A stretch of 64,000 nucleotides of DNA from Saccharothrix saharensis (lineage in GTDB: Bacteria; Actinomycetota; Actinomycetes; Mycobacteriales; Pseudonocardiaceae), in the NCBI RefSeq assembly GCF_006716745.1, contig NZ_VFPP01000001.1, forward strand, positions 7,451,386-7,515,385. Direction: 5' to 3'. The position numbers were made by a program, and so were the translations under genes. Below the pieces are notes generated by a model. It was not told where the DNA came from, did not search any database, and saw only the letters and a program-made list of their open reading frames with translations. Every line of letters begins with the position of its first letter. Position 1 is the stretch's first letter. Shown one piece after another: positions 1 through 64,000 of this stretch.

Positions 1-21
1 CGTCGATGTCGACCGCCGATC

Positions 22-207
22 GTGACCGCCATCCCGAGCGCACAGGACCCCGTCTCCACGCTCTTGATCTGCGACAGCTGTGGCAGGGCCTACGAAGGTG
101 ACACGAGCCTGCCCTGGATCGTCCTGTGGACGGAGGCGATCGGCACGGGCTGGTGCGGACGGGACCGCGCCATCGGACCCCACAGCTGTGCCCACTGCGC
201 GGCGTGA
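22..207 (+). CDS. small CxxC zinc-ribbon-like protein
   Basis: A protein of about 61 residues with a CDSC pair near residue 18, a lone Cys in GWCGRD, and a CAHC pair at the C-terminus. This spacing looks like a small zinc-binding ribbon. The frame stays open to the window edge, so GTG at 22 may not be the true start and the gene may be 5'-partial. No clear ribosome binding site precedes the GTG. I do not recognise the family. The function is unknown, and the metal-binding reading rests only on the paired cysteines. Confidence 0.45.
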   Translation: MTAIPSAQDPVSTLLICDSCGRAYEGDTSLPWIVLWTEAIGTGWCGRDRAIGPHSCAHCAA

Positions 208-359
208 CCAGGCGCCACCGGGCCGCCACCCCTCCGCGGCACCGCCGCATCGCGCCGAGGCGTCCCGTGCCCGCGAGACCGCCCGCCCCGACTCGCCGGC
301 CGCGATCAGCCGACCCGCCGCACGGTCCGGTACGGCCGCGGCATCGCCGGAGGCCGACT

Positions 360-581
360 TCACCCGGGCCGCGGGTCGTTCCGCGTGGACAGCGGTGTCG
401 GCTCCGCGGTGCGACCGGTGGTCGTCGTGGCGCTGGAGGTCGTCGGGTCGGGTCGCTGGGTGACGGTCGGGGTGGGGGCGGGGGGCGCTGTAGGGGTGGT
501 CAACGGTCGTGGTTCGCTCTGCGTGGCGATGCCGCAGGCCGCGAGCAGCAGGCAGGCGAGCAGGAGCGCGGGTGTCTTCAC
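360..581 (-). CDS. small Thr/Pro-rich lipoprotein
   Basis: A 73-residue protein. It begins VKTPALLLACLLLAACG, a short lipoprotein signal peptide ending in a LAAC lipobox, so the Cys near residue 16 should be lipidated and the protein anchored outside the membrane. The mature part is a low-complexity Thr/Pro-rich chain with no recognisable domain. The GTG start overlaps the stop of the upstream histidine kinase (GTGA), so the two genes are translationally coupled. It may be an accessory surface component of the sensor system or simply a spacer lipoprotein. Function unknown. Confidence 0.6.
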   Translation of the reverse strand: MKTPALLLACLLLAACGIATQSEPRPLTTPTAPPAPTPTVTQRPDPTTSSATTTTGRTAEPTPLSTRNDPRPG

Positions 582-1945
582 TGACGTGCCTCCGGTATCT
601 CCACGACGAAGCGGGCGCCGCCGCCGGGCCGTTCCTCGACCCACACCGAGCCGCCGTGGCGCTGGACGTGCTGGGCGACCAGGGCCAGGCCGAGGCCGCT
701 GCCGGTGTCGGTGCCGCGACTGCCGGCGCGGGTGCCGCGGTCGAAGCGGTGGAAGATGCGGTCGCGCAGCCCGGGCGGCACGCCGGGGCCCGCGTCGTCG
801 ACCTCCAGCCTGGCGCGGCCGTCCCGGGTGAGGACGGCGACGCGCACCGCGCCGCCGGCGTGGCGCTCGGCGTTGTCGAGCAGGTTGTCCACCACCCGGT
901 CCAGGCGGCGGCGGTCCCCCAGGACCAGGACCTGGGGGTCGGGTCGTCCGGTGCGGACGGGGACCTCGGTGCCGGGACGGGAGTCGAGGACGTTGTCGAC
1001 CAGGGAGGCGAGGTCGATGACCTCCAGGTCGGTGTCGTCGGCCTGCTGGTCGGCGCGGGAGATCTCCAGCAGGTCGACCACCATGTCGGCGAACCGGTCG
1101 ACCTCGGAGGTGAGCAGGTCCAGCGCGCGGCCGGCGGTGCCGGGGATCTCGGCGCGCCGGCGGCGCAGCACGGCGGCGGCGTTGACCATGGTGGTCAGGG
1201 GTGAGCGCAGCTCGTGGCTGACGTCGCCGGCGAACCGGGCGTCGCGCAGCACCCGCTGCTCCAAGGCGTCGGCGGTGGAGTTGAACGTGGTCGCCAGGTG
1301 GGTCAGGTCGGGGTCGGTCTGCGTGGGCAGGCGGGCCTTGAGGTCGCCGCCCGCGATGCGCGAAGCGGCGGCCGTCAGCGTGGTCAGCGGGCGCAGGGCG
1401 CGCCTGCTCGCCCACGAACCCAGCGCGACGCTGAGCAGGCCGTTGACCACGGTGCCGGTGATCAGCAGGATGCTGAGGAAGCGGAACGTCTGGTCGAGCT
1501 GCACGAGCGGCGCGAGTTCGACGTAGGCGCCGTCGGTGGAGTCGATGGGCAGGCTGACCGCCAGCACGGGGATGCCGTCGACGACCAGCCGTTGGCCGGC
1601 CGGCGTGTCGTGGCGGCCGAGCTCCACCAGCTCGTCGGGCAGCACGCGGGGGTCGACCTGCCTGCCGCTGGTCAGCACCTGGCCGGTCCGGTAGAGCAGG
1701 ACGGTGGAGTCCGGCCCGGTGGTCAGGCCGGTCAGCAGGTCCTCCAGCCCGTCGGAGCCGGTGCGCAGCGCCTCGTCGACCAGGCGGACGTTGACCTGTG
1801 CCTGCCTGATCGCGCTCTGCTCCCGCTGCCTGAGCATGTACCCCGAGGTCAGGTTCCACACCAGCACGGCCAGCGCACTGGTGAGCAGCAGCGAGCCGAT
1901 GCCCAGCACCACCGCGACCCGCCAGCGCAGGGACAGCCGGGGCAT
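578..1945 (-). CDS. sensor histidine kinase (HAMP, HisKA, HATPase)
   Basis: A 455-residue membrane sensor kinase. An N-terminal transmembrane segment (about residues 10-32) is followed by an extracytoplasmic region, a second membrane segment near residues 160-185, a HAMP linker, a dimerisation domain with the phospho-acceptor His in DVSHELRSPL, and an ATP-binding domain. That domain has an N box (DNLLDNAERHA), a G1 box (DDAGPGV) and a G2 box (TGSGLGLAL). All catalytic motifs look intact. The ATG start overlaps the stop of the response regulator gene (ATGA), and its own stop overlaps a lipoprotein start. The cognate regulator is degenerate, so the kinase may signal through another partner or be on the way to loss. 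Confidence 0.9.
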   Translation of the reverse strand: MPRLSLRWRVAVVLGIGSLLLTSALAVLVWNLTSGYMLRQREQSAIRQAQVNVRLVDEALRTGSDGLEDLLTGLTTGPDSTVLLYRTGQVLTSGRQVDPRVLPDELVELGRHDTPAGQRLVVDGIPVLAVSLPIDSTDGAYVELAPLVQLDQTFRFLSILLITGTVVNGLLSVALGSWASRRALRPLTTLTAAASRIAGGDLKARLPTQTDPDLTHLATTFNSTADALEQRVLRDARFAGDVSHELRSPLTTMVNAAAVLRRRRAEIPGTAGRALDLLTSEVDRFADMVVDLLEISRADQQADDTDLEVIDLASLVDNVLDSRPGTEVPVRTGRPDPQVLVLGDRRRLDRVVDNLLDNAERHAGGAVRVAVLTRDGRARLEVDDAGPGVPPGLRDRIFHRFDRGTRAGSRGTDTGSGLGLALVAQHVQRHGGSVWVEERPGGGARFVVEIPEARQ

Positions 1946-2493
1946 CAGCCGGCCACCCGGCAGCCGACCCCGCGCACGGTGACGACCGGCTCGGGGGCGT
2001 CGGGGCCGGCCTCGACCTTGCCGCGCGGGCGTCGGAGGTGGACGTCGAGCAGGCGGGCGTCGCCGACGTGGTCGTAGCCCCACCCGCGCTGGGGCAGCCG
2101 CTCGCGGCGGACCGCCCGGCCGTCCGCCGAGGCCGGCTCTACCGGCAGCCGGAACCCGGTGCGGGTGAGGTGCACCTGCTCGCCCGCGCGCAGCGCGGTG
2201 CTCGTCTGCGGCTGGACCTCCGGCTCGCCGAGCCGGAGGGCTTCGTCGTGGCGGCTGGTGCGGCGCAGCAGTGCCCGGATGCGGGCCGCGAGCACGCCGG
2301 CCGTCAGCGGTTCGGTGACGTCGGACGCGTCGGTGCGGGCGGGCAGCACCACGTCGAACGTCGTGGTGCCCAGCAGCGCGAGGGCGTCCTCCCGCGATAC
2401 GGCGTCGGTGACGGTGAGACCCTCGTCGTCGAGCGCGAGGCCGAGCGCCTGTCTGGTGTGCTCGTCGTCGACCAGCAGCACGGAGAGGGTCAT
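1945..2493 (-). CDS. degenerate OmpR-type response regulator
   Basis: An open frame of 182 residues from ATG 2493 (an in-frame start at 2580 would add 29 residues without domain content). The receiver begins normally with LSVLLVDDEHTRQALGLAL but runs from FDVVLPARTDASDV straight to TEPLTAGVLAARIRALLRR. The block that normally holds the phospho-acceptor Asp and the DDY segment is missing, and the conserved KP lysine reads EP. The DNA-binding winged helix is full length but has unusual substitutions at normally conserved positions (for example FRLPVEPASADG, LRRPRGKVEAG, VGCRVAG). Intact frame, two in-frame deletions and drifting residues suggest a decaying or phosphorylation-independent regulator. 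It is the first gene of the kinase operon. Confidence 0.75.
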   Translation of the reverse strand: MTLSVLLVDDEHTRQALGLALDDEGLTVTDAVSREDALALLGTTTFDVVLPARTDASDVTEPLTAGVLAARIRALLRRTSRHDEALRLGEPEVQPQTSTALRAGEQVHLTRTGFRLPVEPASADGRAVRRERLPQRGWGYDHVGDARLLDVHLRRPRGKVEAGPDAPEPVVTVRGVGCRVAG

Positions 2494-2595
2494 CGTCCGA
2501 TTCTCGTCGCGCGGTGCCGGATCCGCCGCCCGGCCGGAGCTGCGGGCCGGGCGGCGCGAGCTGATCGCGAGGTCGCTCACCGAACCCGCCGCGCG

Positions 2596-2883
2596 TCAGT
2601 GCTTGTGGCTGAACGCGAAGCGGAAGCGGCCGTCGACGTCCATGCGGACGTCCAGGAGCTTGTCGCGCAAGTACCGCGCCGCGGGTGGGGCGAGGAAGAT
2701 CCGGCTGCCGGTCGGCGCGGTGACCACCTCGTCCTGCGGCACGGGTCGGGCGGCGACGGCCAGGGTGATCGCCCGCACCCCGTCCCGCTCCGACCAGCCG
2801 ATCCGCAGGCCGCCGCGGCCGTCGTCCGTGGCGGGGGCCAGCCCGTCGATGACCGCGCCGGCCGCGTGGGTGATGTCCAGCAC
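2596..2883 (-). CDS. HesB/IscA-like small protein (copy 2)
   Basis: A 95-residue protein that resembles actinobacterial HesB/IscA-like proteins, with a core LRIGWSERD and a C-terminal stretch IFLAPPAARYLRDKLLDVR. The cysteines used for iron-sulfur transfer in true IscA proteins are absent, so an Fe-S carrier role is doubtful. The GTG start at 2883 is chosen because GAGAGGAG lies at ideal distance; the upstream TTG and GTG alternatives sit too close to it. The gene follows its paralogue by 11 bases on the same strand and probably shares its transcript. The cellular role of this cysteine-free subfamily is not known to me. Confidence 0.65.
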   Translation of the reverse strand: MLDITHAAGAVIDGLAPATDDGRGGLRIGWSERDGVRAITLAVAARPVPQDEVVTAPTGSRIFLAPPAARYLRDKLLDVRMDVDGRFRFAFSHKH

Positions 2884-2894
2884 GGGCACTCCTC

Positions 2895-3182
2895 TCAAGC
2901 CTGGGGGTAGACGCCGAAGTGGAACCGCCCGGCGTGGCGCTTGCGGACGTCGAGCACCTTGTCCGCCAACGCCCGCGCGGCACAGGGGTCGAGGAACACG
3001 CGGGCGTCGCCGTGCGCGACGACCACGTCGTCGACCTCCGGGTGCGGCTCGATCGACAGGTCGAAGTCCCGGTCCGGGGTCCGGCCCGCCGCCGCGATCC
3101 GCAGGCCGCCCTGCCGTCCCACGCCGGTGGCGGTGGTCAGCTCGTCGATGGCCTGGACGGCCGTGGTGTCGATGTCGAGCAC
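2895..3182 (-). CDS. HesB/IscA-like small protein (copy 1)
   Basis: A 95-residue paralogue of the next gene downstream, the same length and with the same order of motifs: VLDI at the N-terminus, GGLRIAAAG in the middle, then VFLDPCAARALADKVLDVR and a short aromatic tail. One Cys is present but not the three-Cys set of IscA. GTG 3182 is chosen because GGAAGGAG lies about eight bases upstream. It leads a two-gene operon made by tandem duplication. No partner Fe-S assembly genes lie nearby, so function remains open. Confidence 0.65.
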   Translation of the reverse strand: MLDIDTTAVQAIDELTTATGVGRQGGLRIAAAGRTPDRDFDLSIEPHPEVDDVVVAHGDARVFLDPCAARALADKVLDVRKRHAGRFHFGVYPQA

Positions 3183-3543
3183 CGGTCCATCTCCTTCCGT
3201 CCCTCTGATGCGGTCAGCGCCGAGACTAGGTCGAGCTCTCCGCTCACAGGAGGAATTGCGTTGCTCCGCAAGGAGAACGTCAGGCGCGGGGCTCGGCGGG
3301 CGCCGGAATCGCAAGCTGATCGTCAGGTGCGACCGGTGGCGGTGCGGGCACCGTCGGACCCGGTACGCGGGTCGGACCTGCCGGTCGGCGGCCGCAAGGT
3401 GGTCGCAAGGTTCCCGGCGGGTGTCCCGGGAACCCGGCTGACCATGACGAGCGGTGACAGCACGGCGGTGCGGACGGGTCCGATGGCGGCGTCCGGAAGT
3501 CCTGCGGCGGTCCTCCGGTCGGTGGGCGCGGTCGGGTGACGTC
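3183..3543. other. intergenic, divergent promoter region
   Basis: About 360 bases between the HesB-like pair (reverse) and the SPW-type gene (forward). Frames open here on both strands have arginine- and proline-rich translations without domain content, typical of non-coding readings of GC-rich DNA. It presumably holds promoters for both directions. A somewhat A-rich stretch near 3225-3275 is the likeliest promoter area for the reverse operon. I see no strong repeat. Confidence 0.4.
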
Positions 3544-4029
3544 GTGGGCCGATACCCGAGTGGTGGACCGGACTGCCGGCGCGCCGCGCGGTTGACCACC
3601 CGCCGGGGCGCACCCGGACCAGGCGCGGTGGTGGCGGCCGCAGGGGTGTGGCTGGTGCTCGCGCCCTCGGTCCTGGAGTATCCCGACGGCGGTGCGGTGG
3701 TCAACGACGGTGTGGTCGGCGCCGTCGTCGCGATCGTCGCGATCACCGGCGCGGCGGTGCCCCGGATCGCGCCGTGGTCCGGCGGGACGACCGGGTTGCT
3801 GGGCGTGTGGGAGGTGGCCTCGCCGTTCGTGCTCGGCCACGGCGCCGGCAGCTCGGTGGTGGCCAACCAGGTCGTGGTCGGCCTGGTGGTGGTCGTGCTG
3901 TCGCCGGCCGGTGTGGCGGTGGCAGTGGAGCGGTCGTGCTCGCGCAGCCCGACGCGGGCCAGGCCGTCCCGGTGGGAGCGGCGTCGTGCGCGTCCCCGCC
4001 GGGTGCGTCGGTGGAGAGGGGAACGATGA
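3544..4029 (+). CDS. SPW-repeat-like membrane protein
   Basis: The clear part of this protein has two copies of a hydrophobic unit: GVWLVLAPSVLEY followed by a membrane segment, and GVWEVASPFVLGH followed by another. This is the pattern of SPW-repeat small integral membrane proteins, with four predicted helices. The canonical Trp of the SPW motif is replaced (APS, SPF). The start is uncertain: GTG 3544 has a weak GGGTGA upstream, but TTG 3592 or GTG 3628 are possible. A basic tail of about 40 residues follows the last helix. The stop overlaps the ATG of the penicillin-binding protein gene (ATGA), so the two are coupled. Function unknown; an envelope role is suggested by context. Confidence 0.6.
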   Translation: MGRYPSGGPDCRRAARLTTRRGAPGPGAVVAAAGVWLVLAPSVLEYPDGGAVVNDGVVGAVVAIVAITGAAVPRIAPWSGGTTGLLGVWEVASPFVLGHGAGSSVVANQVVVGLVVVVLSPAGVAVAVERSCSRSPTRARPSRWERRRARPRRVRRWRGER

Positions 4030-6149
4030 CGCGTCTCGTGGGGCTGTGCCTGGTGGCGGGTGTCCTGCTGGCCGGGGTGCTGTTCCCGGTCGTGGGCGGG
4101 GCCGGCGTGCTGCTCGCACGGGCCGGTGATCGCTTCACGGGCCCGGTCACGCCGTTCGCCGACGTCGAACCGCCGACGGTGACCACCTTGGTCGACGCCG
4201 ACGGCGAGCCGTTCGCCCACCTCTACGACCAGTACCGCGTGCTCGTGGCCTCGGAGGAGATCTCGCAGGCGATGAAGGACGCCGTCGTGGCCGTGGAGGA
4301 CCACCGGTTCTACGAGCACCGCGGTGTGGACTGGGTGGCCACCGCGCGGGCGGCGGTGCGCAACTACGCCTCCGGTCAGGTGGTGCAGGGTGCGTCGACG
4401 CTGACCCAGCAGTACGTCAAGAACCACCTGGTCCACGTGGAAGCCCGGCACGACCCGGTGCGCCGGGCGCAGGCGCGGATGCGCACCCCCGAGCGCAAGG
4501 TCCGGGAGATCCGTGCTGCCGTGGCCTTGGAGCGGCGTATGTCCAAGGACGAGATCCTGACCCGCTACCTCAACACGGTGCCGTTCGGGGCCGGGACCTA
4601 CGGCGTGGCGGCGGCGGCCCGGACCTACTTCGGCACCACACCGGACCGCCTGACCGTGCCGCAGGCCGCACTGCTGGCGGCCTTGGTCAACAGCCCGGCG
4701 GCGCTGCACCCCGAACACCACCCCGAGGCGGCCCTGCGGCGCCGCGACCTCGTCATCGACCTCATGGCGCGGTACCGCATGCTGGTCCCGGAGGTGGCGG
4801 AACAGGCCAAGCGGGAACCGCTGGGCGTGCGAACCCCGGTGCGGCCCCTGCCCAACGGGTGCGTGGGCGCCGACCCGGGACTCGGCTTCTTCTGCTCCTA
4901 CGTGATCGACCACCTGATCGCCCAGGGCCTCGGCCCGGAGCGGTTGGAGACCGGCGGCTACACCGTCCGCACCACCCTGGACCGGGAGGTCAGCGCCGCC
5001 GCCGAACGGGCGGTGCGGACGCAGGTCCCCCGTGACACCCCCGGTGTCGCCAACACGATGGCCGTGGTGGAGCCCGGTCGTGAGCGGCACGCGGTGACCG
5101 CGCTGGTGGCCAACCGCGACCACGGCCCGGACGCCGGGCGGTTCCAGACCATGCTCGACCTGCCCTCCGGGGTGGCCAACGCGTTCGGCGCCGGCTCGGT
5201 CTACAAGGTCTTCACCGCCGCCGCGGCCCTGGAGCAGGGCTACGGCCCCGACTCGGTCATCGACTCGCCCACCTCCTACACCTCCCGGGTGTTCAAGGGT
5301 GGCGCGCCGGGCTGTCCGTCCACAGGGGAGCCGGACACGCGCTGGTACTGCCTGCGCAACCACAACGCCGACTACCCGCCGCGCATGACGCTGCGCCGAG
5401 CGCTGGCCACCTCGCCCAACACCGCCTTCGTCATCCTGGAGGAGGAGGTCGGCCTGGACGCGGTGGTCGACGTGGCGCGCAGGCTCGGCATGCGCCGCAC
5501 CCTGGCCGGCACCATCGCCGGCACCGTGCCCGACCCGCGGTCGCCCCGAGCCGAGCTGCGGGTCGACCAAGCCGAGTTCTTCACCGGCCGGCGGAACGCC
5601 TCCTTCACCCTCGGCCCCGCCCCGTCGAGCACCCTGGAGCTGGCCAACGTCGCCGCCACGATCGTCAGCGGCGGCACCTGGTGCGCACCGACACCGGTCG
5701 TCGAGGTCGTCGACCGGCACGGGGAAGTCGTGGACCTCCCGGCGTCACCGTGCGAGCAGGCCGTGCCCGAACCGGTGGCCGACGCCTTGGCGACGGCGTT
5801 GAGCGACGACGAGGACCGCGGCACCGCCGCCCCGGCGGCCCGGCGGCACGGGTGGACCCGGCCGATGATCGGCAAGACCGGCACCACCGAGGAGTACAAG
5901 TCGGCGGCGTTCCTCGGCGCGACGATGGACCACGCGGGCGCGGTGCAGACGTTCAACGACAGCCCGCAGCCCCGCCCCGTCTGCGTCGGGGTGGGTGCGC
6001 CGAGGTTGTGTGCCGGGGGCAACCTCTACGGGGGCACCGTCCCGGCCCACACCTGGTTCGACGCCATGACGCAGATCCACGGCGACCTGCCCGCGACTCC
6101 CCTCCCGCCGCTCCCGCGCACCCACCGGACGAGCACCGGTGGCGGATGA
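4026..6149 (+). CDS. class A penicillin-binding protein
   Basis: A 707-residue bifunctional peptidoglycan synthase. An N-terminal membrane anchor (residues 5-35) is followed by a GT51 glycosyltransferase domain with EDHRFYEHRGVD (catalytic Glu), QGASTLTQQYVKN and RYLNTVPFG. The transpeptidase domain carries the SxxK nucleophile as GSVYK (around residue 395), the SxN motif as SPN and the KTG motif as GKTGTTEEYKS. All three active-site motifs are intact, so it should polymerise glycan strands and cross-link stem peptides outside the membrane. ATG 4026 follows GGAGAGGGGAACG and overlaps the SPW-like gene. The C-terminal tail is short and proline-rich with no PASTA domain. Confidence 0.93.
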   Translation: MTRLVGLCLVAGVLLAGVLFPVVGGAGVLLARAGDRFTGPVTPFADVEPPTVTTLVDADGEPFAHLYDQYRVLVASEEISQAMKDAVVAVEDHRFYEHRGVDWVATARAAVRNYASGQVVQGASTLTQQYVKNHLVHVEARHDPVRRAQARMRTPERKVREIRAAVALERRMSKDEILTRYLNTVPFGAGTYGVAAAARTYFGTTPDRLTVPQAALLAALVNSPAALHPEHHPEAALRRRDLVIDLMARYRMLVPEVAEQAKREPLGVRTPVRPLPNGCVGADPGLGFFCSYVIDHLIAQGLGPERLETGGYTVRTTLDREVSAAAERAVRTQVPRDTPGVANTMAVVEPGRERHAVTALVANRDHGPDAGRFQTMLDLPSGVANAFGAGSVYKVFTAAAALEQGYGPDSVIDSPTSYTSRVFKGGAPGCPSTGEPDTRWYCLRNHNADYPPRMTLRRALATSPNTAFVILEEEVGLDAVVDVARRLGMRRTLAGTIAGTVPDPRSPRAELRVDQAEFFTGRRNASFTLGPAPSSTLELANVAATIVSGGTWCAPTPVVEVVDRHGEVVDLPASPCEQAVPEPVADALATALSDDEDRGTAAPAARRHGWTRPMIGKTGTTEEYKSAAFLGATMDHAGAVQTFNDSPQPRPVCVGVGAPRLCAGGNLYGGTVPAHTWFDAMTQIHGDLPATPLPPLPRTHRTSTGGG

Positions 6150-6192
6150 GCCACGCCTCGCGGCCAGGTGGAGGGCACGACGGGGATTTCCG

Positions 6193-6210
6193 GTGCCCGG
6201 CCACGGGCAC
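6193..6210. terminator. hairpin between convergent genes
   Basis: A perfect seven-base stem (GTGCCCG / CGGGCAC) with a four-base loop lies between the penicillin-binding protein stop and the methylthioribose kinase stop. Its position between convergent genes suggests a bidirectional terminator. No T-tract is visible, as is common in actinomycetes. Confidence 0.4.
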
Positions 6211-6267
6211 GTCGGAGGAAGAACTCAGGACGCCCGGGGGTGATGTGGCGGGCGCCGTGCGGGTCCG

Positions 6268-7515
6268 TCAGCGGCCGGCGTGGTGTCGGGACCGGCGGGC
6301 GGCCTCGATGACGTCGTGGATGTCGTGGTGGTCGTCGAGCAGCAGAGTGCGGGCCAGGCGCAGGGCACCGCGCTCGCACGTGGCTCGACGGGCGGCGTCC
6401 TCGATCGTGGTGAAGTCGGCGGGGCGGGCGAAGCCGATGACGCGCCGCACGATCTCCGCGGCGCAGAAGCCGGTGGTGTCGCGGAAGACCTCGTCCAGGT
6501 AGCGGAGGCGTTCGGCGTGCAAGGTGTCCGTGCCGGCGGGGAAGAGCGCGGCGGGGTAGGAGTCGCCGGTCGGTGTGGTGCGCCAGAGGTCGGTGAAGCG
6601 GGTGGCGAACACGGTCCACACCGTCCCGACGGTCTCCAGGAGCCGGGTCTGGGCGGCGGTTTCGTCACCCCGGGCCGGTGGGGTGGCGGCGAAGTAGTTG
6701 ATGAGCAGGTGGGCGAGCAGGTTGCCGATGTCGAACCCCATGGGGCCGAAGCAGGCGAACTCCTGGTCGATGACGTGGGTGGCGTGGTCGGAGACCATGA
6801 TCGAGCCGGTGTGCAGGTCGCCGTGCAGCAGTGCCTGCCTGCTGGTCAGGTAGCGGTCCTTGAGGCGGGCGACCGCGATGAGCACGGCGGTGTCGGCGCG
6901 CAGGCGCCGGACGTCGGCGTCGAGGTGGGGGCTGGTCCACCGGTTGCGGTGGAACGGGTGGTAGATCTCGGTGAAGACCATCTGCTCCATGATCGCGCAC
7001 ATCTCGGTGTTGCCCTCGAACTCGGCCACCAGCGCCCGTTTGCGGTGCGCGGGCAGCGCGAGGTCGCTGGTGTGGAAGAGGGTTCGGGCGAGGTAGTCGC
7101 CGAGCTGGTGGCCGAGGCGGTCGGGTGGCGGGCCGGCGATGAGCGCCTGGCGGAGCACGACGTGCCCGTCGAGGTACTCGATGGCCTGCAGGTGGGATCC
7201 CGGGTCGTGGTGCAAGGGCTCGGGCACGTGGTCGGGGGCGTGGCGGCGGTGTTCCTGCAGCGCGCGGTGCTCGTAGTGGGCGCGGTGCGGGGTCAGGGGC
7301 CAGGACGGTCCGGCGACGCGCACGAACGGCGGTGCCTGCTTCACGCAGACCGCGCCGTCGGGGCCGTGCAGGGAGAACACGGAGTTGACGTTCCCGTCGC
7401 CGATCTCCCGCACCTCCCAGCGTGCCGGGTCGCCACCGAGCCGCTCGGCGAGCACGGGGACGGCGGCGACCCGGGCGGCGATGTCCGCGAGATCCGGCGG
7501 GGTCTCGGTTCCCAC
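6268..7515 (-). CDS. mtnK: S-methyl-5-thioribose kinase-like protein
   Basis: A 415-residue small-molecule kinase of the aminoglycoside-phosphotransferase fold. The catalytic loop reads LLHGDLHTGSIMV and the metal-binding segment VIDQEFACFGPMGFDIGN, which match the MtnK family closely. MtnK phosphorylates 5-methylthioribose for the methionine salvage pathway. GTG 7515 is chosen because GGAGG lies five bases upstream. No other mtn gene is in the window. The gene follows an amine oxidase by 28 bases and is probably co-transcribed with it, so it may instead phosphorylate a related sugar or specialised metabolite. The fold call is firm; the substrate is inferred from motif similarity. Confidence 0.82.
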   Translation of the reverse strand: MGTETPPDLADIAARVAAVPVLAERLGGDPARWEVREIGDGNVNSVFSLHGPDGAVCVKQAPPFVRVAGPSWPLTPHRAHYEHRALQEHRRHAPDHVPEPLHHDPGSHLQAIEYLDGHVVLRQALIAGPPPDRLGHQLGDYLARTLFHTSDLALPAHRKRALVAEFEGNTEMCAIMEQMVFTEIYHPFHRNRWTSPHLDADVRRLRADTAVLIAVARLKDRYLTSRQALLHGDLHTGSIMVSDHATHVIDQEFACFGPMGFDIGNLLAHLLINYFAATPPARGDETAAQTRLLETVGTVWTVFATRFTDLWRTTPTGDSYPAALFPAGTDTLHAERLRYLDEVFRDTTGFCAAEIVRRVIGFARPADFTTIEDAARRATCERGALRLARTLLLDDHHDIHDVIEAARRSRHHAGR

Positions 7516-7543
7516 GGTGTCCTCCGCGCGGTCGACGTGGTGG

Positions 7544-9016
7544 TCACGGGCGCCACCACGAGGGGACGGGCAGGCCGAAGCACGTGCGCAGGACGTCTTC
7601 GGCCGAGGTGAGCGTGCCTTCGAGCGACCCCGGGTCCGGGGTCCAGCAGTCGCTGACGACGTGCACCCGTTCGCCGGCCAGGGGGTGGCGGGCGACGGGC
7701 GCGTGGTCGCGGGCGTCGTGTCCGGGCCGCCACACGTGCCAGGCGGCGCTCCAGTCGGCCCACCAGGCGTCCAGTGGACGGTCGAGGTCGGGCAGGCGGT
7801 GCATGCGGGCCAGCAAGGCGTGCGCGTGGTCCACCATCGCCGCGGCCGGGGTCGGCGCGGGTCCGGCGGCGTGGTGCGGCCGGCTGTCCCGGTAGGGCGT
7901 CCAGGCGCGCGTGCACCGGCCACTGGGATAGGCGGCCAGCACCAGTGCCGGGCCGTCCGCGGCGGTCGACGGGCCGGTGCCGCCGTACCAGAGTTGCCGC
8001 AGCGCGGTGTCGGTGGTGCTGCGGCCTTCGGTCATGGCCAGGCGTCGCCACCACGGTCGCGCGTAGAGCAGGAAGAGCTTGAAGGCGGGCACGGCCTCGA
8101 CCGCGTCCAGCGCGCGGTGCAGCCGCCGGGGGACCGGCAGCCCGTCCGGGTCGAGGTCGCGCAGGGCCTCCGGGGGGAGTGCGAGGACCACCGCGCGGGC
8201 GCGGGCCGGCGGGAGTCCGGCGAAGGTCAAGCGGTAGTGACCGGACTCCCGGTCCAGGCGCAGCAGCCCGCTGCCGGTGCGCGTGTGGCCGCCGGCGGCG
8301 GTGAACCCGGCGTGCAGGGCGTCGGTCACGCTCTGCATCCCGTGCCGCAGGGTGAGGTACTCGGCGTCGGGCGGGGTGCGCAGGAGCAGGTCCAGCCGGG
8401 CGGCGGCGCTCTCACCGCTGTGGCGGAGGTCGTACCCGCCGACGTCGTGGAGGAACGCGACCGCGTTCGCGCCCAGCGCGAAGTCGAGGGCCTGGGGCCA
8501 GGTCAGCCGGCCCAGCGGCCGGTCCGCGAGCCGGACCCGGTCCCGGCGGCGGCGGAAGGTTGCCAGCACGTCCTCCCGCGCACGGTCGCCGCGGGCCTCG
8601 TGCGTGCGGCGGCGCAGGTCCGCGAACCCGGGGACCAGGCGTTCGGCGGCCTGCGCCACCAGGTCGTCGGGGACCGGGCGGACCTCCCGCGCGCGGGTGA
8701 CCACACCGTGCCGCTGCACCAGGTTCTCCGGGCGGGAGAACGAGAACGGGACCAGGTCGCCGTCGAGGCCCAGCGCGTGGAGCAGTCCGAGCACCGGCCT
8801 CAGCCCGCGGTGCACCCGCATCGCGCCGAGGTCGGCCACGAGATCGGGGGCGTGCCGGGGCGAGACCGACCACAGCCGGCCGCCGATCCGGTCGGACCGC
8901 TCGTAGAGGGCGACCGACCTGCCCGCGCCCGCGAGCCGGTACGCGCTGTAGCAGCCCGCCGGGCCGGCTCCCACCACGGCCGCGTCGAGCACGTCACCCT
9001 CGTGCACGCTCCGCAT
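7544..9016 (-). CDS. FAD-dependent amine oxidase-like protein
   Basis: A 490-residue flavoprotein. The N-terminal dinucleotide-binding motif is VVGAGPAGCYSAYRL with the acidic residue of strand two in LYERSDRIGGRLWS. This is the signature of the flavin monoamine/L-amino acid oxidase family, and RHGMQSVTDAL in the middle and the C-terminal region agree. It probably oxidises an amine or amino acid. The substrate cannot be read from sequence. ATG 9016 has no ribosome binding site, but a TACAGT hexamer lies ten bases upstream on this strand, so the message may be leaderless or nearly so. It heads the reverse arm of a divergent cluster with the MtnK-like kinase. Confidence 0.8.
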   Translation of the reverse strand: MRSVHEGDVLDAAVVGAGPAGCYSAYRLAGAGRSVALYERSDRIGGRLWSVSPRHAPDLVADLGAMRVHRGLRPVLGLLHALGLDGDLVPFSFSRPENLVQRHGVVTRAREVRPVPDDLVAQAAERLVPGFADLRRRTHEARGDRAREDVLATFRRRRDRVRLADRPLGRLTWPQALDFALGANAVAFLHDVGGYDLRHSGESAAARLDLLLRTPPDAEYLTLRHGMQSVTDALHAGFTAAGGHTRTGSGLLRLDRESGHYRLTFAGLPPARARAVVLALPPEALRDLDPDGLPVPRRLHRALDAVEAVPAFKLFLLYARPWWRRLAMTEGRSTTDTALRQLWYGGTGPSTAADGPALVLAAYPSGRCTRAWTPYRDSRPHHAAGPAPTPAAAMVDHAHALLARMHRLPDLDRPLDAWWADWSAAWHVWRPGHDARDHAPVARHPLAGERVHVVSDCWTPDPGSLEGTLTSAEDVLRTCFGLPVPSWWRP

Positions 9017-9026
9017 CAGGGTCGTT

Positions 9027-9065
9027 ACTGTACGCCATGTGCGAGTCCGTGACTTGGTGTACAGT
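9027..9065. promoter_or_regulatory. divergent operator, 10-bp inverted repeat
   Basis: ACTGTACGCC at 9027-9036 and GGTGTACAGT at 9056-9065 are inverted copies with nine of ten positions matching, separated by 19 bases. They lie between two divergent gene pairs. TACAGT occurs in both orientations and could also act as a -10 element for each direction. This is a good candidate for a shared operator and bidirectional promoter. No dedicated regulator is encoded in the cluster. Confidence 0.5.
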
Positions 9066-9151
9066 GCTCGTCACGTGAAGTGATCAAATGGTGGACGAGG
9101 GCGACCCCTGCCGGAGGACCCGATCGGCGGGTACGCCGGAAGTGAGGCGCC

Positions 9152-9877
9152 GTGATCTTCCGTGAAGCCGTGCTCGCCGAAGCCGCCGCCGGCTACCACC
9201 GGCTCACCGAGTACTACCGGGACATCCGCGCCTTCTTCGAGGTCCTCTCGGTCCGGTTCGCCCTGCCCGAGTACGGCGTGCGACTGCGCCCGGTCGGGGG
9301 CAACGAGCTGTTCTCCAACGCCAACAGCTACCTGCTCTCCGACGAGAGCGCCTATCCCTACTACCTGTGGACCCCGACCTGGCTCGGGCGGTCCTACGTC
9401 GACGCCGACCACGTGCCCGAGGGGCAGGCACCCGACGACCTGCTCACCGCCCGAACCCGGCTGATCGCCTTCGTCTGGCCGTGGCTGGGGTTCAACGACG
9501 CCTACGTCGAGGACGCCGCGCAGCCCGAGTGCTGGTTCGGTGTCGCCGAGCCGCACCCGGACGACGACACCGAGACCGTCCACGTCACCGCCCAGAGCCT
9601 GTTCAACTTCTTCCGGCTGGAACGGACCTTCGAGGCCGAGGTCGACGGCTGGCTCACCGGCAACTTCCGCAGTCACGTCGCCATCGGCTGCAACCTCACC
9701 GGCCACTGGTTCCTGCGCCGCGTGCCGCTGGCCACCCTCACCAGCTACTACCAGGTGGAACAACGGGTGATCCGGCCCATCGGCGAGAAGTTCGCCGCAC
9801 TGCGCCACGCCCCGGCCGAACGGCGGCACGACGGCCACGCGCCCGCGCTCGACATGGTCGTGCCGCAACCGCGATGA
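9152..9877 (+). CDS. uncharacterised 241-residue protein
   Basis: A soluble-looking protein of 241 residues with no signal peptide or membrane segment. It is rich in aromatic residues and has short conserved-looking runs such as GGNELFSNANSYLL, YYLWTPTWLGRSY and WPWLGFNDAYVED. I do not recognise the family. GTG 9152 follows GGAAGTGAGG at usable distance. Its stop overlaps the start of a flavin monooxygenase (ATGA), so the two are made together. It is divergent from the amine oxidase and kinase pair. The tight coupling to an oxygenase suggests an enzyme or partner protein in the same pathway, which is inference only. Confidence 0.75.
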   Translation: MIFREAVLAEAAAGYHRLTEYYRDIRAFFEVLSVRFALPEYGVRLRPVGGNELFSNANSYLLSDESAYPYYLWTPTWLGRSYVDADHVPEGQAPDDLLTARTRLIAFVWPWLGFNDAYVEDAAQPECWFGVAEPHPDDDTETVHVTAQSLFNFFRLERTFEAEVDGWLTGNFRSHVAIGCNLTGHWFLRRVPLATLTSYYQVEQRVIRPIGEKFAALRHAPAERRHDGHAPALDMVVPQPR

Positions 9878-11292
9878 CCGGCGGCCGGGACGCCGGGGTG
9901 TGCGTGGTCGGCGCGGGCTTCGCCGGGCTCGCCGTCACCCACGAGCTGCACGTCCGGGGCGTCCCCTTCACCTGGCTGGACCGCGGGACGGGCATCGGCG
10001 GCCTCTGGAGCTACTCGGCCGGCCCGGCCTACCCGTCGTTGCGCCTGAACACCTCCAAAGGACCCACGGCGTTCAGCTGGGCCCCCATGCCCGAGGCCTA
10101 CCCGACGCACCCGCGCCACGACCAGGTCGCCGCCTACCTCGACGCCTGCGCCCGCCCCTTCCGCGACCGGGTCGAGCTGCGCACCGCCGTCGAGCACGTC
10201 CGCCCCCACGGGTCCGGCGCCTGGGACGTCACCACCCGCGACCACCGGGGCGCAACGCGGGTCCGGCGCTTCGCGCACGTCGTGGTCGCCGCGGGCCACC
10301 ACTGGACACCGCGGCTGCCGGAGCCGCCGATCCCCGGCATCGACTCCTTCCCCGGACCGGTGGTCCACACCCTGGACTACCACGGCGCGGACCCCTACCG
10401 GGGCCGTCGCGTGCTCGTGCTGGGACTGGGCAACTCCGCCTGCGACATCGCGGCCGACGTCTCCCGCGTGGCGACGAGCACCGTCCTGTCGGCGCGACGC
10501 GGCGCACACGTGGTCCCGCGCCGGCTGCTGGGAGTGCCCTGGGACGAACTGCGCCACCGGTGGTGGTGGACCGTCCTGCCGTTCGGGGCGCGGCGCCTGC
10601 TCGCGGAGGCCGTCCTGCACGCCCGACGCGGCCCGCTGACCGCGTACGGCCTGCCCGAACCGGCGGAGCGGGTGCTGACCGAGCCCCTGGTCGTCTCCGA
10701 CGACCTGCTGGAGCACATCGCCCGAGGCGCCGTCACCGCCGCCCCGGCGGTCCGCGGCGTGGACCACGCGACCGTGCACTTCGCGGACGGGACGAGCCGT
10801 GAGTTCGACGCCGTCGTCTACTGCACCGGCTACCGCCCGGACACGACCGTGGTGCCCGAGGAGGTGCTGTGCCAGGCCGACGGGCGGATCGCGCTGTACC
10901 TCCGGGTCGTCCCGCCACACCGCCCCGGCCTCTACTTCGCCGGGTTCGTGCGCGGGGTCGTCCACCCGCTCGGCGCGCTGACCCCGGTCTTCGAGGCGCA
11001 AGCGCGGTGGATCGCCGACCTCGTCCGCGGTGCGACCACGACACCGGACCTCCCGGCGATGACCGCCGAGATCGACGCCCACCTGGCCCGCACCGCCCAC
11101 CTCCACGGCACCGGCCCCGCCGACCCCCTCCACATCGATGTGCCCCGCTACCTGCGCGCTCTCCGCGACCGGTCCGGCCCACGACGGGCGACCCGGGCAG
11201 GGAAGGTCGACCGGTCCGGGTTCGTCCCGGCGCGCGCCGCGCGCCCGCCCCGGCGGGAGGGATCCGACCGGGGTTCGCACCACCCGGCGTGA
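9874..11292 (+). CDS. flavin-containing monooxygenase (FMO family)
   Basis: A 472-residue FMO-type enzyme. The FAD-binding motif is VVGAGFAGLAVTHEL near the N-terminus, with LDRGTGIGGLWSYS after it. A second dinucleotide-binding motif, VLVLGLGNSACDIAADV (about residues 172-188), should bind NADPH. DAVVYCTGYRPD near residue 315 is the family's C-terminal signature. Enzymes of this type oxygenate nitrogen or sulfur atoms or perform Baeyer-Villiger reactions. The start overlaps the upstream unknown gene (ATGA). Together with the divergent amine oxidase and methylthioribose-type kinase it may form a small oxidative pathway acting on a sulfur- or nitrogen-containing substrate. Confidence 0.85.
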   Translation: MTGGRDAGVCVVGAGFAGLAVTHELHVRGVPFTWLDRGTGIGGLWSYSAGPAYPSLRLNTSKGPTAFSWAPMPEAYPTHPRHDQVAAYLDACARPFRDRVELRTAVEHVRPHGSGAWDVTTRDHRGATRVRRFAHVVVAAGHHWTPRLPEPPIPGIDSFPGPVVHTLDYHGADPYRGRRVLVLGLGNSACDIAADVSRVATSTVLSARRGAHVVPRRLLGVPWDELRHRWWWTVLPFGARRLLAEAVLHARRGPLTAYGLPEPAERVLTEPLVVSDDLLEHIARGAVTAAPAVRGVDHATVHFADGTSREFDAVVYCTGYRPDTTVVPEEVLCQADGRIALYLRVVPPHRPGLYFAGFVRGVVHPLGALTPVFEAQARWIADLVRGATTTPDLPAMTAEIDAHLARTAHLHGTGPADPLHIDVPRYLRALRDRSGPRRATRAGKVDRSGFVPARAARPPRREGSDRGSHHPA

Positions 11293-11358
11293 TCGGCCGG
11301 AGCGGTGACCGGCGGTGCGCGACCACGCAGGACCGGTCGGTCGGAGCCGGGCGGGAGG

Positions 11359-11784
11359 TCACAGGGGTTCGAACGTGCGGTAGTGATCGCCGGTGTAGTA
11401 GCCGCGGGGTGGTGTGGAGTCCATGTCCACGACGATCCGTTCCGGGCCTCGGCCGCCCGGCGGGGGAACGGTGGTGTAGCAGTGTATGTCGTACTCGTAG
11501 TAGTCGCCGTCGGCGGGCAAGTGGCCTTCGAAGTTGCGGAACCTGCCTCCGGCGTAGCAGTTCCTGTCGTCGATGGTGTACCACTTGCGTTCCTGCGGCC
11601 AGTCCTCGGCCATCCAGCGTCCGTAGGCGACGTAGGCGTCCTGGGGTACCGCTCGGACCTGCGCCGTGGTCGCCGGGCGTGGTGCGGCGGACAGCGGTGC
11701 GGCGGTGGCCGACGTGAGTCCGAGTGCGACCGCGGCGAGCACGGTCAGGGATCGGCGGACGCGGTGTCCGATGTGGATCTTCAC
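11359..11784 (-). CDS. secreted guanyl-specific ribonuclease (N1/T1 family)
   Basis: A 141-residue protein. A signal peptide (basic start, hydrophobic run VLAAVALGLTSATAA) precedes a mature domain of the bacterial RNase Sa/barnase fold. Active-site positions are visible: FRNFEG (catalytic Glu), RGPERIVVD (Arg) and YYTGDHYRTF (His). These enzymes cleave single-stranded RNA after guanosine. GTG 11784 follows AAAGGA at good distance. No barstar-like inhibitor gene lies in the window, as expected if the enzyme is exported unfolded. It is convergent with the FMO gene. Roles include nutrient scavenging or attack on competitors. Confidence 0.87.
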   Translation of the reverse strand: MKIHIGHRVRRSLTVLAAVALGLTSATAAPLSAAPRPATTAQVRAVPQDAYVAYGRWMAEDWPQERKWYTIDDRNCYAGGRFRNFEGHLPADGDYYEYDIHCYTTVPPPGGRGPERIVVDMDSTPPRGYYTGDHYRTFEPL

Positions 11785-12307
11785 GGGGTTCCTTTCTCGC
11801 GGCGCGGTGCCGTGACGCGCGGGACGTCGTCGCGGGATGTGCTGTGACCACGGGGGGTCGCTCTTCGAGTCGTGCGAGGGCCCGGTCTCCTCGACACCGC
11901 CTGTGCCCGATGGTGTCGGCGTTCGCCGTCGCGGTCGGCCGTCTCCCGGTTGCACGTGTCGGCACCTCTCGCGGGCTCATCGAGCCGGACTCGGGCGGAT
12001 CAGGTCTGTCCGCCCCACTGTCCTGCCGCGACCCGGCGGCCGAAAGCCCGCGCCGACCGGTTCACCCCGATCACCATCCATGCGGGTCGGCGTCGTGCAC
12101 GCAACGCCCACGACTCGGGGCGCCAGTCGCGCCGGGTCCCCCACACGGGGTTGTCACAACGGGCGACGAGGCCTCGACCTCCGCCGGACTCCACGCCGTC
12201 GCCGTGGCCGGCCCGGTCACAGCCGCTGTCGACGAGTGCGGCGTCCCGACCACCCGGAGGGTGGGAATGACGTGGTCGGTGGACCGCGGCCGTGTGAGGA
12301 CGACCGG
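11785..12307. other. non-coding region upstream of ribonuclease gene
   Basis: About 520 bases between the ribonuclease start and the stop of the SLOG-membrane gene. Frames open here on either strand have biased, domain-free translations. It should contain the ribonuclease promoter and the end of the SLOG transcript. I find no confident repeat or small gene. Confidence 0.4.
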
Positions 12308-13387
12308 TCACGCGCCCGCTGTCGGCGGCGGTGCCGCTCCCAGCGCCGTGACGTCCACGATCTGCGCCTTGCGCACTTTCGCGTACACCGTCTCGGACGT
12401 CAGGCCCGCCGCGATGCCCAGCGGGATGACGAACCAGAGCAGCCGAGTCGCGTCGAGCCGGTCGAACAGGTCCGGTGTGGTCAGCAGTTGCGAGGCGACG
12501 TAGAGCAGCGCGGAGAGCAGCCCGGCGCCCAGCCCCCGTGCCACCGCCCACAGGTGGTCGAGCGGATTGGACACCCGGTCGCGCAGCAGTGCGCCGCCCA
12601 CCGCGCCGAGCACCGGTCCGGACATCAGCAGCGACAACGCGGCCATCGGTGACCGCCACGCCGAGGACAGGGGAAGGGTCGCGACGGCCAGCAGCAGTGC
12701 CGCGATGGCCGTGACGCTGCCGAGGACGTGCGCACGGCGTCGGCGTCGTTCCTCCGCGACGGCGGGACCGGGCGACGTGCCGCGGCGCTCGTGCTGCCGG
12801 TCGAGCACGGCAACGGCCTGCCGGGCCGAGCCGGGCCCCCAAGGGCTGCCCAGCACGGCGATGTCCTCGTCGGTGGTGTCCTCACGCAGCGACTTCATCT
12901 TCGACCAGACCAGTCCCGCGCTGCCGCCGAAGGCCGCCAGCGGCACGGTGGGGATCCCCCGCGTCAGTGCGAGGATCCCGGCGATGTGCGTCGACCGGCC
13001 ACCGCCCACCAGCAGCACGCCGTCCGCGGAGAACAGCGACCGGTAGAACGACACCTCCCACTCGTCGTTGGTGTCGGGCTGGTACTCGATCCGGGCGCCG
13101 ATGCCCTCCTCGGTGAACGCCCGGTGCAGTTTGCGGCGCGGCGCGCGCATGATCACCCGACCACGACGTCGCCTGCCCTTCTCGGCCCCGGCCAGGTACC
13201 CGCGCACGACGGAGTGCTCGATGAAGCCGGGGTCGTCGGAGAACACGACGATGTCCCAGTCGGCGGCGGCCAGCTCCGCGCCGAGCTGCTCGCACGCCGC
13301 ACGGGCGAGTTCGGGGTGGTGGACGGGCGGGTCGAACTCGCGGTTCGCGTCGACGCTGCCGATGATGACCACTTCGCGACCAGGCAC
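12308..13387 (-). CDS. SLOG-like sensor domain fused to membrane helices
   Basis: A 359-residue protein in two parts. Residues 1-190 look like a SLOG-type Rossmann nucleotide-sensing domain: VVIIGSVDANREFD at the start, DGVLLVGGGRSTHIAGIL in the middle (the glycine-rich ligand loop), then GIPTVPLAAFGGSAG. A charged linker follows, then about four membrane helices (residues 225-335) and a short tail. SLOG domains bind nucleotide-derived signals in bacterial conflict systems, including Thoeris, where the signal is made by a TIR enzyme. The gene is divergent from an operon with a TIR protein, so it is a plausible sensor or membrane effector of that system. The start is GTG with no clear ribosome binding site. 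The SLOG call rests on motif reading, without an alignment. Confidence 0.68.
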   Translation of the reverse strand: MPGREVVIIGSVDANREFDPPVHHPELARAACEQLGAELAAADWDIVVFSDDPGFIEHSVVRGYLAGAEKGRRRRGRVIMRAPRRKLHRAFTEEGIGARIEYQPDTNDEWEVSFYRSLFSADGVLLVGGGRSTHIAGILALTRGIPTVPLAAFGGSAGLVWSKMKSLREDTTDEDIAVLGSPWGPGSARQAVAVLDRQHERRGTSPGPAVAEERRRRRAHVLGSVTAIAALLLAVATLPLSSAWRSPMAALSLLMSGPVLGAVGGALLRDRVSNPLDHLWAVARGLGAGLLSALLYVASQLLTTPDLFDRLDATRLLWFVIPLGIAAGLTSETVYAKVRKAQIVDVTALGAAPPPTAGA

Positions 13388-13634
13388 GCCGGAACCCTAA
13401 GTCCTCGACGATTTCCGCATTCCGTACTTTTCGTATCAGGCGACGATTCATCGCGGAATGTGTCACCCGATGGGAGCAGTAACGCGGCGGTGCTGAGCGG
13501 AGATCGCGAGCAATTCGCCACGCAACGTCACAACTGCACAACGGCCGATAACGCGAACTCCGCACGTCTCGATGCGAGAACCGAGCGCATGTGAGATCAA
13601 GCCGGTGAAAGCAGCACGGTGCGGAGTGATTCCT
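13388..13634. promoter_or_regulatory. divergent promoter region of the conflict-type locus
   Basis: About 250 bases between the SLOG-membrane gene and the vWA operon, noticeably richer in A and T than its surroundings, which fits a double promoter. CATTCCG at 13418-13424 and CGGAATG at 13454-13460 are inverted copies 29 bases apart. ATGCG and CGCAT also flank 13572-13590. These could be regulator sites, but each is short. Confidence 0.4.
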
Positions 13635-15890
13635 GTGGAGAGTTGCCATGTCGACGGGCGGACGCGGACCACGCCGTGGTGGCCCGCGGTCCTGCTCGCA
13701 CTCATCGTGCTGCTGTCCACGCCGGCCGGGACGTGGCCCTCCGCGACCGCGCAGGACGACACGCCGCAGGTCGAGCCGATCTCCATCGTGATCCTGGTCG
13801 ACGAGTCCGGCTCCATCAGCGAGGACGATCTGCGGCGCGAGCGGGAGGCGGCGGCCACGATCGCGCTGGGTGAGTTCGCGCCGGACTCGACGGTCGCGGT
13901 GGTGGGCTTCGCCAGCGACAACGGCGGCCAGTCACCGGTGGACGTGGTGTGTCCACCGGTGCGCGTCGGCACCGGGCAGGACCAGCAGACGCTGGCCGAC
14001 TGCGTGGGCAGGCTCCGCAAGCGCGGCCAGGGCGAAGGCGACGGCACCGACCACTACGCCGCACTCCAGCAGGCCATGACGTACTTCGGCGACGACGACC
14101 GGCCGAAAGCGATATTCCTGCTGACCGACGGCCGACTCGACGTGAGCGACAGCCCGCGTTACGGGCCTGACAACATGAGCGACCAACGCAATAATGCGGC
14201 TCTGCGCGGAATCGACGTCACGTTGGCGGAAGCGGCCGCGAAGCAGGTGCAGGTGTGGCCGCTCGGATTCGGCGACGTCGACCGCCCGCAACTCGACCGG
14301 TTCGCCGAGAAGGGCGCGCAGGGTTCGTGCGGCGCGAAAGCCCCCAAACCGTCGGCAACGGTCATCGAGGATTCCGGCGCGGTCGCGGACGTGCTGCTGG
14401 CGGCCTTCCGGTCGGCCCGCTGCGCGGGCAGCGACGAGATCCGGCGGGCCACGCTGTCACCCGGCGGGGAGTCGGAGATGACCGTCCGCGTGCCGGGCAT
14501 CGCCACGGACGGCTCGATCGTCGTGGTCAAGCGCGACCCGCGGGTGGCCGTCGAGTTCACCGACCCCGAGGGCCGCGTCGTCCCGAAGGAGGGCGCCGCG
14601 TTCGGCTCGACGTTCCAGGGCAGCGGCGCGAACGGCCCGGTCGAGGCGCTGCGGATCGTCAACCCGGTTCCCGGCCCGTGGCTGGTCAGGCTGACCTCAC
14701 CCGCCGACCTGCCCGCGCTCGACGTCACCGCCGTGGCGATCTGGCAGGGCGCGGTTCGCGCGACGTTGACCGTGGACCCGCCCGCGCCGCAGGCCGGCAC
14801 GGAGGCGAAGGTGCTGCTGGGCATCCAGACGCGCAACGGCGCGGTCAGCGACCCGGCAGAACTGTCCTCCCTCGACTTCTCCGTGGTGGTCGACGGTCAG
14901 GGCGGCCCGGCGCCGGTCGCGCTCAACGACAGCGGGCAGGGCGGTGACACCCGCGCGGGCGACGGCCTCTACACCGGCGCGGTGGCCGTGCCGGAGTCCG
15001 GTGTGGACGAGCTGCGGGTCGTCGGCACGGTCAGCGGCATCGGCATCACCGGCGACACCCGCAGCGTGGTGGCGTCGGTGTCCCGGGGGCGGGGCGCGCT
15101 GGCCGCGCAACTGCGCGTGCCGCCGACGGACACGGTGGCGCCCGGAGGGTCCGTCGCGGTGGCCGCGGTCGTGGACAACGTCGGTGGGTTCAAGGCCAAG
15201 GTGCGGGTGCTGATCGACGAGGTGTCACCCGGCACCCGTGCGTCGGTGCCCGACGAGCAGACGGAGTTCGAGGTGCCGGCCGCGGGCAACGCCGAGTACC
15301 GGTTCGACGTCGTCTTCGCGGCCGACACCCGACCGGGCGGCAACTCGTTGCGCTTGAAGGTGGTGGACGAGGCCGGGAACACGCTGGCGAACTACCCGCT
15401 CTCGGTGATCGTCGCCCACCCTCCGCCGCCGACACCGTGGTGGCTCTACATCGGGGCGCCCTCGCTGCTCGCCGTGCTGCTGGCCGCGTTGCGGTGGCGA
15501 CGTGCGCACCGCGCGGCGCGCGACGTCCGGGGGTTGGCCGTCTACCTCTACGTCAACGGTCGCCCGCACGGCGACGTCGCCGCACCCCAGGTCCGGTCGA
15601 CCAGGTTCCTGTTCGCCGTGCGGCGCGACGAGGACGGGCCCTTCCACCTCGACCCGTCCGTCCGTCCGGGCGATCCGGAGGCGCACCACCTGACCAGGGT
15701 GTCCGACCAGCTCACCCTGCGGACGCCGGAGGGCGGACGGCACCTGCTGCGGGCCGGGGACCAGGTCACGACAGCGGACGGGGTGGTGCTCGAAGTGCGC
15801 GACGAGCGGTCGGCCGCGGCCGACCCCGTCGACCCGGGCGGGCCCGCGCCGCCGGGCGCCGGAACCACCGTGACCCACGACCTGCTGTGA
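13635..15890 (+). CDS. surface vWA-domain protein with single membrane anchor
   Basis: About 751 residues from GTG 13635, which has GGAG eight bases upstream; in-frame starts at 13626 and 13605 are possible. A signal peptide (hydrophobic run AVLLALIVLLS) is followed by a von Willebrand A domain with an intact metal-binding motif DESGS in VILVDESGSISEDD. Then comes a long beta-rich region with bacterial Ig-like features, one membrane segment near residues 610-630 (WWLYIGAPSLLAVLLAAL), and a cytoplasmic domain of about 115 residues. The vWA therefore sits outside the cell and the tail inside. It is the first of ten genes in one apparent operon, 25 bases before the tubulin-like gene, and may be the external sensor. 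Confidence 0.8.
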   Translation: MESCHVDGRTRTTPWWPAVLLALIVLLSTPAGTWPSATAQDDTPQVEPISIVILVDESGSISEDDLRREREAAATIALGEFAPDSTVAVVGFASDNGGQSPVDVVCPPVRVGTGQDQQTLADCVGRLRKRGQGEGDGTDHYAALQQAMTYFGDDDRPKAIFLLTDGRLDVSDSPRYGPDNMSDQRNNAALRGIDVTLAEAAAKQVQVWPLGFGDVDRPQLDRFAEKGAQGSCGAKAPKPSATVIEDSGAVADVLLAAFRSARCAGSDEIRRATLSPGGESEMTVRVPGIATDGSIVVVKRDPRVAVEFTDPEGRVVPKEGAAFGSTFQGSGANGPVEALRIVNPVPGPWLVRLTSPADLPALDVTAVAIWQGAVRATLTVDPPAPQAGTEAKVLLGIQTRNGAVSDPAELSSLDFSVVVDGQGGPAPVALNDSGQGGDTRAGDGLYTGAVAVPESGVDELRVVGTVSGIGITGDTRSVVASVSRGRGALAAQLRVPPTDTVAPGGSVAVAAVVDNVGGFKAKVRVLIDEVSPGTRASVPDEQTEFEVPAAGNAEYRFDVVFAADTRPGGNSLRLKVVDEAGNTLANYPLSVIVAHPPPPTPWWLYIGAPSLLAVLLAALRWRRAHRAARDVRGLAVYLYVNGRPHGDVAAPQVRSTRFLFAVRRDEDGPFHLDPSVRPGDPEAHHLTRVSDQLTLRTPEGGRHLLRAGDQVTTADGVVLEVRDERSAAADPVDPGGPAPPGAGTTVTHDLL

Positions 15891-15915
15891 CCGCACGCCA
15901 CCGGAAGGACGCCCC

Positions 15916-18900
15916 ATGCGGATCTACCAACCCATGATGTTCGTAGGGCTCGGCGGAACCGGGTGCCGGGTCGGCGCGGAGTTGGAGCGCAGGCTGCGCG
16001 ACGAGTTGTGCGGACCCGACGGCACCGCTCTGCTCAACGTCATGCAGGGCAAGAACTTCCAGCCCTACCAGCTGCCCTCGTGCCTGCAGTTCGTCTACGC
16101 CGACCTCAGCGAGGACGAGTTCGCCAACCTGGAGCAGCGGGTGGTACCGGACCCGTCGAACCTGCCTGCCGCCGAACGCACCATGCACCTGGTGCGCGAC
16201 CTCGTGCCGCAGTACGACACGTTCCCCGAGGTGGCCCGCAGCCTGCGGCTGTCCGCCGGGCCGTACGTGGACGGCTGGCTGCCGCCGGCCGCCGGCGAGC
16301 CGCGCATCGGGCCCCTCTCGCGCGGCGCCGGCCAGTTGCCGACCATCGGTCGGGCCGCGCTCTTCGAGACCTTCCGCGCGGGCCTCGGCCCGGTGCAGGG
16401 TCCGCTGACCCGGGCGATCGGCAACATCAACAACTCACTGGGCGAGCTGGCCGTGCTGGGCGGCGGCAACCGCCAGCTCGGCTGCGACGTGTTCGTGGCG
16501 TTCTCGGTCGCGGGCGGCACCGGGAGCGGGCTGTTCTACGACTACCTGCACCTGATCGGCGACGCCTTCGCGCGCAACGACTACCGGATCCGGATCTTCC
16601 CGCTGGTGCTCATGCCGTCGGCGTTCACCGAGGGGCTGGGCGGCGGGCGGCCCGCGCGGCTCAACGCCGGCCGTGCGCTGCTGGACCTGTTCCGGCTCGT
16701 GGACGACCAGAACGCGCAGGCGGCGGGCACCGAGCTGGACGCCGCGGGGGTCAGCGGCACGCTCTCGGTCCGCTACCCCGACCGCGCCGAGATCCGGTTG
16801 CGCGCCTCGACCGTGCAGACCGGGTTCCTGTTCAGCATGGGCTCGGGCGTGAAGCGGGACGACCTGCACCGGTCGGTGGTGTCCCTGATCCTGTCGCTGA
16901 TCGGCACCGACATGGGCGGCGAGGGCAACTCCCTGCGCTACGGCGACCGCCGCACCTACATGTCGTTCGCGGACAGCTTCATCAACAGCGCGGTGGAGCG
17001 CGAGGCGCTCGCCGCGACCGGCATCGGCAACCGCGGCGTGTCGACCAGCTCGGTCGCCTCGATGACCGTGCCGGTGGACGACATCGCCGACATGATCAGC
17101 TCACGGCTGCTCGCGCACGGCGTGACCGAGCTGATGGCGCCGGCCGGCGCGGCGGAGGACAACACCGGGCTGGTGGAGCGGTTCTTCACCGAGTCCAACC
17201 TGGACCCGTTGCGGCTGCGGGCGCCACTGCCGATCACCGAGCCCGCGCCCACCGACAAGGCCGAGAACATCCTCAACGCGCTGGCCACCCGGGCGCGCCG
17301 GATCGAGTCGGCGGTCCGGTTGCTGGAGCAGACGCTGGACAGCGCGGTACCTGGCCTCGTGCAGGACTTCGACGCGCACCGGGCGGTGCGGACGCTGCTG
17401 GCCGAGGTGGACCCGTTCCGGCTGCACCGCGTGGTCAACGGCGACGCTGCGCTGGCCGACGAGGTCAGCAGGCTCGGGTTCGTCAAGGTCGTCGCGTCCC
17501 GCCGCAGTGAGCCGCCCGCACCCGCGGGCCTGTCGATCGCGCCGCCGAACCCGGTCGGGATCGGCGACCGGTTCCTGCGCCGGGCGAAGTGGGCCGACCC
17601 GGCGGTCGGCCAGGCGCTCAAGGCCCAGGACCAGTGGCACCAGTGGCGGGCCCGGCGCGCGTGGCACGCGGCGTGGAACGCCCAGTCCAACCGGTGGGAC
17701 GGCAAGCTGCAGGGCGTCGTCAACGACGTGACGGCGGTGGTGTCCGCGTTCCGCGAGCACGCCATGGACGACCAGCGCCGGTTCCAGGCCCGCGCCCGAG
17801 ACCTGTACCAGCACCGGGTGGGCGTGACCTACCTGCTGCCGCGCCTGGGTGACATGGAGCCGTTCTACCACGAGGTGGTCCGGCGGTTCGTCGACCTCTA
17901 CAGCTCCCAGGGCCGGGTGCGGCCGACGGCCACGGCGGGCGACCTGCTGCGCGAGATCCTGGGCGACCAGGGCTGGCGGCAGGCGTGGGAGGCGATGACC
18001 ACCTCGCGCGACCCCGCCGCGGCCGTCATGTACGTGCGTGATCGCGTGAAGCAGGCCGTGAAGGTGCTGTTCCACCACCGCGACGGCGAGCACCGACCGC
18101 TGCTGCCCGCGTTGCAGGACCTGCTCGCGGCGGCGGCGGGCCGGGCGGGCACGATGGTCGCCGAGGACGACATCGCCCAGTTCCGGGAGAAGCTCGCGGG
18201 CCTCGTCCCCGGTGGGTTCGCGCCCAGCGGCACGGGACGGCTGCGCATCCTGTTCTCCTACCCGTCCACGACCAAGGACGACGAGCTGGAGCAGTACCTG
18301 CGTCAAGCCGTCCAGTTGCCGCGCACCGCGGACACGATCGTGGAGTTCCGCCCCATCGCGGCCGAGACGATCGCCGTGGTGCTGTTCCGCAGCTCGATGG
18401 GCCTGACCGAGGTGCCCGAGGTGCGAGAGGTCCTCAAGCACTGGTCCGACGCCCTGCGCGCGGAGCAGCAGCAGGACTTCCTGCGGTGGCGCCAGCGGAT
18501 CGGCTACGACTTCGGCTACCTCGCCACCACGGCCGAGCACCGCGAGCGCATCCTGCACCACCTGCTGTGCGCGGTGTGGAACGGCAGCGTGCGGGTCTCC
18601 GGCGACGAGGACGCGGACTCGCCCGCGGCCATTTCCGTCGGTCTTTCCCCCGCCGCCATCTCCATGCGGCTGGAGCTGCGGCCCTACGGCAGGCTGTCGA
18701 GCTGGGCGAGCGTGCTGGCCGCGTACGAGGAGTGGGTGCTCACCGACGACGAGCAGATCCGCCGCGACCTGTGCGCCCAGCTGATCAACAGCGTGCCGGA
18801 CGGGGTGGACCGGGCGCCGAGGCAGCCGTCGCCGCTGTTCGAGCGGCTGATGAAGCTGCCGTCGGCCCAGTTGGCCGAGATCGACGCGACGCTGGCGGAC

Positions 18901-19074
18901 CGCACCGGCAGCGGCGGGCGTGCCCGCCTCAACGCGATGCGCGAGTTCTGGGCCGAGACCTTCCCCAACGCCCTGAACCTCCCGTTCCGCGGCGTCAACA
19001 CACCGATCCAGGACAACCTCGCGGACCTCTACCGGTGGGTCCACGACGAGCGGCTCGGGGGTTACCGACGATGA
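15916..19074 (+). CDS. tubulin/FtsZ-like large protein
   Basis: 1052 residues. The N-terminus FVGLGGTGCRVGAELERRL is the first nucleotide-binding loop of the tubulin/FtsZ fold. VAFSVAGGTGSGLFYDYL near residue 200 is the tubulin signature (family form GGGTGSG). This is the large tubulin-like family found in actinobacterial signalling operons, not a cell-division FtsZ. A long helical region of about 600 residues follows the GTP-binding part. It should bind GTP and may polymerise in the cytosol. GGAAGGACGCCCC gives a good ribosome binding site. The stop overlaps the next start (ATGA). Polymerisation is an inference from the family. Confidence 0.82.
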   Translation: MRIYQPMMFVGLGGTGCRVGAELERRLRDELCGPDGTALLNVMQGKNFQPYQLPSCLQFVYADLSEDEFANLEQRVVPDPSNLPAAERTMHLVRDLVPQYDTFPEVARSLRLSAGPYVDGWLPPAAGEPRIGPLSRGAGQLPTIGRAALFETFRAGLGPVQGPLTRAIGNINNSLGELAVLGGGNRQLGCDVFVAFSVAGGTGSGLFYDYLHLIGDAFARNDYRIRIFPLVLMPSAFTEGLGGGRPARLNAGRALLDLFRLVDDQNAQAAGTELDAAGVSGTLSVRYPDRAEIRLRASTVQTGFLFSMGSGVKRDDLHRSVVSLILSLIGTDMGGEGNSLRYGDRRTYMSFADSFINSAVEREALAATGIGNRGVSTSSVASMTVPVDDIADMISSRLLAHGVTELMAPAGAAEDNTGLVERFFTESNLDPLRLRAPLPITEPAPTDKAENILNALATRARRIESAVRLLEQTLDSAVPGLVQDFDAHRAVRTLLAEVDPFRLHRVVNGDAALADEVSRLGFVKVVASRRSEPPAPAGLSIAPPNPVGIGDRFLRRAKWADPAVGQALKAQDQWHQWRARRAWHAAWNAQSNRWDGKLQGVVNDVTAVVSAFREHAMDDQRRFQARARDLYQHRVGVTYLLPRLGDMEPFYHEVVRRFVDLYSSQGRVRPTATAGDLLREILGDQGWRQAWEAMTTSRDPAAAVMYVRDRVKQAVKVLFHHRDGEHRPLLPALQDLLAAAAGRAGTMVAEDDIAQFREKLAGLVPGGFAPSGTGRLRILFSYPSTTKDDELEQYLRQAVQLPRTADTIVEFRPIAAETIAVVLFRSSMGLTEVPEVREVLKHWSDALRAEQQQDFLRWRQRIGYDFGYLATTAEHRERILHHLLCAVWNGSVRVSGDEDADSPAAISVGLSPAAISMRLELRPYGRLSSWASVLAAYEEWVLTDDEQIRRDLCAQLINSVPDGVDRAPRQPSPLFERLMKLPSAQLAEIDATLADRTGSGGRARLNAMREFWAETFPNALNLPFRGVNTPIQDNLADLYRWVHDERLGGYRR

Positions 19075-21251
19075 CATCCCCCGCCTCGCAGACGGCGGTG
19101 CTGGTGCTGGACGTGCGCGAGCTCGGCGACGACCGCACCGCGCTGGCCTCGCTCGACCCGGACACGGGCAGCGAGCTGCTGCCCTCGTACGTGGTCGTGG
19201 TCGCGAACGTCAGCGAGCTGGCCGACCTCGCACCCGACCTCACCCGGCTGGCCAAGGTCCAGCACCTGGGCGGGGTCGTGCTGGTCGCGGTCGGCTCGCT
19301 GCGCGCCGAGGACGCCGAAGCCGTGCTCGGCGTGCCGACCGCGCTGACCGGCCTGGGCGTGACGCTGTGGGTCGGCGCGGAAGCCGGCCTGGAGTGGAGC
19401 GGCGGCGCCTCGCGCGGTGTCGCGGCCCGGCCGGACGTGACGCTGGACGACCTGATCAGCGCGCTGAAGCTGCCGCTGGTGTTCGACCGGGTGCACAAGG
19501 CGGTGAGCCAGGTGCCGCACCAGGCCGCCGCGCCGGCGATCGAGATCGAGTACGCGACCGTACCCGACAGCGTGCTGCGGGTCCTGCGGCTGCGGGCGTT
19601 GCGGCACTTCGCCGACGACGACGGTGAAGCGCACCGCGCCGACGGCCCGCTCGCGGCCGCCGTGCGGACGTTGGCGACGCGTGCCGGCGACGGTCGTGCG
19701 GCGATCGCCAGCGGATCCGCGTTGGACCGGTCGCGCCAGGTGGCGGCTGCCGCCTTGGCCGCGGCCGGCACGGCGGTCGACGCGGTCCGCCGCCCGTTCG
19801 GGCTGTTCACCGGCAACCCCGGCACGGGGGAAGCGTTGAGCACCGCCGCCCAGCGGCTGGCGGAGTACCGGGCGCTGTGCGTGGACACCGAGCGGCGGGT
19901 GGCGAGGTCGGTGGACGTCGGCGACCCGCCCGAGGCGCGACTCGTGGAGCTGGGCCTGCCGCCGCAGCCGCCGCACGACGTGGCGGGCGTGGCGGACGTG
20001 CTGGCCGACGCCGTGGACCAGGAGCTGGCGCTGGGCCGACCGCTCAAGGTCGTCTCGGACAGCGCGAGGCAGATCGCCACCCGGCTCACCGGACCGGTCG
20101 GCCGGGACAACCCGGTGGCCGACGTCGACGTCGGGCCGGCGCTGCGGGCGTTGCGCGGAGGCGACCGGCGACCGGTGGACCTGGCGCCGCTGCCGCTGCT
20201 GCCGCTGGTGTTCTGCTTCGCGGCGGCGATGACGGCGGGCGTGGTGGGTGGTGTCGCCGCCGCGATCGCGTGGCTGCTGCCGGTGTACCGCCTGTGCGCG
20301 GTGAGCGCGTTCCCGGTGCGCCGCCGGACGTTCGTGGTGGCCGGTTCCGGCGTGGCCGCCCTGGTGGGCGCCGCGGCCGGCGTCGTCCTGCGCGCGGTGG
20401 CGCCGGAGTGGGCGCTGGACCTGCCGCCGGTGGGCGTGGCGGCGACGGCCGCCGGGTGGTGCGTGGCGGCGCCGGCGGTCTGCGCGGTGATCTGGTGGCG
20501 GGTGCACGTGCGGTGGAGCGCGGCGTTGGAGCTGGACCGGGCGGGCAGCGCGCAGCGCAGGCTCACCCAGGCGCTGACGGAGCTGGTGCGCTCCCGGTGG
20601 CTGCCCGCCGCGGGCACCACGCGCCTGGCCGACTCGCTGCTGAACGTGGCCGTGGCGCTGGACGCGGTGGACCAGGCGTTCACCGAGACCGCTTCGGCGT
20701 TCGGCGGCGGTGGCAGGCCGCCGGAGGTGTTCGCGGGCGTCGACAGCACCAACGACCTCAACCACGTGCTGCGGGAGGACCTCGCGCACCTGGTGCGCTC
20801 GGTGCTGCGGCCGGTGTTCGTGGAGATCGCCTCGAACGGGGTGCTGACCGGCGAGGGCAGGCCGTTCTACCTCGCCGCGCAGGCCAGGTTGGCCGAGTAC
20901 AACCACCACCTGGACACCCGCGGCATCCGGGTGCCGCCGCCGGGGCTGCCCGACCAGGGGCGCGGCGCGCTGGCCACCGGCATCTGGCAGGCGTCGGCGA
21001 AGGTGCAGCGGATCCTGCTCAGCGGACCGCGGTCGCCGTTGCCGCAGCTGTGCCGACCGACCGACCTGCGGCTGCTCGGCTCGGGCGAGTCGGCGATGGT
21101 GTTCTTCGCCTCCGCGGACATCGTCGACCCGCCGGTCAACCCCTCCTACGAACTGATCCGGACCAATGGCAACGCGGTCGGCGTGCTGCGCCTGGTGCCG
21201 CTGCGACCCGGTGTCGTGCGGCCGCTCATCGACCACGGGGAGGCACCGTGA
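19071..21251 (+). CDS. membrane protein of tubulin-like operon, unknown family
   Basis: 726 residues. An N-terminal soluble region of about 360 residues begins with an alpha/beta-looking stretch (VLVLDVRELGDD, VVLVAVGSL). About four membrane helices occur between residues 375 and 490 (for example LLPLVFCFAAAMTAGVVGG and VVAGSGVAALVGAAAGVVL), then a cytosolic region of about 230 residues. The family is not known to me. It lies between the tubulin-like and pseudokinase genes with overlaps at both ends (ATGA, GTGA), so strict co-expression is likely. It could anchor the tubulin-like polymer at the membrane; this is inference from gene order. Confidence 0.7.
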   Translation: MTSPASQTAVLVLDVRELGDDRTALASLDPDTGSELLPSYVVVVANVSELADLAPDLTRLAKVQHLGGVVLVAVGSLRAEDAEAVLGVPTALTGLGVTLWVGAEAGLEWSGGASRGVAARPDVTLDDLISALKLPLVFDRVHKAVSQVPHQAAAPAIEIEYATVPDSVLRVLRLRALRHFADDDGEAHRADGPLAAAVRTLATRAGDGRAAIASGSALDRSRQVAAAALAAAGTAVDAVRRPFGLFTGNPGTGEALSTAAQRLAEYRALCVDTERRVARSVDVGDPPEARLVELGLPPQPPHDVAGVADVLADAVDQELALGRPLKVVSDSARQIATRLTGPVGRDNPVADVDVGPALRALRGGDRRPVDLAPLPLLPLVFCFAAAMTAGVVGGVAAAIAWLLPVYRLCAVSAFPVRRRTFVVAGSGVAALVGAAAGVVLRAVAPEWALDLPPVGVAATAAGWCVAAPAVCAVIWWRVHVRWSAALELDRAGSAQRRLTQALTELVRSRWLPAAGTTRLADSLLNVAVALDAVDQAFTETASAFGGGGRPPEVFAGVDSTNDLNHVLREDLAHLVRSVLRPVFVEIASNGVLTGEGRPFYLAAQARLAEYNHHLDTRGIRVPPPGLPDQGRGALATGIWQASAKVQRILLSGPRSPLPQLCRPTDLRLLGSGESAMVFFASADIVDPPVNPSYELIRTNGNAVGVLRLVPLRPGVVRPLIDHGEAP

Positions 21252-22291
21252 CCACGAACGGGACGTCGGAGTACGCGGAGTTCCAGGGCTTCAACCCGCT
21301 CGGGGAGCTGGGCACCTGGCGGCTGCGCGAGCTCGGGCCGCGCCCCAACCCCGACTCGCTGCTGCGGGTCGACCTGGTCGAGCTGGCCGACCACCGCCGG
21401 GCCGAGCGGAAGCGCCTGCCGGTGGGCGTGCACGGCGAGGCGGACTGGGCGCTGGCCGAGGCGCAGCTGGACAACGAGATCCGGGCGCTGGTGCGCCTGG
21501 CGACCCGCTACCCCAACGACTACCCGGCCGAGCTGCCGCGCCTGATCGCCTACAACTTCGACGTGTCGGACCCGTTCGTGCTGATGGAGGTGGTGACCGG
21601 GGACAACGGCGACGAGGCGCACCGGATGCGCACCCTGCTCACCCAGGACCGCAGGCGCTTCCAGCTCGGCATGTACCGCGCACTCGCGGCGCTGCACGCG
21701 GTGGACCTCGTGCACGGCGCGATCAGGCTGTCCTCCATCCGCTGGGCGGACGACCGGTTCCAGCTCGTGGGGTTCGAGCACTCGTCCGGCAGGGGCGAGG
21801 TGCCCCGGTCCCGCCCGGTCACGGTGGGCTACCGCGAGCGGCAGGCCGACCCGGCCGACGACGTCCGCGACGCGGGCCGAGCCGTGCACGAGATGATCAC
21901 CGGCGCGCGGCGGCGCAACCGACCGCCCACCCAGGACGGTCCGCTGGACGACGTGCTGCCCGGACTGGACGGCGTGTTCGAGCCCGACCCCGCGCGCCGT
22001 CCGACCGCCGTGGTCGTGCTGGCGGCGCTGAACTCGACCGCACCGCTGCCCGACCCGTTGGACGTGGACGAGGCGCTGCGAGCCGGGTGGGACCAGTTCG
22101 ACCGGGAACACCCGCGGCCGCAACCGGTCCCGCCGCCCCGTGCCGACCCGCCGACCCCGCCGAGCGCGCCACCGCCGCCGGTCGCCCGGCACGGCCTGCG
22201 CAGGAGGTTCCTGCTGCCGGCGCTGATCGGCGCGGTGGTGCTCGGCGCGGCGGTGGTGGTCGGGGTGCTGTCGTGGATGGAGGTGCTGTGA
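21248..22291 (+). CDS. membrane-anchored pseudokinase
   Basis: 347 residues. The first 260 follow a Ser/Thr kinase layout, but the catalytic loop reads LVHGAIRLSSIRW, so the catalytic Asp of HxD is Ala. The metal-binding DFG position reads VGFEHS. Both changes should abolish phosphotransfer. A proline-rich linker precedes a single C-terminal membrane helix (LLPALIGAVVLGAAVVVGVL), giving a tail-anchored cytosolic domain. GTG 21248 overlaps the preceding stop, and its own stop overlaps the next ATG (TGATG). It probably acts as a binding scaffold or allosteric partner. The kinase relationship is a motif-level judgement. Confidence 0.72.
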   Translation: MTTNGTSEYAEFQGFNPLGELGTWRLRELGPRPNPDSLLRVDLVELADHRRAERKRLPVGVHGEADWALAEAQLDNEIRALVRLATRYPNDYPAELPRLIAYNFDVSDPFVLMEVVTGDNGDEAHRMRTLLTQDRRRFQLGMYRALAALHAVDLVHGAIRLSSIRWADDRFQLVGFEHSSGRGEVPRSRPVTVGYRERQADPADDVRDAGRAVHEMITGARRRNRPPTQDGPLDDVLPGLDGVFEPDPARRPTAVVVLAALNSTAPLPDPLDVDEALRAGWDQFDREHPRPQPVPPPRADPPTPPSAPPPPVARHGLRRRFLLPALIGAVVLGAAVVVGVLSWMEVL

Positions 22292-23376
22292 TGGGCGACC
22301 AGGTGCTCTGCCCGGTGTGCATGGACCACATCGTGTGGCCGGACACCCTCTACCAGCGGGAGGTCCGCGAGGGCGCGGTGGTGTGGGAGGAGCTGGACCT
22401 GACCCGCCACACCAACCCGAACCGGCGCGAGTACGAGCGCCGGCTGGCGTTCGTCCGGTGCCCGAACCCGTCTCAGGACGGCACGGAGGTGCACTACCTG
22501 CCCGCGATCCACAACGACTACGGCCGGCCGATCATCATCGGGTTGGTGGGGCGCGGTGCGTCCGGCAAGACCCACCTGTTGGTGACGATGCTGTCGGAGT
22601 TGCTGCGCGGTGCGCTGTCCAGCCACGGCCTGTACTTCGAGGTCGCCGACAAGGTGCAGCAGGCCAGGCTGACCGAGGAGATCGAACGCCTCCGCGACGG
22701 CGCGCTGCTCCAGGCGACCGGCAACCAGCTACGCACGTTCGCCGGCTACCTGCTGGTGCGCGCGAAGGACCGGCGACCCAAGCCGTTGATCTTCTTCGAC
22801 GTCGCGGGCGAGGACTTCAACGACGTCAACCTCACCAACAGCAAGTGGGCGGGCTTCCTGCTGGAGGCCGACGCGCTGCTGTTCGTGGACGACCCCGACC
22901 TCGGCCTGCCCGCGTGGCGACCGCACGCGAAGTCACCGGCGCAGCGCAGCGCGGCCCAGCGGCACAACGAGACGTTCGACGGCGCGATGAACCGGCTGCG
23001 CACGCAGCAGCGCATGGAGCGGCTGCCGATCGCGATCGCGCTGACCAAGGCCGACACCATGCGGTACGAGTACCCGGTCGACCACTGGCTGCGCCGCGAC
23101 GACGCCTCCGGCCCCCTGGACCCGGAGCTGTTCCGCGCGGAGAGCCGGGACGTCTTCGCCGTGCTCCAGCGTTACCAGGCGACGCCGATGCTGAACGTGT
23201 ACCGGCAGTTCGAGCGCCGCACCATGCACTTCGTGTCGGCCACCGGCGGCCCGTCCGACGGCACCGAGCACTTCCCCCGCGGTGTCCGCCCGTCGCGCGT
23301 GCTCCAGCCGCTGGTGGCACTGCTGGCGATGACCGGGTTCATCACCGGTCCCGGGGCAGAGGGGATCGGTCGATGA
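22291..23376 (+). CDS. zinc-ribbon P-loop GTPase
   Basis: 361 residues. The N-terminus has a CPVCMDH pair and a later RCPNP that could complete a zinc ribbon. The GTPase core has a P-loop GRGASGKTHLL near residue 90, a Walker B/G3 motif FFDVAGEDF, and a G4 motif LTKAD. These features match GTPases of the double-GTPase type described for bacterial conflict systems, which occur beside tubulin-like and GTPase-associated proteins. It starts seven bases after GGAGG, at an ATG overlapping the pseudokinase stop, and ends in an ATGA overlap with its presumed partner. Probable role: nucleotide-controlled switch of the complex. Confidence 0.8.
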   Translation: MGDQVLCPVCMDHIVWPDTLYQREVREGAVVWEELDLTRHTNPNRREYERRLAFVRCPNPSQDGTEVHYLPAIHNDYGRPIIIGLVGRGASGKTHLLVTMLSELLRGALSSHGLYFEVADKVQQARLTEEIERLRDGALLQATGNQLRTFAGYLLVRAKDRRPKPLIFFDVAGEDFNDVNLTNSKWAGFLLEADALLFVDDPDLGLPAWRPHAKSPAQRSAAQRHNETFDGAMNRLRTQQRMERLPIAIALTKADTMRYEYPVDHWLRRDDASGPLDPELFRAESRDVFAVLQRYQATPMLNVYRQFERRTMHFVSATGGPSDGTEHFPRGVRPSRVLQPLVALLAMTGFITGPGAEGIGR

Positions 23377-26081
23377 ACGGCGACCGGCTGGAGGACATCC
23401 TGTTCTCGATGGTCGAGGGCAAGGGCATGACGCTCACCGCCAGCACCATCGAGAACCGCACGCCCGAGGGCAGGACGATCCGGGACTACTGGTACGACAA
23501 GCTCAGCCCGTACTTCCGGCTCAACCACGGCGCGCAGGCGCCGAACGACGGCGCGTACACCTACGTCCGCTTGGACACCGGCGAGGCGGCGGTGCTGCGG
23601 CGGCTGTCGGCGGGTTCGGTGACCGGGCGCAGCTTCGCGCACGCCATCGTGGGAGGGTGGGAGGCACTGGACCGGCTCGCGCTGCCGCTGACGCTGTGGC
23701 GCGGGTGGTACAACCCGGAGGACCGCGACCCGCTGGAACGGCGCTCGTTCGAGCAGCTCAGCGCCAAGGTCACCGCCAAGATCGTCACCCTGCGGGTGGC
23801 GGCCTCCACCGTGCCCCCGGAGCAGGTGACCGGACTGCTGGCGCACGTGCTGGCGGCGCCGCACGCGAGGTTCACCGTGGTAGGGCTGGCGGAGCCGCAC
23901 GTGGCGCCGGTGCTGGCGGCGGTGCGCACGATCAGCGAGGCGCTCGGCGGGCGGCCGCGCTCGTGGACGTTCTCCACCTACGAGACCGACGCCAAGCAGC
24001 GGCACGCGCTGGACTTCGTGTTCATGCCGCACAACCCGGGGGTCGTCGAGGCGTCCGGCGTGCCGACCGTGCTGCTGGACCTGGCCGACGGCCCGGTGCC
24101 GCCGAAGTGGCGGGCGAGGGCCGAGCTGCTGTACCGGGACTACTTGCGCGCCTGGGACGTCGCGCACGCGATCGAAGAGGAGGAGCGGACCCGCCTCTGG
24201 GCCGCCGTGAGCGACGACATCCACCAGCGTGCGCAAGCCGGCGGACCGGAACCGGAGGACCGGGCCGAGGCCTACGCGCGCAGCCACCACGCGGACCCAC
24301 CCCAGGCGGACCCACCCCAGGCGGACCCACCCCAGGCGGACCCACCCCAGGCGGACTCCTCCGACACGGATCGGACCGTCGGCCGACACGCCAAGCGACC
24401 CGACCCCGAGCCGGACGAGGACGACGTCACGGACCCGGCCGGCGATGCCGACCGGGCCGAGCACCCGGATTCCGCGGACCCGGCCGGCGGCACCGACTCG
24501 GCCGAGCACCCGACCACCGACACCACCGACCCGGCCGACGGAGCGGACGCGGCCCACCACCCCGACCCCGGGTTCCCGGACCCGGCCGACACCGCCGAAG
24601 CCGGACCGGACAGCGACGAGACCCCCGGCCACACCTCCGTCACCGGTCCTGACCACTCCGGCACCGACGTCACCGACGAGCATCCCGACCCCGCGGCCCA
24701 GGCCGGCCCGACCGACCTCCCGCCCACCGGCCGCGAAGCCGGTTGGTTCGTCAAGCCGAGCGTCGAGCCCGTCGACGGGAGCACGCCGGAGGAGTCCGCC
24801 GAGCCCGACACCGGGTCCGAAGCCTCCGCACCACCCCAGCCCGACACCCGAGCCGGAGCGACACCCGGCGCGCCCGCCCCGCTCGACCTGTTCTGGGCCA
24901 AGCGACCGGACGACCTGGCGGAGGCGCTGAACCGCGCACGCCGCCGGGCCCTGCCCACCGCCGTGCGCCCCGCCCTCTGGCACTGGCTCACCGAACAGCT
25001 CCCCGCCGCCACCACCGTGGCCGCGCTCCAGCAGGACGACGTCTTCGACTCCCTGCTGGACCTCCTCGGCCTCCCCGAGCCGCACCCGGCCGGCGTCGAC
25101 ACCGAGGCCGTCGCCGACTGGGTGCACCGGCACCTCGGCCCCGCCTTCTCCGAACGGCTCCGGGACCGCACGGCACCGCACCGTCAACCGGACCCCGCCA
25201 CCGCCACACCCGAGCACATCGACTGGCGGTTCCCGCCCGTGCCCGCTTCGGACGCCGGCTCCGTCCAAGAGGTCTGGCGCATGCACCTGACCTGGCGGCG
25301 GGCGGCGGACCGCCTGGAACAGCGCGTCGACACCGCACGCCGGCTCACACCGTTCCTCCTCCTGCCCGCCGCCGCCGCGGGCGCGGTGTCGGGCTACGCG
25401 GCGCGGTCCGCGGTGCCCCTCGACGGCAAGGCGTTCGGCGTCGCAGCCGCCCTCCTGCTGATCGGCTGGGTGCTGCTGCACCGGTACGCGGTGCCGACGG
25501 CGATCCGCCGGCTGTCGGCCACGCGCGCCGTGGCCGAGTCGTTGCGGTCCATGGTGTTCCTCTACGTCGCCGGCGTGGGGCGGTTCCGCGACCGCAAGCC
25601 GCACCTGCTGCTCCACGCCGCCACCAGGGAGGCCTCACGGGTGTCCGGCAGGCGCAAACCGGTCGGGGTGCCGATGCCGGCGCCCCCGTCGATCACGACC
25701 CTGACCGACTACCTGCACCTCCGGGTCAAGCGCGAGATCTCCGCGCACGAGGTGCAGGCCGGGCAGTGGCGCGTCGAGGGGGACTGGTTGCGGCGGCCGG
25801 CCGAGATCTGCGCGATGACGGCCGCGTTCGGCTTCCTCGCGCTGGTGTTCCTGGCCACCGGCCCGACCGCGCCCTGGTTCGGCGTGGCGACGACCGCGAT
25901 CCTCACCTTCGTCCTGCTCGCCGCGCCGAACGGCTCGGATGAGCGCATCGCGCGCTCCGAGCGGATCGCCGACCGCCTCAGGCACCTGCTGGTCGTCCCA
26001 GTCCACCTCCCGTCCACCGTGGACGACTTCGTGGTGGCGTGCGAACAGGTGATCGCCGGTGACGAGCGGAGGGCCTCGTGA
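23373..26081 (+). CDS. GTPase-associated membrane protein with acidic linker
   Basis: 902 residues. Residues 1-290 form a globular domain without recognisable catalytic motif. Its position next to the GTPase and its general form recall the GTPase-associated protein 1 family. Residues 300-510 form a highly acidic, Asp/Pro/Thr-rich linker with four perfect ADPPQ repeats. The C-terminal part holds a helical region and about four membrane helices (for example FLLLPAAAAGAVSGYA and LVFLATGPTAPW). The start overlaps the GTPase stop (ATGA) and the stop overlaps the TIR gene start (TGATG). It may tether or regulate the GTPase at the membrane. Confidence 0.65.
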   Translation: MNGDRLEDILFSMVEGKGMTLTASTIENRTPEGRTIRDYWYDKLSPYFRLNHGAQAPNDGAYTYVRLDTGEAAVLRRLSAGSVTGRSFAHAIVGGWEALDRLALPLTLWRGWYNPEDRDPLERRSFEQLSAKVTAKIVTLRVAASTVPPEQVTGLLAHVLAAPHARFTVVGLAEPHVAPVLAAVRTISEALGGRPRSWTFSTYETDAKQRHALDFVFMPHNPGVVEASGVPTVLLDLADGPVPPKWRARAELLYRDYLRAWDVAHAIEEEERTRLWAAVSDDIHQRAQAGGPEPEDRAEAYARSHHADPPQADPPQADPPQADPPQADSSDTDRTVGRHAKRPDPEPDEDDVTDPAGDADRAEHPDSADPAGGTDSAEHPTTDTTDPADGADAAHHPDPGFPDPADTAEAGPDSDETPGHTSVTGPDHSGTDVTDEHPDPAAQAGPTDLPPTGREAGWFVKPSVEPVDGSTPEESAEPDTGSEASAPPQPDTRAGATPGAPAPLDLFWAKRPDDLAEALNRARRRALPTAVRPALWHWLTEQLPAATTVAALQQDDVFDSLLDLLGLPEPHPAGVDTEAVADWVHRHLGPAFSERLRDRTAPHRQPDPATATPEHIDWRFPPVPASDAGSVQEVWRMHLTWRRAADRLEQRVDTARRLTPFLLLPAAAAGAVSGYAARSAVPLDGKAFGVAAALLLIGWVLLHRYAVPTAIRRLSATRAVAESLRSMVFLYVAGVGRFRDRKPHLLLHAATREASRVSGRRKPVGVPMPAPPSITTLTDYLHLRVKREISAHEVQAGQWRVEGDWLRRPAEICAMTAAFGFLALVFLATGPTAPWFGVATTAILTFVLLAAPNGSDERIARSERIADRLRHLLVVPVHLPSTVDDFVVACEQVIAGDERRAS
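24291..24350 (+). repeat. four tandem 15-bp coding repeats
   Basis: Four perfect copies of GCGGACCCACCCCAG lie head to tail and encode ADPPQ units. A fifth copy begins and diverges. Being multiples of three bases and perfect, they look recently expanded and are likely to vary in number between strains. They sit in the acidic linker of the GTPase-associated protein. Confidence 0.95.
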
Positions 26082-27352
26082 TGACCGAGAACTTCTGGGA
26101 GATCTTCATCAGCCACGGCACGAAGGGCACGAACGGCGTGGCGAGCCGCGTGCTCCAACGGCTGTACGAGCAGTACGACGGCAACGGCTACCTGGTGCAC
26201 GTGGATCGGATGGAGATCCACGAAGGCGTGCACTGGAAGCCCTGGATCAGGAGGACGCTGTACCGGTCGCACGTGGTCATCGCCCTGCTCGACGACCGGG
26301 CGATCGGCCGTGAGTGGGTCCGCTACGAGGTCGCCATGGGGCAGTCGGACTTCTTCCACGAGAAGTTCGTCCCGATCCTGATCGGGATCGGGCTGAGCGA
26401 CCGGAAGCTGGCGGCGTTCATGCGGCTCACCGACATCCAGGCGATCACCGCGGACGAGCCCGAGCAGGCCCGGGACGCGGACGAGGAAGCGGACCGGGTC
26501 GTCAAGCTGATCGGCGAACGCCTGCCGCGCCCCGTGGGCGGGCTCCGCGGCGAGGACCTGCCGCTGATCCGGCGCCTCGCGCAGTCGTTCGACGGGCTGA
26601 CCCAGCGGGACGCCGCCAGGAGGATCGCGGAGCACTTCCCGGGCGAGGCCCAGTGGGACCGGAGGATGCCGTTCTTCCAGGACGAGCTGCTGGCCCAGCT
26701 GATCCTGGCCGACCAGCTCGGCGACGCGGCGCTCGACGCGCTCAGGTTCGTGCCGGTGCGGCCCGCGTACGTCAACGAGGTCCGGCCGATCATCCTGTCG
26801 AGCTGGCTGTCCTGGCCCGAGGTGCAGGCGTTGCGCACGGACGGTGAGGTCCCTCGGGAGCGCGCGCTCGTCGCGGTGCTGCAATCGGACGACATCGCCA
26901 TCGCCGAGCAGTACGCCGTCCGGGCTCAGCACTGCCGGGCGACGTGGCGCAGCCTCATACCCCTGGCGATGGAGAGCGACGGCGAGCCGCACCCGCCCTC
27001 GCACTGGGTCGACCAGGTGCTCGGCCAGGACCACCTCGCGTGCGGTGCGACGGGCGAGGGGACGTGCGTGCACAGCCCGGTCGCGCCGAAGCACGTGATC
27101 GTGCAGCCCGACGGGCCGCTGGCCGGCTCCGTCGAGGTCGTCCACGAGATCCACCGCCGGTGCCCGTGGATCGTCGTGGTGCTGCTGATCCGCCCCGACG
27201 ACTACCGCAAGCTCGGCGAGGACGGCGTCCGAGCCCTGCTCGGTGGCGACTACCGGGCCGTGCCGCCGGTCGACGACGAGCGCGCCTCGCGGTTCACGAG
27301 GGGGCGGAAGGAAATCACCTACGCGCTCACCAGGGGGTACGCGACGTCATGA
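26081..27352 (+). CDS. TIR-domain protein
   Basis: 423 residues. Residues 1-150 are a TIR domain: WEIFISHGTKG at strand one, then HWKPWIRRTLYRSHVVIALL and REWVRYEVAMGQ, whose Glu is the expected catalytic residue of NAD-cleaving TIRs. The remaining 270 residues hold a helical region and a C-terminal alpha/beta-looking part (PWIVVVLLIRPDDYRKL) that I do not recognise. ATG 26081 sits seven bases from GGAGGG and overlaps the previous stop; GTG 26078 is an alternative. The stop overlaps the MoxR start (ATGA). It may consume NAD or make a cyclic ADP-ribose-type signal. A SLOG gene at the divergent end of the locus could sense such a signal. Confidence 0.8.
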   Translation: MTENFWEIFISHGTKGTNGVASRVLQRLYEQYDGNGYLVHVDRMEIHEGVHWKPWIRRTLYRSHVVIALLDDRAIGREWVRYEVAMGQSDFFHEKFVPILIGIGLSDRKLAAFMRLTDIQAITADEPEQARDADEEADRVVKLIGERLPRPVGGLRGEDLPLIRRLAQSFDGLTQRDAARRIAEHFPGEAQWDRRMPFFQDELLAQLILADQLGDAALDALRFVPVRPAYVNEVRPIILSSWLSWPEVQALRTDGEVPRERALVAVLQSDDIAIAEQYAVRAQHCRATWRSLIPLAMESDGEPHPPSHWVDQVLGQDHLACGATGEGTCVHSPVAPKHVIVQPDGPLAGSVEVVHEIHRRCPWIVVVLLIRPDDYRKLGEDGVRALLGGDYRAVPPVDDERASRFTRGRKEITYALTRGYATS

Positions 27353-28266
27353 CCTCGACCGACAGCACCGGTGACGAGCTGCGGATCGTCACCGACGGCA
27401 ACCGTTACGTCCCGTCCGACGACCTCGAGCTCGCCGTCCGCGTCGCACGGGCCATCGGGCGGCCCCTGCTGCTGTACGGGGAGCCGGGTTCGGGCAAGTC
27501 GACGTTGGCCGCGTACGTCGCGGTCACCCACGGCCTGCGCTACTACGAGCACGTGACGACCGCGCGCACCGAGCCGCAGGACTTCCTGTGGACCTTCGAC
27601 CACGTCCGCAGGCTCAGCGACGCCCAGGTCGGGCCGCTCGACGGGCACGACCGCAGGTACGTCACCCCCGGGCCGCTGTGGTGGGCGTTCCAGCGGGAGG
27701 TGGCGCTGGCGGAGACCGGGCGGGTCGAGCCGTTCCGCGAGTGGAACGAGCCCAAGGCCGACCAGCCCGCGGTCGTGCTGATCGACGAGATCGACAAGGC
27801 CGACCCGGACACCCCGAACGGGCTGCTGGGACCGTTGGCGGACCGACGGTTCAAGGTCACCGACCTCGACGGCGAGCCGCAGGTCGCCGAGCAGCCGTTC
27901 GGCGCGAACCTGATCATCATCACGTCGAACGAGGAGCGCGACCTGCCGGAGGCGTTCGTCCGCCGGTGCGTGGTGTCGCACCTGCCGCTGCACGACGACG
28001 AAGCCCTGCTGGACATCGTCGACCGGCACCTCGGCGACCGCAGGCACGAGCTGTCCGACGAGCTGCTGCGGCACCTGCTCGACGAGCTGGCGGCCGAGCG
28101 GCGCAAGGCGGGCCACGGCGGTCGCCGACTGGCGAGCACCGCCGAGTTCCTCGACGCCGTGAACGCGTGCGTGCGGCTGGAGATCGGCGACGTGACGGGC
28201 CCGCAGCTGCGCCGGGTGATCGGCATGACGCTGGCGAAGGCGCACGACACCCGGTTCGGGAGGTGA
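27349..28266 (+). CDS. MoxR-type AAA+ ATPase
   Basis: 305 residues. Walker A is LLYGEPGSGKSTLA, Walker B is VVLIDEIDKADPDTPNGLL, sensor 1 is LIIITSNEERDLPEAF and the arginine finger is in VRRCVVSHL. MoxR ATPases act as chaperones, usually with vWA-domain partners. The next gene has a vWA-like fold, and the first gene of the operon carries a true vWA domain outside the membrane. ATG overlaps the TIR gene stop. It is likely to remodel or arm a complex with its downstream neighbour. Confidence 0.88.
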   Translation: MTSTDSTGDELRIVTDGNRYVPSDDLELAVRVARAIGRPLLLYGEPGSGKSTLAAYVAVTHGLRYYEHVTTARTEPQDFLWTFDHVRRLSDAQVGPLDGHDRRYVTPGPLWWAFQREVALAETGRVEPFREWNEPKADQPAVVLIDEIDKADPDTPNGLLGPLADRRFKVTDLDGEPQVAEQPFGANLIIITSNEERDLPEAFVRRCVVSHLPLHDDEALLDIVDRHLGDRRHELSDELLRHLLDELAAERRKAGHGGRRLASTAEFLDAVNACVRLEIGDVTGPQLRRVIGMTLAKAHDTRFGR

Positions 28267-28272
28267 GCACCC

Positions 28273-29256
28273 TTGGTCAGGCCGCGGATCTGGCTCGCCG
28301 ACCTCGTACTGGCGCGGGAACGGCTGGCGGGCTCGCCGGCACCCGGTGACGAGGACCGGATCCGGGCACTGCTCGGTCTGGGACCCGGCTCCGCGGCCCC
28401 CGCACCGCTCCCACCCGCGCGGCCCCGCACCGACCGCCCCGCGCGGGTCGAGCCGCCGCACGACACGCCGCACCGCGCCCCCGACAGCGGCTTCGTCCAC
28501 GTCGAGGACGGTTCGGGCACGCCCCCGGACCCGCGGTCCCACCAGGACGGCGGGCAGGTCGGGCAGGCGGCGCTGGCCGGGCTGAAGCCATCCGACTGGG
28601 ACCACCCGAAGCCGCCGTGGCGCGACACGCCGCCGTTGCCCGCGATGCGGGCGGACCAGGCCGGCCAACGCCACCTCCCGCTGCTGCGACCGGGCGCTGC
28701 ACGCGGTGTGCTCCACGCGGCGGTTTCCAGGCCCGGTGCGGACGGCGTGGTGGACGTGCGGGCCGCGACGAGGGTGCTCGCCACCGCGCGCCCGCTGGTC
28801 GTGCTGCCGCGCAAGCCCCGGCCCACCCTGAGGCACGGCGTGGAGGTCCTGGTGGACCACGCGCGGGGCATGGAGCCGTTCCGGCGCGACGTGGAGTCGC
28901 TGTGCCGAGAGCTGCCCCGGCTCGTCGGCGAAGGCGCGCTGTCCGAGTGGCACTTCGACGGCGACCCGCGCGAAGGCCTGGACGGGCAGCCGTACCGCGA
29001 CACCGCGCACGGCACCGTGCTGATCCTGTCCACGTTCGGCGGTCCGCCCGCCTACGACGAGGCGGGCGGCGTGGAGCACTGGGAGGCCGCGGTGGCCCGG
29101 TGGCGGGCGCGCGGGGTGCGACCGGTGGCCCTGTGCCCGCTGCCACCGCGCCGCTTCCCGCCGTGGCTGACGCGGGTGATGCCGGTGATCGGCCTGGACC
29201 GCGCCACCACGGTCGGCGCCGTGCGGACCGCGCTTGACCGGTGGTCGCGGCGATGA
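28273..29256 (+). CDS. degenerate vWA-like MoxR partner
   Basis: 327 residues. The start is a rare TTG, supported by GGAGGTGAG seven bases upstream and by the six-base gap from the MoxR stop. The N-terminal 130 residues include a short helical unit and a Pro-rich linker. The C-terminal part has a Rossmann-like vWA outline: HGVEVLVDHARGMEPF in the position of the metal-ion motif, then strands such as GTVLILSTFGG and VRPVALCPLP. The expected DxSxS reads DHARG, so metal binding is doubtful. It lies between the MoxR ATPase and a large helical protein, the usual place for a vWA partner of MoxR. The family call is moderate. Confidence 0.6.
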   Translation: MVRPRIWLADLVLARERLAGSPAPGDEDRIRALLGLGPGSAAPAPLPPARPRTDRPARVEPPHDTPHRAPDSGFVHVEDGSGTPPDPRSHQDGGQVGQAALAGLKPSDWDHPKPPWRDTPPLPAMRADQAGQRHLPLLRPGAARGVLHAAVSRPGADGVVDVRAATRVLATARPLVVLPRKPRPTLRHGVEVLVDHARGMEPFRRDVESLCRELPRLVGEGALSEWHFDGDPREGLDGQPYRDTAHGTVLILSTFGGPPAYDEAGGVEHWEAAVARWRARGVRPVALCPLPPRRFPPWLTRVMPVIGLDRATTVGAVRTALDRWSRR

Positions 29257-32200
29257 CGTCGGTCGACCGGGTGAAACACGCGCTCGCCCAGGACGACCTC
29301 GCGCCGGACGTGCGGCTGGCCGTGGCGCTCAGCACGACGGCGCGCGTCGAGCCGGAGCTGGTGCGCGCGGTGCGGCTGCTGGTGTTCCCGACGTTGGACG
29401 TGGGCGCGGAGTCGGACTTCTGGTTCAGCGAGTGGATCGGCAGGCGGCAGCCGGGTGTCGTGGTCATCCGGTCGGACGTGCGCCCGGCGCTGTGGGAGCG
29501 GCTGGGGGAGTGGCTGCACGAGGCCGATTCGCCCGTCCGCGGCCTCGGACCGCTGCTGCACCGGCAGCACCGCGGCCTCGCGCCCGCGTTGCGGATCGAG
29601 GAGATGCTGACGTGGCTGGCCGTGCGCTACGGGGAACGCGGTGCGGCCCGCGGCGCGACGCTGCTGTACCTGCCGCTCAAGGCCATGGACGAGCCGGGAC
29701 GGGAAGGCGCGATCGCGGACTGGGTGGTCCGGGCCAGGGGCAGGCTGCCGGACGTGGTGCTGAAGCAGGTGCCCGCCTGGCACCTCACGCTGCGGGCCAA
29801 GCCACTGCGGTCGTTCGACATCACCGCCACGCCGCGGCGGGACGACCTCCTGATCGGTGATGAGGGCGGTGCGCTCACGGAGGTGCGCAGCGGGAGCACC
29901 ACCGAGCTCCTCGGCCCGGTCGCGAAGTACTACCCGACTGAGCAGGTGCCGTTGCGCTGGAGCGGCGACCACCTGCTCATCGGCGGTCCCGGCCACCCCG
30001 AAGCGCTCTACATCGACGTGCCGAAGACCGAGCCGATGATCGTCCGGGTCCTTCCCGGACTGCGCCGGAGCGGAACCCTGTACGACGTCGGCGGCGCACG
30101 GACGAGCAGCCACCCCGCGGGCGGGCGGGGCGTGTGGGTCAAGACGCTCGACGGCCGGCTCTACGAGGTGCCGTCGGCCGAGTCGATGACGATCCGCGCC
30201 GCGCCCGTGCTGGTGTCGGTGCACGTGCGGGACGGCGGTGCGGCCGCGCGGCTGTGGCTGCAACCCGTGCGGTACCCGAAGCCCTCCGGCCGGCCGGTGT
30301 TCCAGCCGGTCGAGCTGCTGCGGCTCGCGGTCGCGGCGGCGCAGGGCGACCCGGTCGAGCTGGTGAGGTGGCGCGACTCGGACAACCGCTGCTCGCTGCT
30401 GCTCCTGCACGGCGGCGACGACCTGCGCCGGGTGCGCGAGGCGGAGGGCCTGGCCGAGCTGAGCGACAGCCAGGGCTGGCGGGTGTACCGGGCGCGGCAG
30501 GACCCCGAGGACGCCACCTGGCTGACGGACCGGCTGCCCGGCGCGGTCCCGAACGGCGTGCTGGTCGTCGTGGACGCCGCCGACCGGTGGCACCCGCGGC
30601 ACCTCGCCGCGCTGGTCGAGCGGCTGGCCGGTGGTTCGCACGTGGTCCGCGTGCTCGCCATCGGCGCCCGGATCGGCTACTGGTGGGAGGAGTGCCGCCG
30701 GTTCCTCGACGGCAGCGGCGTCTCCGTGCGGGACCGGATCGCGTTGGGCCGCGACCAGTCGCGCTCCTCCCGCGCCGCCGTGCTGGAAGCGTGCGCGCGG
30801 ACGGTGCTGACGGCACAGGACTTCCACCGCGACCCGCGCCCGCTGCCCAACCAGGTCCGCGGCCTGCGGGTGCACGACCTGGCGGTCGAGGACATCCCGA
30901 TCGTCGTGGTGGCCGCGCTGCTGCACGGCAAGCCGGTGCACGACGTCACCCGCGCGGCACGGGTGATCCTCGACCAAGAGCACTTCTACCGGTACGGCGT
31001 GCTCGGCGCGGAGGCCGAGACGGACAAGGTCACCCGGCTGGCGTTCCTCGCCACGCTGGCCCGACCGTGCAGCCACACCCTGGGCCAGGCCCTGGCCCTG
31101 GAGCACCACGTCATCGAGGACCCGGCGGAGTGGATCGGACTGCTCGACCACTACCAGTACCTCTACCCCGCCGACGCGGGCTTCCTCGGCTCGGTCGGCC
31201 CGCCCGAGCTGGGCGACCGGATGCTGACCGACCTGCTGGCCGATCCGCGGTCCGCCGGGCAGGCCGAGTGGGCGCGCGGCGTGGTCACGCGGCTGCCGTC
31301 GTTCATCGCCGGGCCGTCCGACGTGGCCTCGCCGGAGGTGCGGCGGCGCGGCGTCGGCAACGCGCTGGTCGTGCTGGCAGGGCTCGCGACGTCGGCGGCG
31401 CCCGGCGCGCAGGACGTGCGGCGGCTCCTGCTCGGCCTGGTCGCCACCGACCCGGAGCTGTGGGTCTCCGCCGGTGGCGCGGCGCTCGAAGCGGTCACCG
31501 CGCTGGTGCCGAAGTGGCTCGCGGTGGCCGAACTGGCGCCGATCGGCGACCTGCTGGCGGCCGGCGTGAAGCGCGACATCGGGCTCGACCAAGCCGCGTT
31601 GCGGATCGAGGAGGCGCTGGCGGCGTCCGCGCTGGAGCGCCCCGCTCGGGGTGACGGGCACGCGGCCCTGCACTTCCGGCTGGCGCAGGCCGCGCACCGA
31701 GCGGGGTACCCGATGCGTGCCCTGGACGCGGTCGAGCGGGCGGTCGAGGCTTACCGGGCGCTCTACGTCGCGAACCCCGGCCGTGACGGCGCGGCGTACG
31801 TCGCCGCCCTCGTGCTGGCCAGCCGGATCAACGGCGACCTCGGCCGCACCCGGCCCGCACTCGACCTCGCCGAGGAGGCCACCGGGCACGGCAGGCGGCT
31901 GGGCGAGCGCGACGCGACCAACGTCGGCGCCGCCCTGGCCAACCTCCAGGTCCAGACCCTGCGCAAGCGGCGCGCCGACCTGCCGTTGGCGAAGGCCGAG
32001 AACGCCGTCCGCACCCTGCGCGCCCTCACCGAGACGTCCACCCAGGACTTCGGCGGCGAGCTGCTCGACGGGCTCCTGCTGTTCAGCCACGTCCTCGCGG
32101 ACCGCGCGGTGCGTGACGCCGCGGAGGCGACCGCGCGGGAAGCGGTCGGCCTCGCGTCCACGCTGGTCGACCGGAGCCCGTGGGCGCACATGCACCGGCT

Positions 32201-32516
32201 CGCCGCCGCCCACCGCTGCCTCGCGCTCCGGCTCTTCGAGTCCGACCGCGCCGGGGAGGCGCTGCCCGAAGCGCAACGCGCGGAGGAGGTGTTCCGCACC
32301 CTGGCCGACGCCTCCCCGGCGCGGTTCCAGGCCGACCTGGCGGACAGCCTGCTGCTGCGCGCCGAGCTCCTGCACCACCTCGGCGACCCGGACGCCAAAC
32401 GCACCGCTGAAGCCGCCGCCGCGCTGTTCGGGGCGACCTCCGCAGGAGGCATCGGCCCATCCCGCGAACAACTCGCCCGCGCCGCCGCCCTGCTGGGACA
32501 CCCGCCCCGGTCCTAG
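29253..32516 (+). CDS. large STAND-like NTPase with degenerate P-loop and TPR-like repeats
   Basis: 1087 residues; the last gene of the operon. Residues 1-330 are an unfamiliar domain with FPTLDVGAESDFWFSEWI. Residues 370-560 resemble a STAND NTPase, with GVLVVVDAADRWHPRHL as Walker B and VVRVLAIGARIGYWWEE as sensor 1. The P-loop position reads LLLLHGGDDLRR and lacks the GKT, so nucleotide hydrolysis is unlikely. From residue 800 on, helix pairs such as ALDAVERAVEAYRALY and LPEAQRAEEVFRTLADASP look like TPR-type repeats that usually bind a partner. The start overlaps the preceding stop (ATGA). It could recognise a trigger or act as scaffold. Confidence 0.68.
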   Translation: MTSVDRVKHALAQDDLAPDVRLAVALSTTARVEPELVRAVRLLVFPTLDVGAESDFWFSEWIGRRQPGVVVIRSDVRPALWERLGEWLHEADSPVRGLGPLLHRQHRGLAPALRIEEMLTWLAVRYGERGAARGATLLYLPLKAMDEPGREGAIADWVVRARGRLPDVVLKQVPAWHLTLRAKPLRSFDITATPRRDDLLIGDEGGALTEVRSGSTTELLGPVAKYYPTEQVPLRWSGDHLLIGGPGHPEALYIDVPKTEPMIVRVLPGLRRSGTLYDVGGARTSSHPAGGRGVWVKTLDGRLYEVPSAESMTIRAAPVLVSVHVRDGGAAARLWLQPVRYPKPSGRPVFQPVELLRLAVAAAQGDPVELVRWRDSDNRCSLLLLHGGDDLRRVREAEGLAELSDSQGWRVYRARQDPEDATWLTDRLPGAVPNGVLVVVDAADRWHPRHLAALVERLAGGSHVVRVLAIGARIGYWWEECRRFLDGSGVSVRDRIALGRDQSRSSRAAVLEACARTVLTAQDFHRDPRPLPNQVRGLRVHDLAVEDIPIVVVAALLHGKPVHDVTRAARVILDQEHFYRYGVLGAEAETDKVTRLAFLATLARPCSHTLGQALALEHHVIEDPAEWIGLLDHYQYLYPADAGFLGSVGPPELGDRMLTDLLADPRSAGQAEWARGVVTRLPSFIAGPSDVASPEVRRRGVGNALVVLAGLATSAAPGAQDVRRLLLGLVATDPELWVSAGGAALEAVTALVPKWLAVAELAPIGDLLAAGVKRDIGLDQAALRIEEALAASALERPARGDGHAALHFRLAQAAHRAGYPMRALDAVERAVEAYRALYVANPGRDGAAYVAALVLASRINGDLGRTRPALDLAEEATGHGRRLGERDATNVGAALANLQVQTLRKRRADLPLAKAENAVRTLRALTETSTQDFGGELLDGLLLFSHVLADRAVRDAAEATAREAVGLASTLVDRSPWAHMHRLAAAHRCLALRLFESDRAGEALPEAQRAEEVFRTLADASPARFQADLADSLLLRAELLHHLGDPDAKRTAEAAAALFGATSAGGIGPSREQLARAAALLGHPPRS

Positions 32517-32846
32517 TGGTCCTTCGTTACGTCGGCGTGTGGTGAGGGCGTCGGGAGGTGCGGGGTACACCGGTCGTACCTGGACCATTCATTCCCGACG
32601 CCGGTGTTCGGGCGAAGATCATCCCGGCCAACCCCTGCTACGGCGTGAGGGTCACCGGTGGTGGGTTCGGGAACGAGCGACTGGTCGCCTCACCCGTGCA
32701 GGTGCTGCGGGCGACCTTGGGGTTGTACGAGTCGGAGACGGGCCCGTCCAGGATCACGGTGTGCCTGCTCGACTTCCACACCGGAGGTCGGCGGAAAGCT
32801 GTTCAAGGCGGGTTCCGCCGGCGGGTTCACGCCGCGTACCGCCCGG
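32517..32846. other. intergenic region between convergent genes
   Basis: About 330 bases between the end of the ten-gene operon and the end of the AraC-type gene. A forward frame across 32640-32800 reads fairly protein-like (including RVTGGGFGNERL) but has no start signal, family match or partner, and may be a gene remnant. No clear terminator hairpin was found. Confidence 0.35.
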
Positions 32847-33782
32847 TCAGACGTCCGGCAGGCGGGATCGACGCCACTCACCCGGGGAGCAGCCGAAGGT
32901 CGACCGGAACCTGCGGGTGAAGTGGGTCGGATCGGCGAAACCCCAGCGGTGGGCGATGGTGGCGATCGGGGACGTGTCGGTGGCCAGGTCGGCACGCGCG
33001 CCTTCCAGCCGCTGGCCGATGATCCACTGCTCCAGGCTGAAGCCGGCTCGGCCGCACAACTTGTAGAGCAGGCGCACCGACACGTTCAACGCGGCGGCGA
33101 TCCTCTCCGGTCCCAGGTCCGGTTCGGTCAGGTGCTGTCGGACGTAGGCGCGGAGCTGGGTGAGCCGGGTGTCCTCGACCAGGTGGCGGTCGTCGTGCGC
33201 GGCGGACGTCAGCAGCGCCCGCACCAGGTCCAGGGTCGCGTCGCCGAGCGGTTGCGCCCCCGCGGACGTGGCCAGTGAGCGGGCGTCCCTCGCCAGATGC
33301 GCGACGTGGTCGGCCACCAGCCGGTAGAGCGGGCTGCCGTGCAACGCGCCGGACGCGCGGCGGATCGTGTCCACGGGAACGTCCAGGACCTCCAGGGGCA
33401 CCTGCACGCAGCCCGCCGCGCCTTCGCCGGACCACCCGAAGTCGTAGGAGGACGACAGGTCCACCAGGTGCATCTCCCCGGCGGGGACCAGTCGGCGCTC
33501 GCCCCACTGCTCCGCGCGGCCGATCCCCGACCGCTGCACGGACAGCGCGATCACGGGCGCCGGGTCCTCGCGGGCCTGCCGCTCCGTGCGCAGCAGCCTC
33601 ATCCCGGACGACCGGTTGCCGAAGACCTCCACGGTGCCCAGCCGCCACAGCTCCACCCGGAAGCGGACCGGGCGATCGGGGTGCTCGTGGATCACGTGGC
33701 AGGGCGCCGACGCCTCCTGGAAGGCGGCGTGGACGGCCTCCACCCGGTCCTCGGGGGCCAGGTCGTCGGTGTCGAGCAGCAC
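32847..33782 (-). CDS. AraC family transcriptional regulator
   Basis: 311 residues. The N-terminal 190 form a cupin-like ligand domain of the AraC-binding type. The C-terminal 100 contain two helix-turn-helix units: GPERIAAALNVSVRLLYKL and SPIATIAHRWGFADPTHFTR, followed by FRSTFGCSPGEWRR, the family signature. GTG 33782 is chosen from the domain boundary; the ribosome binding site is weak. Three phased copies of GCGTGCGCGG-like sequence lie directly upstream and may be its own binding sites. The next gene upstream on this strand is an alpha/beta hydrolase, 144 bases away. Confidence 0.88.
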   Translation of the reverse strand: MLLDTDDLAPEDRVEAVHAAFQEASAPCHVIHEHPDRPVRFRVELWRLGTVEVFGNRSSGMRLLRTERQAREDPAPVIALSVQRSGIGRAEQWGERRLVPAGEMHLVDLSSSYDFGWSGEGAAGCVQVPLEVLDVPVDTIRRASGALHGSPLYRLVADHVAHLARDARSLATSAGAQPLGDATLDLVRALLTSAAHDDRHLVEDTRLTQLRAYVRQHLTEPDLGPERIAAALNVSVRLLYKLCGRAGFSLEQWIIGQRLEGARADLATDTSPIATIAHRWGFADPTHFTRRFRSTFGCSPGEWRRSRLPDV

Positions 33783-33813
33783 CCGTCCGAGTCTAGGTGC
33801 GGGCACGGCGCAC

Positions 33814-33867
33814 CGGCGTGCGCGGTGAGGTAGTCGGCGTGCGCGGACAGCCGGACAACGTGCGCGC
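33814..33867. promoter_or_regulatory. three 21-bp-phased direct repeats upstream of araC-type gene
   Basis: CGGCGTGCGCGG occurs at 33814-33825 and exactly again at 33835-33846. A weaker copy (ACGTGCGCGC) follows at 33858-33867. The spacing is 21 bases each time, two turns of the helix. AraC-type proteins commonly bind direct repeats with this phase. The sites begin about 30 bases upstream of the regulator's start, so autoregulation is likely. Confidence 0.55.
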
Positions 33868-33926
33868 ACAGCACTTCTCACGGCATCCCGCCTGCAAAGA
33901 GGCTTCCCGAGGAGGGGAGGGGCATG

Positions 33927-34709
33927 TCAGGTCGACAGGAACCGCAGCACGAGTTCGTTCCACTGCTGGGGATGGGTGATCGGCGCGCCGTGCGGTGCCT
34001 TGGGGATGATCGTGGTCGGCGCACGTCCGCGGCCCGGCTCGGTGAACGCGTCGCGCTCGCCGTGCACGACCAGCACCGGCACGTCGACGTCGGCGAGGTC
34101 GGCTTCGGGGTCGGCGCCGGCCCAAGCGCGGATGACGTCCACCGTCGCCTTGGGCGACGCGTCCGCCGCGACGTGCAGCAGGTGCTGACGGGAGGCTTCG
34201 TCCAGCGCGATCTCGCCGTCCACGGAGAAGAACCTGCCGAGCACGTCGTCCAGCATCGCGATCCGGTGCCACTCGGCCGCGGCCAGCAGGTCCCGAACCA
34301 GCCCGTGGTCCACCGCGAGCGGACCCGCGAGCACGAGTCGGGACACCCGGTCGGCGCCGAACCGGGCCACGCAGCGGGCCACGTCACCCGCGCCGGAGGA
34401 GAACCCGACCAGCGCCGCGTCCCCGAGGTCCAGGTGCGCGAGCAGGTGGTGCAGGTCGTCGGCCAGGGTGTCCTGGTCGTACCCCTCCCAGGCGCGGGTG
34501 GAGCGGCCGAAGCCGCGCCGGTCGTAGCCGACCACCCGGTAGCCCGCCTCGACGAACGCCGCCACCTGCGACTCCCACGACTGCGCCGTCAGCGGCCAGC
34601 CCGCCACGAGCACGACCGGGGGACCGGAGCCGTAGTCCTCGTAGTAGAGGCTCACCTCGGCGCCGTTCTCCGTTCCGACCGCGAGTCGTGGCACGGCCCC
34701 AGCGTGCAC
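33927..34709 (-). CDS. alpha/beta hydrolase (chloroperoxidase-like)
   Basis: 260 residues. The nucleophile elbow is LVGFSSGAGD, the oxyanion region VVLVAGWPLTAQSW, the acidic residue lies in LVVHGERDAFT and the catalytic His in APHGAPITHP. This is the cofactor-free haloperoxidase/arylesterase branch of the fold. GTG 34709 is used; GTG 34694 is an equal alternative because neither has a strong ribosome binding site. The gene is divergent from the LAL regulator with about 50 bases between them, so they may be co-regulated. Substrate unknown. Confidence 0.82.
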   Translation of the reverse strand: MHAGAVPRLAVGTENGAEVSLYYEDYGSGPPVVLVAGWPLTAQSWESQVAAFVEAGYRVVGYDRRGFGRSTRAWEGYDQDTLADDLHHLLAHLDLGDAALVGFSSGAGDVARCVARFGADRVSRLVLAGPLAVDHGLVRDLLAAAEWHRIAMLDDVLGRFFSVDGEIALDEASRQHLLHVAADASPKATVDVIRAWAGADPEADLADVDVPVLVVHGERDAFTEPGRGRAPTTIIPKAPHGAPITHPQQWNELVLRFLST

Positions 34710-34759
34710 GGTGGCGCGACCGGGGCCATCGGTCAGATGACTGCACCTGGCCGGTCGCG

Positions 34760-37369
34760 GTGATCGGGCGCGCGGAGGAGCTGGCGCGGCTGCGCCGCAC
34801 GGTCGACCGGGACCCCGGCGTCCCGCCGAACCTGGTGCTGCACGGCGACCCCGGCGTCGGCAAGACGGTGCTGCTCGACGCGGGTGTCGCCTACGCCCGC
34901 GAGCAGGGCGTCCGGGTGCTCGGCGGCACCGGCTACGAGAGCGAGGCGCAGCTCGCGTTCGCCGGGCTGCACCAGTTGTTCGCGCCGGTCCTCGGCCACC
35001 TCGACCGGGTGGACGCGTTCCACCGCCAGGTGCTGCGCCGGGTGCTGGGCTTCGAGCCGGGGCCGGTGCCCGACCGGCTCGCCATCTCGGTGGCCTCGCT
35101 CGCGGTGCTGGTGGAGGTCGCCCGGGAAGGCCCGCTGCTGATCGCGGTCGAGGACGCGCACTGGGTGGACCACCCGACGCGCGAGGTGATGATGTTCCTG
35201 CTGCTCCGCCTCGCGCCGCACGACATCCGGGCGCTGTTCGCCCGCCGCCCGCTGGTCAGCAGTGAACGGGTCACGCCGGGCATCGCCATGCTGGAGGTCG
35301 GGCCGCTGCCGGACGAGGACGCGGGCGCGCTGCTGGACGAGCTGCACCCCGGCCTGCCCGACGCCGCCCGCAGGCGGGTGCTGCTGGAGGCGGCGGGCAA
35401 CCCGCTGGCACTGGCCGAGCTGCCGCACGTGGTGGGCACGGACGCGCTGGACCTGCTGCCCGTCGGCGCGTCCCTGCGCACGCGGCTGGAGTCGACGTAC
35501 GCGACGCGCGTCGTGGCCCTGCCGACACGCGTGCGCACGCTGCTGCTCCAGACCGCGCTGGACGGCGACCGGCTGGAGAACGACGCACTGCGCCCGAGCG
35601 CCCTGTCGCCGCTCGACCTGGTCGAGGTGGAGCGCCTGGGCCTGGTCACCCGCGACTCGACGCCGTCCGGGCTGCGGTTCCGCCACCCGCTGGTGCGTTC
35701 GGCGATCGCGCACACCGCCTCGCCGGACGAGGTGCGCGCGGCGCACGCCGAGCTGGCCGAGGCGTACCGGGACGCGCCGGAACGCCGGGTGTGGCACCTG
35801 GCGGCGGCAGCGGCCGGTCCGGACGAGGAGGTGGCGGCCGAGATCGAGCGGGCCGCGCTGAGCGCGAGCCTGCGCGGTGGCAGTGGCCTGGCCGTCAACG
35901 CGCTGCGGCGGGCCGCAGCCGTCAGCACCACCGCGTCCGCCGCCGCGGGTCGGCTGCACCGGGCCGCGGAGCTGGCGGAGGAGTCGGGTCAGCTCACGCT
36001 GGCCCAGGACCTCCTGGGCGAAGCGCGACGACAGCTCGACGATCCCACCCGCAGCTCCACCACCCGCGCCCGCATCGCGCTGGTGCGCGACGGTGACTTC
36101 AGCGGGGCCCGTCGCCTGCTGGACGGCGCGACCGACGACCGCGCGGTGCTCACCCGCCTGTTCATCGCCACCTACACCGGGGAGGCGTTCACCGACGACG
36201 TGGCATCGGCCGCCCCGCACACCGGGTTCCTGCACGGCGTGTTCAACGGCACGGCGGGCGAGGAGGAGCTGCGGACGGCGATCGGAGCGCTGCCCGCGGA
36301 CGCCGCGCCCGCCCGTGTCGCCGAGCTGTGCCGCGCCGCCGCGTGGCTGGACGTCCTGCACGAGCACCTGGAGCACGTCCGCGGTCTGGTGCGGCGCGAG
36401 GTCGGCCAGGGCGCCGTGACGCACGCCGCGACCGGCTACTGGTTCTCCGCGCACGACCACTTCCTGGCGGGGGAGTGGGAGCAGGCGGAGCAGGAGGCGA
36501 ACGAGGGCTTGGACCTGTGCGTCCGCCACGACCTGGCACTGACCGCGCAGGACCTGCGGTGCGCGCTGGGGTGGCTGGCCGCGGCCCGCGGCGACAGCGC
36601 CTCCACCCGCGAGTACAGCCGCGCCGTGGAGCAGTGGGCGGAACCGCGCGGCAGCGTCGCGCACCTGGCGGCATCCGCGCGGAACCTGGCGTTGGCGGCA
36701 CTGGGCGAGGGCGACTACGAAGCCGCCCACGCCCACAGCTCGCGGGTCCCGGGCACGCCGTGGACGCTCCTGGACGCCGTGGAGGCGGCGGTGCGCGCCG
36801 GGCACCTGGAGGAGGCGCGCGACCGCGTCGCCGCAGCGGACCGGGCGGGGTTCGCCGACCGCACGCCGCGGCTGCGGCTGCACGTGTTCGCGTCCCGCGC
36901 GCTGGTCGCCGACGACGCCGCCGACACGGCGGCGGGCCTGCGCGCCGCGCTGGCCCTGCCGCGCGTGGAGCGCTGGCCGTTCGAGCAGGCCCGGATCAGG
37001 CTGATGCTCGGCGAACTGCACCGCAGGCGGCACCGCCCCGGTGACGCCCGACCCGAGCTCCGCCGGGCCGGTGACACCTTCCGCCGAGTCGGCGCGACGA
37101 CCTGGTTGCGCCGGGCCGAGCAGGAGCTCCGGGCGACCGGGGTGGCCGTGGCCGCCAAGCCGTCCACTGCCAAGTCGTCCACTGCGGAGCTGACCGCGCA
37201 GCAGCTCGAGGTGGCGCACCTCGCCGCCTCCGGCCTGAGCAACAAGGAGATCGGCGAGCGCCTGTTCCTGTCGCCGCGCACGGTCAGCGCCCACCTCTAC
37301 CGGATCTTCCCGAAGCTGGGCATCACGTCCCGGTCGGCGTTGCGGGACGCGCTGGCGGTGCTCGACTGA
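34760..37369 (+). CDS. LuxR family ATP-binding regulator (LAL)
   Basis: About 869 residues. GTG 34760 gives the usual family N-terminus VIGRAEELARLRRTV; an in-frame GTG at 34688 would add unusual sequence. Walker A is LHGDPGVGKTVLL near residue 34 and Walker B is LLIAVEDAHWVDHPT. A long helical-repeat region follows. The C-terminal LuxR helix-turn-helix is LTAQQLEVAHLAASGLSNKE with RLFLSPRTVSAHL. Large LAL proteins often control secondary metabolism or sugar use and respond to inducers through the helical region. It is divergent from an alpha/beta hydrolase. Confidence 0.9.
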   Translation: MIGRAEELARLRRTVDRDPGVPPNLVLHGDPGVGKTVLLDAGVAYAREQGVRVLGGTGYESEAQLAFAGLHQLFAPVLGHLDRVDAFHRQVLRRVLGFEPGPVPDRLAISVASLAVLVEVAREGPLLIAVEDAHWVDHPTREVMMFLLLRLAPHDIRALFARRPLVSSERVTPGIAMLEVGPLPDEDAGALLDELHPGLPDAARRRVLLEAAGNPLALAELPHVVGTDALDLLPVGASLRTRLESTYATRVVALPTRVRTLLLQTALDGDRLENDALRPSALSPLDLVEVERLGLVTRDSTPSGLRFRHPLVRSAIAHTASPDEVRAAHAELAEAYRDAPERRVWHLAAAAAGPDEEVAAEIERAALSASLRGGSGLAVNALRRAAAVSTTASAAAGRLHRAAELAEESGQLTLAQDLLGEARRQLDDPTRSSTTRARIALVRDGDFSGARRLLDGATDDRAVLTRLFIATYTGEAFTDDVASAAPHTGFLHGVFNGTAGEEELRTAIGALPADAAPARVAELCRAAAWLDVLHEHLEHVRGLVRREVGQGAVTHAATGYWFSAHDHFLAGEWEQAEQEANEGLDLCVRHDLALTAQDLRCALGWLAAARGDSASTREYSRAVEQWAEPRGSVAHLAASARNLALAALGEGDYEAAHAHSSRVPGTPWTLLDAVEAAVRAGHLEEARDRVAAADRAGFADRTPRLRLHVFASRALVADDAADTAAGLRAALALPRVERWPFEQARIRLMLGELHRRRHRPGDARPELRRAGDTFRRVGATTWLRRAEQELRATGVAVAAKPSTAKSSTAELTAQQLEVAHLAASGLSNKEIGERLFLSPRTVSAHLYRIFPKLGITSRSALRDALAVLD

Positions 37370-37397
37370 GGCACCCCCCGCGTCCGCGTTCAGTGAG

Positions 37398-37800
37398 GTG
37401 ACCGATTTCGCCGACCGCCGAACCGAGCAGGGTCGCTCGCATGACGACGAACGACCGCGGCGCGCGGGTCAGCCCACCCGCTCCGTCCGCGCCGGTGACC
37501 GCACCCTCTGCTACCGCACCCTCGCCTACCGCACAGTGGGCGAGGGCACGCCACTGGTGCTGTGCAACCGCTTCCGGGGCACCCTCGATACCTGGGACCC
37601 GCTGTTCGTGGACGCTCTTGCCACTGAGGGCCTCCAGGTCGTCACGTTCGACCACAGCGGCCTCGGCCGGTCCACCGGGACGCCCTCCTACGATCCGGCC
37701 GCGCCGGCCGGCGACGCGGCCGACCCGATCACCGCCCTCGACCTGGGCCGGGTGGTGCTGGGCGGCTGGTCGCTGGGCGGGCTCGCCGCACAGGTGGCAC
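37398..37800 (+). pseudogene. truncated alpha/beta hydrolase remnant
   Basis: From about 37490 the frame reads as the N-terminal half of an alpha/beta hydrolase: GTPLVLCNRFRGTLDTWDP, VVTFDHSGLGRSTGTPSYDP and the nucleophile elbow VVLGGWSLGGLAAQVA. It then runs into sequence that belongs, on the opposite strand, to an MBL-fold gene. The likely original start (ATG 37441) is in a different frame from the conserved part, so a frameshift is also present. The second half with the catalytic acid and His is gone. The gene cannot make a working enzyme. Confidence 0.75.
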
Positions 37801-38435
37801 CGCAGCGCCGATCTGACCTCCGCCGGCGCGCCTTCGAACGCCTGCTCGACGGCCCCGCGCCGTTCACCGAGGTGGCTCCAGCCCTCGTAGCGCACCGAAA
37901 CGACGCCCCCGGGGCGCAGCAGGCCGCACAGCTCGACGGCCTGCTGCGCCGTCATCGTGTGGTTGACCGGGCCGGTGATGTCGAACCGGACCGCGCCCAG
38001 GTGCAGCACCGCGACGTCCACCCCTGCCCGCTCGGCGAACCGCCGCACCCCGCCGTGCGGCACGGTGTCCCCGGAGATCCACAGCGCCACCCGGTCCGCG
38101 CCGGGGCGGCGCAGAGCGAACCCGACGGCGTTGCCGCCGAGCCTGCGCGCCCGCGACCGTGGTGAGGACGACCCCGGCGGACGGGAGGAGCGCCGGCCCG
38201 CGTCGTCGAGGTTGTCCGCGTGGTGGTCGTGGGAGAGCGGCGCCGCGTCGAGCGCGGGGAGTTCGTCCACGGTGACGGCGGGCCCGGCGGTCTTCCACGA
38301 ACGGGTCCCCCGGCCGAAGGCGTACCTCCGGCCGGGGGCGTCGAACGCCGGGTCGGTGAGCACGCGCAGCCCGTCGAGCTCGATCAGCGTCGTCGGGCCG
38401 CCGATGTGCGTGACCCGAGGTCCGTCAACGGGCAT
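37800..38435 (-). pseudogene. decayed MBL-fold metallo-hydrolase
   Basis: The N-terminus is a good MBL-fold protein: RVTHIGGPTTLIELDGLRVL and the metal motif LSHDHHADNLDD. After DDAGR the frame shifts: ALLPSAGVVLTTVAGA, which should follow, is in another frame. The original frame then resumes at RRLGGNAVGFALRR with a short internal deletion. GDTVPHGGVRRFAERAGVDV and VELCGLLRPGGVVSVRYEGW are recognisable. The C-terminus is replaced near 37800 by sequence from the convergent hydrolase remnant. The reading frame is formally open beyond this, but the protein would be inactive. ATG 38435 overlaps the upstream hydrolase gene's end. Confidence 0.75.
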
Positions 38436-39219
38436 GGGCGACGGCCCAGGCCAGGACGTCGTCGGCGATCCGCTCCCAGCCCTCCTGCGCGGGCAGCAGG
38501 TGCGCGTACCCGGCGTACTCGCGGATCTCGGTCACCGCGTCGGACTTGTAGTGCTTGGCGTTGGACTTCTGCACGCTCGGAGGCATCAGGTGGTCCTCGC
38601 CGCCCGAGACGAACAGCAGCGGCGCGCGGTTGTCGTTGCGGTAGTCGACCCACACGTCCTGGTGACCGGGCTGGACGTTCGCGAGCAGGCTGCTCCAGAG
38701 GATGCCGGCCGAGCCCGGGATGTGGTAGCGCTCGTAGAGGGCGCGGGACTCCTCCTCGGTGAACGTGTTGGTGAACGCGTACTGCCACTGCTCGTGCGTG
38801 AAGCCGACCGCCTTGTGCCGGTTCGCGGGGTTGCGCAGGATCGGGAACGTCGACCTGAGCTGTGACGGCGGGGCCACCACCACGCCCTCGGTGGGCGCGG
38901 AGTTGATCGCCACGCCCACCGCGCCGAAGCCGTGGTCCAACAGGACCTGGGTGAACGCGCCGCCCGCCGAGTGGCCGATGATGATCGGCGGCGAGGACAG
39001 CTCGCCGATGACCGCCTCGAAGTGGGAGATGATCTGCGGCACGGTGACGTTCGCGATCGGCGACGGGTCGGCGTTGAGCGACTCGACCTCGACCTCGAAG
39101 CCGGGATAGTTGGGCGCGAGCACCCGGTAGCCCTGCTTCTCGTAGTGGGTCTTCCAGTGCTCCCAGCTCCGCGCGGTCACCCAGAAACCGTGGACGAGGA
39201 CGATCGTGTCGGGGGTCAT
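38425..39219 (-). CDS. alpha/beta hydrolase
   Basis: 264 residues. It begins [19 protein letters not shown] (oxyanion region) and has the nucleophile elbow [13 protein letters not shown] near residue 90. [15 protein letters not shown] carries the likely acid and [14 protein letters not shown] the catalytic His. It has no signal peptide. ATG 39219 follows GAGGAGAACCG and overlaps the preceding hydrolase stop (ATGA), so the two hydrolases are translated together. The 3' end overlaps the start of the decayed MBL gene. Substrate unknown; the closest general class is esterases of the hydrolase-4 or AB-hydrolase-6 type. Confidence 0.85.
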
Positions 39220-40076
39220 CGGTTCTCCTCGGTGGGGGCGCGGTCGGAGTCGTGGGAGCGGAGGAACGCCAGCAGGTCGTCGCCGAGCTGTTCTTTGTGG
39301 GTGTCGGTGATGCCGTGCGGCGCGCCGGGGTACACGGTGAGCGTCGCGCCCTTGATCCGGTCCGCGGAGGCCTTGCCGCCGACGTCGAACGGCACGACCT
39401 GGTCGTCGTCGCCGTGGATGACCAGCGCGGGCACGTCCACCGCGTCGAGGTCGGCCCGGAAGTCGGTCGCGGAGAAGGCGGCGACGCATTCGTAGGCGTT
39501 GCGGTGGCCGGACTGCATGCCCTGGAGCCAGAAAGCGTCCCGGATGCTCTGCGACACGTCCGCGCCGGGCCGGTTGTTGCCGAAGAACGGGCCGTCGGCG
39601 AGGTCCTGGTAGAGCTGGGAGCGGTCGGCCAGGGAGCCGGCGCGGATGCCGTCGAACACCTCGACGGGGACGCCGCCGGGGTTGTCGTCGGTGCGGAGCA
39701 TGAACGGCGGCACCGCCGACACCAGCACGACCTGCGCGACCCGGTCCGTGCCGTGGCGGCCGACGTAGCGGACCACCTCGCCGCCGCCGGTGGAGAAGCC
39801 GACCAGGGTCGCCTCCCGCAGGTCGAGCGCGTCGAGCACGGCCGCGAGGTCGTCGGCGTAGGTGTCCATCTCGTTGCCGTGCCAGGTCTGGTCGGACCGG
39901 CCGTGCCCGCGCCGGTCGTGCGCCACGACCCGGTAGCCGCGGGAGGCGAGGAACAGCGCCTGCGCGTCCCAGCTGTCGGCGTTGAGCGGCCAGCCGTGAC
40001 TGAGCACCACGGGACGCCCGGAGCCCCAGTCCTTGTAGAAGATCCGCGTGCCGTCGTCGGTCGTCACGTAGCCCAT
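39216..40076 (-). CDS. alpha/beta hydrolase (non-heme chloroperoxidase/esterase type)
   Basis: 286 residues. [17 protein letters not shown] provides the oxyanion hole, [19 protein letters not shown] the nucleophile Ser, [15 protein letters not shown] the Asp and [12 protein letters not shown] the His. [10 protein letters not shown] at the start is typical of the non-heme chloroperoxidase/arylesterase subfamily. These enzymes are esterases and can form peracids. It is coupled by ATGA overlap with the next hydrolase. It is similar in kind to the hydrolase at 33927, so the region holds several members of one enzyme class. Confidence 0.88.
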
Positions 40077-40087
40077 GTCAGGTCCTC

Positions 40088-40917
40088 TCAGCGGTTGGTG
40101 GCGGCGTCGACGATCAGGTCGACGGTGGCGGACGGCTTGGAGATCATCGCGACGTGGGAGGCGTTCACCTCGACCGCGCGAGCGTGCGCGCGGTCGAGGT
40201 GAACCGCTGCGCGGCGGCCGGGATCAGGTTGTCGTCGCGAGCGATCAGCGCCCAGGACGGGATCGTCCGCCACGCCGGTTCACCGGACACCTGGCCGAGC
40301 GTCTGCACGTCGGCGGGGCGCTGCGTGGCCGCGAGGAGCGCGGCCTTGGCGGGTGGCAGGTCACCGGCGAAGATGTCGCGGAACAACGCGGGCTTGACGT
40401 ACCCCTCGTGGCCGACGCCACCGCCTGCCAGCGGGAACTCCCGCACGTCCAGCGCGGGCAGGCCGAGCTTGGTGCCGGGGAACCGCACCTGCAACCCGCC
40501 GACCGTGTCACCCGCGTCGGGTGCGAAGGCCGCCACGTACACCAGCGCCTTCACGCTCGCGTTCCCGGTGGCGGCGTTCGTGATGACAACACCGCCGTAC
40601 GAGTGCCCGACCAGCACGATCGGCCCGCTGATCGTGCTCAGCACGCTGGCGAGGTAGGCGGAGTCGGAGTCCACTCCCCGCAGCGGGTTGGCCGGGGCCA
40701 GCACCGGGTAGCCCTTGCGCTGCAACCGCGGCACCACCTCGGACCAGCTGGACGCGTCCGCGAAGGCGCCGTGCACCAGCACGACGGTGGGCTTGGGCCG
40801 GTGCCCGGATCCCGCGGAGGAGCCCGAGGCCGGTGTGGCGGTGAAGACGAGCAGGACCACCGCGAGTCCGGTGACAACTCGGCGCACGCCGGCGGCGAGA
40901 CCGGGACGAGACGACAT
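40088..40917 (-). pseudogene. secreted alpha/beta hydrolase with 3' frameshift
   Basis: ATG 40917 follows AAGGGG and starts a protein with a signal peptide (VVTGLAVVLLVFTATPASG), then PTVVLVHGAFADASSW, the nucleophile elbow VLVGHSYGGVVIT and [17 protein letters not shown]. At this point the frame ends with [11 protein letters not shown] and a stop at 40165. The expected C-terminus, including [18 protein letters not shown] with the catalytic His, continues in another frame to 40088. A perfect 18-base inverted repeat sits exactly at the break. Unless a sequencing error is involved, the active site is broken. Confidence 0.7.
40163..40204. repeat. perfect 18-bp inverted repeat at a frameshift
   Basis: GTTCACCTCGACCGCGCG at 40163-40180 is repeated in inverse at 40187-40204, with a six-base loop. 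It lies inside the hydrolase gene at the point where the coding frame changes. It looks like the product of a template-switch or hairpin-directed mutation rather than a functional terminator. Confidence 0.9.
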
Positions 40918-41419
40918 GGCAACCCCTTCGGAACCGGATCTGATCACCCGCTCACCGTAGGAATCCGGGGGGCCGCCCTGCTTCGGTCGAATGACTGCAC
41001 CTCGTCTCAACCACCCCGCTTACGACTGCCGTCATCCGACTGGCGAGCCGCCCCCCGCGGCGGGCGTTCCCGGCGATCGCGTCCCCCGCTGTACGAGGTG
41101 ACCCGTGCGCTACGAGCTCGCTGCGGGTCGGCCGGCTACTGCAACGACCGGAAACCCTTCACGTCATCCGGATTGCCCTTGTCGCAGCCGTCACCCGCCC
41201 GCGGCCCGAGCTGCACCGCGATGTCGATCCGTTCCGACTGGTGGCGCTGTCTGCGCAGGTTGCGTTCACGTAGCTCTGGCAAGGCGGCTCTTCATCCGTT
41301 CGGGTGAAGGCTGCTGATCGTCGTAGCGAAGATCGGCTGCTCGTCGATGTGATCCACAACGTGCCCGACCTGATCACGACCCGGGCAGTCGGCTGTGACG
41401 AGAGTTGGGATCGCCCGCG
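40918..41419. other. non-coding region upstream of OLD gene
   Basis: About 500 bases between the start of the broken hydrolase (reverse) and the OLD nuclease (forward). A forward frame at about 41163-41280 reads VIRIALVAAVTRP onward and could be a fragment of a lost gene. The rest shows no coding pattern. GC content drops toward 41300-41420, and the OLD promoter is probably there. Confidence 0.4.
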
Positions 41420-43315
41420 GTGAGGATCGCCAAGGTTCGGATCAAGAACTTCCGCTGTCTGGAAGACGTCGAGGTCCACTTCGATGACGTGACGTCGTTG
41501 ATCGGTCCGAACGGCGTGGGCAAGTCGACCGTGCTGCGGGCACTGGACTGGTTCTTCAACGGTGGAAGGGCATCCGAGCTCGTCGACGACGATCGCACCC
41601 ACGGCACCGACGGCAAGGTGTCGGTGGAGGTGGAGTTCGACCGTCTCACTGAGGCCGACCGCGATGAGCTGGGCAAGTACGTCACGGTCGACTCCGACAG
41701 GTGCGTCATCTGGAAGATCCGGGACGTCGACGGCTCCGAGATGATGAGCGGCAACGCGCGGACCTTTCCCGGGTTCGACGCGATCCGCAAAGCCCCGAGC
41801 GCGACCGAGATGAAGCGGCTCTACCAGGACCTTCGCGCGACCGACCCGGATCTGGGTCTGCCCGCGTGGACGAGCAAGGCCGCCGGCGAGCAAGCGATGA
41901 AGACCTGGGAACTGGAGAACACGAACAGGCTGGAGGACTCGGCCGTGACCGTGACGAACCTGTTCGGCTTCGCCGGTCAGGCCGTGATGTCCGGTCTGTT
42001 CGACTACGTCTTCGTCAGCGCCGACATGCGGGCGAGCGAGGAGTCACGGGACGGTCGCACGGCGCTGATCGGGAGGATCCTGGAGCGGACCGTGGACCGG
42101 TCCGCAGCTGACGAGGACATCCGGGAACTGACCGCGTCGGTGGAGGCGCGGCAGGAGGAGATCTTCGACCGCAACTTCAAGCGGCAGTTGCAGGACCTGT
42201 CCGCCGCGCTGTCCACGTCGGTCAGCCAGTTCACGGTGGGCAGGACGGTGGTGGTGCAGGCGGCCAAGCAGGAGATCAAGCCACCGCGAACGCAGTTCAC
42301 CTTGTCCGTCCTGGACTCCGAGATCGGCACTCCGGTGGAGAAGCAGGGGCACGGCTTCCAGCGCACCTTGTTGGTGTCCGCGCTGCACCTGCTCGCCGAT
42401 CGCGGCATGGCGGGGAAGGGGGAGGGCTCCATCTGCCTGGCCATCGAGGAACCCGAGCTGTTCCAACATCCCGTGCAGGCCCGTGCGTTCGCTTCAGTGC
42501 TGCGCAAGCTCGCCGAAGACCCGGGCCAGAACATCCAGATCGTTTACGCCACCCACAGTCCTTACTTCGTTGACGCCGGCAACTTCGACCAGGTCCGACG
42601 CATCACGCGAGAAGCCCGAGCGATAGACGGACGTGCGCCCACGGTGTCGGTGCGGTCCACCTCGATCGCGGAGGTGGAGAAACGACTGTCGGGCTACCAC
42701 CACAACGTCAGATCGCAACTCGACGCGGTCACCGCCACCAGGCTCTCCGAGGCGTTGTTCTCCAACGCCGCCGTGCTGGTCGAAGGCACCAGTGACAAGG
42801 CCGTGCTCGAAGGCCTGGCAGAGAAGTCCTCAGTGACCTCTCTGCTCGGCAGCGGCATCACCGTCGTCGACATGGGCGGCAAGTACGGCGTCATGCTCGG
42901 GCACGCCGTCCTGTCCGAGCTGGGCATCCCCTGCTACGCCATGTTCGACGGCGACAAGGACAACAGCGCACGGATGCGCCGTAACGGGCGTTCAGAGAAA
43001 GACGTCACTGCACAGTCTCGCAAGGACGCGGCCGACAACCGCAAGATGTTGGCCTACCTGCAGGCCGACGAGGAGGACTTCCCCGAGTCCGCCGCCCACG
43101 CGCGGTACGCGGTGCTCGAAGACACCCTCGAACCGCTGCTGGAGAAGCAGTGGGCCGGCTGGGTCGACCAACTCGACCTGGTCGTCGAAGCCGGACTGGC
43201 GACCGGCAACAAGAAGAACGCCCTGCTCTACCTCGTTGCGGCCCGCCGCATCACCTCACCGGCTCCGAAGTTCCTTCAGGACGTTCTGCACCGCGTGCAC
43301 CGCCTGGTCGGATGA
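41420..43315 (+). CDS. OLD-family ATP-dependent nuclease
   Basis: 631 residues. An ABC/SMC-like ATPase domain has Walker A LIGPNGVGKSTVLRAL near residue 30, a signature region around GHGFQRTLLVSALHLL, Walker B ICLAIEEPELFQHP and THSPYF. A C-terminal Toprim domain follows with AVLVEGTSDKAVLEGLA near residue 450 and CYAMFDGDKDN near residue 510. OLD nucleases cleave DNA and act in phage exclusion and repair. No UvrD/GajB-like helicase follows, so it is the stand-alone class 1 type, not Gabija. GTG 41420 is chosen from the N-terminal strand; TTG 41405 is possible. Base composition is lower in GC than its neighbours, which suggests transfer. Confidence 0.88.
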   Translation: MRIAKVRIKNFRCLEDVEVHFDDVTSLIGPNGVGKSTVLRALDWFFNGGRASELVDDDRTHGTDGKVSVEVEFDRLTEADRDELGKYVTVDSDRCVIWKIRDVDGSEMMSGNARTFPGFDAIRKAPSATEMKRLYQDLRATDPDLGLPAWTSKAAGEQAMKTWELENTNRLEDSAVTVTNLFGFAGQAVMSGLFDYVFVSADMRASEESRDGRTALIGRILERTVDRSAADEDIRELTASVEARQEEIFDRNFKRQLQDLSAALSTSVSQFTVGRTVVVQAAKQEIKPPRTQFTLSVLDSEIGTPVEKQGHGFQRTLLVSALHLLADRGMAGKGEGSICLAIEEPELFQHPVQARAFASVLRKLAEDPGQNIQIVYATHSPYFVDAGNFDQVRRITREARAIDGRAPTVSVRSTSIAEVEKRLSGYHHNVRSQLDAVTATRLSEALFSNAAVLVEGTSDKAVLEGLAEKSSVTSLLGSGITVVDMGGKYGVMLGHAVLSELGIPCYAMFDGDKDNSARMRRNGRSEKDVTAQSRKDAADNRKMLAYLQADEEDFPESAAHARYAVLEDTLEPLLEKQWAGWVDQLDLVVEAGLATGNKKNALLYLVAARRITSPAPKFLQDVLHRVHRLVG

Positions 43316-43319
43316 CGCC

Positions 43320-44318
43320 TCACGGCTTCGACTTCACGATCAGGCGAGGTCCGGTGAGCCGGGGAACGGCGCGGATGTAGATCACCATGCCGATAACCTC
43401 GACGAGGGTCTGCGCGACGATCACGGCCACCGCGACTGAGAAGCTCTCGGGCAGGGCCAAGGCGAAGGGCAGCACGACGAGCGAGTTGCGGGCCGCGCCC
43501 GCGAAGATGACCGCCCCGCTGTCCGGCACGTCCAAGCGGAACAAGCGCGTGACCGCCAAGCCGACGAAAGCCATCACGACGAGGAACGCGCCGTAGAAGG
43601 GGAGGACCGCGGCAATTTTGGCCAGGTGTCCGGCCAAGGCGGGCACCTGCGAAGCCACCACGGTGATGAGGGTGGCCGCCATCAAAGGCACCGTGGCGCT
43701 GCTCGTCTTGAGGCTGAAGGCGTAACCCGCTGGTTTGCGGGTGGCCCAGATCTGGGTGGCCCAAGCGAGGGTCAGCGGTAGCGCGATGAGGAACAGGAAC
43801 GCCTCGACGAACGGGCCGGGCTCGATCAACGCGGTGGAGTGTCCGTCGAGGAACAAGGTCAGGTAGAGGGGGAGGAGCAGCATCTGGGCGATGAGCAGGA
43901 GGGGCGTTGCGGCGAGCAGGCGCTGTCCGCTGCCTCCGGCCATGGCCGAGAAGACGATCACGTAGTCGACGCAGGGTGTGAGCAGCACGAGCAGGACGCC
44001 GAGACGGACGGCGTGGTCGTCTGGCAGGAGCCAGAACGTGCTTGCGAGGACCAAGGGTACGGCGATGAAGTTGGCCACGAGGGTGGCGGCCAGGAACTTG
44101 CCCGCGCGGAACGACCGGGTCAACTCGCGCAGCGGCACCTGGAGGAACGTGACGTAGAGCAGCGCACCCAGGACCGGAGAGATGGCGTGCTCCAAGGTGG
44201 GAACGATATCGGGTGCCGTCCATCCCATGAGCACGCCGAATGCCAGCGCGCCGAGGAAGATGGGCACCTGCCGTCGTTCCAGTAGCGCCGCGACGCCAGC
44301 CCAGTGCGCAGCGGTCAT
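43320..44318 (-). CDS. arsenite/bile acid-type transporter (ACR3-like)
   Basis: 332 residues with about ten membrane helices. The family of bile acid:sodium symporters and ACR3 arsenite exporters fits. LLVLLTPCVDYVIVFSAMAGG carries the Cys in the TPC segment that is essential in arsenite exporters, and AGAARNSLVVLPFALALP corresponds to the conserved second half. It probably exports arsenite or a related metalloid. ATG 44318 overlaps the stop of a 43-residue leader frame that begins at a MerR-type promoter. This suggests metal-induced, coupled translation. No ArsR or ArsC gene is nearby. Confidence 0.82.
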   Translation of the reverse strand: MTAAHWAGVAALLERRQVPIFLGALAFGVLMGWTAPDIVPTLEHAISPVLGALLYVTFLQVPLRELTRSFRAGKFLAATLVANFIAVPLVLASTFWLLPDDHAVRLGVLLVLLTPCVDYVIVFSAMAGGSGQRLLAATPLLLIAQMLLLPLYLTLFLDGHSTALIEPGPFVEAFLFLIALPLTLAWATQIWATRKPAGYAFSLKTSSATVPLMAATLITVVASQVPALAGHLAKIAAVLPFYGAFLVVMAFVGLAVTRLFRLDVPDSGAVIFAGAARNSLVVLPFALALPESFSVAVAVIVAQTLVEVIGMVIYIRAVPRLTGPRLIVKSKP

Positions 44319-44446
44319 CGAACGGCCTCTTCCGCGGAAGTAGGTCCGCCCGTCTCCACGACCATATGTGCTGCTGGGGCCAGTTCACCAGTCGTGCCAA
44401 GTGGCCCATCGGGTGGCTGCCCCGTTCGGCTCACTCCATTGGTCAT
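44315..44446 (-). CDS. possible leaderless 43-residue leader peptide
   Basis: ATG 44446 lies six bases after a -10-like element, so its message would be leaderless. The frame of 43 residues (MTNGVSRTGQPPDGPLG at the start) ends in an ATGA overlap with the transporter start. Its first residues and upstream DNA match those of the gene starting at 48070 (MTDEVGRPAPQ), so it may be the front end of a copy of that gene whose remainder was replaced by the transporter. Whether the peptide itself matters is unclear; it may only couple translation. Confidence 0.45.
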   Translation of the reverse strand: MTNGVSRTGQPPDGPLGTTGELAPAAHMVVETGGPTSAEEAVR

Positions 44447-44452
44447 GGATGA

Positions 44453-44483
44453 ACGGTAAGCCTTGGAGTCAGCTCCAAGGCAA
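44453..44483 (-). promoter_or_regulatory. MerR-type promoter for arsenite-type transporter
   Basis: On the reverse strand TTGCCT and TACCGT are separated by 19 bases, with the palindrome CCTTGGAG/CTCCAAGG (44461-44480 on the forward strand) between them. Nineteen-base spacing with a central dyad is the hallmark of promoters activated by MerR-family proteins through DNA distortion. The first ATG lies six bases downstream. Confidence 0.75.
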
Positions 44484-44576
44484 GCTGCAACCGCACGATG
44501 GGATGACGGGCCGGTCGTCACTCGAAGCTGAACTGGCCGGGCGACTACGTGTGACTCAGGTCACCGTCAAAGCGGG

Positions 44577-44608
44577 TTGACTTTGGTGTGCGCTCCAACC
44601 CTTACCTT
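44577..44608 (+). promoter_or_regulatory. MerR-type promoter for MFS transporter
   Basis: TTGACT at 44577-44582 and TTACCT at 44602-44607 are 19 bases apart. The spacer has the dyad TTGGTG/CTCCAA, close to the other MerR-type promoters of the island. The MFS start is about 70 bases downstream, giving a normal leader with a ribosome binding site. Confidence 0.7.
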
Positions 44609-44677
44609 CGCCCCTGCTACCGGACTGTTCGGGGTCGCGCGGTGACGGCTGCGGGTCGGAGACACAGAGGGGAACGG

Positions 44678-46243
44678 ATGTCCACCAAGGCGAGAAGTGA
44701 TCAGAGGGAAGCCGGTCGTGGTTCCGGCTTGTCCCTGCTAACGGTGTGCCTGACGGTCGTGCTGTTCCCGTTGGCCATCACCGGGTCGTCGGTGGCGCTT
44801 CCCGCGATCAACGGCGAGTTCCACAACTCACTGGCGGCCGGGCAATGGGTGGTCAACGGCTACAACCTGACCTACGCGGCGTTCATGCTGGCGACCGGCT
44901 CGCTGGCCGACCTGCTGGGTCGTCGCAGGGTGTTCCGCGTCGGTGTGTCGCTGTTCGTGCTCGGTTCGCTGGTCTCCACGATCGCTCCGGGGATCCTGCT
45001 GCTCGACCTGGCGCGCGTGGTGGCCGGTATCGGTGCCGCTGCCGCCACGACGAGCGGTAGCGCCATCCTGGCCGACACGTTCGAGGAGGGGCCTGCGCGA
45101 GCCAAGGCGTTCGCCATGTTCGGCACGGCGGTCGGCGTCGGTCTGGTCTTCGGGCCCAGCGTGTCCGGTGTGCTGATCAGTTCGTTCGGCTGGCGCTCGG
45201 TGTTCCTGCTGCCGACGGTCGTGGGCGTCGTCGTGCTGCTGCTGACCCGGGTGCTGCGCGAGTCGCGCAACCCGCAGGCGAACCGGGTCGACTGGGCGGG
45301 AACGACCACGTTCACCCTCGCGCTCCTGCTGCTGATCTTCAGCCTCATCCAGGGGCCGCAGTGGGGTTGGGGTGACCCCGTCATCATCGCCACCCTCGTT
45401 GGCACGGTGGCCGCACTGATCGCGTTCGTGGTCGTGGAGCGCCGCCAGGAGCAGCCCATGTTCGACCTGGCCCTGCTCAAGCAGCCGAAGTTCCTGGGCG
45501 TATCGCTGGCGACGATCCCGGTCGTGTTCGGCTTTGCGCCGCTGGTGATCTACCTGCCGTCCTACCTGGCCTCCGTGGACGGCTTGGCGGCGGCGCAGAT
45601 CGGCGCGGTGATGCTGATGCTGACCGTGTTGGCGCTCGTGTTCCCCGGCGTTGCGGGCATGGCGGTGAAGTGGGTTCCGGCTTGGGTGCAGATCACGCTG
45701 ACGGCGGCGCTGGCCGCGATCGGCCTGGCGTGGCTGACCGTGATCGAGCCGGGCATCGGCTACCTGAACCTGTTGGGGCCGTTGGCTCTGATCGGTATCG
45801 CGGTGGGCATCTCGTTCGGCCTGTTGGACGGGGCCGCGGTCAGCAGCGTCGACGCCACCCGTGCCGGCATGGCGGCGGGCATGTTCAACACCGTGCGCCT
45901 GACCGGCGAAACGATCTCCATCGCGGTGGCCGGTGCTCTGCTCGTCAGCTTCACCCAGAACGCGGTCAGCGAGCGCGCGGCTCAGTTCGGTCCGTACTCC
46001 GACGACCCCAACGGCCTGGCGAACGCCCTCAACCAGGGTGACCTCGCCCGTGCGGCCGAGACGATCCCCGAGGACCAGCGCGAGGCGTTCATGAGAGCTG
46101 CGGGCGAGGCCTTCGCGTCCGGTCTGCACGGCTTGCTCTGGACGATGGCGGCTCTGTGCGCGGTCGTGTTCGTCGTGATCGCGTTGCTGCTGCGCGAGCG
46201 CCGCTCCACCACCTCGAAGGCGGACGCGGACGTGTCGCGCTGA
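44678..46243 (+). CDS. MFS drug/metabolite exporter (DHA2, 14 TM)
   Basis: 521 residues with about 14 membrane helices. Motif A appears as GSLADLLGRRRVFRVG and motif C-like glycine-rich sequence as GVGLVFGPSVSGVLISSFGWR. This is the DHA2 family of proton-driven multidrug exporters. ATG follows AGAGGGGAACGG. A MerR-type promoter precedes it and a MerR gene follows by about 115 bases in the same direction, so the regulator probably controls this pump. The substrate could be a metal complex or an organic toxicant. Confidence 0.88.
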   Translation: MSTKARSDQREAGRGSGLSLLTVCLTVVLFPLAITGSSVALPAINGEFHNSLAAGQWVVNGYNLTYAAFMLATGSLADLLGRRRVFRVGVSLFVLGSLVSTIAPGILLLDLARVVAGIGAAAATTSGSAILADTFEEGPARAKAFAMFGTAVGVGLVFGPSVSGVLISSFGWRSVFLLPTVVGVVVLLLTRVLRESRNPQANRVDWAGTTTFTLALLLLIFSLIQGPQWGWGDPVIIATLVGTVAALIAFVVVERRQEQPMFDLALLKQPKFLGVSLATIPVVFGFAPLVIYLPSYLASVDGLAAAQIGAVMLMLTVLALVFPGVAGMAVKWVPAWVQITLTAALAAIGLAWLTVIEPGIGYLNLLGPLALIGIAVGISFGLLDGAAVSSVDATRAGMAAGMFNTVRLTGETISIAVAGALLVSFTQNAVSERAAQFGPYSDDPNGLANALNQGDLARAAETIPEDQREAFMRAAGEAFASGLHGLLWTMAALCAVVFVVIALLLRERRSTTSKADADVSR

Positions 46244-46358
46244 CCAGTCGCGGCGAAAGGCTCTCGGCGGTGGCCCGGGCTGCTCAAGATGGGACGAAGA
46301 CGTGAATCGACCTGCTGTGAGGACTTCGGGCCACCCCGATGACGTGCGGACGGGGCAC

Positions 46359-46775
46359 GTGGCATCCGGGGACATGACGGTCGCCGGTCTGGCCCGGCGT
46401 GCCGGTGTGACCGGCGACCGCATCCGCTACTACGAACGAGTCGGTCTGCTGCCCGAACCTCCGCGCAGCGGATCGGGCTACCGGCGTTATGGGGAGGAAG
46501 CCGTCGACCGGCTCCGCTTCATCCAGGGCGCGCAACGACTCGGTCTGCGCCTGCGGGAGATCTCCGAGTTGCTCCAGATCCGCGACACCGGCCAGTGCCC
46601 GTGCGGTGACGCGGCGGTCCTGCTGCGCGACCGGATGGAAGAACTCGACCAGGAGATGGAGCGGTTGCAAGCGCTTCGGGCCGAGTTGTCGGCCATGGTC
46701 GAGCAGCTGCCCAGCGCCGAGTGCCCCAACCCGGAACCCGGCGTCTGGCGACCGGTCGTCATCACCGGTGGCTGA
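46359..46775 (+). CDS. MerR family metal-type regulator
   Basis: 138 residues from GTG 46359, chosen because it aligns with the start of the paralogue at 63656 (MESGEMTVAGL); ATG 46374 and an upstream ATG 46302 are alternatives. The helix-turn-helix is MTVAGLARRAGVTGDRIRYY with ERVGLLPEPPRSGSGYRRYG. A dimerisation helix follows, and the effector loop has Cys in TGQCPCGDAAVLL and a final SAECPNPE. These three Cys fit a soft-metal or zinc/lead/cadmium-type sensor. It probably acts on one or more of the three long-spacer promoters in this island. Confidence 0.85.
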   Translation: MASGDMTVAGLARRAGVTGDRIRYYERVGLLPEPPRSGSGYRRYGEEAVDRLRFIQGAQRLGLRLREISELLQIRDTGQCPCGDAAVLLRDRMEELDQEMERLQALRAELSAMVEQLPSAECPNPEPGVWRPVVITGG

Positions 46776-46788
46776 CTGCGGCGGCAGC

Positions 46789-47307
46789 CTACCTGCGAAG
46801 ACCTGCCTCGACGGACGAGGGTGCCGACTCGCTGGCGGCGCGCCGCTCGGCACCGGCGGAGGAGGTCGGGGCCTGCGGCTTGCTCGCCTGGCCAGCGTCC
46901 GCGCCAGGGTTCGCCATGACCATCAGCGGGCAACCGGCCACCTGGGGACACTTGACCAACTGCGGACAGCCACAAGCGAGCGTCGAGTTCAGCGTGTTCA
47001 GCCAGGCTTGGCGCTCCTCGATCTCGCGCTGGATGCACGCGCGGCGCTGTGCGGCGATCTCCTGCCACGAGCCACCGGATTCCTCGGCTTCGTCCAGCAG
47101 CGAGGCGATCTCGGTGAGGCTGAAGCCGATGTTCTGGCACGTGCGAATCATGGACAGGCGGTCGAGCACGCCCTGCGGGTAGTGTCGTTTGCCGCGTATC
47201 TTGGGGCCTTCTTCGATCAGGCCGACCCGCTCGTAGTAGCGCAGCGCCGAGGACGCCACACCCGACAACCTCGCCACTTGGTCGATCGGCAGCAGGTCTC
47301 CTGTCAT
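46789..47307 (-). CDS. MerR family regulator with C-terminal Cys cluster
   Basis: 172 residues. ATG 47307 follows GGGGGACGATC. The helix-turn-helix begins LLPIDQVARLSGVASSALRY, followed by YERVGLIEEGPKIRGKRHYP. The effector region carries LACGCPQLVKCPQVAGCP, four cysteines in a short span, which could bind metal or an Fe-S cluster as in SoxR-type proteins, although the spacing is not the exact SoxR motif. A disordered Ala/Ser tail follows. It is convergent with the other MerR gene, 13 bases apart. A GATGCATC palindrome lies upstream and may be its own site. Confidence 0.83.
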   Translation of the reverse strand: MTGDLLPIDQVARLSGVASSALRYYERVGLIEEGPKIRGKRHYPQGVLDRLSMIRTCQNIGFSLTEIASLLDEAEESGGSWQEIAAQRRACIQREIEERQAWLNTLNSTLACGCPQLVKCPQVAGCPLMVMANPGADAGQASKPQAPTSSAGAERRAASESAPSSVEAGLRR

Positions 47308-47374
47308 GATCGTCCCCCAGGTCGGTCGGCCCGGCAGTCCCGCCGTGCGGCTCGGCAGCGTCGATCTGTCGGTA

Positions 47375-47388
47375 CAGGATGCATCTTG
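47375..47388. promoter_or_regulatory. GATGCATC dyad upstream of MerR gene
   Basis: CAGGATGCATCTTG is a 14-base dyad with 12 matching positions, about 70 bases upstream of the reverse-strand MerR start. GTACCG-like hexamers flank it on the reverse strand. It may be the regulator's own operator. Confidence 0.35.
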
Positions 47389-47542
47389 AACGGTACGGGG
47401 GCGGATCGGAAGTAGGCCGTTCCGCCGTAGGGGTGGGTCGACGTACGACGCGCGCGACATTCCCCATCATTGATGTGACGTGGGCCACTTACCTCCCGGT
47501 TGGGGCGGGCTCCGTGAGCTGATGCGCGGGTTCGCAACAGCT

Positions 47543-47557
47543 ACAACACCGTGTTGT
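47543..47557. promoter_or_regulatory. ACAACAC-C-GTGTTGT palindrome
   Basis: A perfect seven-base inverted repeat around a single base, in the 337-base gap between the MerR gene and the small Cys-containing gene. It has no loop long enough for a terminator, so a repressor site is more likely. No regulator is assigned. Confidence 0.4.
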
Positions 47558-47644
47558 GCCGTGTCGATCATGTCGACGGTTCGCCGACTCGAAGGTGCGG
47601 ATTCCCGAAGTTCGAAGTCGGGGGCGGGTTGGAGTGGTCACCGA

Positions 47645-48070
47645 CTACATGTCGACGGTGCCGGCCGGAGTGCCGAAGACGTCCAGGAACAGCTCTGCCG
47701 CGTCCTCAGGCGCATACGCCTCGAGGACCAGCTCTCCCTCGGTGAGGCGGAGGGTGAAGTCGAAGAACGCGCAACAACGCTGTTCGGCCGCGGCGAGTTC
47801 TGCCGCGGCACCTGCCCGCGCGGTGGAAAGCCTCCACCGCAGGCCGTTGGTGATGCCCTCGGGCCGTGCGCCGTCGAGCAGGGCGCGCCACTCGTCGACC
47901 CGCTTCGCCTTCTCGTCGCCCGTCAACGTGCAGGCGATCGGCACGCCCGACACCGGCCGGAGGTCGAGCAAGCGGGCGGAGGGCAGGGGTGCCGGGGGCC
48001 GGAGGTCGTGGACCTGACGTCCGTGCGGCTCGGACGGCTGCGGTGCCGGCCGGCCCACTTCATCGGTCAT
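47645..48070 (-). CDS. small Cys-containing protein of metal island, unknown family
   Basis: 141 residues. The N-terminal 35 are Pro-rich. The core has GVPIACTLTGDEKAKRVDEW, a paired-Cys segment AEQRCCAFFDFTL and EGELVLEAYAPEDAAELF. Proteins of this appearance are often found next to MerR regulators in actinobacteria, but I cannot name a function. The paired Cys suggests metal handling. ATG 48070 lies six bases after a TACCGT element, so the message looks leaderless. Its promoter DNA is a degenerate copy of the region at 44446-44483. Confidence 0.7.
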   Translation of the reverse strand: MTDEVGRPAPQPSEPHGRQVHDLRPPAPLPSARLLDLRPVSGVPIACTLTGDEKAKRVDEWRALLDGARPEGITNGLRWRLSTARAGAAAELAAAEQRCCAFFDFTLRLTEGELVLEAYAPEDAAELFLDVFGTPAGTVDM

Positions 48071-48168
48071 GGATCCACGGTAACCCTGGAGAAGACTGCG
48101 GGCCCGTCCGGCGCACCCGATGGGATGACGTCTTTCGGGCGGGCCCAGCAGCCTCCGAGCCGGTCCGG

Positions 48169-48594
48169 CTACTCGATGCGGGCGGTGATGGCCAGGCGGT
48201 TGAAGGCGTTGATCACGGCGACCACCCAGACGACCTGCTGGGTGAGCGCCGGCCCCAGGTCCGCGATGGCGGCGTCGAGGACCTCCTCATCGACGTGCGT
48301 GTCGGCGACGAGGGTGACGGACTCCGCCAAGGCGAAGATCCTGCGCTCCTGGTCCGTGAACGCGACGTTCGTCTCCCACTCGGCGACGTTGTCCACGCGA
48401 TCCTGCGTTTCCCCCGCGTGCAGGGCCTTCTCGATGTGCATGCGCACGCAGTAGGTGCAGCCGTTGATCTGCGAGCAGCGGAGCTTGATCAGCTCCACCA
48501 GGCCAAGGGGGAGTTCGGCGTCGTCGTCGACCGCCTTGGACAGCGTGCTCATCGCGGCGAAGCCGGGGCCTGCGAACGGGTCGAGCTTGGGCAT
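48169..48594 (-). CDS. carboxymuconolactone decarboxylase/AhpD-like protein
   Basis: 141 residues. The family signature is LIKLRCSQINGCTYCVRMHI with the CxxC pair (CTYC) and following His that form the AhpD-type thiol active site. Such proteins reduce or relay electrons to peroxidases, or act on small lactones. ATG follows GGAGAAACG. It lies just beyond the terminator of the P1B ATPase gene on the same strand. Its place in a metal island suggests a role in oxidative stress caused by metals. Confidence 0.85.
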   Translation of the reverse strand: MPKLDPFAGPGFAAMSTLSKAVDDDAELPLGLVELIKLRCSQINGCTYCVRMHIEKALHAGETQDRVDNVAEWETNVAFTDQERRIFALAESVTLVADTHVDEEVLDAAIADLGPALTQQVVWVVAVINAFNRLAITARIE

Positions 48595-48623
48595 CGTTTC
48601 TCCATCGTGGGGAAATGGGGGAC

Positions 48624-48669
48624 GGCGGCGGTGTCACCCGGGAGGGGGGAGCCCGGTGACACCGCCGCC
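48624..48669 (-). terminator. strong hairpin after P1B ATPase gene
   Basis: GGCGGCGGTGTCACC plus GGG pairs with CCCGGTGACACCGCCGCC, giving an 18-base stem with one bulged C and a nine-base loop. It begins 28 bases past the ATPase stop and is followed by no T-tract. The position makes a transcription terminator likely. Confidence 0.7.
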
Positions 48670-48697
48670 AAGCGGCAGTCAGGTGCGGTTGTTTCGG

Positions 48698-51157
48698 TCA
48701 GTCGCCGGTGCGCCGCCCGAACTCGACTTGCTGCACCGTCTTGTCCGACGAGGAGCCGCATCCGCAGTCGTCGCCACAACCGCCACCGGAGGCCACGGGC
48801 CGTTCCAGCGGGACGATCTTCGGCGCCGTGACCTCGGGGGCTCCGACCTCGGCCTTCGGACCGCAGCCGCAGTCGTCACCGCAGCCACCGCCCGCGGACA
48901 CCGACTCGACCACCGGCAGTTCGAACGCGGTCTTCGGCAACGTCGCCGAGTGCTCGACCCGTGCCTTCGTCTGAGCTGTCACGGTCGTCCTCTGCTTTCC
49001 GCTCTTGCCGCCGCGCAGCAGCCGCAGGCCGTTGGCGATGATCACCAGGGCAAATGCCTCGTTGATCAGCACCCCTTGGGTCAGGTTGAACGCGCCGATC
49101 AGCGCCGCGACGACCAGGCCCGCGATGACGATCAGCGACATCGCGACGTTCTGCGCGATGATCCGGTTCGCCCGCCGGGCCAACCGCACGGTGTACGGCA
49201 GCTTGGTCAGGTCGTCTGACATCAGGGCGACGTCCGCGGTCTCCATGGCCACGTCCGTGCCCGCCGCGCCCATGACCACCGCGACGTTGGACGTCGCCAG
49301 CGCGGGCGCGTCGTTGACGCCGTCGCCGACCATCGCGACGGTGCCGTGCTCGTCGCGCATGGCGGTGATCGCGGCGCTCTTGTCGGCGGGCATCAGCTGC
49401 GCCCGCACGCTCTCGATGCCGAGCTGGTCGGCGATCGACCGGGCGACGCGCTCGCGGTCGCCGGTGAGCATCGTGGTGTGCGCGACGCCGAGCGAGCGCA
49501 GCTCGGTGATGGCGGTCCTGGCCTCGGGGCGGAGCTCGTCGGCCACACCCAGCAGGCCGATCAGGGCGCCGTCCGCGGTGACGGCGACCGGGGTGGCGCC
49601 GGCCTGCTCGATCTCGGCCAGCGCGGCGGCGGCCGAGGCGTCCTTGCTGTAGTCGGCGACGCGGCCGACCGCGATCCGGCGCCCGTCGACAGTGGCCTCG
49701 GCGCCCTTGCCCGCCACGATCGACACGTCGTCCGCGGGCCGGACGTCGACGCCGCGGTCACGGGCGGCGTGCACGATCGCCTCGGCGATCGGGTGGGTGG
49801 CGGCGGCTTCGACCGCGGCGGCCAGGCGCAGCAGTTCGTCGTCGTTGTCGCCGTCCAGGGTGTGCACGGCCACCAGGGCCGGGCGGCCCAGGGTCAGGGT
49901 GCCGGTCTTGTCGAACGCGACCGCTTTGAGCCGGCCGAGTTCTTCCAGGTAGGCGCCGCCCTTGATGAGCACGCCGTCACGGGCGGCGCGGGCCACCGCG
50001 GACACCACGCTGACCGGCACGGACAGCACCAGCGCGCAGGAGCAGGACACGATCAGCACGACCAGTGCCCGGTAGAACGCGTCGGTGAAGGACAGTCCGA
50101 ACACCAGCGGCCCGAGGACCACCATGAGGACCGCGACGCCGATCATCGCCGGCGTGTAGATCGCGCCGAACTTGTCGGCGAACCGCTGGGCGCGGCCGCG
50201 GTTCTGCTGTGCCTCCTCGACCTCGCGGATGACGCGGGCCAGGACGGTGTCCTGGTACTGCTTGGTGACCTTGACGCGCAGCGCGCCGTCACCGTTGAGC
50301 GTGCCGCCGTAGACGGCCTCGCCGGGCACGACCTCGACCGGCATCGACTCGCCGGTGATGGCGGAGGTGTCGACCCAGGACGCCCCTTGGGTGACCTCGC
50401 CGTCGGTGGGCAGCCGGGCACCGGGGCGCACCAGCACCAGGTCGCCGACTGCCAGGTCCTCGACCGGCACCGTCTCCACGGCTCCGCCGAAGGTGAACCG
50501 CTCCGCCCGACGCGGTGCCAGGTCCATCAGCTTCTGGATCGACTTGCGGGCCCGGTCGGCGACGAACGACTCCAGGATGATGCCCAGGGAGAAGATCACC
50601 ACGACGCACGCGGCCTCGACGAACTTGCCGAGCGGGATCGCGCCGATGACCGCCACGACCAGCAGCACGTTGATCGTGAACCGCTTGTTGCGCAGCATCA
50701 CCAGCGCGTTGCGGCCGGGGTGGATGATGCCGGTGGCGATCGAGATGACCGCCAGGGTGTTGGCCAGCGTGGTGGCCTCCGGCGCGCGCCTGGTGACGAT
50801 GTCCGCGGCGGCCATGAACAACGCGGCGATGCCCAAGAGGATCATCTCGGGACGCAACCACCAGCGCGACCTCTTCTGCGGCGCCTCGTCCACGACCGCC
50901 GGCTTCTCCGGTTCGAGGGTCAACCCGGAGGCGGCGGCGGTGCGCAGGAGCACGGTGTCGCTGAGCGTCTTCGGCGCCTGGATCGCGAGCACGCCGGACG
51001 CGGAGAGCATCTTGACGTCGCGCACGCCCTCGACCCGGCGCAACGGCGTGAGGTCGCTGGCGCACTCGACGCAGCCCGCGAGGACGCGGTACCGCCGCAT
51101 CTCCAGGCCCGCTTCCGCCGGAGCGTCCGCCCCGTTGGTTAAGGGTTGTGTGGTCAC
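48698..51157 (-). CDS. P1B-type heavy-metal ATPase with CSC motif
   Basis: 819 residues. An N-terminal metal-binding-like domain has VLAGCVECASDL. Membrane helices follow, then the actuator motif TGESMPVEV, the ion-channel motif VSCSCALVLSVPV, the phosphorylation motif AFDKTGTLTLG, the HP locus ATHPIAEAIV and the hinge MVGDGVNDAPAL. The usual CPC reads CSC, an unusual change at the proline. The C-terminus carries two copies of GGGCGDDCGCG, likely metal-binding. It should export a soft divalent metal. GTG 51157 lies about 45 bases after a MerR-type promoter. A strong hairpin follows the gene. Confidence 0.9.
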   Translation of the reverse strand: MTTQPLTNGADAPAEAGLEMRRYRVLAGCVECASDLTPLRRVEGVRDVKMLSASGVLAIQAPKTLSDTVLLRTAAASGLTLEPEKPAVVDEAPQKRSRWWLRPEMILLGIAALFMAAADIVTRRAPEATTLANTLAVISIATGIIHPGRNALVMLRNKRFTINVLLVVAVIGAIPLGKFVEAACVVVIFSLGIILESFVADRARKSIQKLMDLAPRRAERFTFGGAVETVPVEDLAVGDLVLVRPGARLPTDGEVTQGASWVDTSAITGESMPVEVVPGEAVYGGTLNGDGALRVKVTKQYQDTVLARVIREVEEAQQNRGRAQRFADKFGAIYTPAMIGVAVLMVVLGPLVFGLSFTDAFYRALVVLIVSCSCALVLSVPVSVVSAVARAARDGVLIKGGAYLEELGRLKAVAFDKTGTLTLGRPALVAVHTLDGDNDDELLRLAAAVEAAATHPIAEAIVHAARDRGVDVRPADDVSIVAGKGAEATVDGRRIAVGRVADYSKDASAAAALAEIEQAGATPVAVTADGALIGLLGVADELRPEARTAITELRSLGVAHTTMLTGDRERVARSIADQLGIESVRAQLMPADKSAAITAMRDEHGTVAMVGDGVNDAPALATSNVAVVMGAAGTDVAMETADVALMSDDLTKLPYTVRLARRANRIIAQNVAMSLIVIAGLVVAALIGAFNLTQGVLINEAFALVIIANGLRLLRGGKSGKQRTTVTAQTKARVEHSATLPKTAFELPVVESVSAGGGCGDDCGCGPKAEVGAPEVTAPKIVPLERPVASGGGCGDDCGCGSSSDKTVQQVEFGRRTGD

Positions 51158-51205
51158 TGCAGGTCACCCGCCTGTTCGCATAGGGAAGACCACCTAGCGG
51201 AACCG

Positions 51206-51237
51206 ACGGTAAAGGTTGGACCCCACTCCAAGGTCAA
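51206..51237 (-). promoter_or_regulatory. MerR-type promoter for P1B ATPase
   Basis: On the reverse strand TTGACC is followed by a 19-base spacer containing TTGGAGTGGGGTCCAA and then TTACCG (TACCGT with 20). The layout matches promoters opened by MerR proteins and closely resembles the two at 44453 and 44577. Confidence 0.75.
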
Positions 51238-51314
51238 GCCCTGTTCTCGCCGCTTGACTTGAAGCCGAGTTCAACTTCGAGACTAGCCGCTGCCACCGTG
51301 TGAGGAGGAGATCG

Positions 51315-51641
51315 GTGACTTACGTGATCGCGGAACCCTGCGTCGACGTGATGGACAAGGCGTGCATCGAGGAGTGCCCCGTCGACTGCATCTACGAAGG
51401 CGACCGCATGCTCTACATCCACCCCGACGAGTGCGTCGACTGCGGTGCGTGCGAGCCGGTCTGCCCGGTCGAGGCCATCTACTACGAGGACGACGTGCCC
51501 GAGCAGTGGGCGCACTACACCAAGGCCAACGCCGACTTCTTCGCGGAACTGGGGTCGCCGGGGGGTGCCTCGAAGGTCGGCAAGGTCTCGGCCGACCCGC
51601 AGGTGATCAGGGACCTGCCCCCGCAGGGCGACCCGGCCTGA
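51315..51641 (+). CDS. fdxA: 7Fe ferredoxin
   Basis: 108 residues. The N-terminal part has VTYVIAEPCVDVMDKACIEE with CPVDC, and the second cluster motif is CVDCGACEPVCPVEAIYYED. This is the FdxA type with a 3Fe-4S and a 4Fe-4S cluster. GTG 51315 follows GAGGAGGAGATCG. It carries electrons to oxidoreductases or P450s. It is 74 bases before the NRPS gene in the same direction and may be co-transcribed, but such ferredoxins are also common housekeeping genes. A TTGAA-N6-TTCAA dyad at 51259-51274 lies upstream. Confidence 0.92.
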   Translation: MTYVIAEPCVDVMDKACIEECPVDCIYEGDRMLYIHPDECVDCGACEPVCPVEAIYYEDDVPEQWAHYTKANADFFAELGSPGGASKVGKVSADPQVIRDLPPQGDPA

Positions 51642-51715
51642 GCCGCCTCACCGGCACGACCGGCAGCCCACCCCGGCGGCACCTCCGACGCGCATCCGGA
51701 AGACGAGGGGACACC

Positions 51716-54700
51716 ATGACCATCACCGATCCGATGCCGCCCATCCTCGGCGAGCTGGCACGCACGGAGATCAGGGTCCGGCTCGTCGGGAACAACGAGC
51801 TCGAGGTCAGCGCGCCGCGCGGCGCGCTGACGGCTCACCTGCGCGACCGCATCGTCGCCGACAAGCCGGCGATCATCCGCTGGCTGTCGGGAGCCGCGCG
51901 CACCGCGCACGCCCTGCCGCAGGTCGTGCCGGACCCGGTGGCGGCCGACGAGCCGTTCCCCCTGTCCGACCTGCAGACCTCGTTCCTGGTGGGCTCCGCC
52001 GAAGGGCTGGAGTACCACGTCCGGCCTCACCAGTACATGGAGTTCGACCTGGTCGACCTGGACGTGGAGAGGTTCGTCGACGCGGTGAACCGCAACCTGC
52101 TGCGGCAGCGGGACAACCTGGTCGCCGTCACCGAGGACATGAGACTTCGGCGCATACCGGAGTTCGTGCCGCTGGAGCCGGTGGTCCACGACTTCCGGGG
52201 CATGCCCGAGGAGCAGGTGCGGAGTGAACTGCTGCGGATCCGCGAAGGGGTCCGCCGCCGGCAACTGCCGCTGAACCGGTGGCCGTGGCTGGACATCCGG
52301 ATCAGCCTGCACGGCGAGCGGGACGCCCGCATCCACTACAACAACAACAACTTCTTCAGCGACGGCATGGGCACCAGCCGCTTCCTGGACGCCGTGTTCG
52401 GCCTCTACCGGGACCCGGCACTCGTGCTGCCCGAGTTGGAGATCAGCTTCCGGGACTGCATCGTCACGCTGTCCGAGATCGAGCGGTCCCCCCTCGGACA
52501 GGAGTCCGAGAAGTACTGGCGGGACCGCATCCCGGAGTGGCCCGACGCGCCCTCGATCCCGCTGGCGACCGGCGCGCAGGCACAGGGCAGGTCCGAGCTC
52601 AACCGCCGCGAGCTCGTGCTGTCCGCCGAGCAGTGGACCGCGCTGAAGCGGCGTGCCCGAGCCCACGGCCTGACCGACAGCAACGTGATGTACGCGGCCT
52701 ACGCCGAGGTCGTGGCCACCTGGAGCGGTACCAAGCACTTCCTGCTCAACAACATGGTCACGCACCGCCTGCCGCTGCACCCGCAGATCGGCGAGATCAT
52801 GGGCAACTTCGCCTCGCTGTACCCGCTGGAGGTCGACTGGCGGGGTGACGAGTCCTTCGAGGCCAAGGCACGACGGCTGCGCGCCCAAGTGCTGCAGGAC
52901 ATGCAGCACACGCACTGGAGCGGCGTGAAGGTGCTCCAAGCGCTCAACCAACACCGTCGCACCCCCGGTCGGGCGGCGTGCCCGTTCGTCATCAGCAGCG
53001 GCCTGTTCATGGGCAAGTTCGACCGGCCCACCTACTCGACCCTCGAAACTCCGCAGGTGCTGCTCGACTGCCAGTTCTGGGAGCAGGACGACGGCACGAT
53101 GTGGATCGCCTGGGACGTCATCGAATCGATGTTCCCGAACGGCGTCATCGACGCCATGCTCGACGCCTTCCACCGGCTCGTCGTCGGCCTGGCGAGTGAC
53201 GACACGTGGTGGCAGCGCACCGCCTTCGACCTCGTCCCCGACAGCGATCTCACCGCGCGCCGCGCGCTCAATCAACTGCCGCACCACGTTCCTGACGGCC
53301 TGCTGCACGACGCGCTGGCCGAGCGCGCCGTCGACTCGGCGGATCGAGTCGCCGTGCGCACCCCGACCAACACCGTGACGTACCGCGAGTTGCACGAGCA
53401 GAGCACGCACGTGGCGGCGTCACTGCGGAACGCGGGTATGACCCCTGGGCAGCTCGTGCCGGTCGTGCTGCCGAAGGGGTGTCGGCAATCAGCCGCTGTG
53501 CTGGGGGTGCTGTCGGCAGGCGGCGCCTACGTCCCCATCGACCCCGAGTGGCCGGTCGATCGGATCGCGCACCTGTTCAAGGCGAGCGAAGCCGAGCACG
53601 TCGTGACCGTCGACGCCCTGCACGACCGCATCGCCGATCTCGGAGACGTGACCGTCCACGTGGTCGGGACGGAGGTCACCCAGCTTCCGGTCGAGCCGGT
53701 GCCCCGGCGGGACCCGCTGGACCTCGCCTACGTCATCTACACCTCTGGTTCCACCGGCACGCCCAAGGGCGCCGCCCTCGACCACCGCGGACCGCTGAAC
53801 ACCGTCGTCGACATCAACGACCGGTTCGGCATCGGCGCGGCGGACGTCGTCTTCGGCATCTCCTCGCTGTGCTTCGACCTGTCCGTCTACGACGTGTTCG
53901 GCACCGTTGCGGCGGGCGCGACGCTCGTGCTGCCCGACCCGTCCGAGCTGCACGATCCCCGCGCTTGGGTGTCCACGATCAGGTCGGCCGGTGTCACGGT
54001 GTGGAACTCGGTCCCGGCGCTCATGCAACTCGCGGTCGAGGAGGCCGAGGCCACCGGCCTGACCATGCCATCGCTGCGGGTGGTCATGCTCAGCGGCGAC
54101 TGGATCCCCGTCGACCTGCCCGACCGCATCCGCCGGGTCGCGCCGAACGCGCGCGTCATCAGCCTGGGCGGCGCGACGGAGGCGTCGATCTGGTCGATCC
54201 ACCACCCCGTCGACGAGGTCGACCCGGCATGGACCAGCGTCCCCTACGGCAAGCCCTTGGGCGGGCAGACCTGGCACGTGCTGGACGAGGGTGGGGCCGA
54301 CGCGCCGACCTGGGTGCCCGGACACCTGCACATCGGCGGCGTCGGCGTGGCCGTCGGTTACTTCAACGACGAGGAGCGCACCAACGCCGCCTTCGTCACC
54401 CACCCGCGGACCGGTGAGCGGCTCTACCGGACCGGCGACCTGGGCCGCTACCTGCCCGACGGCACGATCGAGTTCCTCGGCCGCGCCGACTTCCAGGTCA
54501 AGATCCAGGGCTTCCGCGTGGAACTCGGCGAGATCGAGCACGTCCTGACGCAGCACCCGGCCGTGTCCAGGGCCCTGGTCACCGTCCGCGACACCGTCGC
54601 CGGCCGCCAGCTCGTCGGCTTCGCCGCCGCGACGGGTGTCGACGGCGAGGAGGTGCGCGAGTTCCTGGCCGAGCGGCTGCCGAGGTACATGGTGCCGGCC

Positions 54701-55873
54701 AACGTCACCGTCCTCGACCGGTTGCCCTTGACCTCCAACGGCAAAGTCGACCGACGTGCCCTCGACGCACTGGCCCCCGCCGACAGCGAGCCCGCACGGG
54801 AGTACGTCGCGCCGCGCACCGACCTCGAAGCCGAGGTGGCCGCCATCTGGGCATCGGTGCTGGAGTTGCCGCGGGTCGGTGTGTTCGAAGACTTCTTCGA
54901 GCTCGGCGGCCAGTCCTTCGCGGGCCTCCGGGTGATCAGCCAGATCTCCCGGCAGCTCGGCAAGCGCCTGTCGTTGGGTGCGTTGCTGTCCGGGCGCACC
55001 GTCGCGGCGCTGTGCGAGCACCTGAGCCAGGCCCGAACCTGGTCGACGCTGGTCCCGCTGCGCGAGAACCCCGGCGCGCCCAGGGTCTTCCTGGTCCACC
55101 CGGCCGGCGGCAGCGTGCTGGCCTACCGGCCGCTGGCCGAACTCGTCGACGCCGAGTGGTACGGCGTGCAGGCGCCCGGGCCCGACTCCGGCCAGGAGGT
55201 GCCCGTGGAGGTGGAGGACTTCGCCGTCCGCTACGTGGAGGAGATCCGCCGCGTACAGCCGCACGGGCCCTACGTCCTCGGCGGCTGGTCGTCAGGCGCG
55301 GTGATCGCGGCGCACGTCGCGCACAAGCTGGAACTGGGTGGCGACCGCGTGAGCCGCCTGTTCGTGTTCGACTCGCCCGCCCCGATGCCCGCGCCCGAGG
55401 TCGACCCGGTGTCGATGCTGCTGTGGTTCCTCGAAGACCTCGACCTGGGTTTCCACGCCGACGACGCGACCGCGGACGAACGCGCCGCCCTGCTCGCCGT
55501 TCCCGAGCACGATCGGCTCCGCGCGGGTCTGGAGATGCTCGAACGCCGCACCGGCCGCGCGGTCGCGGTCGACGAGGCGCACCTGCGCAACACGTACGCG
55601 GTGTTCACCGGGGTCGTGCACGCCTGTCGACGGCACAAGCCCACCGTCATCGGCGCCGACGTGCTGGTCGTCCGAGCCGCCGACGGCGTGGTGAGCGAGT
55701 TCGCCGACCACCCGCACGCCGCCGACGCCGACTGGGGGTGGCGCACCCTCACCACGGGCACCGCGACCGGTGTCGCCCTGCCGGGCACCCACTACACGCT
55801 GCTCACCGACCAGCACGTCATCCCCGTCGCGGACGCGGTGCGCGACCACCTCGAACCAGTGCTGGAGGCATGA
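51716..55873 (+). CDS. NRPS: docking-Cy-A(Cys)-PCP-TE
   Basis: 1385 residues. Residues 1-60 are a TubC-type docking domain (ELARTEIRVRLVGNNELEVS). Residues 85-510 are a heterocyclization-type condensation domain: CPFVISSGLF, LLDCQFWEQDDG and AWDVIESMFPNG are Cy features, but the DxxxxDxxS motif reads NNFFSDGMG. The adenylation domain (535-1040) has YVIYTSGSTGTPKGA. Its pocket elements FDLSVYD, NSVPALM and SLGGATEASIW fit the cysteine code. A PCP (FFELGGQSF, near 1060) and a thioesterase (LGGWSSGAV, near 1189; GTHYTLL) end the protein. It should condense an acyl chain with Cys, cyclise to a thiazoline and release the acid. GAGGGG precedes ATG. Confidence 0.9.
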   Translation: MTITDPMPPILGELARTEIRVRLVGNNELEVSAPRGALTAHLRDRIVADKPAIIRWLSGAARTAHALPQVVPDPVAADEPFPLSDLQTSFLVGSAEGLEYHVRPHQYMEFDLVDLDVERFVDAVNRNLLRQRDNLVAVTEDMRLRRIPEFVPLEPVVHDFRGMPEEQVRSELLRIREGVRRRQLPLNRWPWLDIRISLHGERDARIHYNNNNFFSDGMGTSRFLDAVFGLYRDPALVLPELEISFRDCIVTLSEIERSPLGQESEKYWRDRIPEWPDAPSIPLATGAQAQGRSELNRRELVLSAEQWTALKRRARAHGLTDSNVMYAAYAEVVATWSGTKHFLLNNMVTHRLPLHPQIGEIMGNFASLYPLEVDWRGDESFEAKARRLRAQVLQDMQHTHWSGVKVLQALNQHRRTPGRAACPFVISSGLFMGKFDRPTYSTLETPQVLLDCQFWEQDDGTMWIAWDVIESMFPNGVIDAMLDAFHRLVVGLASDDTWWQRTAFDLVPDSDLTARRALNQLPHHVPDGLLHDALAERAVDSADRVAVRTPTNTVTYRELHEQSTHVAASLRNAGMTPGQLVPVVLPKGCRQSAAVLGVLSAGGAYVPIDPEWPVDRIAHLFKASEAEHVVTVDALHDRIADLGDVTVHVVGTEVTQLPVEPVPRRDPLDLAYVIYTSGSTGTPKGAALDHRGPLNTVVDINDRFGIGAADVVFGISSLCFDLSVYDVFGTVAAGATLVLPDPSELHDPRAWVSTIRSAGVTVWNSVPALMQLAVEEAEATGLTMPSLRVVMLSGDWIPVDLPDRIRRVAPNARVISLGGATEASIWSIHHPVDEVDPAWTSVPYGKPLGGQTWHVLDEGGADAPTWVPGHLHIGGVGVAVGYFNDEERTNAAFVTHPRTGERLYRTGDLGRYLPDGTIEFLGRADFQVKIQGFRVELGEIEHVLTQHPAVSRALVTVRDTVAGRQLVGFAAATGVDGEEVREFLAERLPRYMVPANVTVLDRLPLTSNGKVDRRALDALAPADSEPAREYVAPRTDLEAEVAAIWASVLELPRVGVFEDFFELGGQSFAGLRVISQISRQLGKRLSLGALLSGRTVAALCEHLSQARTWSTLVPLRENPGAPRVFLVHPAGGSVLAYRPLAELVDAEWYGVQAPGPDSGQEVPVEVEDFAVRYVEEIRRVQPHGPYVLGGWSSGAVIAAHVAHKLELGGDRVSRLFVFDSPAPMPAPEVDPVSMLLWFLEDLDLGFHADDATADERAALLAVPEHDRLRAGLEMLERRTGRAVAVDEAHLRNTYAVFTGVVHACRRHKPTVIGADVLVVRAADGVVSEFADHPHAADADWGWRTLTTGTATGVALPGTHYTLLTDQHVIPVADAVRDHLEPVLEA

Positions 55874-55875
55874 TC

Positions 55876-58800
55876 GTGAGTCGCGACTTCCCCCTGCTCG
55901 TCGACGTGCTGCGCGACCACGCCGTCAAGCGCGCCGACGGCGTCGCCCTGATCGTGCTCGCCGACGGCGAGACCGAGCACACCCGGCTCACCTACGCCGA
56001 ACTCGACGCCCGCGTCCGCGAACTCGCCGCACGCATGCAGCACACCGGCCTGACCGGCGAGCGGGTGATCATCATGCTGCCCACCAGCGTCGAGTACGTC
56101 GTCAGCGTGCTGGCCTGCCTTTACGCGGGCGCGGTGCCGGTGCCGCTCAACCCGCCCACCAAGAGCACCCACCGCGAGCGCGTCGACCACGTCGTGGAGG
56201 ACTGCCGACCCGCGTTGGCGATCGTGGCCTCCACCGAGGGGCCGATGGCGCACCTGCCGGAGGAGTACGGCTGCAGTCTCTGGTCCGTCGAAGACCTCGC
56301 CGCGTACGCCGCCTATGACTGGAGCCCTCCGGCGACCAGCCCGGACGACGTCGCCTACCTGCAGTACACCTCCGGATCCACCAGTCGGCCCCGCGGTGTG
56401 GTGGTCACCCACGACAACATCGTCTACCAGCCGGCGCTGTTCAGCACCGGCCTCGGCATGGACTCGCGGGAAGTCGTCGTCACGTGGCTGCCGCTCTTCC
56501 ACGACTTCGGCCTGATCGCCGGGCTGTTCATGCCACTGCTGCTGGGCGCCACCACGGTGATGATCCCGCCGCCGGTGTTCGTGCAGCGACCGCTGCGCTG
56601 GCTCGCCGCCGTCAGCAAGTACCGAGCGACGGTGTCGTTCAGCCCGAACTTCCCCTTGGACCTGTGCTGCGAGCGCATCACCGAAGAGGAGAAGGCGACG
56701 CTGGACCTGAGCACTTGGAGGGTGCTCGCACTGGGTGCCGAGCCGATCCGGGCCGACACCGTCGACCGGTTCGCCGAGGAGTTCGCCTCCTGCGGGTTCC
56801 GGCCCGACTCGTTCCGCACCGCCTACGGCATGGCCGAGTCGACGCTGGCGGTCACCACGCACCCACCGCGCAACGGGCTCAGGGTCGTCGAGGTCGACGT
56901 CGAGGGCTTCGCGCACGGACGGGTCGACGTCGTCCCCGCCGGCACGCCGGGACCACGTCGTCAGCGCCTGCTCAGCAACGGTCCGTCCCTCGGCGACACC
57001 CGGATGATCGTGGTCGACCCCGAAACCCGTGAACCCTTGCCGGAGGGCCGCGAGGGTGAGATCTGGTTGGGCGGTCGCACGGTCGCGGCCGGCTACTGGA
57101 ACCGGCCGGACGACACCGCCGAGACCTTCGGCGCCCACTTGGCCGACGGCACCGGCCCGTACCTGCGCACCGGTGACCTCGGCACGCTGATCGACCGCGA
57201 GGCCTACATCACCAGCCGCCGCAAGGACCTGATCATCATCCGGGGGCGCAACCACCACCCGCAGGACATCGAGCTGACCATGACCGACGCCCACCCCGCG
57301 CTCAACCGCGGCCTCGGCGTGGCCTTCTCCGTCGACGTCGACGGCGAGGAACGCCTGGTCGTCGTCCAGGAGCTCAAGCGCACCGAACGCGGCAAGCACG
57401 ACCTGGCCGAAGTCGCACGGAAGGTACGCGGCGCCGTCGCCGAAGAACACGACGTGGCCATCGACACCGTCGTGTTCATCCGGCCCGCGTCGCTGCCCGT
57501 GACCACCAGCGGCAAGGTCCGCAGGCAGTTCACCAAGCGGGCTTACCTGCGCGGGGAGCTCAAGGTCGAGCACGCCTCCGGTCCGGTGACGGCCGCTGCG
57601 CCCACCGAGGCCACCGCGGACCGCGACACGGCGTCCGTCGTCGAGTGGCTGCGCGCCCGCGTCGCGGCCAAGACCGGCCTCACGCCCGCCGACGTCCCGG
57701 TGGACGCGACCTTCGGCGGCCTGGGGCTGGACTCGGCTCAAGCCCTCGGCCTCAGCGGGGACCTCGCCGCGTGGCTCGGCCGGCCCGTCGACCCCGCGAC
57801 CCTCTACGGCAACCCGACGATCCTCCGCTTGGCCGTCGCGCTCACCACGGGTGTCAAGACGCCCGCCACCGCCGAACCCGTCGCGTCGACCGAGTCGATC
57901 GCCGTGGTCGGCATGGCCTGCGCGTTCCCCGGCGCGGACTCGGTCGACGACTACTGGTCATTGTTGTCCGAGGGACGCGACGCGGTGACCGAGGTGCCGG
58001 CCGACCGCTGGTCCACCGACTCGTGGTACCGCGAGGGAGCGCCGGTCCCGGGACACAGCACCACCAAGTGGGGAGGGTTCCTGCCCGACGTCGCCGGGTT
58101 CGACGCGCGGTTCTTCGGCGTGTCCACCGAGGAGGCCGCGGCGATGGACCCCCAGCAGCGACTGCTCCTCACCACCGCTTGGCGGGCGCTCGAAGACGCC
58201 GGTGTCCCGGCCGACGCGATCGCGGGTGCCAACGTGGGCGTCTTCGCCGGCATCAGCACCACCGACTACAGCCGGCTCATGGTCCGCGACCACGTCGAAC
58301 CGGGCGCCTACACCGGCACCGGGACCTCGCTGAGCGTCGCGGCGGGCCGCATCTCCTACTTCCTCGACCTCACCGGGCCGAGTGCGTCCACCGACACCGC
58401 CTGCTCGTCGTCTTTGGTGGCCGTGCACAACGCGTGCGAGAGCCTGCGGCGGGGTGAGTGCGACACCGCGATCGTCGGCGGCGTCAACCTGCTGCTCGAC
58501 CCCGACCTCGTGGTGGCGTTCTCCCAGGCCGGGATGATGTCGCCGACCGGGAGCTGCAAGACTTTCGACGCGTCGGCCGACGGGTACGTGCGGGGCGAAG
58601 GCTGCGGCGTGGTCGTGCTCAAGCGCCAGACCGACGCCGAACGGGACCAGGACCGGATCCGGGCGCTGGTCGTGGGCTCGGCGGTCAACCAGGACGGCCG
58701 CAGCAACACCCTCACCGCGCCCAACGCCCTGGCACAGCAAGCGGTCATGCGGCGTGCGCTGGCCGACTCCGGCCTGGCCCCGGGCGATGTCGGCTACGTC

Positions 58801-61800
58801 GAGGCGCACGGCACGGGAACGAGCCTCGGTGACCCCGTCGAGCTGGCCGGTATCGCCGCCGTCTACGGCGCGCCGGAGGCGAAGAGCCCGCTGTGGGTGG
58901 GATCGGCCAAGACCAACCTCGGCCACCTGGAAGCCGCCGCCGGTGTCGCCGGCCTGCTCAAGGCGATCCTGGCGGTCGAGCACGGCCTCGTGCCGCCCCA
59001 CCTGCACTTCGAGCAGCTCAACCCGCACGTCACGCTGGACGGCACCCGGTGCCGGATCCCGACCCGACCGCAACCGTGGTCGGACGAGGAAGGTCCCCGC
59101 GTGGCCGCCGTCAGCTCGTTCGGCTTCAGCGGCACCAACGCGCACGTGATCGTCCGGCAGGCACCACAACGTCCCCGCCCGACCGATGACGACTCGGGCA
59201 CCTGGCGGATGCTGCCGCTGTACGCCAAGAGCGACCGCGCGCTGGCCGAACTGACCGACGCCGTGGTCGACGTGCTCAACCGGACCGAAGGCGGCGCGGA
59301 CTTCGCCGCGCTGTGCCGCGTCGCTCACCGGCGCACCCGCTTCCCGTACCGCACGACCGTCGTCGCGCGCACGGCCGCGGAAGCGTTCGAAGCACTGCGC
59401 GAGCACCGGTCCGGGACACCGTCAGCGTTCGTCCTGACCGGCACCGTGCCCGACACGGGACCGGGACCGCTCGCCTGGATGTTCCCCGGCCAGGGGTTCG
59501 CGCGCACCGGTATGGCCAGGCCGCTGTACCAGCGCCACCAGGCCTTCCGCGACGCCCTCGCCGAGGTCGACGCGATCGTGCGGGCCGACCTCGGTGCCTC
59601 CCTGCTGCCGACCCTCGCCGGCGAAGGAGGCGAGCTGGTCGACCTGGCGCAGACCCGCTACGGGCAGCCCGCCATGTTCGCCACCCAGTACGCCGTGGCG
59701 CGGTTGTGGCGTGAGTTCGGCGTCGAACCCGATTACCTCATCGGTCACAGCTTGGGTGAGTTCACCGCCGCGGCGATCTCCGGCGTGCTCACCCTTGAAG
59801 ACGCCACAGGCCTCGTCCTGCTGCGCGCACGTCTCATGCAGCAGACCCCGCCCGGCGCCATGTACGCCGTGCGCACCGAGCACGTCGAGGAACTGCTGGA
59901 TGAACTCCAGGACGGTGACGTCGCGATCGCGGCGTTCAACAGCCCGGGGGACATCACGATCTCCGGCCCGGAAGGCGCGACGGAGGAATGCGCGGCGCGT
60001 TGGGTGCAACGCGGTGCCACGGTGACCAGGCTGAGCGTCAACCGAGCGTTCCACTCGCCGCTCATGGGACCCGTGGCCGACGCCCTCGCCGACCAGGTGC
60101 GGCACGTCCGGCACCACGAAGCGCGCATCCCGATCGTCTCGACGCTCAGCGGCGAGCTGCTGCCCGCGTCGGAGCCGACCGGTGCCCATTGGGTCGACCA
60201 ACTGCGCCGCCCCGTCCGGTTCGCCGAGGGCCTGAGGACGCTCGGCCGGCTCGGCGTCCGGCACTTCGCCGAGATGAGCCCCGAACCCGTGCTCTCCCCG
60301 CTCGGGCCGCGCAGCGTGCCCGACGCGACCTGGCTGACCAGCGGCCACCGACAGGACGAGGACGACCGGCGACTGGTGCTGTCCCTGGCCGCCTGGCACA
60401 GCTCCGGCGGCACGGTGGCCTCCCGGGCCGGCGACGGTCCCGTCGACCCGGCCGCACTGCCGGGCCACCCCTTGAGGGCGGACCGCCACTGGTACACCCC
60501 CGGCGCGATCCGCGACCGGCGAGCGCCCGGTCACCCCTTGCTCGGTCATCGCGTCGACATCGCGGGCGCGCCCAGCGAGTGGTTCTCGGCCGAGATCGGC
60601 GCGACCCGGCCGTGGTTCGTCGAGCAGCACCGGATCGGGGGAGCCGCCCTGCTGCCGGGCGCGGCGATGACCGAGTGGATCACGGCCGCCGCGAAGGCCG
60701 TGCTCGGCGGCGACACGTGGACCATCGACGACATCCGGTTCACCAGCGCACTGTCCCTCGAACCCGGTCGGACCGCGACCGTCCAGGCGGTCGTCGACCC
60801 GGCCGGGGGAGCGGTCGACTGCTACGCCCGCCGCGACGGCGACGACCGCTGGACGCCCAGGGCGCGAGCCGGTGCCGCGCGCCGCGGTGCGGTCGCGCCC
60901 GGAGCAGGCCGTTCCGCGGAGGAACTGGCGTGGGAGCTGGTCAGGCAAGACCCGGACGCGCTGTACTCACGCTTCGCCGCCGCGGGAATGGCCTACGGGC
61001 CCGCGTTCCGCGGGGTCAGGCAACTGTGGCTCGGGCGTGACGAGGCCGTGGGGCGGATCAGCGTGGACACCGGGCGCCCGGAAGACAGGTCCTACACCCT
61101 GCACCCGGTCGTGCTCGACGCCTGCCTGCACGTCGCCGCCGCCTTCATCCCCAACCTGCCCAGCCCTCTGGTGCCCGTCGCGGTCGAGCAGGTCGTGGTG
61201 CACGCCCCGCTGCCCGGCGACCTGTGGTCCCACGCCAAGTCCCGTGGCGTGCGGGACTCCGGCGAGCACGTCGTCGACGTGCGGCTGACCTCCACCACCG
61301 GCACCGTCCTCGCCGAGCTGCGCGGCCTCGTCCTGCGTCCTGTCGGCACCGCGCTCCACGCACCACTGCGCCAGTACACAGTGGACTGGGTGCGGGCGGA
61401 GCTGCCCGAACCCGCGCGCCCGGGTGGGGGTTGGCTGCTCGTCGGACCTGATGACGACACCACCCTGGACTGGGAGGAGCGCCTGCGCGCCAAGGGCATC
61501 TCCGCATCCGGGTACACAGGGCGCGATGTGCCCGGCGACGTCACCGGCATCGTGGTCATCGGGGCGACACCGCGCAGCGACGACCTGGCCGGGTTCGAGG
61601 AGTCCGCGCGGCGCGCCGTCCTGCCCCTCAGGGAAGTGCTGCCAGGACTGGCCGCGCAGCGTCCGACGATCATCCTGTGCACCGAGCACGCGGCCGGCAC
61701 TCCCGGCGACGTGCCGCGCGTGGCGCGTGCCGCGCTCGCCGGCGTCGCCGCCGCCTTGACCGCCGAGTACCCCGACCTGCCGGTGGTCCACGTCGACCAC

Positions 61801-63069
61801 GACGGGACCGCCGAGCCGTCCGACGTGGTGTCCCGGGCCACCGGCCTCGGCGGATCGGGCAGGCTCGCGCTGCGCGACGGCGAGTGGCTCCGAGCCCGGT
61901 TGCGCGCCACCGAGCCGGACGCCGTCGACCTCCAACTCCGCGCGGACGGCACCTTCATGATCACCGGTGGCTGGGGCGCGCTCGGCCGCGTCACCGCCCG
62001 GCACCTGGTCGAGCACGGCGCGCGGCACATCGCGCTGGTGGGCAGGCGCAGGCCCGAGCCGGACCCCGACTGGGTCGTCGAACTCCGCGAGCGGGCCGAG
62101 GTCGTGCTGCTGACCGCCGACGTCACCGATGAGGGCGACCTGCACAACGCGCTGGCCAGGATCGCCGAGGACATGCCGCCGTTGCGCGGCGTCGTCCACG
62201 CGGCGGGCACCACCGACGACGGGGCGTTCGCCGACCTCGACTGGTCCCGGTTCGAGCACGTCCTGGCCGCCAAGGCCCGGGGTGCGTGGAACCTGCACCG
62301 GATCACCCGGGGCGATCAGCTCGACCTGTTCGTGGTGTTCTCGTCGTTCGCCTCGTTGATCGGGTCCGCCGGGCAGGCGAACTACGTGGTGGCCAACGCC
62401 TTCCTGGACGCCTTGGCGGACGTGCGGCAGGCACAAGGGCTTCGCGGCACCAGCGTCAACTGGGGGCCGTGGTCGGACGGTGGCCTCGCGACCGGCGAAG
62501 GGTTGGCGGAGAAACTCGCCCGCGGCGGCCTGCACGGCATCAGCGACGACGAAGGAGCGTCCGTGCTGTCGGCGGTGCTCGCCGGCGGCCACACCCGGCT
62601 CGGTCTGGCCAAGGTCGACTGGGACCGCTACCTCGCCGTCAACGGCGGATCGGCCGACAACACGCTGCTCTCGGCCCTCGGAGGGACCACTGAGCGGACA
62701 ACGCCGACGGCACCGGACGTGAGTGAACTGGTCCTGACCGACCCCGAAGGCGCGGAAGCCGAGGTGACCGACCTCCTGCTCCGGGAAACGTCGGTGCTGC
62801 TGGGGCTCAGCGCCGTCGACCGGGAGGAACTGCGGGCGAGGTTCGCCGACACCAGATTGACCAACCTCGGCCTGGACTCCCTCATGGGTGTCCGACTGCG
62901 AGACCGGTTGCTCACCGGCCTGTCGGTCGCGCTGCCCGGCGAGGCGCTCTTCGACGGCAGCACCGTCCGGGACATCGTGAAAGACCTGTGCAAGCAGATC
63001 GCGGTGAAGGCTGTCGTGCGCGAGGAGGAAGTCCCCGACTCCGACGACCTGGAAGTCGTCCGACTGTGA
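55876..63069 (+). CDS. FAAL-loaded PKS: FAAL-ACP-KS-AT-DH-KR-ACP
   Basis: About 2397 residues. The GTG is favoured because GGAGG lies seven bases upstream; an in-frame ATG 55870 overlaps the NRPS stop. Order: fatty acyl-AMP ligase (LQYTSGSTSRPRG, residues 1-580); ACP (GLGLDSAQALG, near 615); KS with TACSSSL and EAHGTG (675-1110); AT with GHSLGEF and RAFHSPL, as in malonyl-specific domains; DH with HRIGGAALLPG and VLDACLH; KR with ITGGWGALG and the S-Y-N active site around GQANYVVANAF; and ACP (GLDSLMG, near 2332). No enoyl reductase is present, so an enoyl chain is expected. The end SDDLEVVRL resembles a docking tail. It should act before the NRPS. Confidence 0.92.
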   Translation: MSRDFPLLVDVLRDHAVKRADGVALIVLADGETEHTRLTYAELDARVRELAARMQHTGLTGERVIIMLPTSVEYVVSVLACLYAGAVPVPLNPPTKSTHRERVDHVVEDCRPALAIVASTEGPMAHLPEEYGCSLWSVEDLAAYAAYDWSPPATSPDDVAYLQYTSGSTSRPRGVVVTHDNIVYQPALFSTGLGMDSREVVVTWLPLFHDFGLIAGLFMPLLLGATTVMIPPPVFVQRPLRWLAAVSKYRATVSFSPNFPLDLCCERITEEEKATLDLSTWRVLALGAEPIRADTVDRFAEEFASCGFRPDSFRTAYGMAESTLAVTTHPPRNGLRVVEVDVEGFAHGRVDVVPAGTPGPRRQRLLSNGPSLGDTRMIVVDPETREPLPEGREGEIWLGGRTVAAGYWNRPDDTAETFGAHLADGTGPYLRTGDLGTLIDREAYITSRRKDLIIIRGRNHHPQDIELTMTDAHPALNRGLGVAFSVDVDGEERLVVVQELKRTERGKHDLAEVARKVRGAVAEEHDVAIDTVVFIRPASLPVTTSGKVRRQFTKRAYLRGELKVEHASGPVTAAAPTEATADRDTASVVEWLRARVAAKTGLTPADVPVDATFGGLGLDSAQALGLSGDLAAWLGRPVDPATLYGNPTILRLAVALTTGVKTPATAEPVASTESIAVVGMACAFPGADSVDDYWSLLSEGRDAVTEVPADRWSTDSWYREGAPVPGHSTTKWGGFLPDVAGFDARFFGVSTEEAAAMDPQQRLLLTTAWRALEDAGVPADAIAGANVGVFAGISTTDYSRLMVRDHVEPGAYTGTGTSLSVAAGRISYFLDLTGPSASTDTACSSSLVAVHNACESLRRGECDTAIVGGVNLLLDPDLVVAFSQAGMMSPTGSCKTFDASADGYVRGEGCGVVVLKRQTDAERDQDRIRALVVGSAVNQDGRSNTLTAPNALAQQAVMRRALADSGLAPGDVGYVEAHGTGTSLGDPVELAGIAAVYGAPEAKSPLWVGSAKTNLGHLEAAAGVAGLLKAILAVEHGLVPPHLHFEQLNPHVTLDGTRCRIPTRPQPWSDEEGPRVAAVSSFGFSGTNAHVIVRQAPQRPRPTDDDSGTWRMLPLYAKSDRALAELTDAVVDVLNRTEGGADFAALCRVAHRRTRFPYRTTVVARTAAEAFEALREHRSGTPSAFVLTGTVPDTGPGPLAWMFPGQGFARTGMARPLYQRHQAFRDALAEVDAIVRADLGASLLPTLAGEGGELVDLAQTRYGQPAMFATQYAVARLWREFGVEPDYLIGHSLGEFTAAAISGVLTLEDATGLVLLRARLMQQTPPGAMYAVRTEHVEELLDELQDGDVAIAAFNSPGDITISGPEGATEECAARWVQRGATVTRLSVNRAFHSPLMGPVADALADQVRHVRHHEARIPIVSTLSGELLPASEPTGAHWVDQLRRPVRFAEGLRTLGRLGVRHFAEMSPEPVLSPLGPRSVPDATWLTSGHRQDEDDRRLVLSLAAWHSSGGTVASRAGDGPVDPAALPGHPLRADRHWYTPGAIRDRRAPGHPLLGHRVDIAGAPSEWFSAEIGATRPWFVEQHRIGGAALLPGAAMTEWITAAAKAVLGGDTWTIDDIRFTSALSLEPGRTATVQAVVDPAGGAVDCYARRDGDDRWTPRARAGAARRGAVAPGAGRSAEELAWELVRQDPDALYSRFAAAGMAYGPAFRGVRQLWLGRDEAVGRISVDTGRPEDRSYTLHPVVLDACLHVAAAFIPNLPSPLVPVAVEQVVVHAPLPGDLWSHAKSRGVRDSGEHVVDVRLTSTTGTVLAELRGLVLRPVGTALHAPLRQYTVDWVRAELPEPARPGGGWLLVGPDDDTTLDWEERLRAKGISASGYTGRDVPGDVTGIVVIGATPRSDDLAGFEESARRAVLPLREVLPGLAAQRPTIILCTEHAAGTPGDVPRVARAALAGVAAALTAEYPDLPVVHVDHDGTAEPSDVVSRATGLGGSGRLALRDGEWLRARLRATEPDAVDLQLRADGTFMITGGWGALGRVTARHLVEHGARHIALVGRRRPEPDPDWVVELRERAEVVLLTADVTDEGDLHNALARIAEDMPPLRGVVHAAGTTDDGAFADLDWSRFEHVLAAKARGAWNLHRITRGDQLDLFVVFSSFASLIGSAGQANYVVANAFLDALADVRQAQGLRGTSVNWGPWSDGGLATGEGLAEKLARGGLHGISDDEGASVLSAVLAGGHTRLGLAKVDWDRYLAVNGGSADNTLLSALGGTTERTTPTAPDVSELVLTDPEGAEAEVTDLLLRETSVLLGLSAVDREELRARFADTRLTNLGLDSLMGVRLRDRLLTGLSVALPGEALFDGSTVRDIVKDLCKQIAVKAVVREEEVPDSDDLEVVRL

Positions 63070-63073
63070 TCGA

Positions 63074-63475
63074 TCAGCGGTGACCGGTGTCCACGAGCGA
63101 GTCCGCCGAAGTCGGGGCGGGCTCGGTCTCGTGGGCATCGGCCACCGGGCGATCGGGCCCGAACATGATCACGAGCACGCCGACCAGGCAGATCCCGACA
63201 CCGATCAGGTCCCAGCGGTCCGGGCGGAACTTGTCCACGACCACGCCCCAGATCAGCGCGCCGATGATGAACACGCCACCGTAAGCGGCGAGGACCCGGC
63301 CGAAGTTCGAGTCCGGCTGCAGCGCGGCTACGAAACCGTAGAAGCCGAGGACCACGACACCGCCCGCCAGCCACAGCAGGCCGCGGTGCTCCCGCAGGCC
63401 CTGCCAGATCAACCACGTCCCACCGATCTCGGCGAGCGCGGCCAGCGCGAACAGGACCACGGTCTTGATGGGCAT
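63074..63475 (-). CDS. YnfA family small membrane protein
   Basis: 133 residues with four membrane helices. It begins [20 protein letters not shown] and has [20 protein letters not shown] and [19 protein letters not shown], all typical of the YnfA/UPF0060 family, which is distantly related to small multidrug transporters. A tail of about 25 hydrophilic residues is longer than usual. It converges on the PKS gene with four bases between stops and is divergent from a MerR gene, which may control it. Confidence 0.85.
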
Positions 63476-63655
63476 GGCGCCATGATAGGTCACGCTGAAG
63501 TGACGGCCGGACACGCCCAGTATTCGAGATGTGCGAGGTGGCCCGTGTCATGCTCCGATCGGGCGCCCGAGTTCCTTCGTTCGAACAATGGGACAATGCG
63601 CCAAGTGCTCTCGCGTGATCGTTCATTCAGCGGTGATGTGGAGTAGAATCAGGGC
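63476..63655. promoter_or_regulatory. divergent promoter region ynfA-type / merR-type
   Basis: 180 bases between a reverse YnfA gene and a forward MerR gene. TAGAAT at 63644-63649 lies six bases before the MerR ATG, so that message looks leaderless. GTTCGAAC at 63579-63586 is a perfect dyad and may be an operator. TCACTTCAGCGTGA, a partial dyad, lies just upstream of the YnfA start. Confidence 0.5.
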
Positions 63656-64000
63656 ATGGAATCTGGAGAAATGACGGTCGCGGGATTGTCCCGGCGCACC
63701 GGGGTTCCGAGCGACAGCATCCGGTATTACGAACGTGTCGGCCTGCTGCCGAAACCGCCGCGCACCGGAGCCGGTTACCGGCGGTACGGCGAGGACGCCG
63801 TCGACCGGCTCCAGTTCATCCAGGGGGCGCAACGGCTGGGGCTCCGGCTGCGCGAGATCAACGACCTGCTCTCGATCCGCGACACCGGGACGTGCCCCTG
63901 CGGCGACGCGGCGGTCCTGCTGCGCGAGCGCATGGAAGAGATCGACAACGAGATGAAGCGCCTCCAGGCGCTGAAGAGCGAGCTCTCCGCGATGGTCGGT
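63656..64000 (+). CDS. MerR family regulator, 3' cut by window end
   Basis: The first 115 residues are present. The sequence MTVAGLSRRTGVPSDSIRYY with ERVGLLPKPPRTGAGYRRYG and TGTCPCGDAAVLLRERMEE is closely related to the MerR protein at 46359, so the two are paralogues sensing similar ligands. The end with the last Cys lies outside the window. ATG 63656 is probably leaderless after TAGAAT. It is divergent from the YnfA gene and is a likely regulator of it. Confidence 0.88.
   Translation, partial: MESGEMTVAGLSRRTGVPSDSIRYYERVGLLPKPPRTGAGYRRYGEDAVDRLQFIQGAQRLGLRLREINDLLSIRDTGTCPCGDAAVLLRERMEEIDNEMKRLQALKSELSAMVG

Follow-up and report, generated by a model that had tools for sequence, protein, structure and literature searches.

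A FAAL-PKS and NRPS gene pair with MerR-type promoter elements in a metal-gene island of Saccharothrix saharensis

Efflux islands for zinc, cadmium and lead of the ZntA/MerR type comprise a P1B ATPase, MerR regulators and long-spaced MerR-type promoters. Among described assembly lines, the thiolactomycin-type TlmA/TlmB, as outlined in PMC5518548, run from KS-AT-DH-KR-ACP to a Cy domain, a predicted cysteine A domain, a PCP and a TE, with a KSQ starter, the AT motif YASH, an iterative PKS, a P450 and sulfur-relay genes; for TueB the same account states the Cy motif DxxxxDxxS. The last modules of piscibactin and photoxenobactin synthesis, described in PMC9396620 as lines with a salicylate start, several thiazolines and a canonical Cy4 motif, also handle cysteine with a late Cy, A, carrier and TE, and their Cy domains have been proposed to cyclise poorly. 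In micacocidin and massiliachelin, whose products are siderophores, a FAAL-loaded PKS feeds a cysteine NRPS (PMC6604713). As to the chemistry of these domains, work on yersiniabactin Cy2 describes a salt bridge between the helix-1 Arg and the first Asp of the motif in EpoB-Cy and PchE-Cy1, and assigns a part in cyclodehydration to a Thr-Asp dyad and a Gln close by; mutations of the dyad severely affected this step (PMC9547227).

Here we analyse a window of 64,000 nucleotides from S. saharensis (contig NZ_VFPP01000001.1, positions 7,451,386 to 7,515,385), whose genome is a single contig of 8.9 Mb. With about even confidence, and judging from the sequence, we propose that it holds a MerR-controlled metal-island assembly line which would make a lipid-tailed, cysteine-derived, perhaps methylated compound.

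Layout and domains of the gene pair

The features of the locus are collected in Table 1. The domains and outer limits given by an earlier sequence-only reading were borne out, 51716 being the ATG of an MTITDPM start inside the open reading frame 51362-55873 and 63069 the stop of gene 2. Its two-gene layout holds as a pair, but coordinates and translation put the NRPS first and the FAAL-PKS second, the start of the latter overlapping the NRPS stop codon. That the NRPS begins with a docking domain and finishes with a TE points to transfer of the chain from PKS to NRPS, even with the PKS gene in second place.

Table 1. Coordinates of the gene pair, its neighbours and the putative operators, on the numbering of the window.
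Feature	Position	Strand	Basis or remark
NRPS gene 1	51716-55873	+	docking–Cy–A–PCP–TE (Pfam, translation, motif tables)
Gene 1 TubC_N docking	51746-51886	+	Pfam
Gene 1 Cy-type condensation	51956-53236	+	Pfam Condensation
Gene 1 A	53318-54745	+	Pfam AMP-binding and its C-terminal domain
Gene 1 PCP	54833-55024	+	Pfam PP-binding
Gene 1 TE	55082-55834	+	Pfam Thioesterase
FAAL-PKS gene 2	55870-63069	+	FAAL–ACP–KS–AT–DH–KR–ACP (Pfam, NCBIfam, PDB, active-site alignment)
Gene 2 FAAL	55912-57573	+	Pfam AMP-binding
Gene 2 first ACP	57643-57834	+	Pfam PP-binding
Gene 2 KS with C-terminal extension	57892-59358	+	Pfam ketoacyl-synt N and C
Gene 2 AT	59476-60297	+	Pfam Acyl_transf_1
Gene 2 DH	60532-61347	+	Pfam PKS_DH_N and PS-DH
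Gene 2 KR	61948-62478	+	Pfam KR
Gene 2 C-terminal ACP	about 62700-62960	+	Pfam PP-binding
Operator A (putative), before FdxA-NRPS-PKS	51254..51284	+	TTGAC, dyad TTGAAGCCGAGTTCAA, GAGACT at 19-base spacing
Operator B (putative), before ATPase gene	51212..51237	-	alignment, 6/6 loci
FdxA-type ferredoxin, second genome copy, first of presumed transcription unit	51300..51641	+	NCBIfam FdxA_Actino 186.7 bits, over cut-off
P1B heavy-metal ATPase, Zn/Cd/Pb group by similarity	48698..51157	-	TM6 CSC not CPC; Cys-rich tail CGDDCGCG
AhpD-like carboxymuconolactone decarboxylase-family gene	48169..48594	-	neighbour in L037, L038, L040, G232
MerR3, close MerR1 paralogue, after MFS gene	46302..46775	+	NCBIfam, alignment
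DHA2/EmrB-type MFS exporter; start probably further in	44588..46243	+	Pfam, NCBIfam
YnfA/UPF0060 small membrane protein	63074..63514	-	neighbour in 5/6 minimal loci (the sixth's contig stops earlier)
MerR1 regulator, three conserved Cys (CPC and later C)	63656..64000, on to 64072	+	Pfam, NCBIfam
MerR2, outside window	66976-67629		beside methyltransferase gene

The reductive steps agree with that reading as well: KR and DH were found by Pfam with intact motifs, and no ER family was reported as such by Pfam in gene 2. At least one malonyl-type extension is likewise supported by a KS and an AT with intact active-site motifs. By alignment, the motifs of KS, AT (RAFH), DH (HxxxGxxxxP) and KR, the serines of both carriers and the TE serine look intact. 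Loading of a fatty acid by a FAAL also stood up, the closest relatives of the loader being fatty-acid-AMP ligases, though under the curated cut-offs of the models (fatty-acid-AMP ligase is its best AMP-ligase model in NCBIfam, with 423 bits against a cut-off of 775). Its best PDB matches, 7r7e-g with 469 bits, are named only 'Polyketide synthase'; FadD23, FadD32 and a 'Fatty Acyl-Adenylate Ligase' follow lower down, a relationship to AMP-ligases rather than CoA-ligases. The nearest solved chains to the KS are 7zma and CurL, the latter a modular PKS.

The Cy domain and its clade

By predicted fold and by sequence, the condensation domain of gene 1 is a Cy domain. The best eight solved relatives in the PDB are Cy domains or Cy-containing NRPSs, led by EpoB, Irp2, HMWP2 and the bacillamide Cy, and an AlphaFold2 model of this part (13 rows, mean pLDDT 82.3) lies closest to EpoB-Cy 5t7z, at a TM of 0.89. 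In place of the canonical DxxxxDxxS, which the earlier reading passed over, it has NNNNFFSDGMG, that is NxxxxDxxG.

We compared 49 Cy rows, namely the window, 13 clade relatives and 35 others, all 23 family loci being included. The clade sits on a branch with support 100/100 and a long stem of 0.82; the tree tool warns of a possible misplacement of L048, a long row. The helix-1 Arg is absent from all 14 clade members (Ser 11, Gly 2, Asp 1) and present in 30/35 others, and the first Asp of DxxxxD is Asn in 14/14 and Asp in 32/35 others; both partners of the salt bridge thus appear to be gone together in the clade, as far as the columns correspond in the alignment. The second Asp is found in every one of the 49 rows, the 14 of the clade included. 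At the dyad Thr the clade has Ser (6/14, the window among these) or Gly (8/14), and the 35 others have Thr 25, Ala 5 and Ser 5. The dyad Asp is retained in 14/14 clade rows and the helper Gln in 9/14, again with the window.

In four of the 35 other rows (L018, L029, L035 and L053) Ser stands for the dyad Thr and Glu for the dyad Asp; we take these to be of the dithiolopyrrolone type, which presumably makes no thiazoline, and L053, from a Streptomyces finlayi plasmid, to be a holomycin-type, HlmE-like NRPS. The L053 NRPS is like that of the window in its cysteine-type module and in the Ser of the dyad; unlike it, it comes without an annotated PKS in the stretch shown, has Glu for the dyad Asp and keeps the first Asp and the helix-1 Arg.

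The thiazoline ring predicted by the sequence-only reading keeps the support of a Cy fold (solved relatives and the model alike) and of the dyad Asp, and in the window the helper Gln and a dyad Ser that retains its hydroxyl can be added. It is not secure, since the helix-1 Arg, first Asp and dyad Thr are each missing throughout the clade, and the severe effect of dyad mutations (PMC9547227) counts against it. The loss of the first Asp alone need not be fatal, its mutation having given only a twofold decrease of one photoxenobactin (PMC9396620). A domain that still cyclises would give a 2-(1-alkenyl)-thiazoline-4-carboxylic acid, an outcome that we hold possible at somewhat less than even confidence.

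A domain that only condenses would give N-(2-enoyl)-cysteine, whose free thiol may be methylated by a methyltransferase that shares the NRPS operator (see below). We entertain this tentatively, as a possibility that falls short of an even chance. The three clade losses favour it, as do the Ser of the dyad in the four rows named above, which have in addition Glu for the dyad Asp, and the methyltransferase and SAM-cycle genes under the NRPS operator. On the other side, the thiol specificity of the methyltransferase is presumed from a resemblance to the thiol-methylating TMT1/MddM enzymes; its PDB matches are other methyltransferases only, with no thiol methyltransferase among these solved structures, and one genome (G126) has the methyltransferase without the clade NRPS. 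If the assembly line proposed here is confirmed, this rare clade would offer a direct test of the residues that separate condensation from cyclisation.

Read by eye, the A-domain code of the window is DLYNMSLIW, and D-L-Y-N-M/L-S-L-I-W recurs in all 12 clade rows with an A domain (none is in view in L039). We take this, with a numbering of positions that is likewise assumed, to be a cysteine code, and the activation of Cys claimed earlier is thereby made probable.

The earlier reading knew no exact match for the layout; this does not hold, since the same pair is present in five other family genomes, in one of them only as fragments. Among 297 family genomes sampled, the minimal pair thus occurs in six: the window, L037, L038, L039 (fragmentary), L040 and G232. 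In L039 (Saccharomonospora) the NRPS ends after 544 residues and is followed by mid-PKS at the contig end, a break treated as an assembly gap since the translation of L065, a locus that overlaps it, contains runs of unknown residues. Larger 'B' clusters (L041-L047, 7/7) and the plasmid locus L049 carry a second NRPS after the clade NRPS; these second NRPSs keep DxxxxD in the eight loci, except L045b, where the first Asp is Asn. The second NRPS is followed by a GMC oxidoreductase in both loci that were checked, L049 and L041. FAAL-PKSs like that of the window occur in L042, L043 and L049, the PKSs of L041, L046 and L047 are more distant, and L044 and L045 have no PKS in the stretch examined. 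As two architectures share the NRPS, the clade Cy-A(Cys)-PCP-TE looks like a terminal cysteine cassette with varied partners. For the product of the 'B' clusters, literature searches gave no match among the matches listed. L048, a gammaproteobacterial MAG, matches at 31% for the PKS gene and 41% for the NRPS gene. G171 (Amycolatopsis, 'B' type) is the seventh genome with a clade NRPS among the 297 and is not one of the ATPase carriers; in the phylum, the clade (E<=1e-90) was found in 1/396 sampled genomes, the window's own. A different row of genes was seen on the Nostoc plasmid pNLP2 (L050, 5124-21413), with a vanadium-dependent haloperoxidase, an AMP-binding protein, a P450, a PKS, an NRPS and an MFS exporter.

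Metal genes and putative operators

What the sequence-only reading had left out is the gene context. The NRPS-PKS pair is preceded by an FdxA ferredoxin gene in the same direction and is divergent from a P1B heavy-metal ATPase. Among solved structures the ATPase is closest to ZntA 4umv, and against NCBIfam it exceeds the heavy-metal and Cd-family cut-offs and stays under those of the ZntA and Cu models. Its TM6 reads CSC instead of the ZntA-type CPC, as does that of the other five minimal-cluster copies (6/6 in all), of G126 and of two plasmid homologues. The latter (Micrococcus, Dietzia) adjoin ArsR/SmtB regulators, and C-terminal repeats like CGDDCGCG are seen in the window ATPase and four relatives (L061-L064).

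In 6/6 minimal-pair genomes of the 297 sampled, one of them fragmentary, the NRPS is flanked by the ATPase and FdxA. Of 25 genus genomes, 4 have the ATPase (E<=1e-150), and a second FdxA, shortened in G232, and the clade NRPS are found in the same four; two such sets would coincide exactly with a chance of 1 in 12,650 if genomes were independent, which related genomes are not. In the family, 7/297 genomes have the ATPase (E<=1e-190), the six with the minimal pair and G126, and no ATPase of the window's type was found in the 'B' clusters L041-L047 and L049.

Beyond the window end lie genes for an amino-acid permease, a methyltransferase with MerR2, an SAH hydrolase and an SAM synthetase. The permease, the methyltransferase and MerR2, and also MerR1, were present in 4/4 relatives fetched there, and in its class the methyltransferase (E<=1e-60) was found in 1/394 genomes, the window's own. 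The genome has an excess of MetK (3 copies) and AhcY (2 copies). Both extra genes stand behind an NRPS-like MerR-type site, the SAM synthetase (69215-70555 on the window scale) sharing 99% identity with another copy in residues 51-446, and the SAH hydrolase (67685-69211) likewise 99% with another copy in residues 23-508. MerR1, MerR2 and MerR3 score under the cut-off of every metal-specific NCBIfam model matched (MerR1 best MerR, 92 bits). MerR2, which lacks its first Cys in L057, is extended at the C-terminus by a region that might serve to detect a small molecule. Among the neighbours scanned, no gene for metallophore uptake was recognised. Upstream of the island, an AAA ATPase with an OLD-like TOPRIM domain (41405-43315) is a possible defence gene.

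The G126 genome has the ATPase, methyltransferase, YnfA, permease and MerR together without the clade NRPS; it is not among the genomes listed with a Cy match, and the 34 kb fetched gave A-domain matches and no such Cy. In this genome, MerR, methyltransferase, small MerR, P1B ATPase, YnfA and permease form a compact block (L085, 9372-17944). This arrangement indicates that the metal and methylation module is separable from the assembly line, and the methyltransferase may serve that module and not the NRPS product.

Two MerR-like elements are kept between the ATPase and FdxA in 6/6 aligned loci. On the NRPS side, TTGACTTGAAGCCGAGTTCAAC is followed by GAGACT at 19-base spacing in 6/6, with one mismatch in L039 and none in the others. 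The ATPase-side element shows 0 to 6 mismatches to the reference TTGACCTTGGAGTGCGGTCCAACCTT in 6/6 loci, and by eye TANCGT stands about 20 bases after it in all six; a promoter of this kind, with TANCGT, resembles that of zntA. A search for operator B gave one site in the window and 0 in shuffles, and a loose pattern built from these same sites gave three in the window against 0.05 expected. When up to 3 mismatches were allowed, a search of the whole own genome gave two sites for the NRPS element and none for the control. A looser NRPS-side motif, written after the third own site had been seen, has 12 sites, three in each of 4/25 genus genomes, with 0 in the other 21 and 0 in 25 for the reversed control; because of this loosening, independent evidence comes only from its absence in 21 genomes and from its presence in G292 and G232.

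The first operator-A site lies before FdxA-NRPS. The second precedes methyltransferase-MerR2 in the own genome and all four relatives fetched, and the third precedes MetK-AhcY in the own genome, AhcY in G206 and G232, and MetK in G292, there on another contig. The position of MerR2 in one of these units suggests, from sequence, that it may bind the shared operator. An operator-B-like site with 4 mismatches (44577-44602) precedes the MFS exporter gene, also in L038 and L040. In the 'B' clusters (L041-L047, L049) no operator A was found, and G126 has operator-A-like sites before the methyltransferase and before a peptidase-C39 ABC exporter.

A biosynthetic unit and metal genes that merely travel together, without shared function, would fit the few carriers, the patchy distribution and the G126 module. 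We think it unlikely, as operator A joins the NRPS to methyltransferase-MerR2 and the SAM-cycle genes at three places per genome, the third of them on another contig in G292.

Proposed pathway and comparison with known systems

In the assembly line that we propose, the FAAL would load a fatty acid onto the ACP, and KS-AT-DH-KR would add a two-carbon unit to give a 2-enoyl chain, which the NRPS, with its cysteine-type A domain and TE, would receive through the TubC-type docking domain. The atypical Cy would then join cysteine to the enoyl chain, and release by the TE would yield the product, probably a lipid-tailed N-enoyl-cysteine, its thiazoline or an S-acyl variant, perhaps methylated by the operator-sharing methyltransferase. 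Synthesis would take place when MerR2 senses metal or thiol stress, and the product would likely bind soft metal ions (Zn/Cd/Pb/Cu group) and hold or move them with the neighbouring ATPase and exporter. The adjoining heavy-metal pump gene and the metal-stress type of promoter suggest for it a possible part in metal handling, as a sulfur compound with a fatty chain; the metal ligand guessed earlier thus gains support that is independent, though indirect, from gene neighbourhood and promoters.

A more specific version, unlikely when taken with all its parts, is a lipid-thiol system induced by metal or thiol stress, in which a non-cyclising Cy would cap the enoyl chain with cysteine to give a thiol that sits in the membrane, binds metal and is tuned through S-methylation, with SAM recycling of its own, one MerR and a CSC-type P1B pump. 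Such a system would, if true, be an assembly-line counterpart to phytochelatin or metallothionein. A literature search gave, among the matches listed (titles and abstract openings), no NRPS-PKS unit under a MerR-type metal promoter, and confirmation would tie a secondary metabolite to metal tolerance.

Release by sulfur transfer as proposed for photoxenobactins, with the Cy forming an S-acyl thioester and C-S cleavage giving an enoyl thiocarboxylic acid, is improbable. In its favour, inefficient Cy domains giving thioester-derived termini have a precedent in PMC9396620, and a TE is present. No lyase, P450 or desulfurase was recognised in the neighbouring proteins scanned, which argues against it. 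Improbable as well is an iterative PKS that makes an alkylsalicylate for an alkylphenyl-thiazoline metallophore, which the metal context would suit but a KS closest to 7zma and the modular CurL would not. FAAL, ACP, KS, AT and KR also compose micacocidin-type lines (PMC6604713), but a DH with intact motifs is present here and none appears in the domain list of the legend in that source. No Ralstonia record was among the 40 plasmid matches listed of 570.

Compared with micacocidin and massiliachelin (PMC6604713), the line proposed here shares a FAAL-loaded PKS feeding a cysteine NRPS and differs in its DH, its altered Cy and the absence of further modules. It resembles the last modules of piscibactin and photoxenobactin (PMC9396620) in the late cysteine-handling Cy, A, carrier and TE, and departs from them in its fatty acid start, single Cys module and altered motif. 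With TlmA/TlmB (PMC5518548) it has the order of PKS and NRPS domains in common, but with FAAL and RAFH in place of KSQ and YASH. We rejected a thiotetronate assignment on account of the FAAL starter, the AT RAFH where such lines have a methylmalonyl AT, the altered Cy motif and the missing tailoring genes, no P450, desulfurase or sulfur-relay genes having been recognised in the neighbours scanned around the pair. The P1B ATPase, MerR regulators and long-spaced MerR-type promoters of the window are like those of Zn/Cd/Pb efflux islands; unlike them, it puts an NRPS-PKS unit under such a promoter and has CSC, not CPC, in TM6 of its ATPase.
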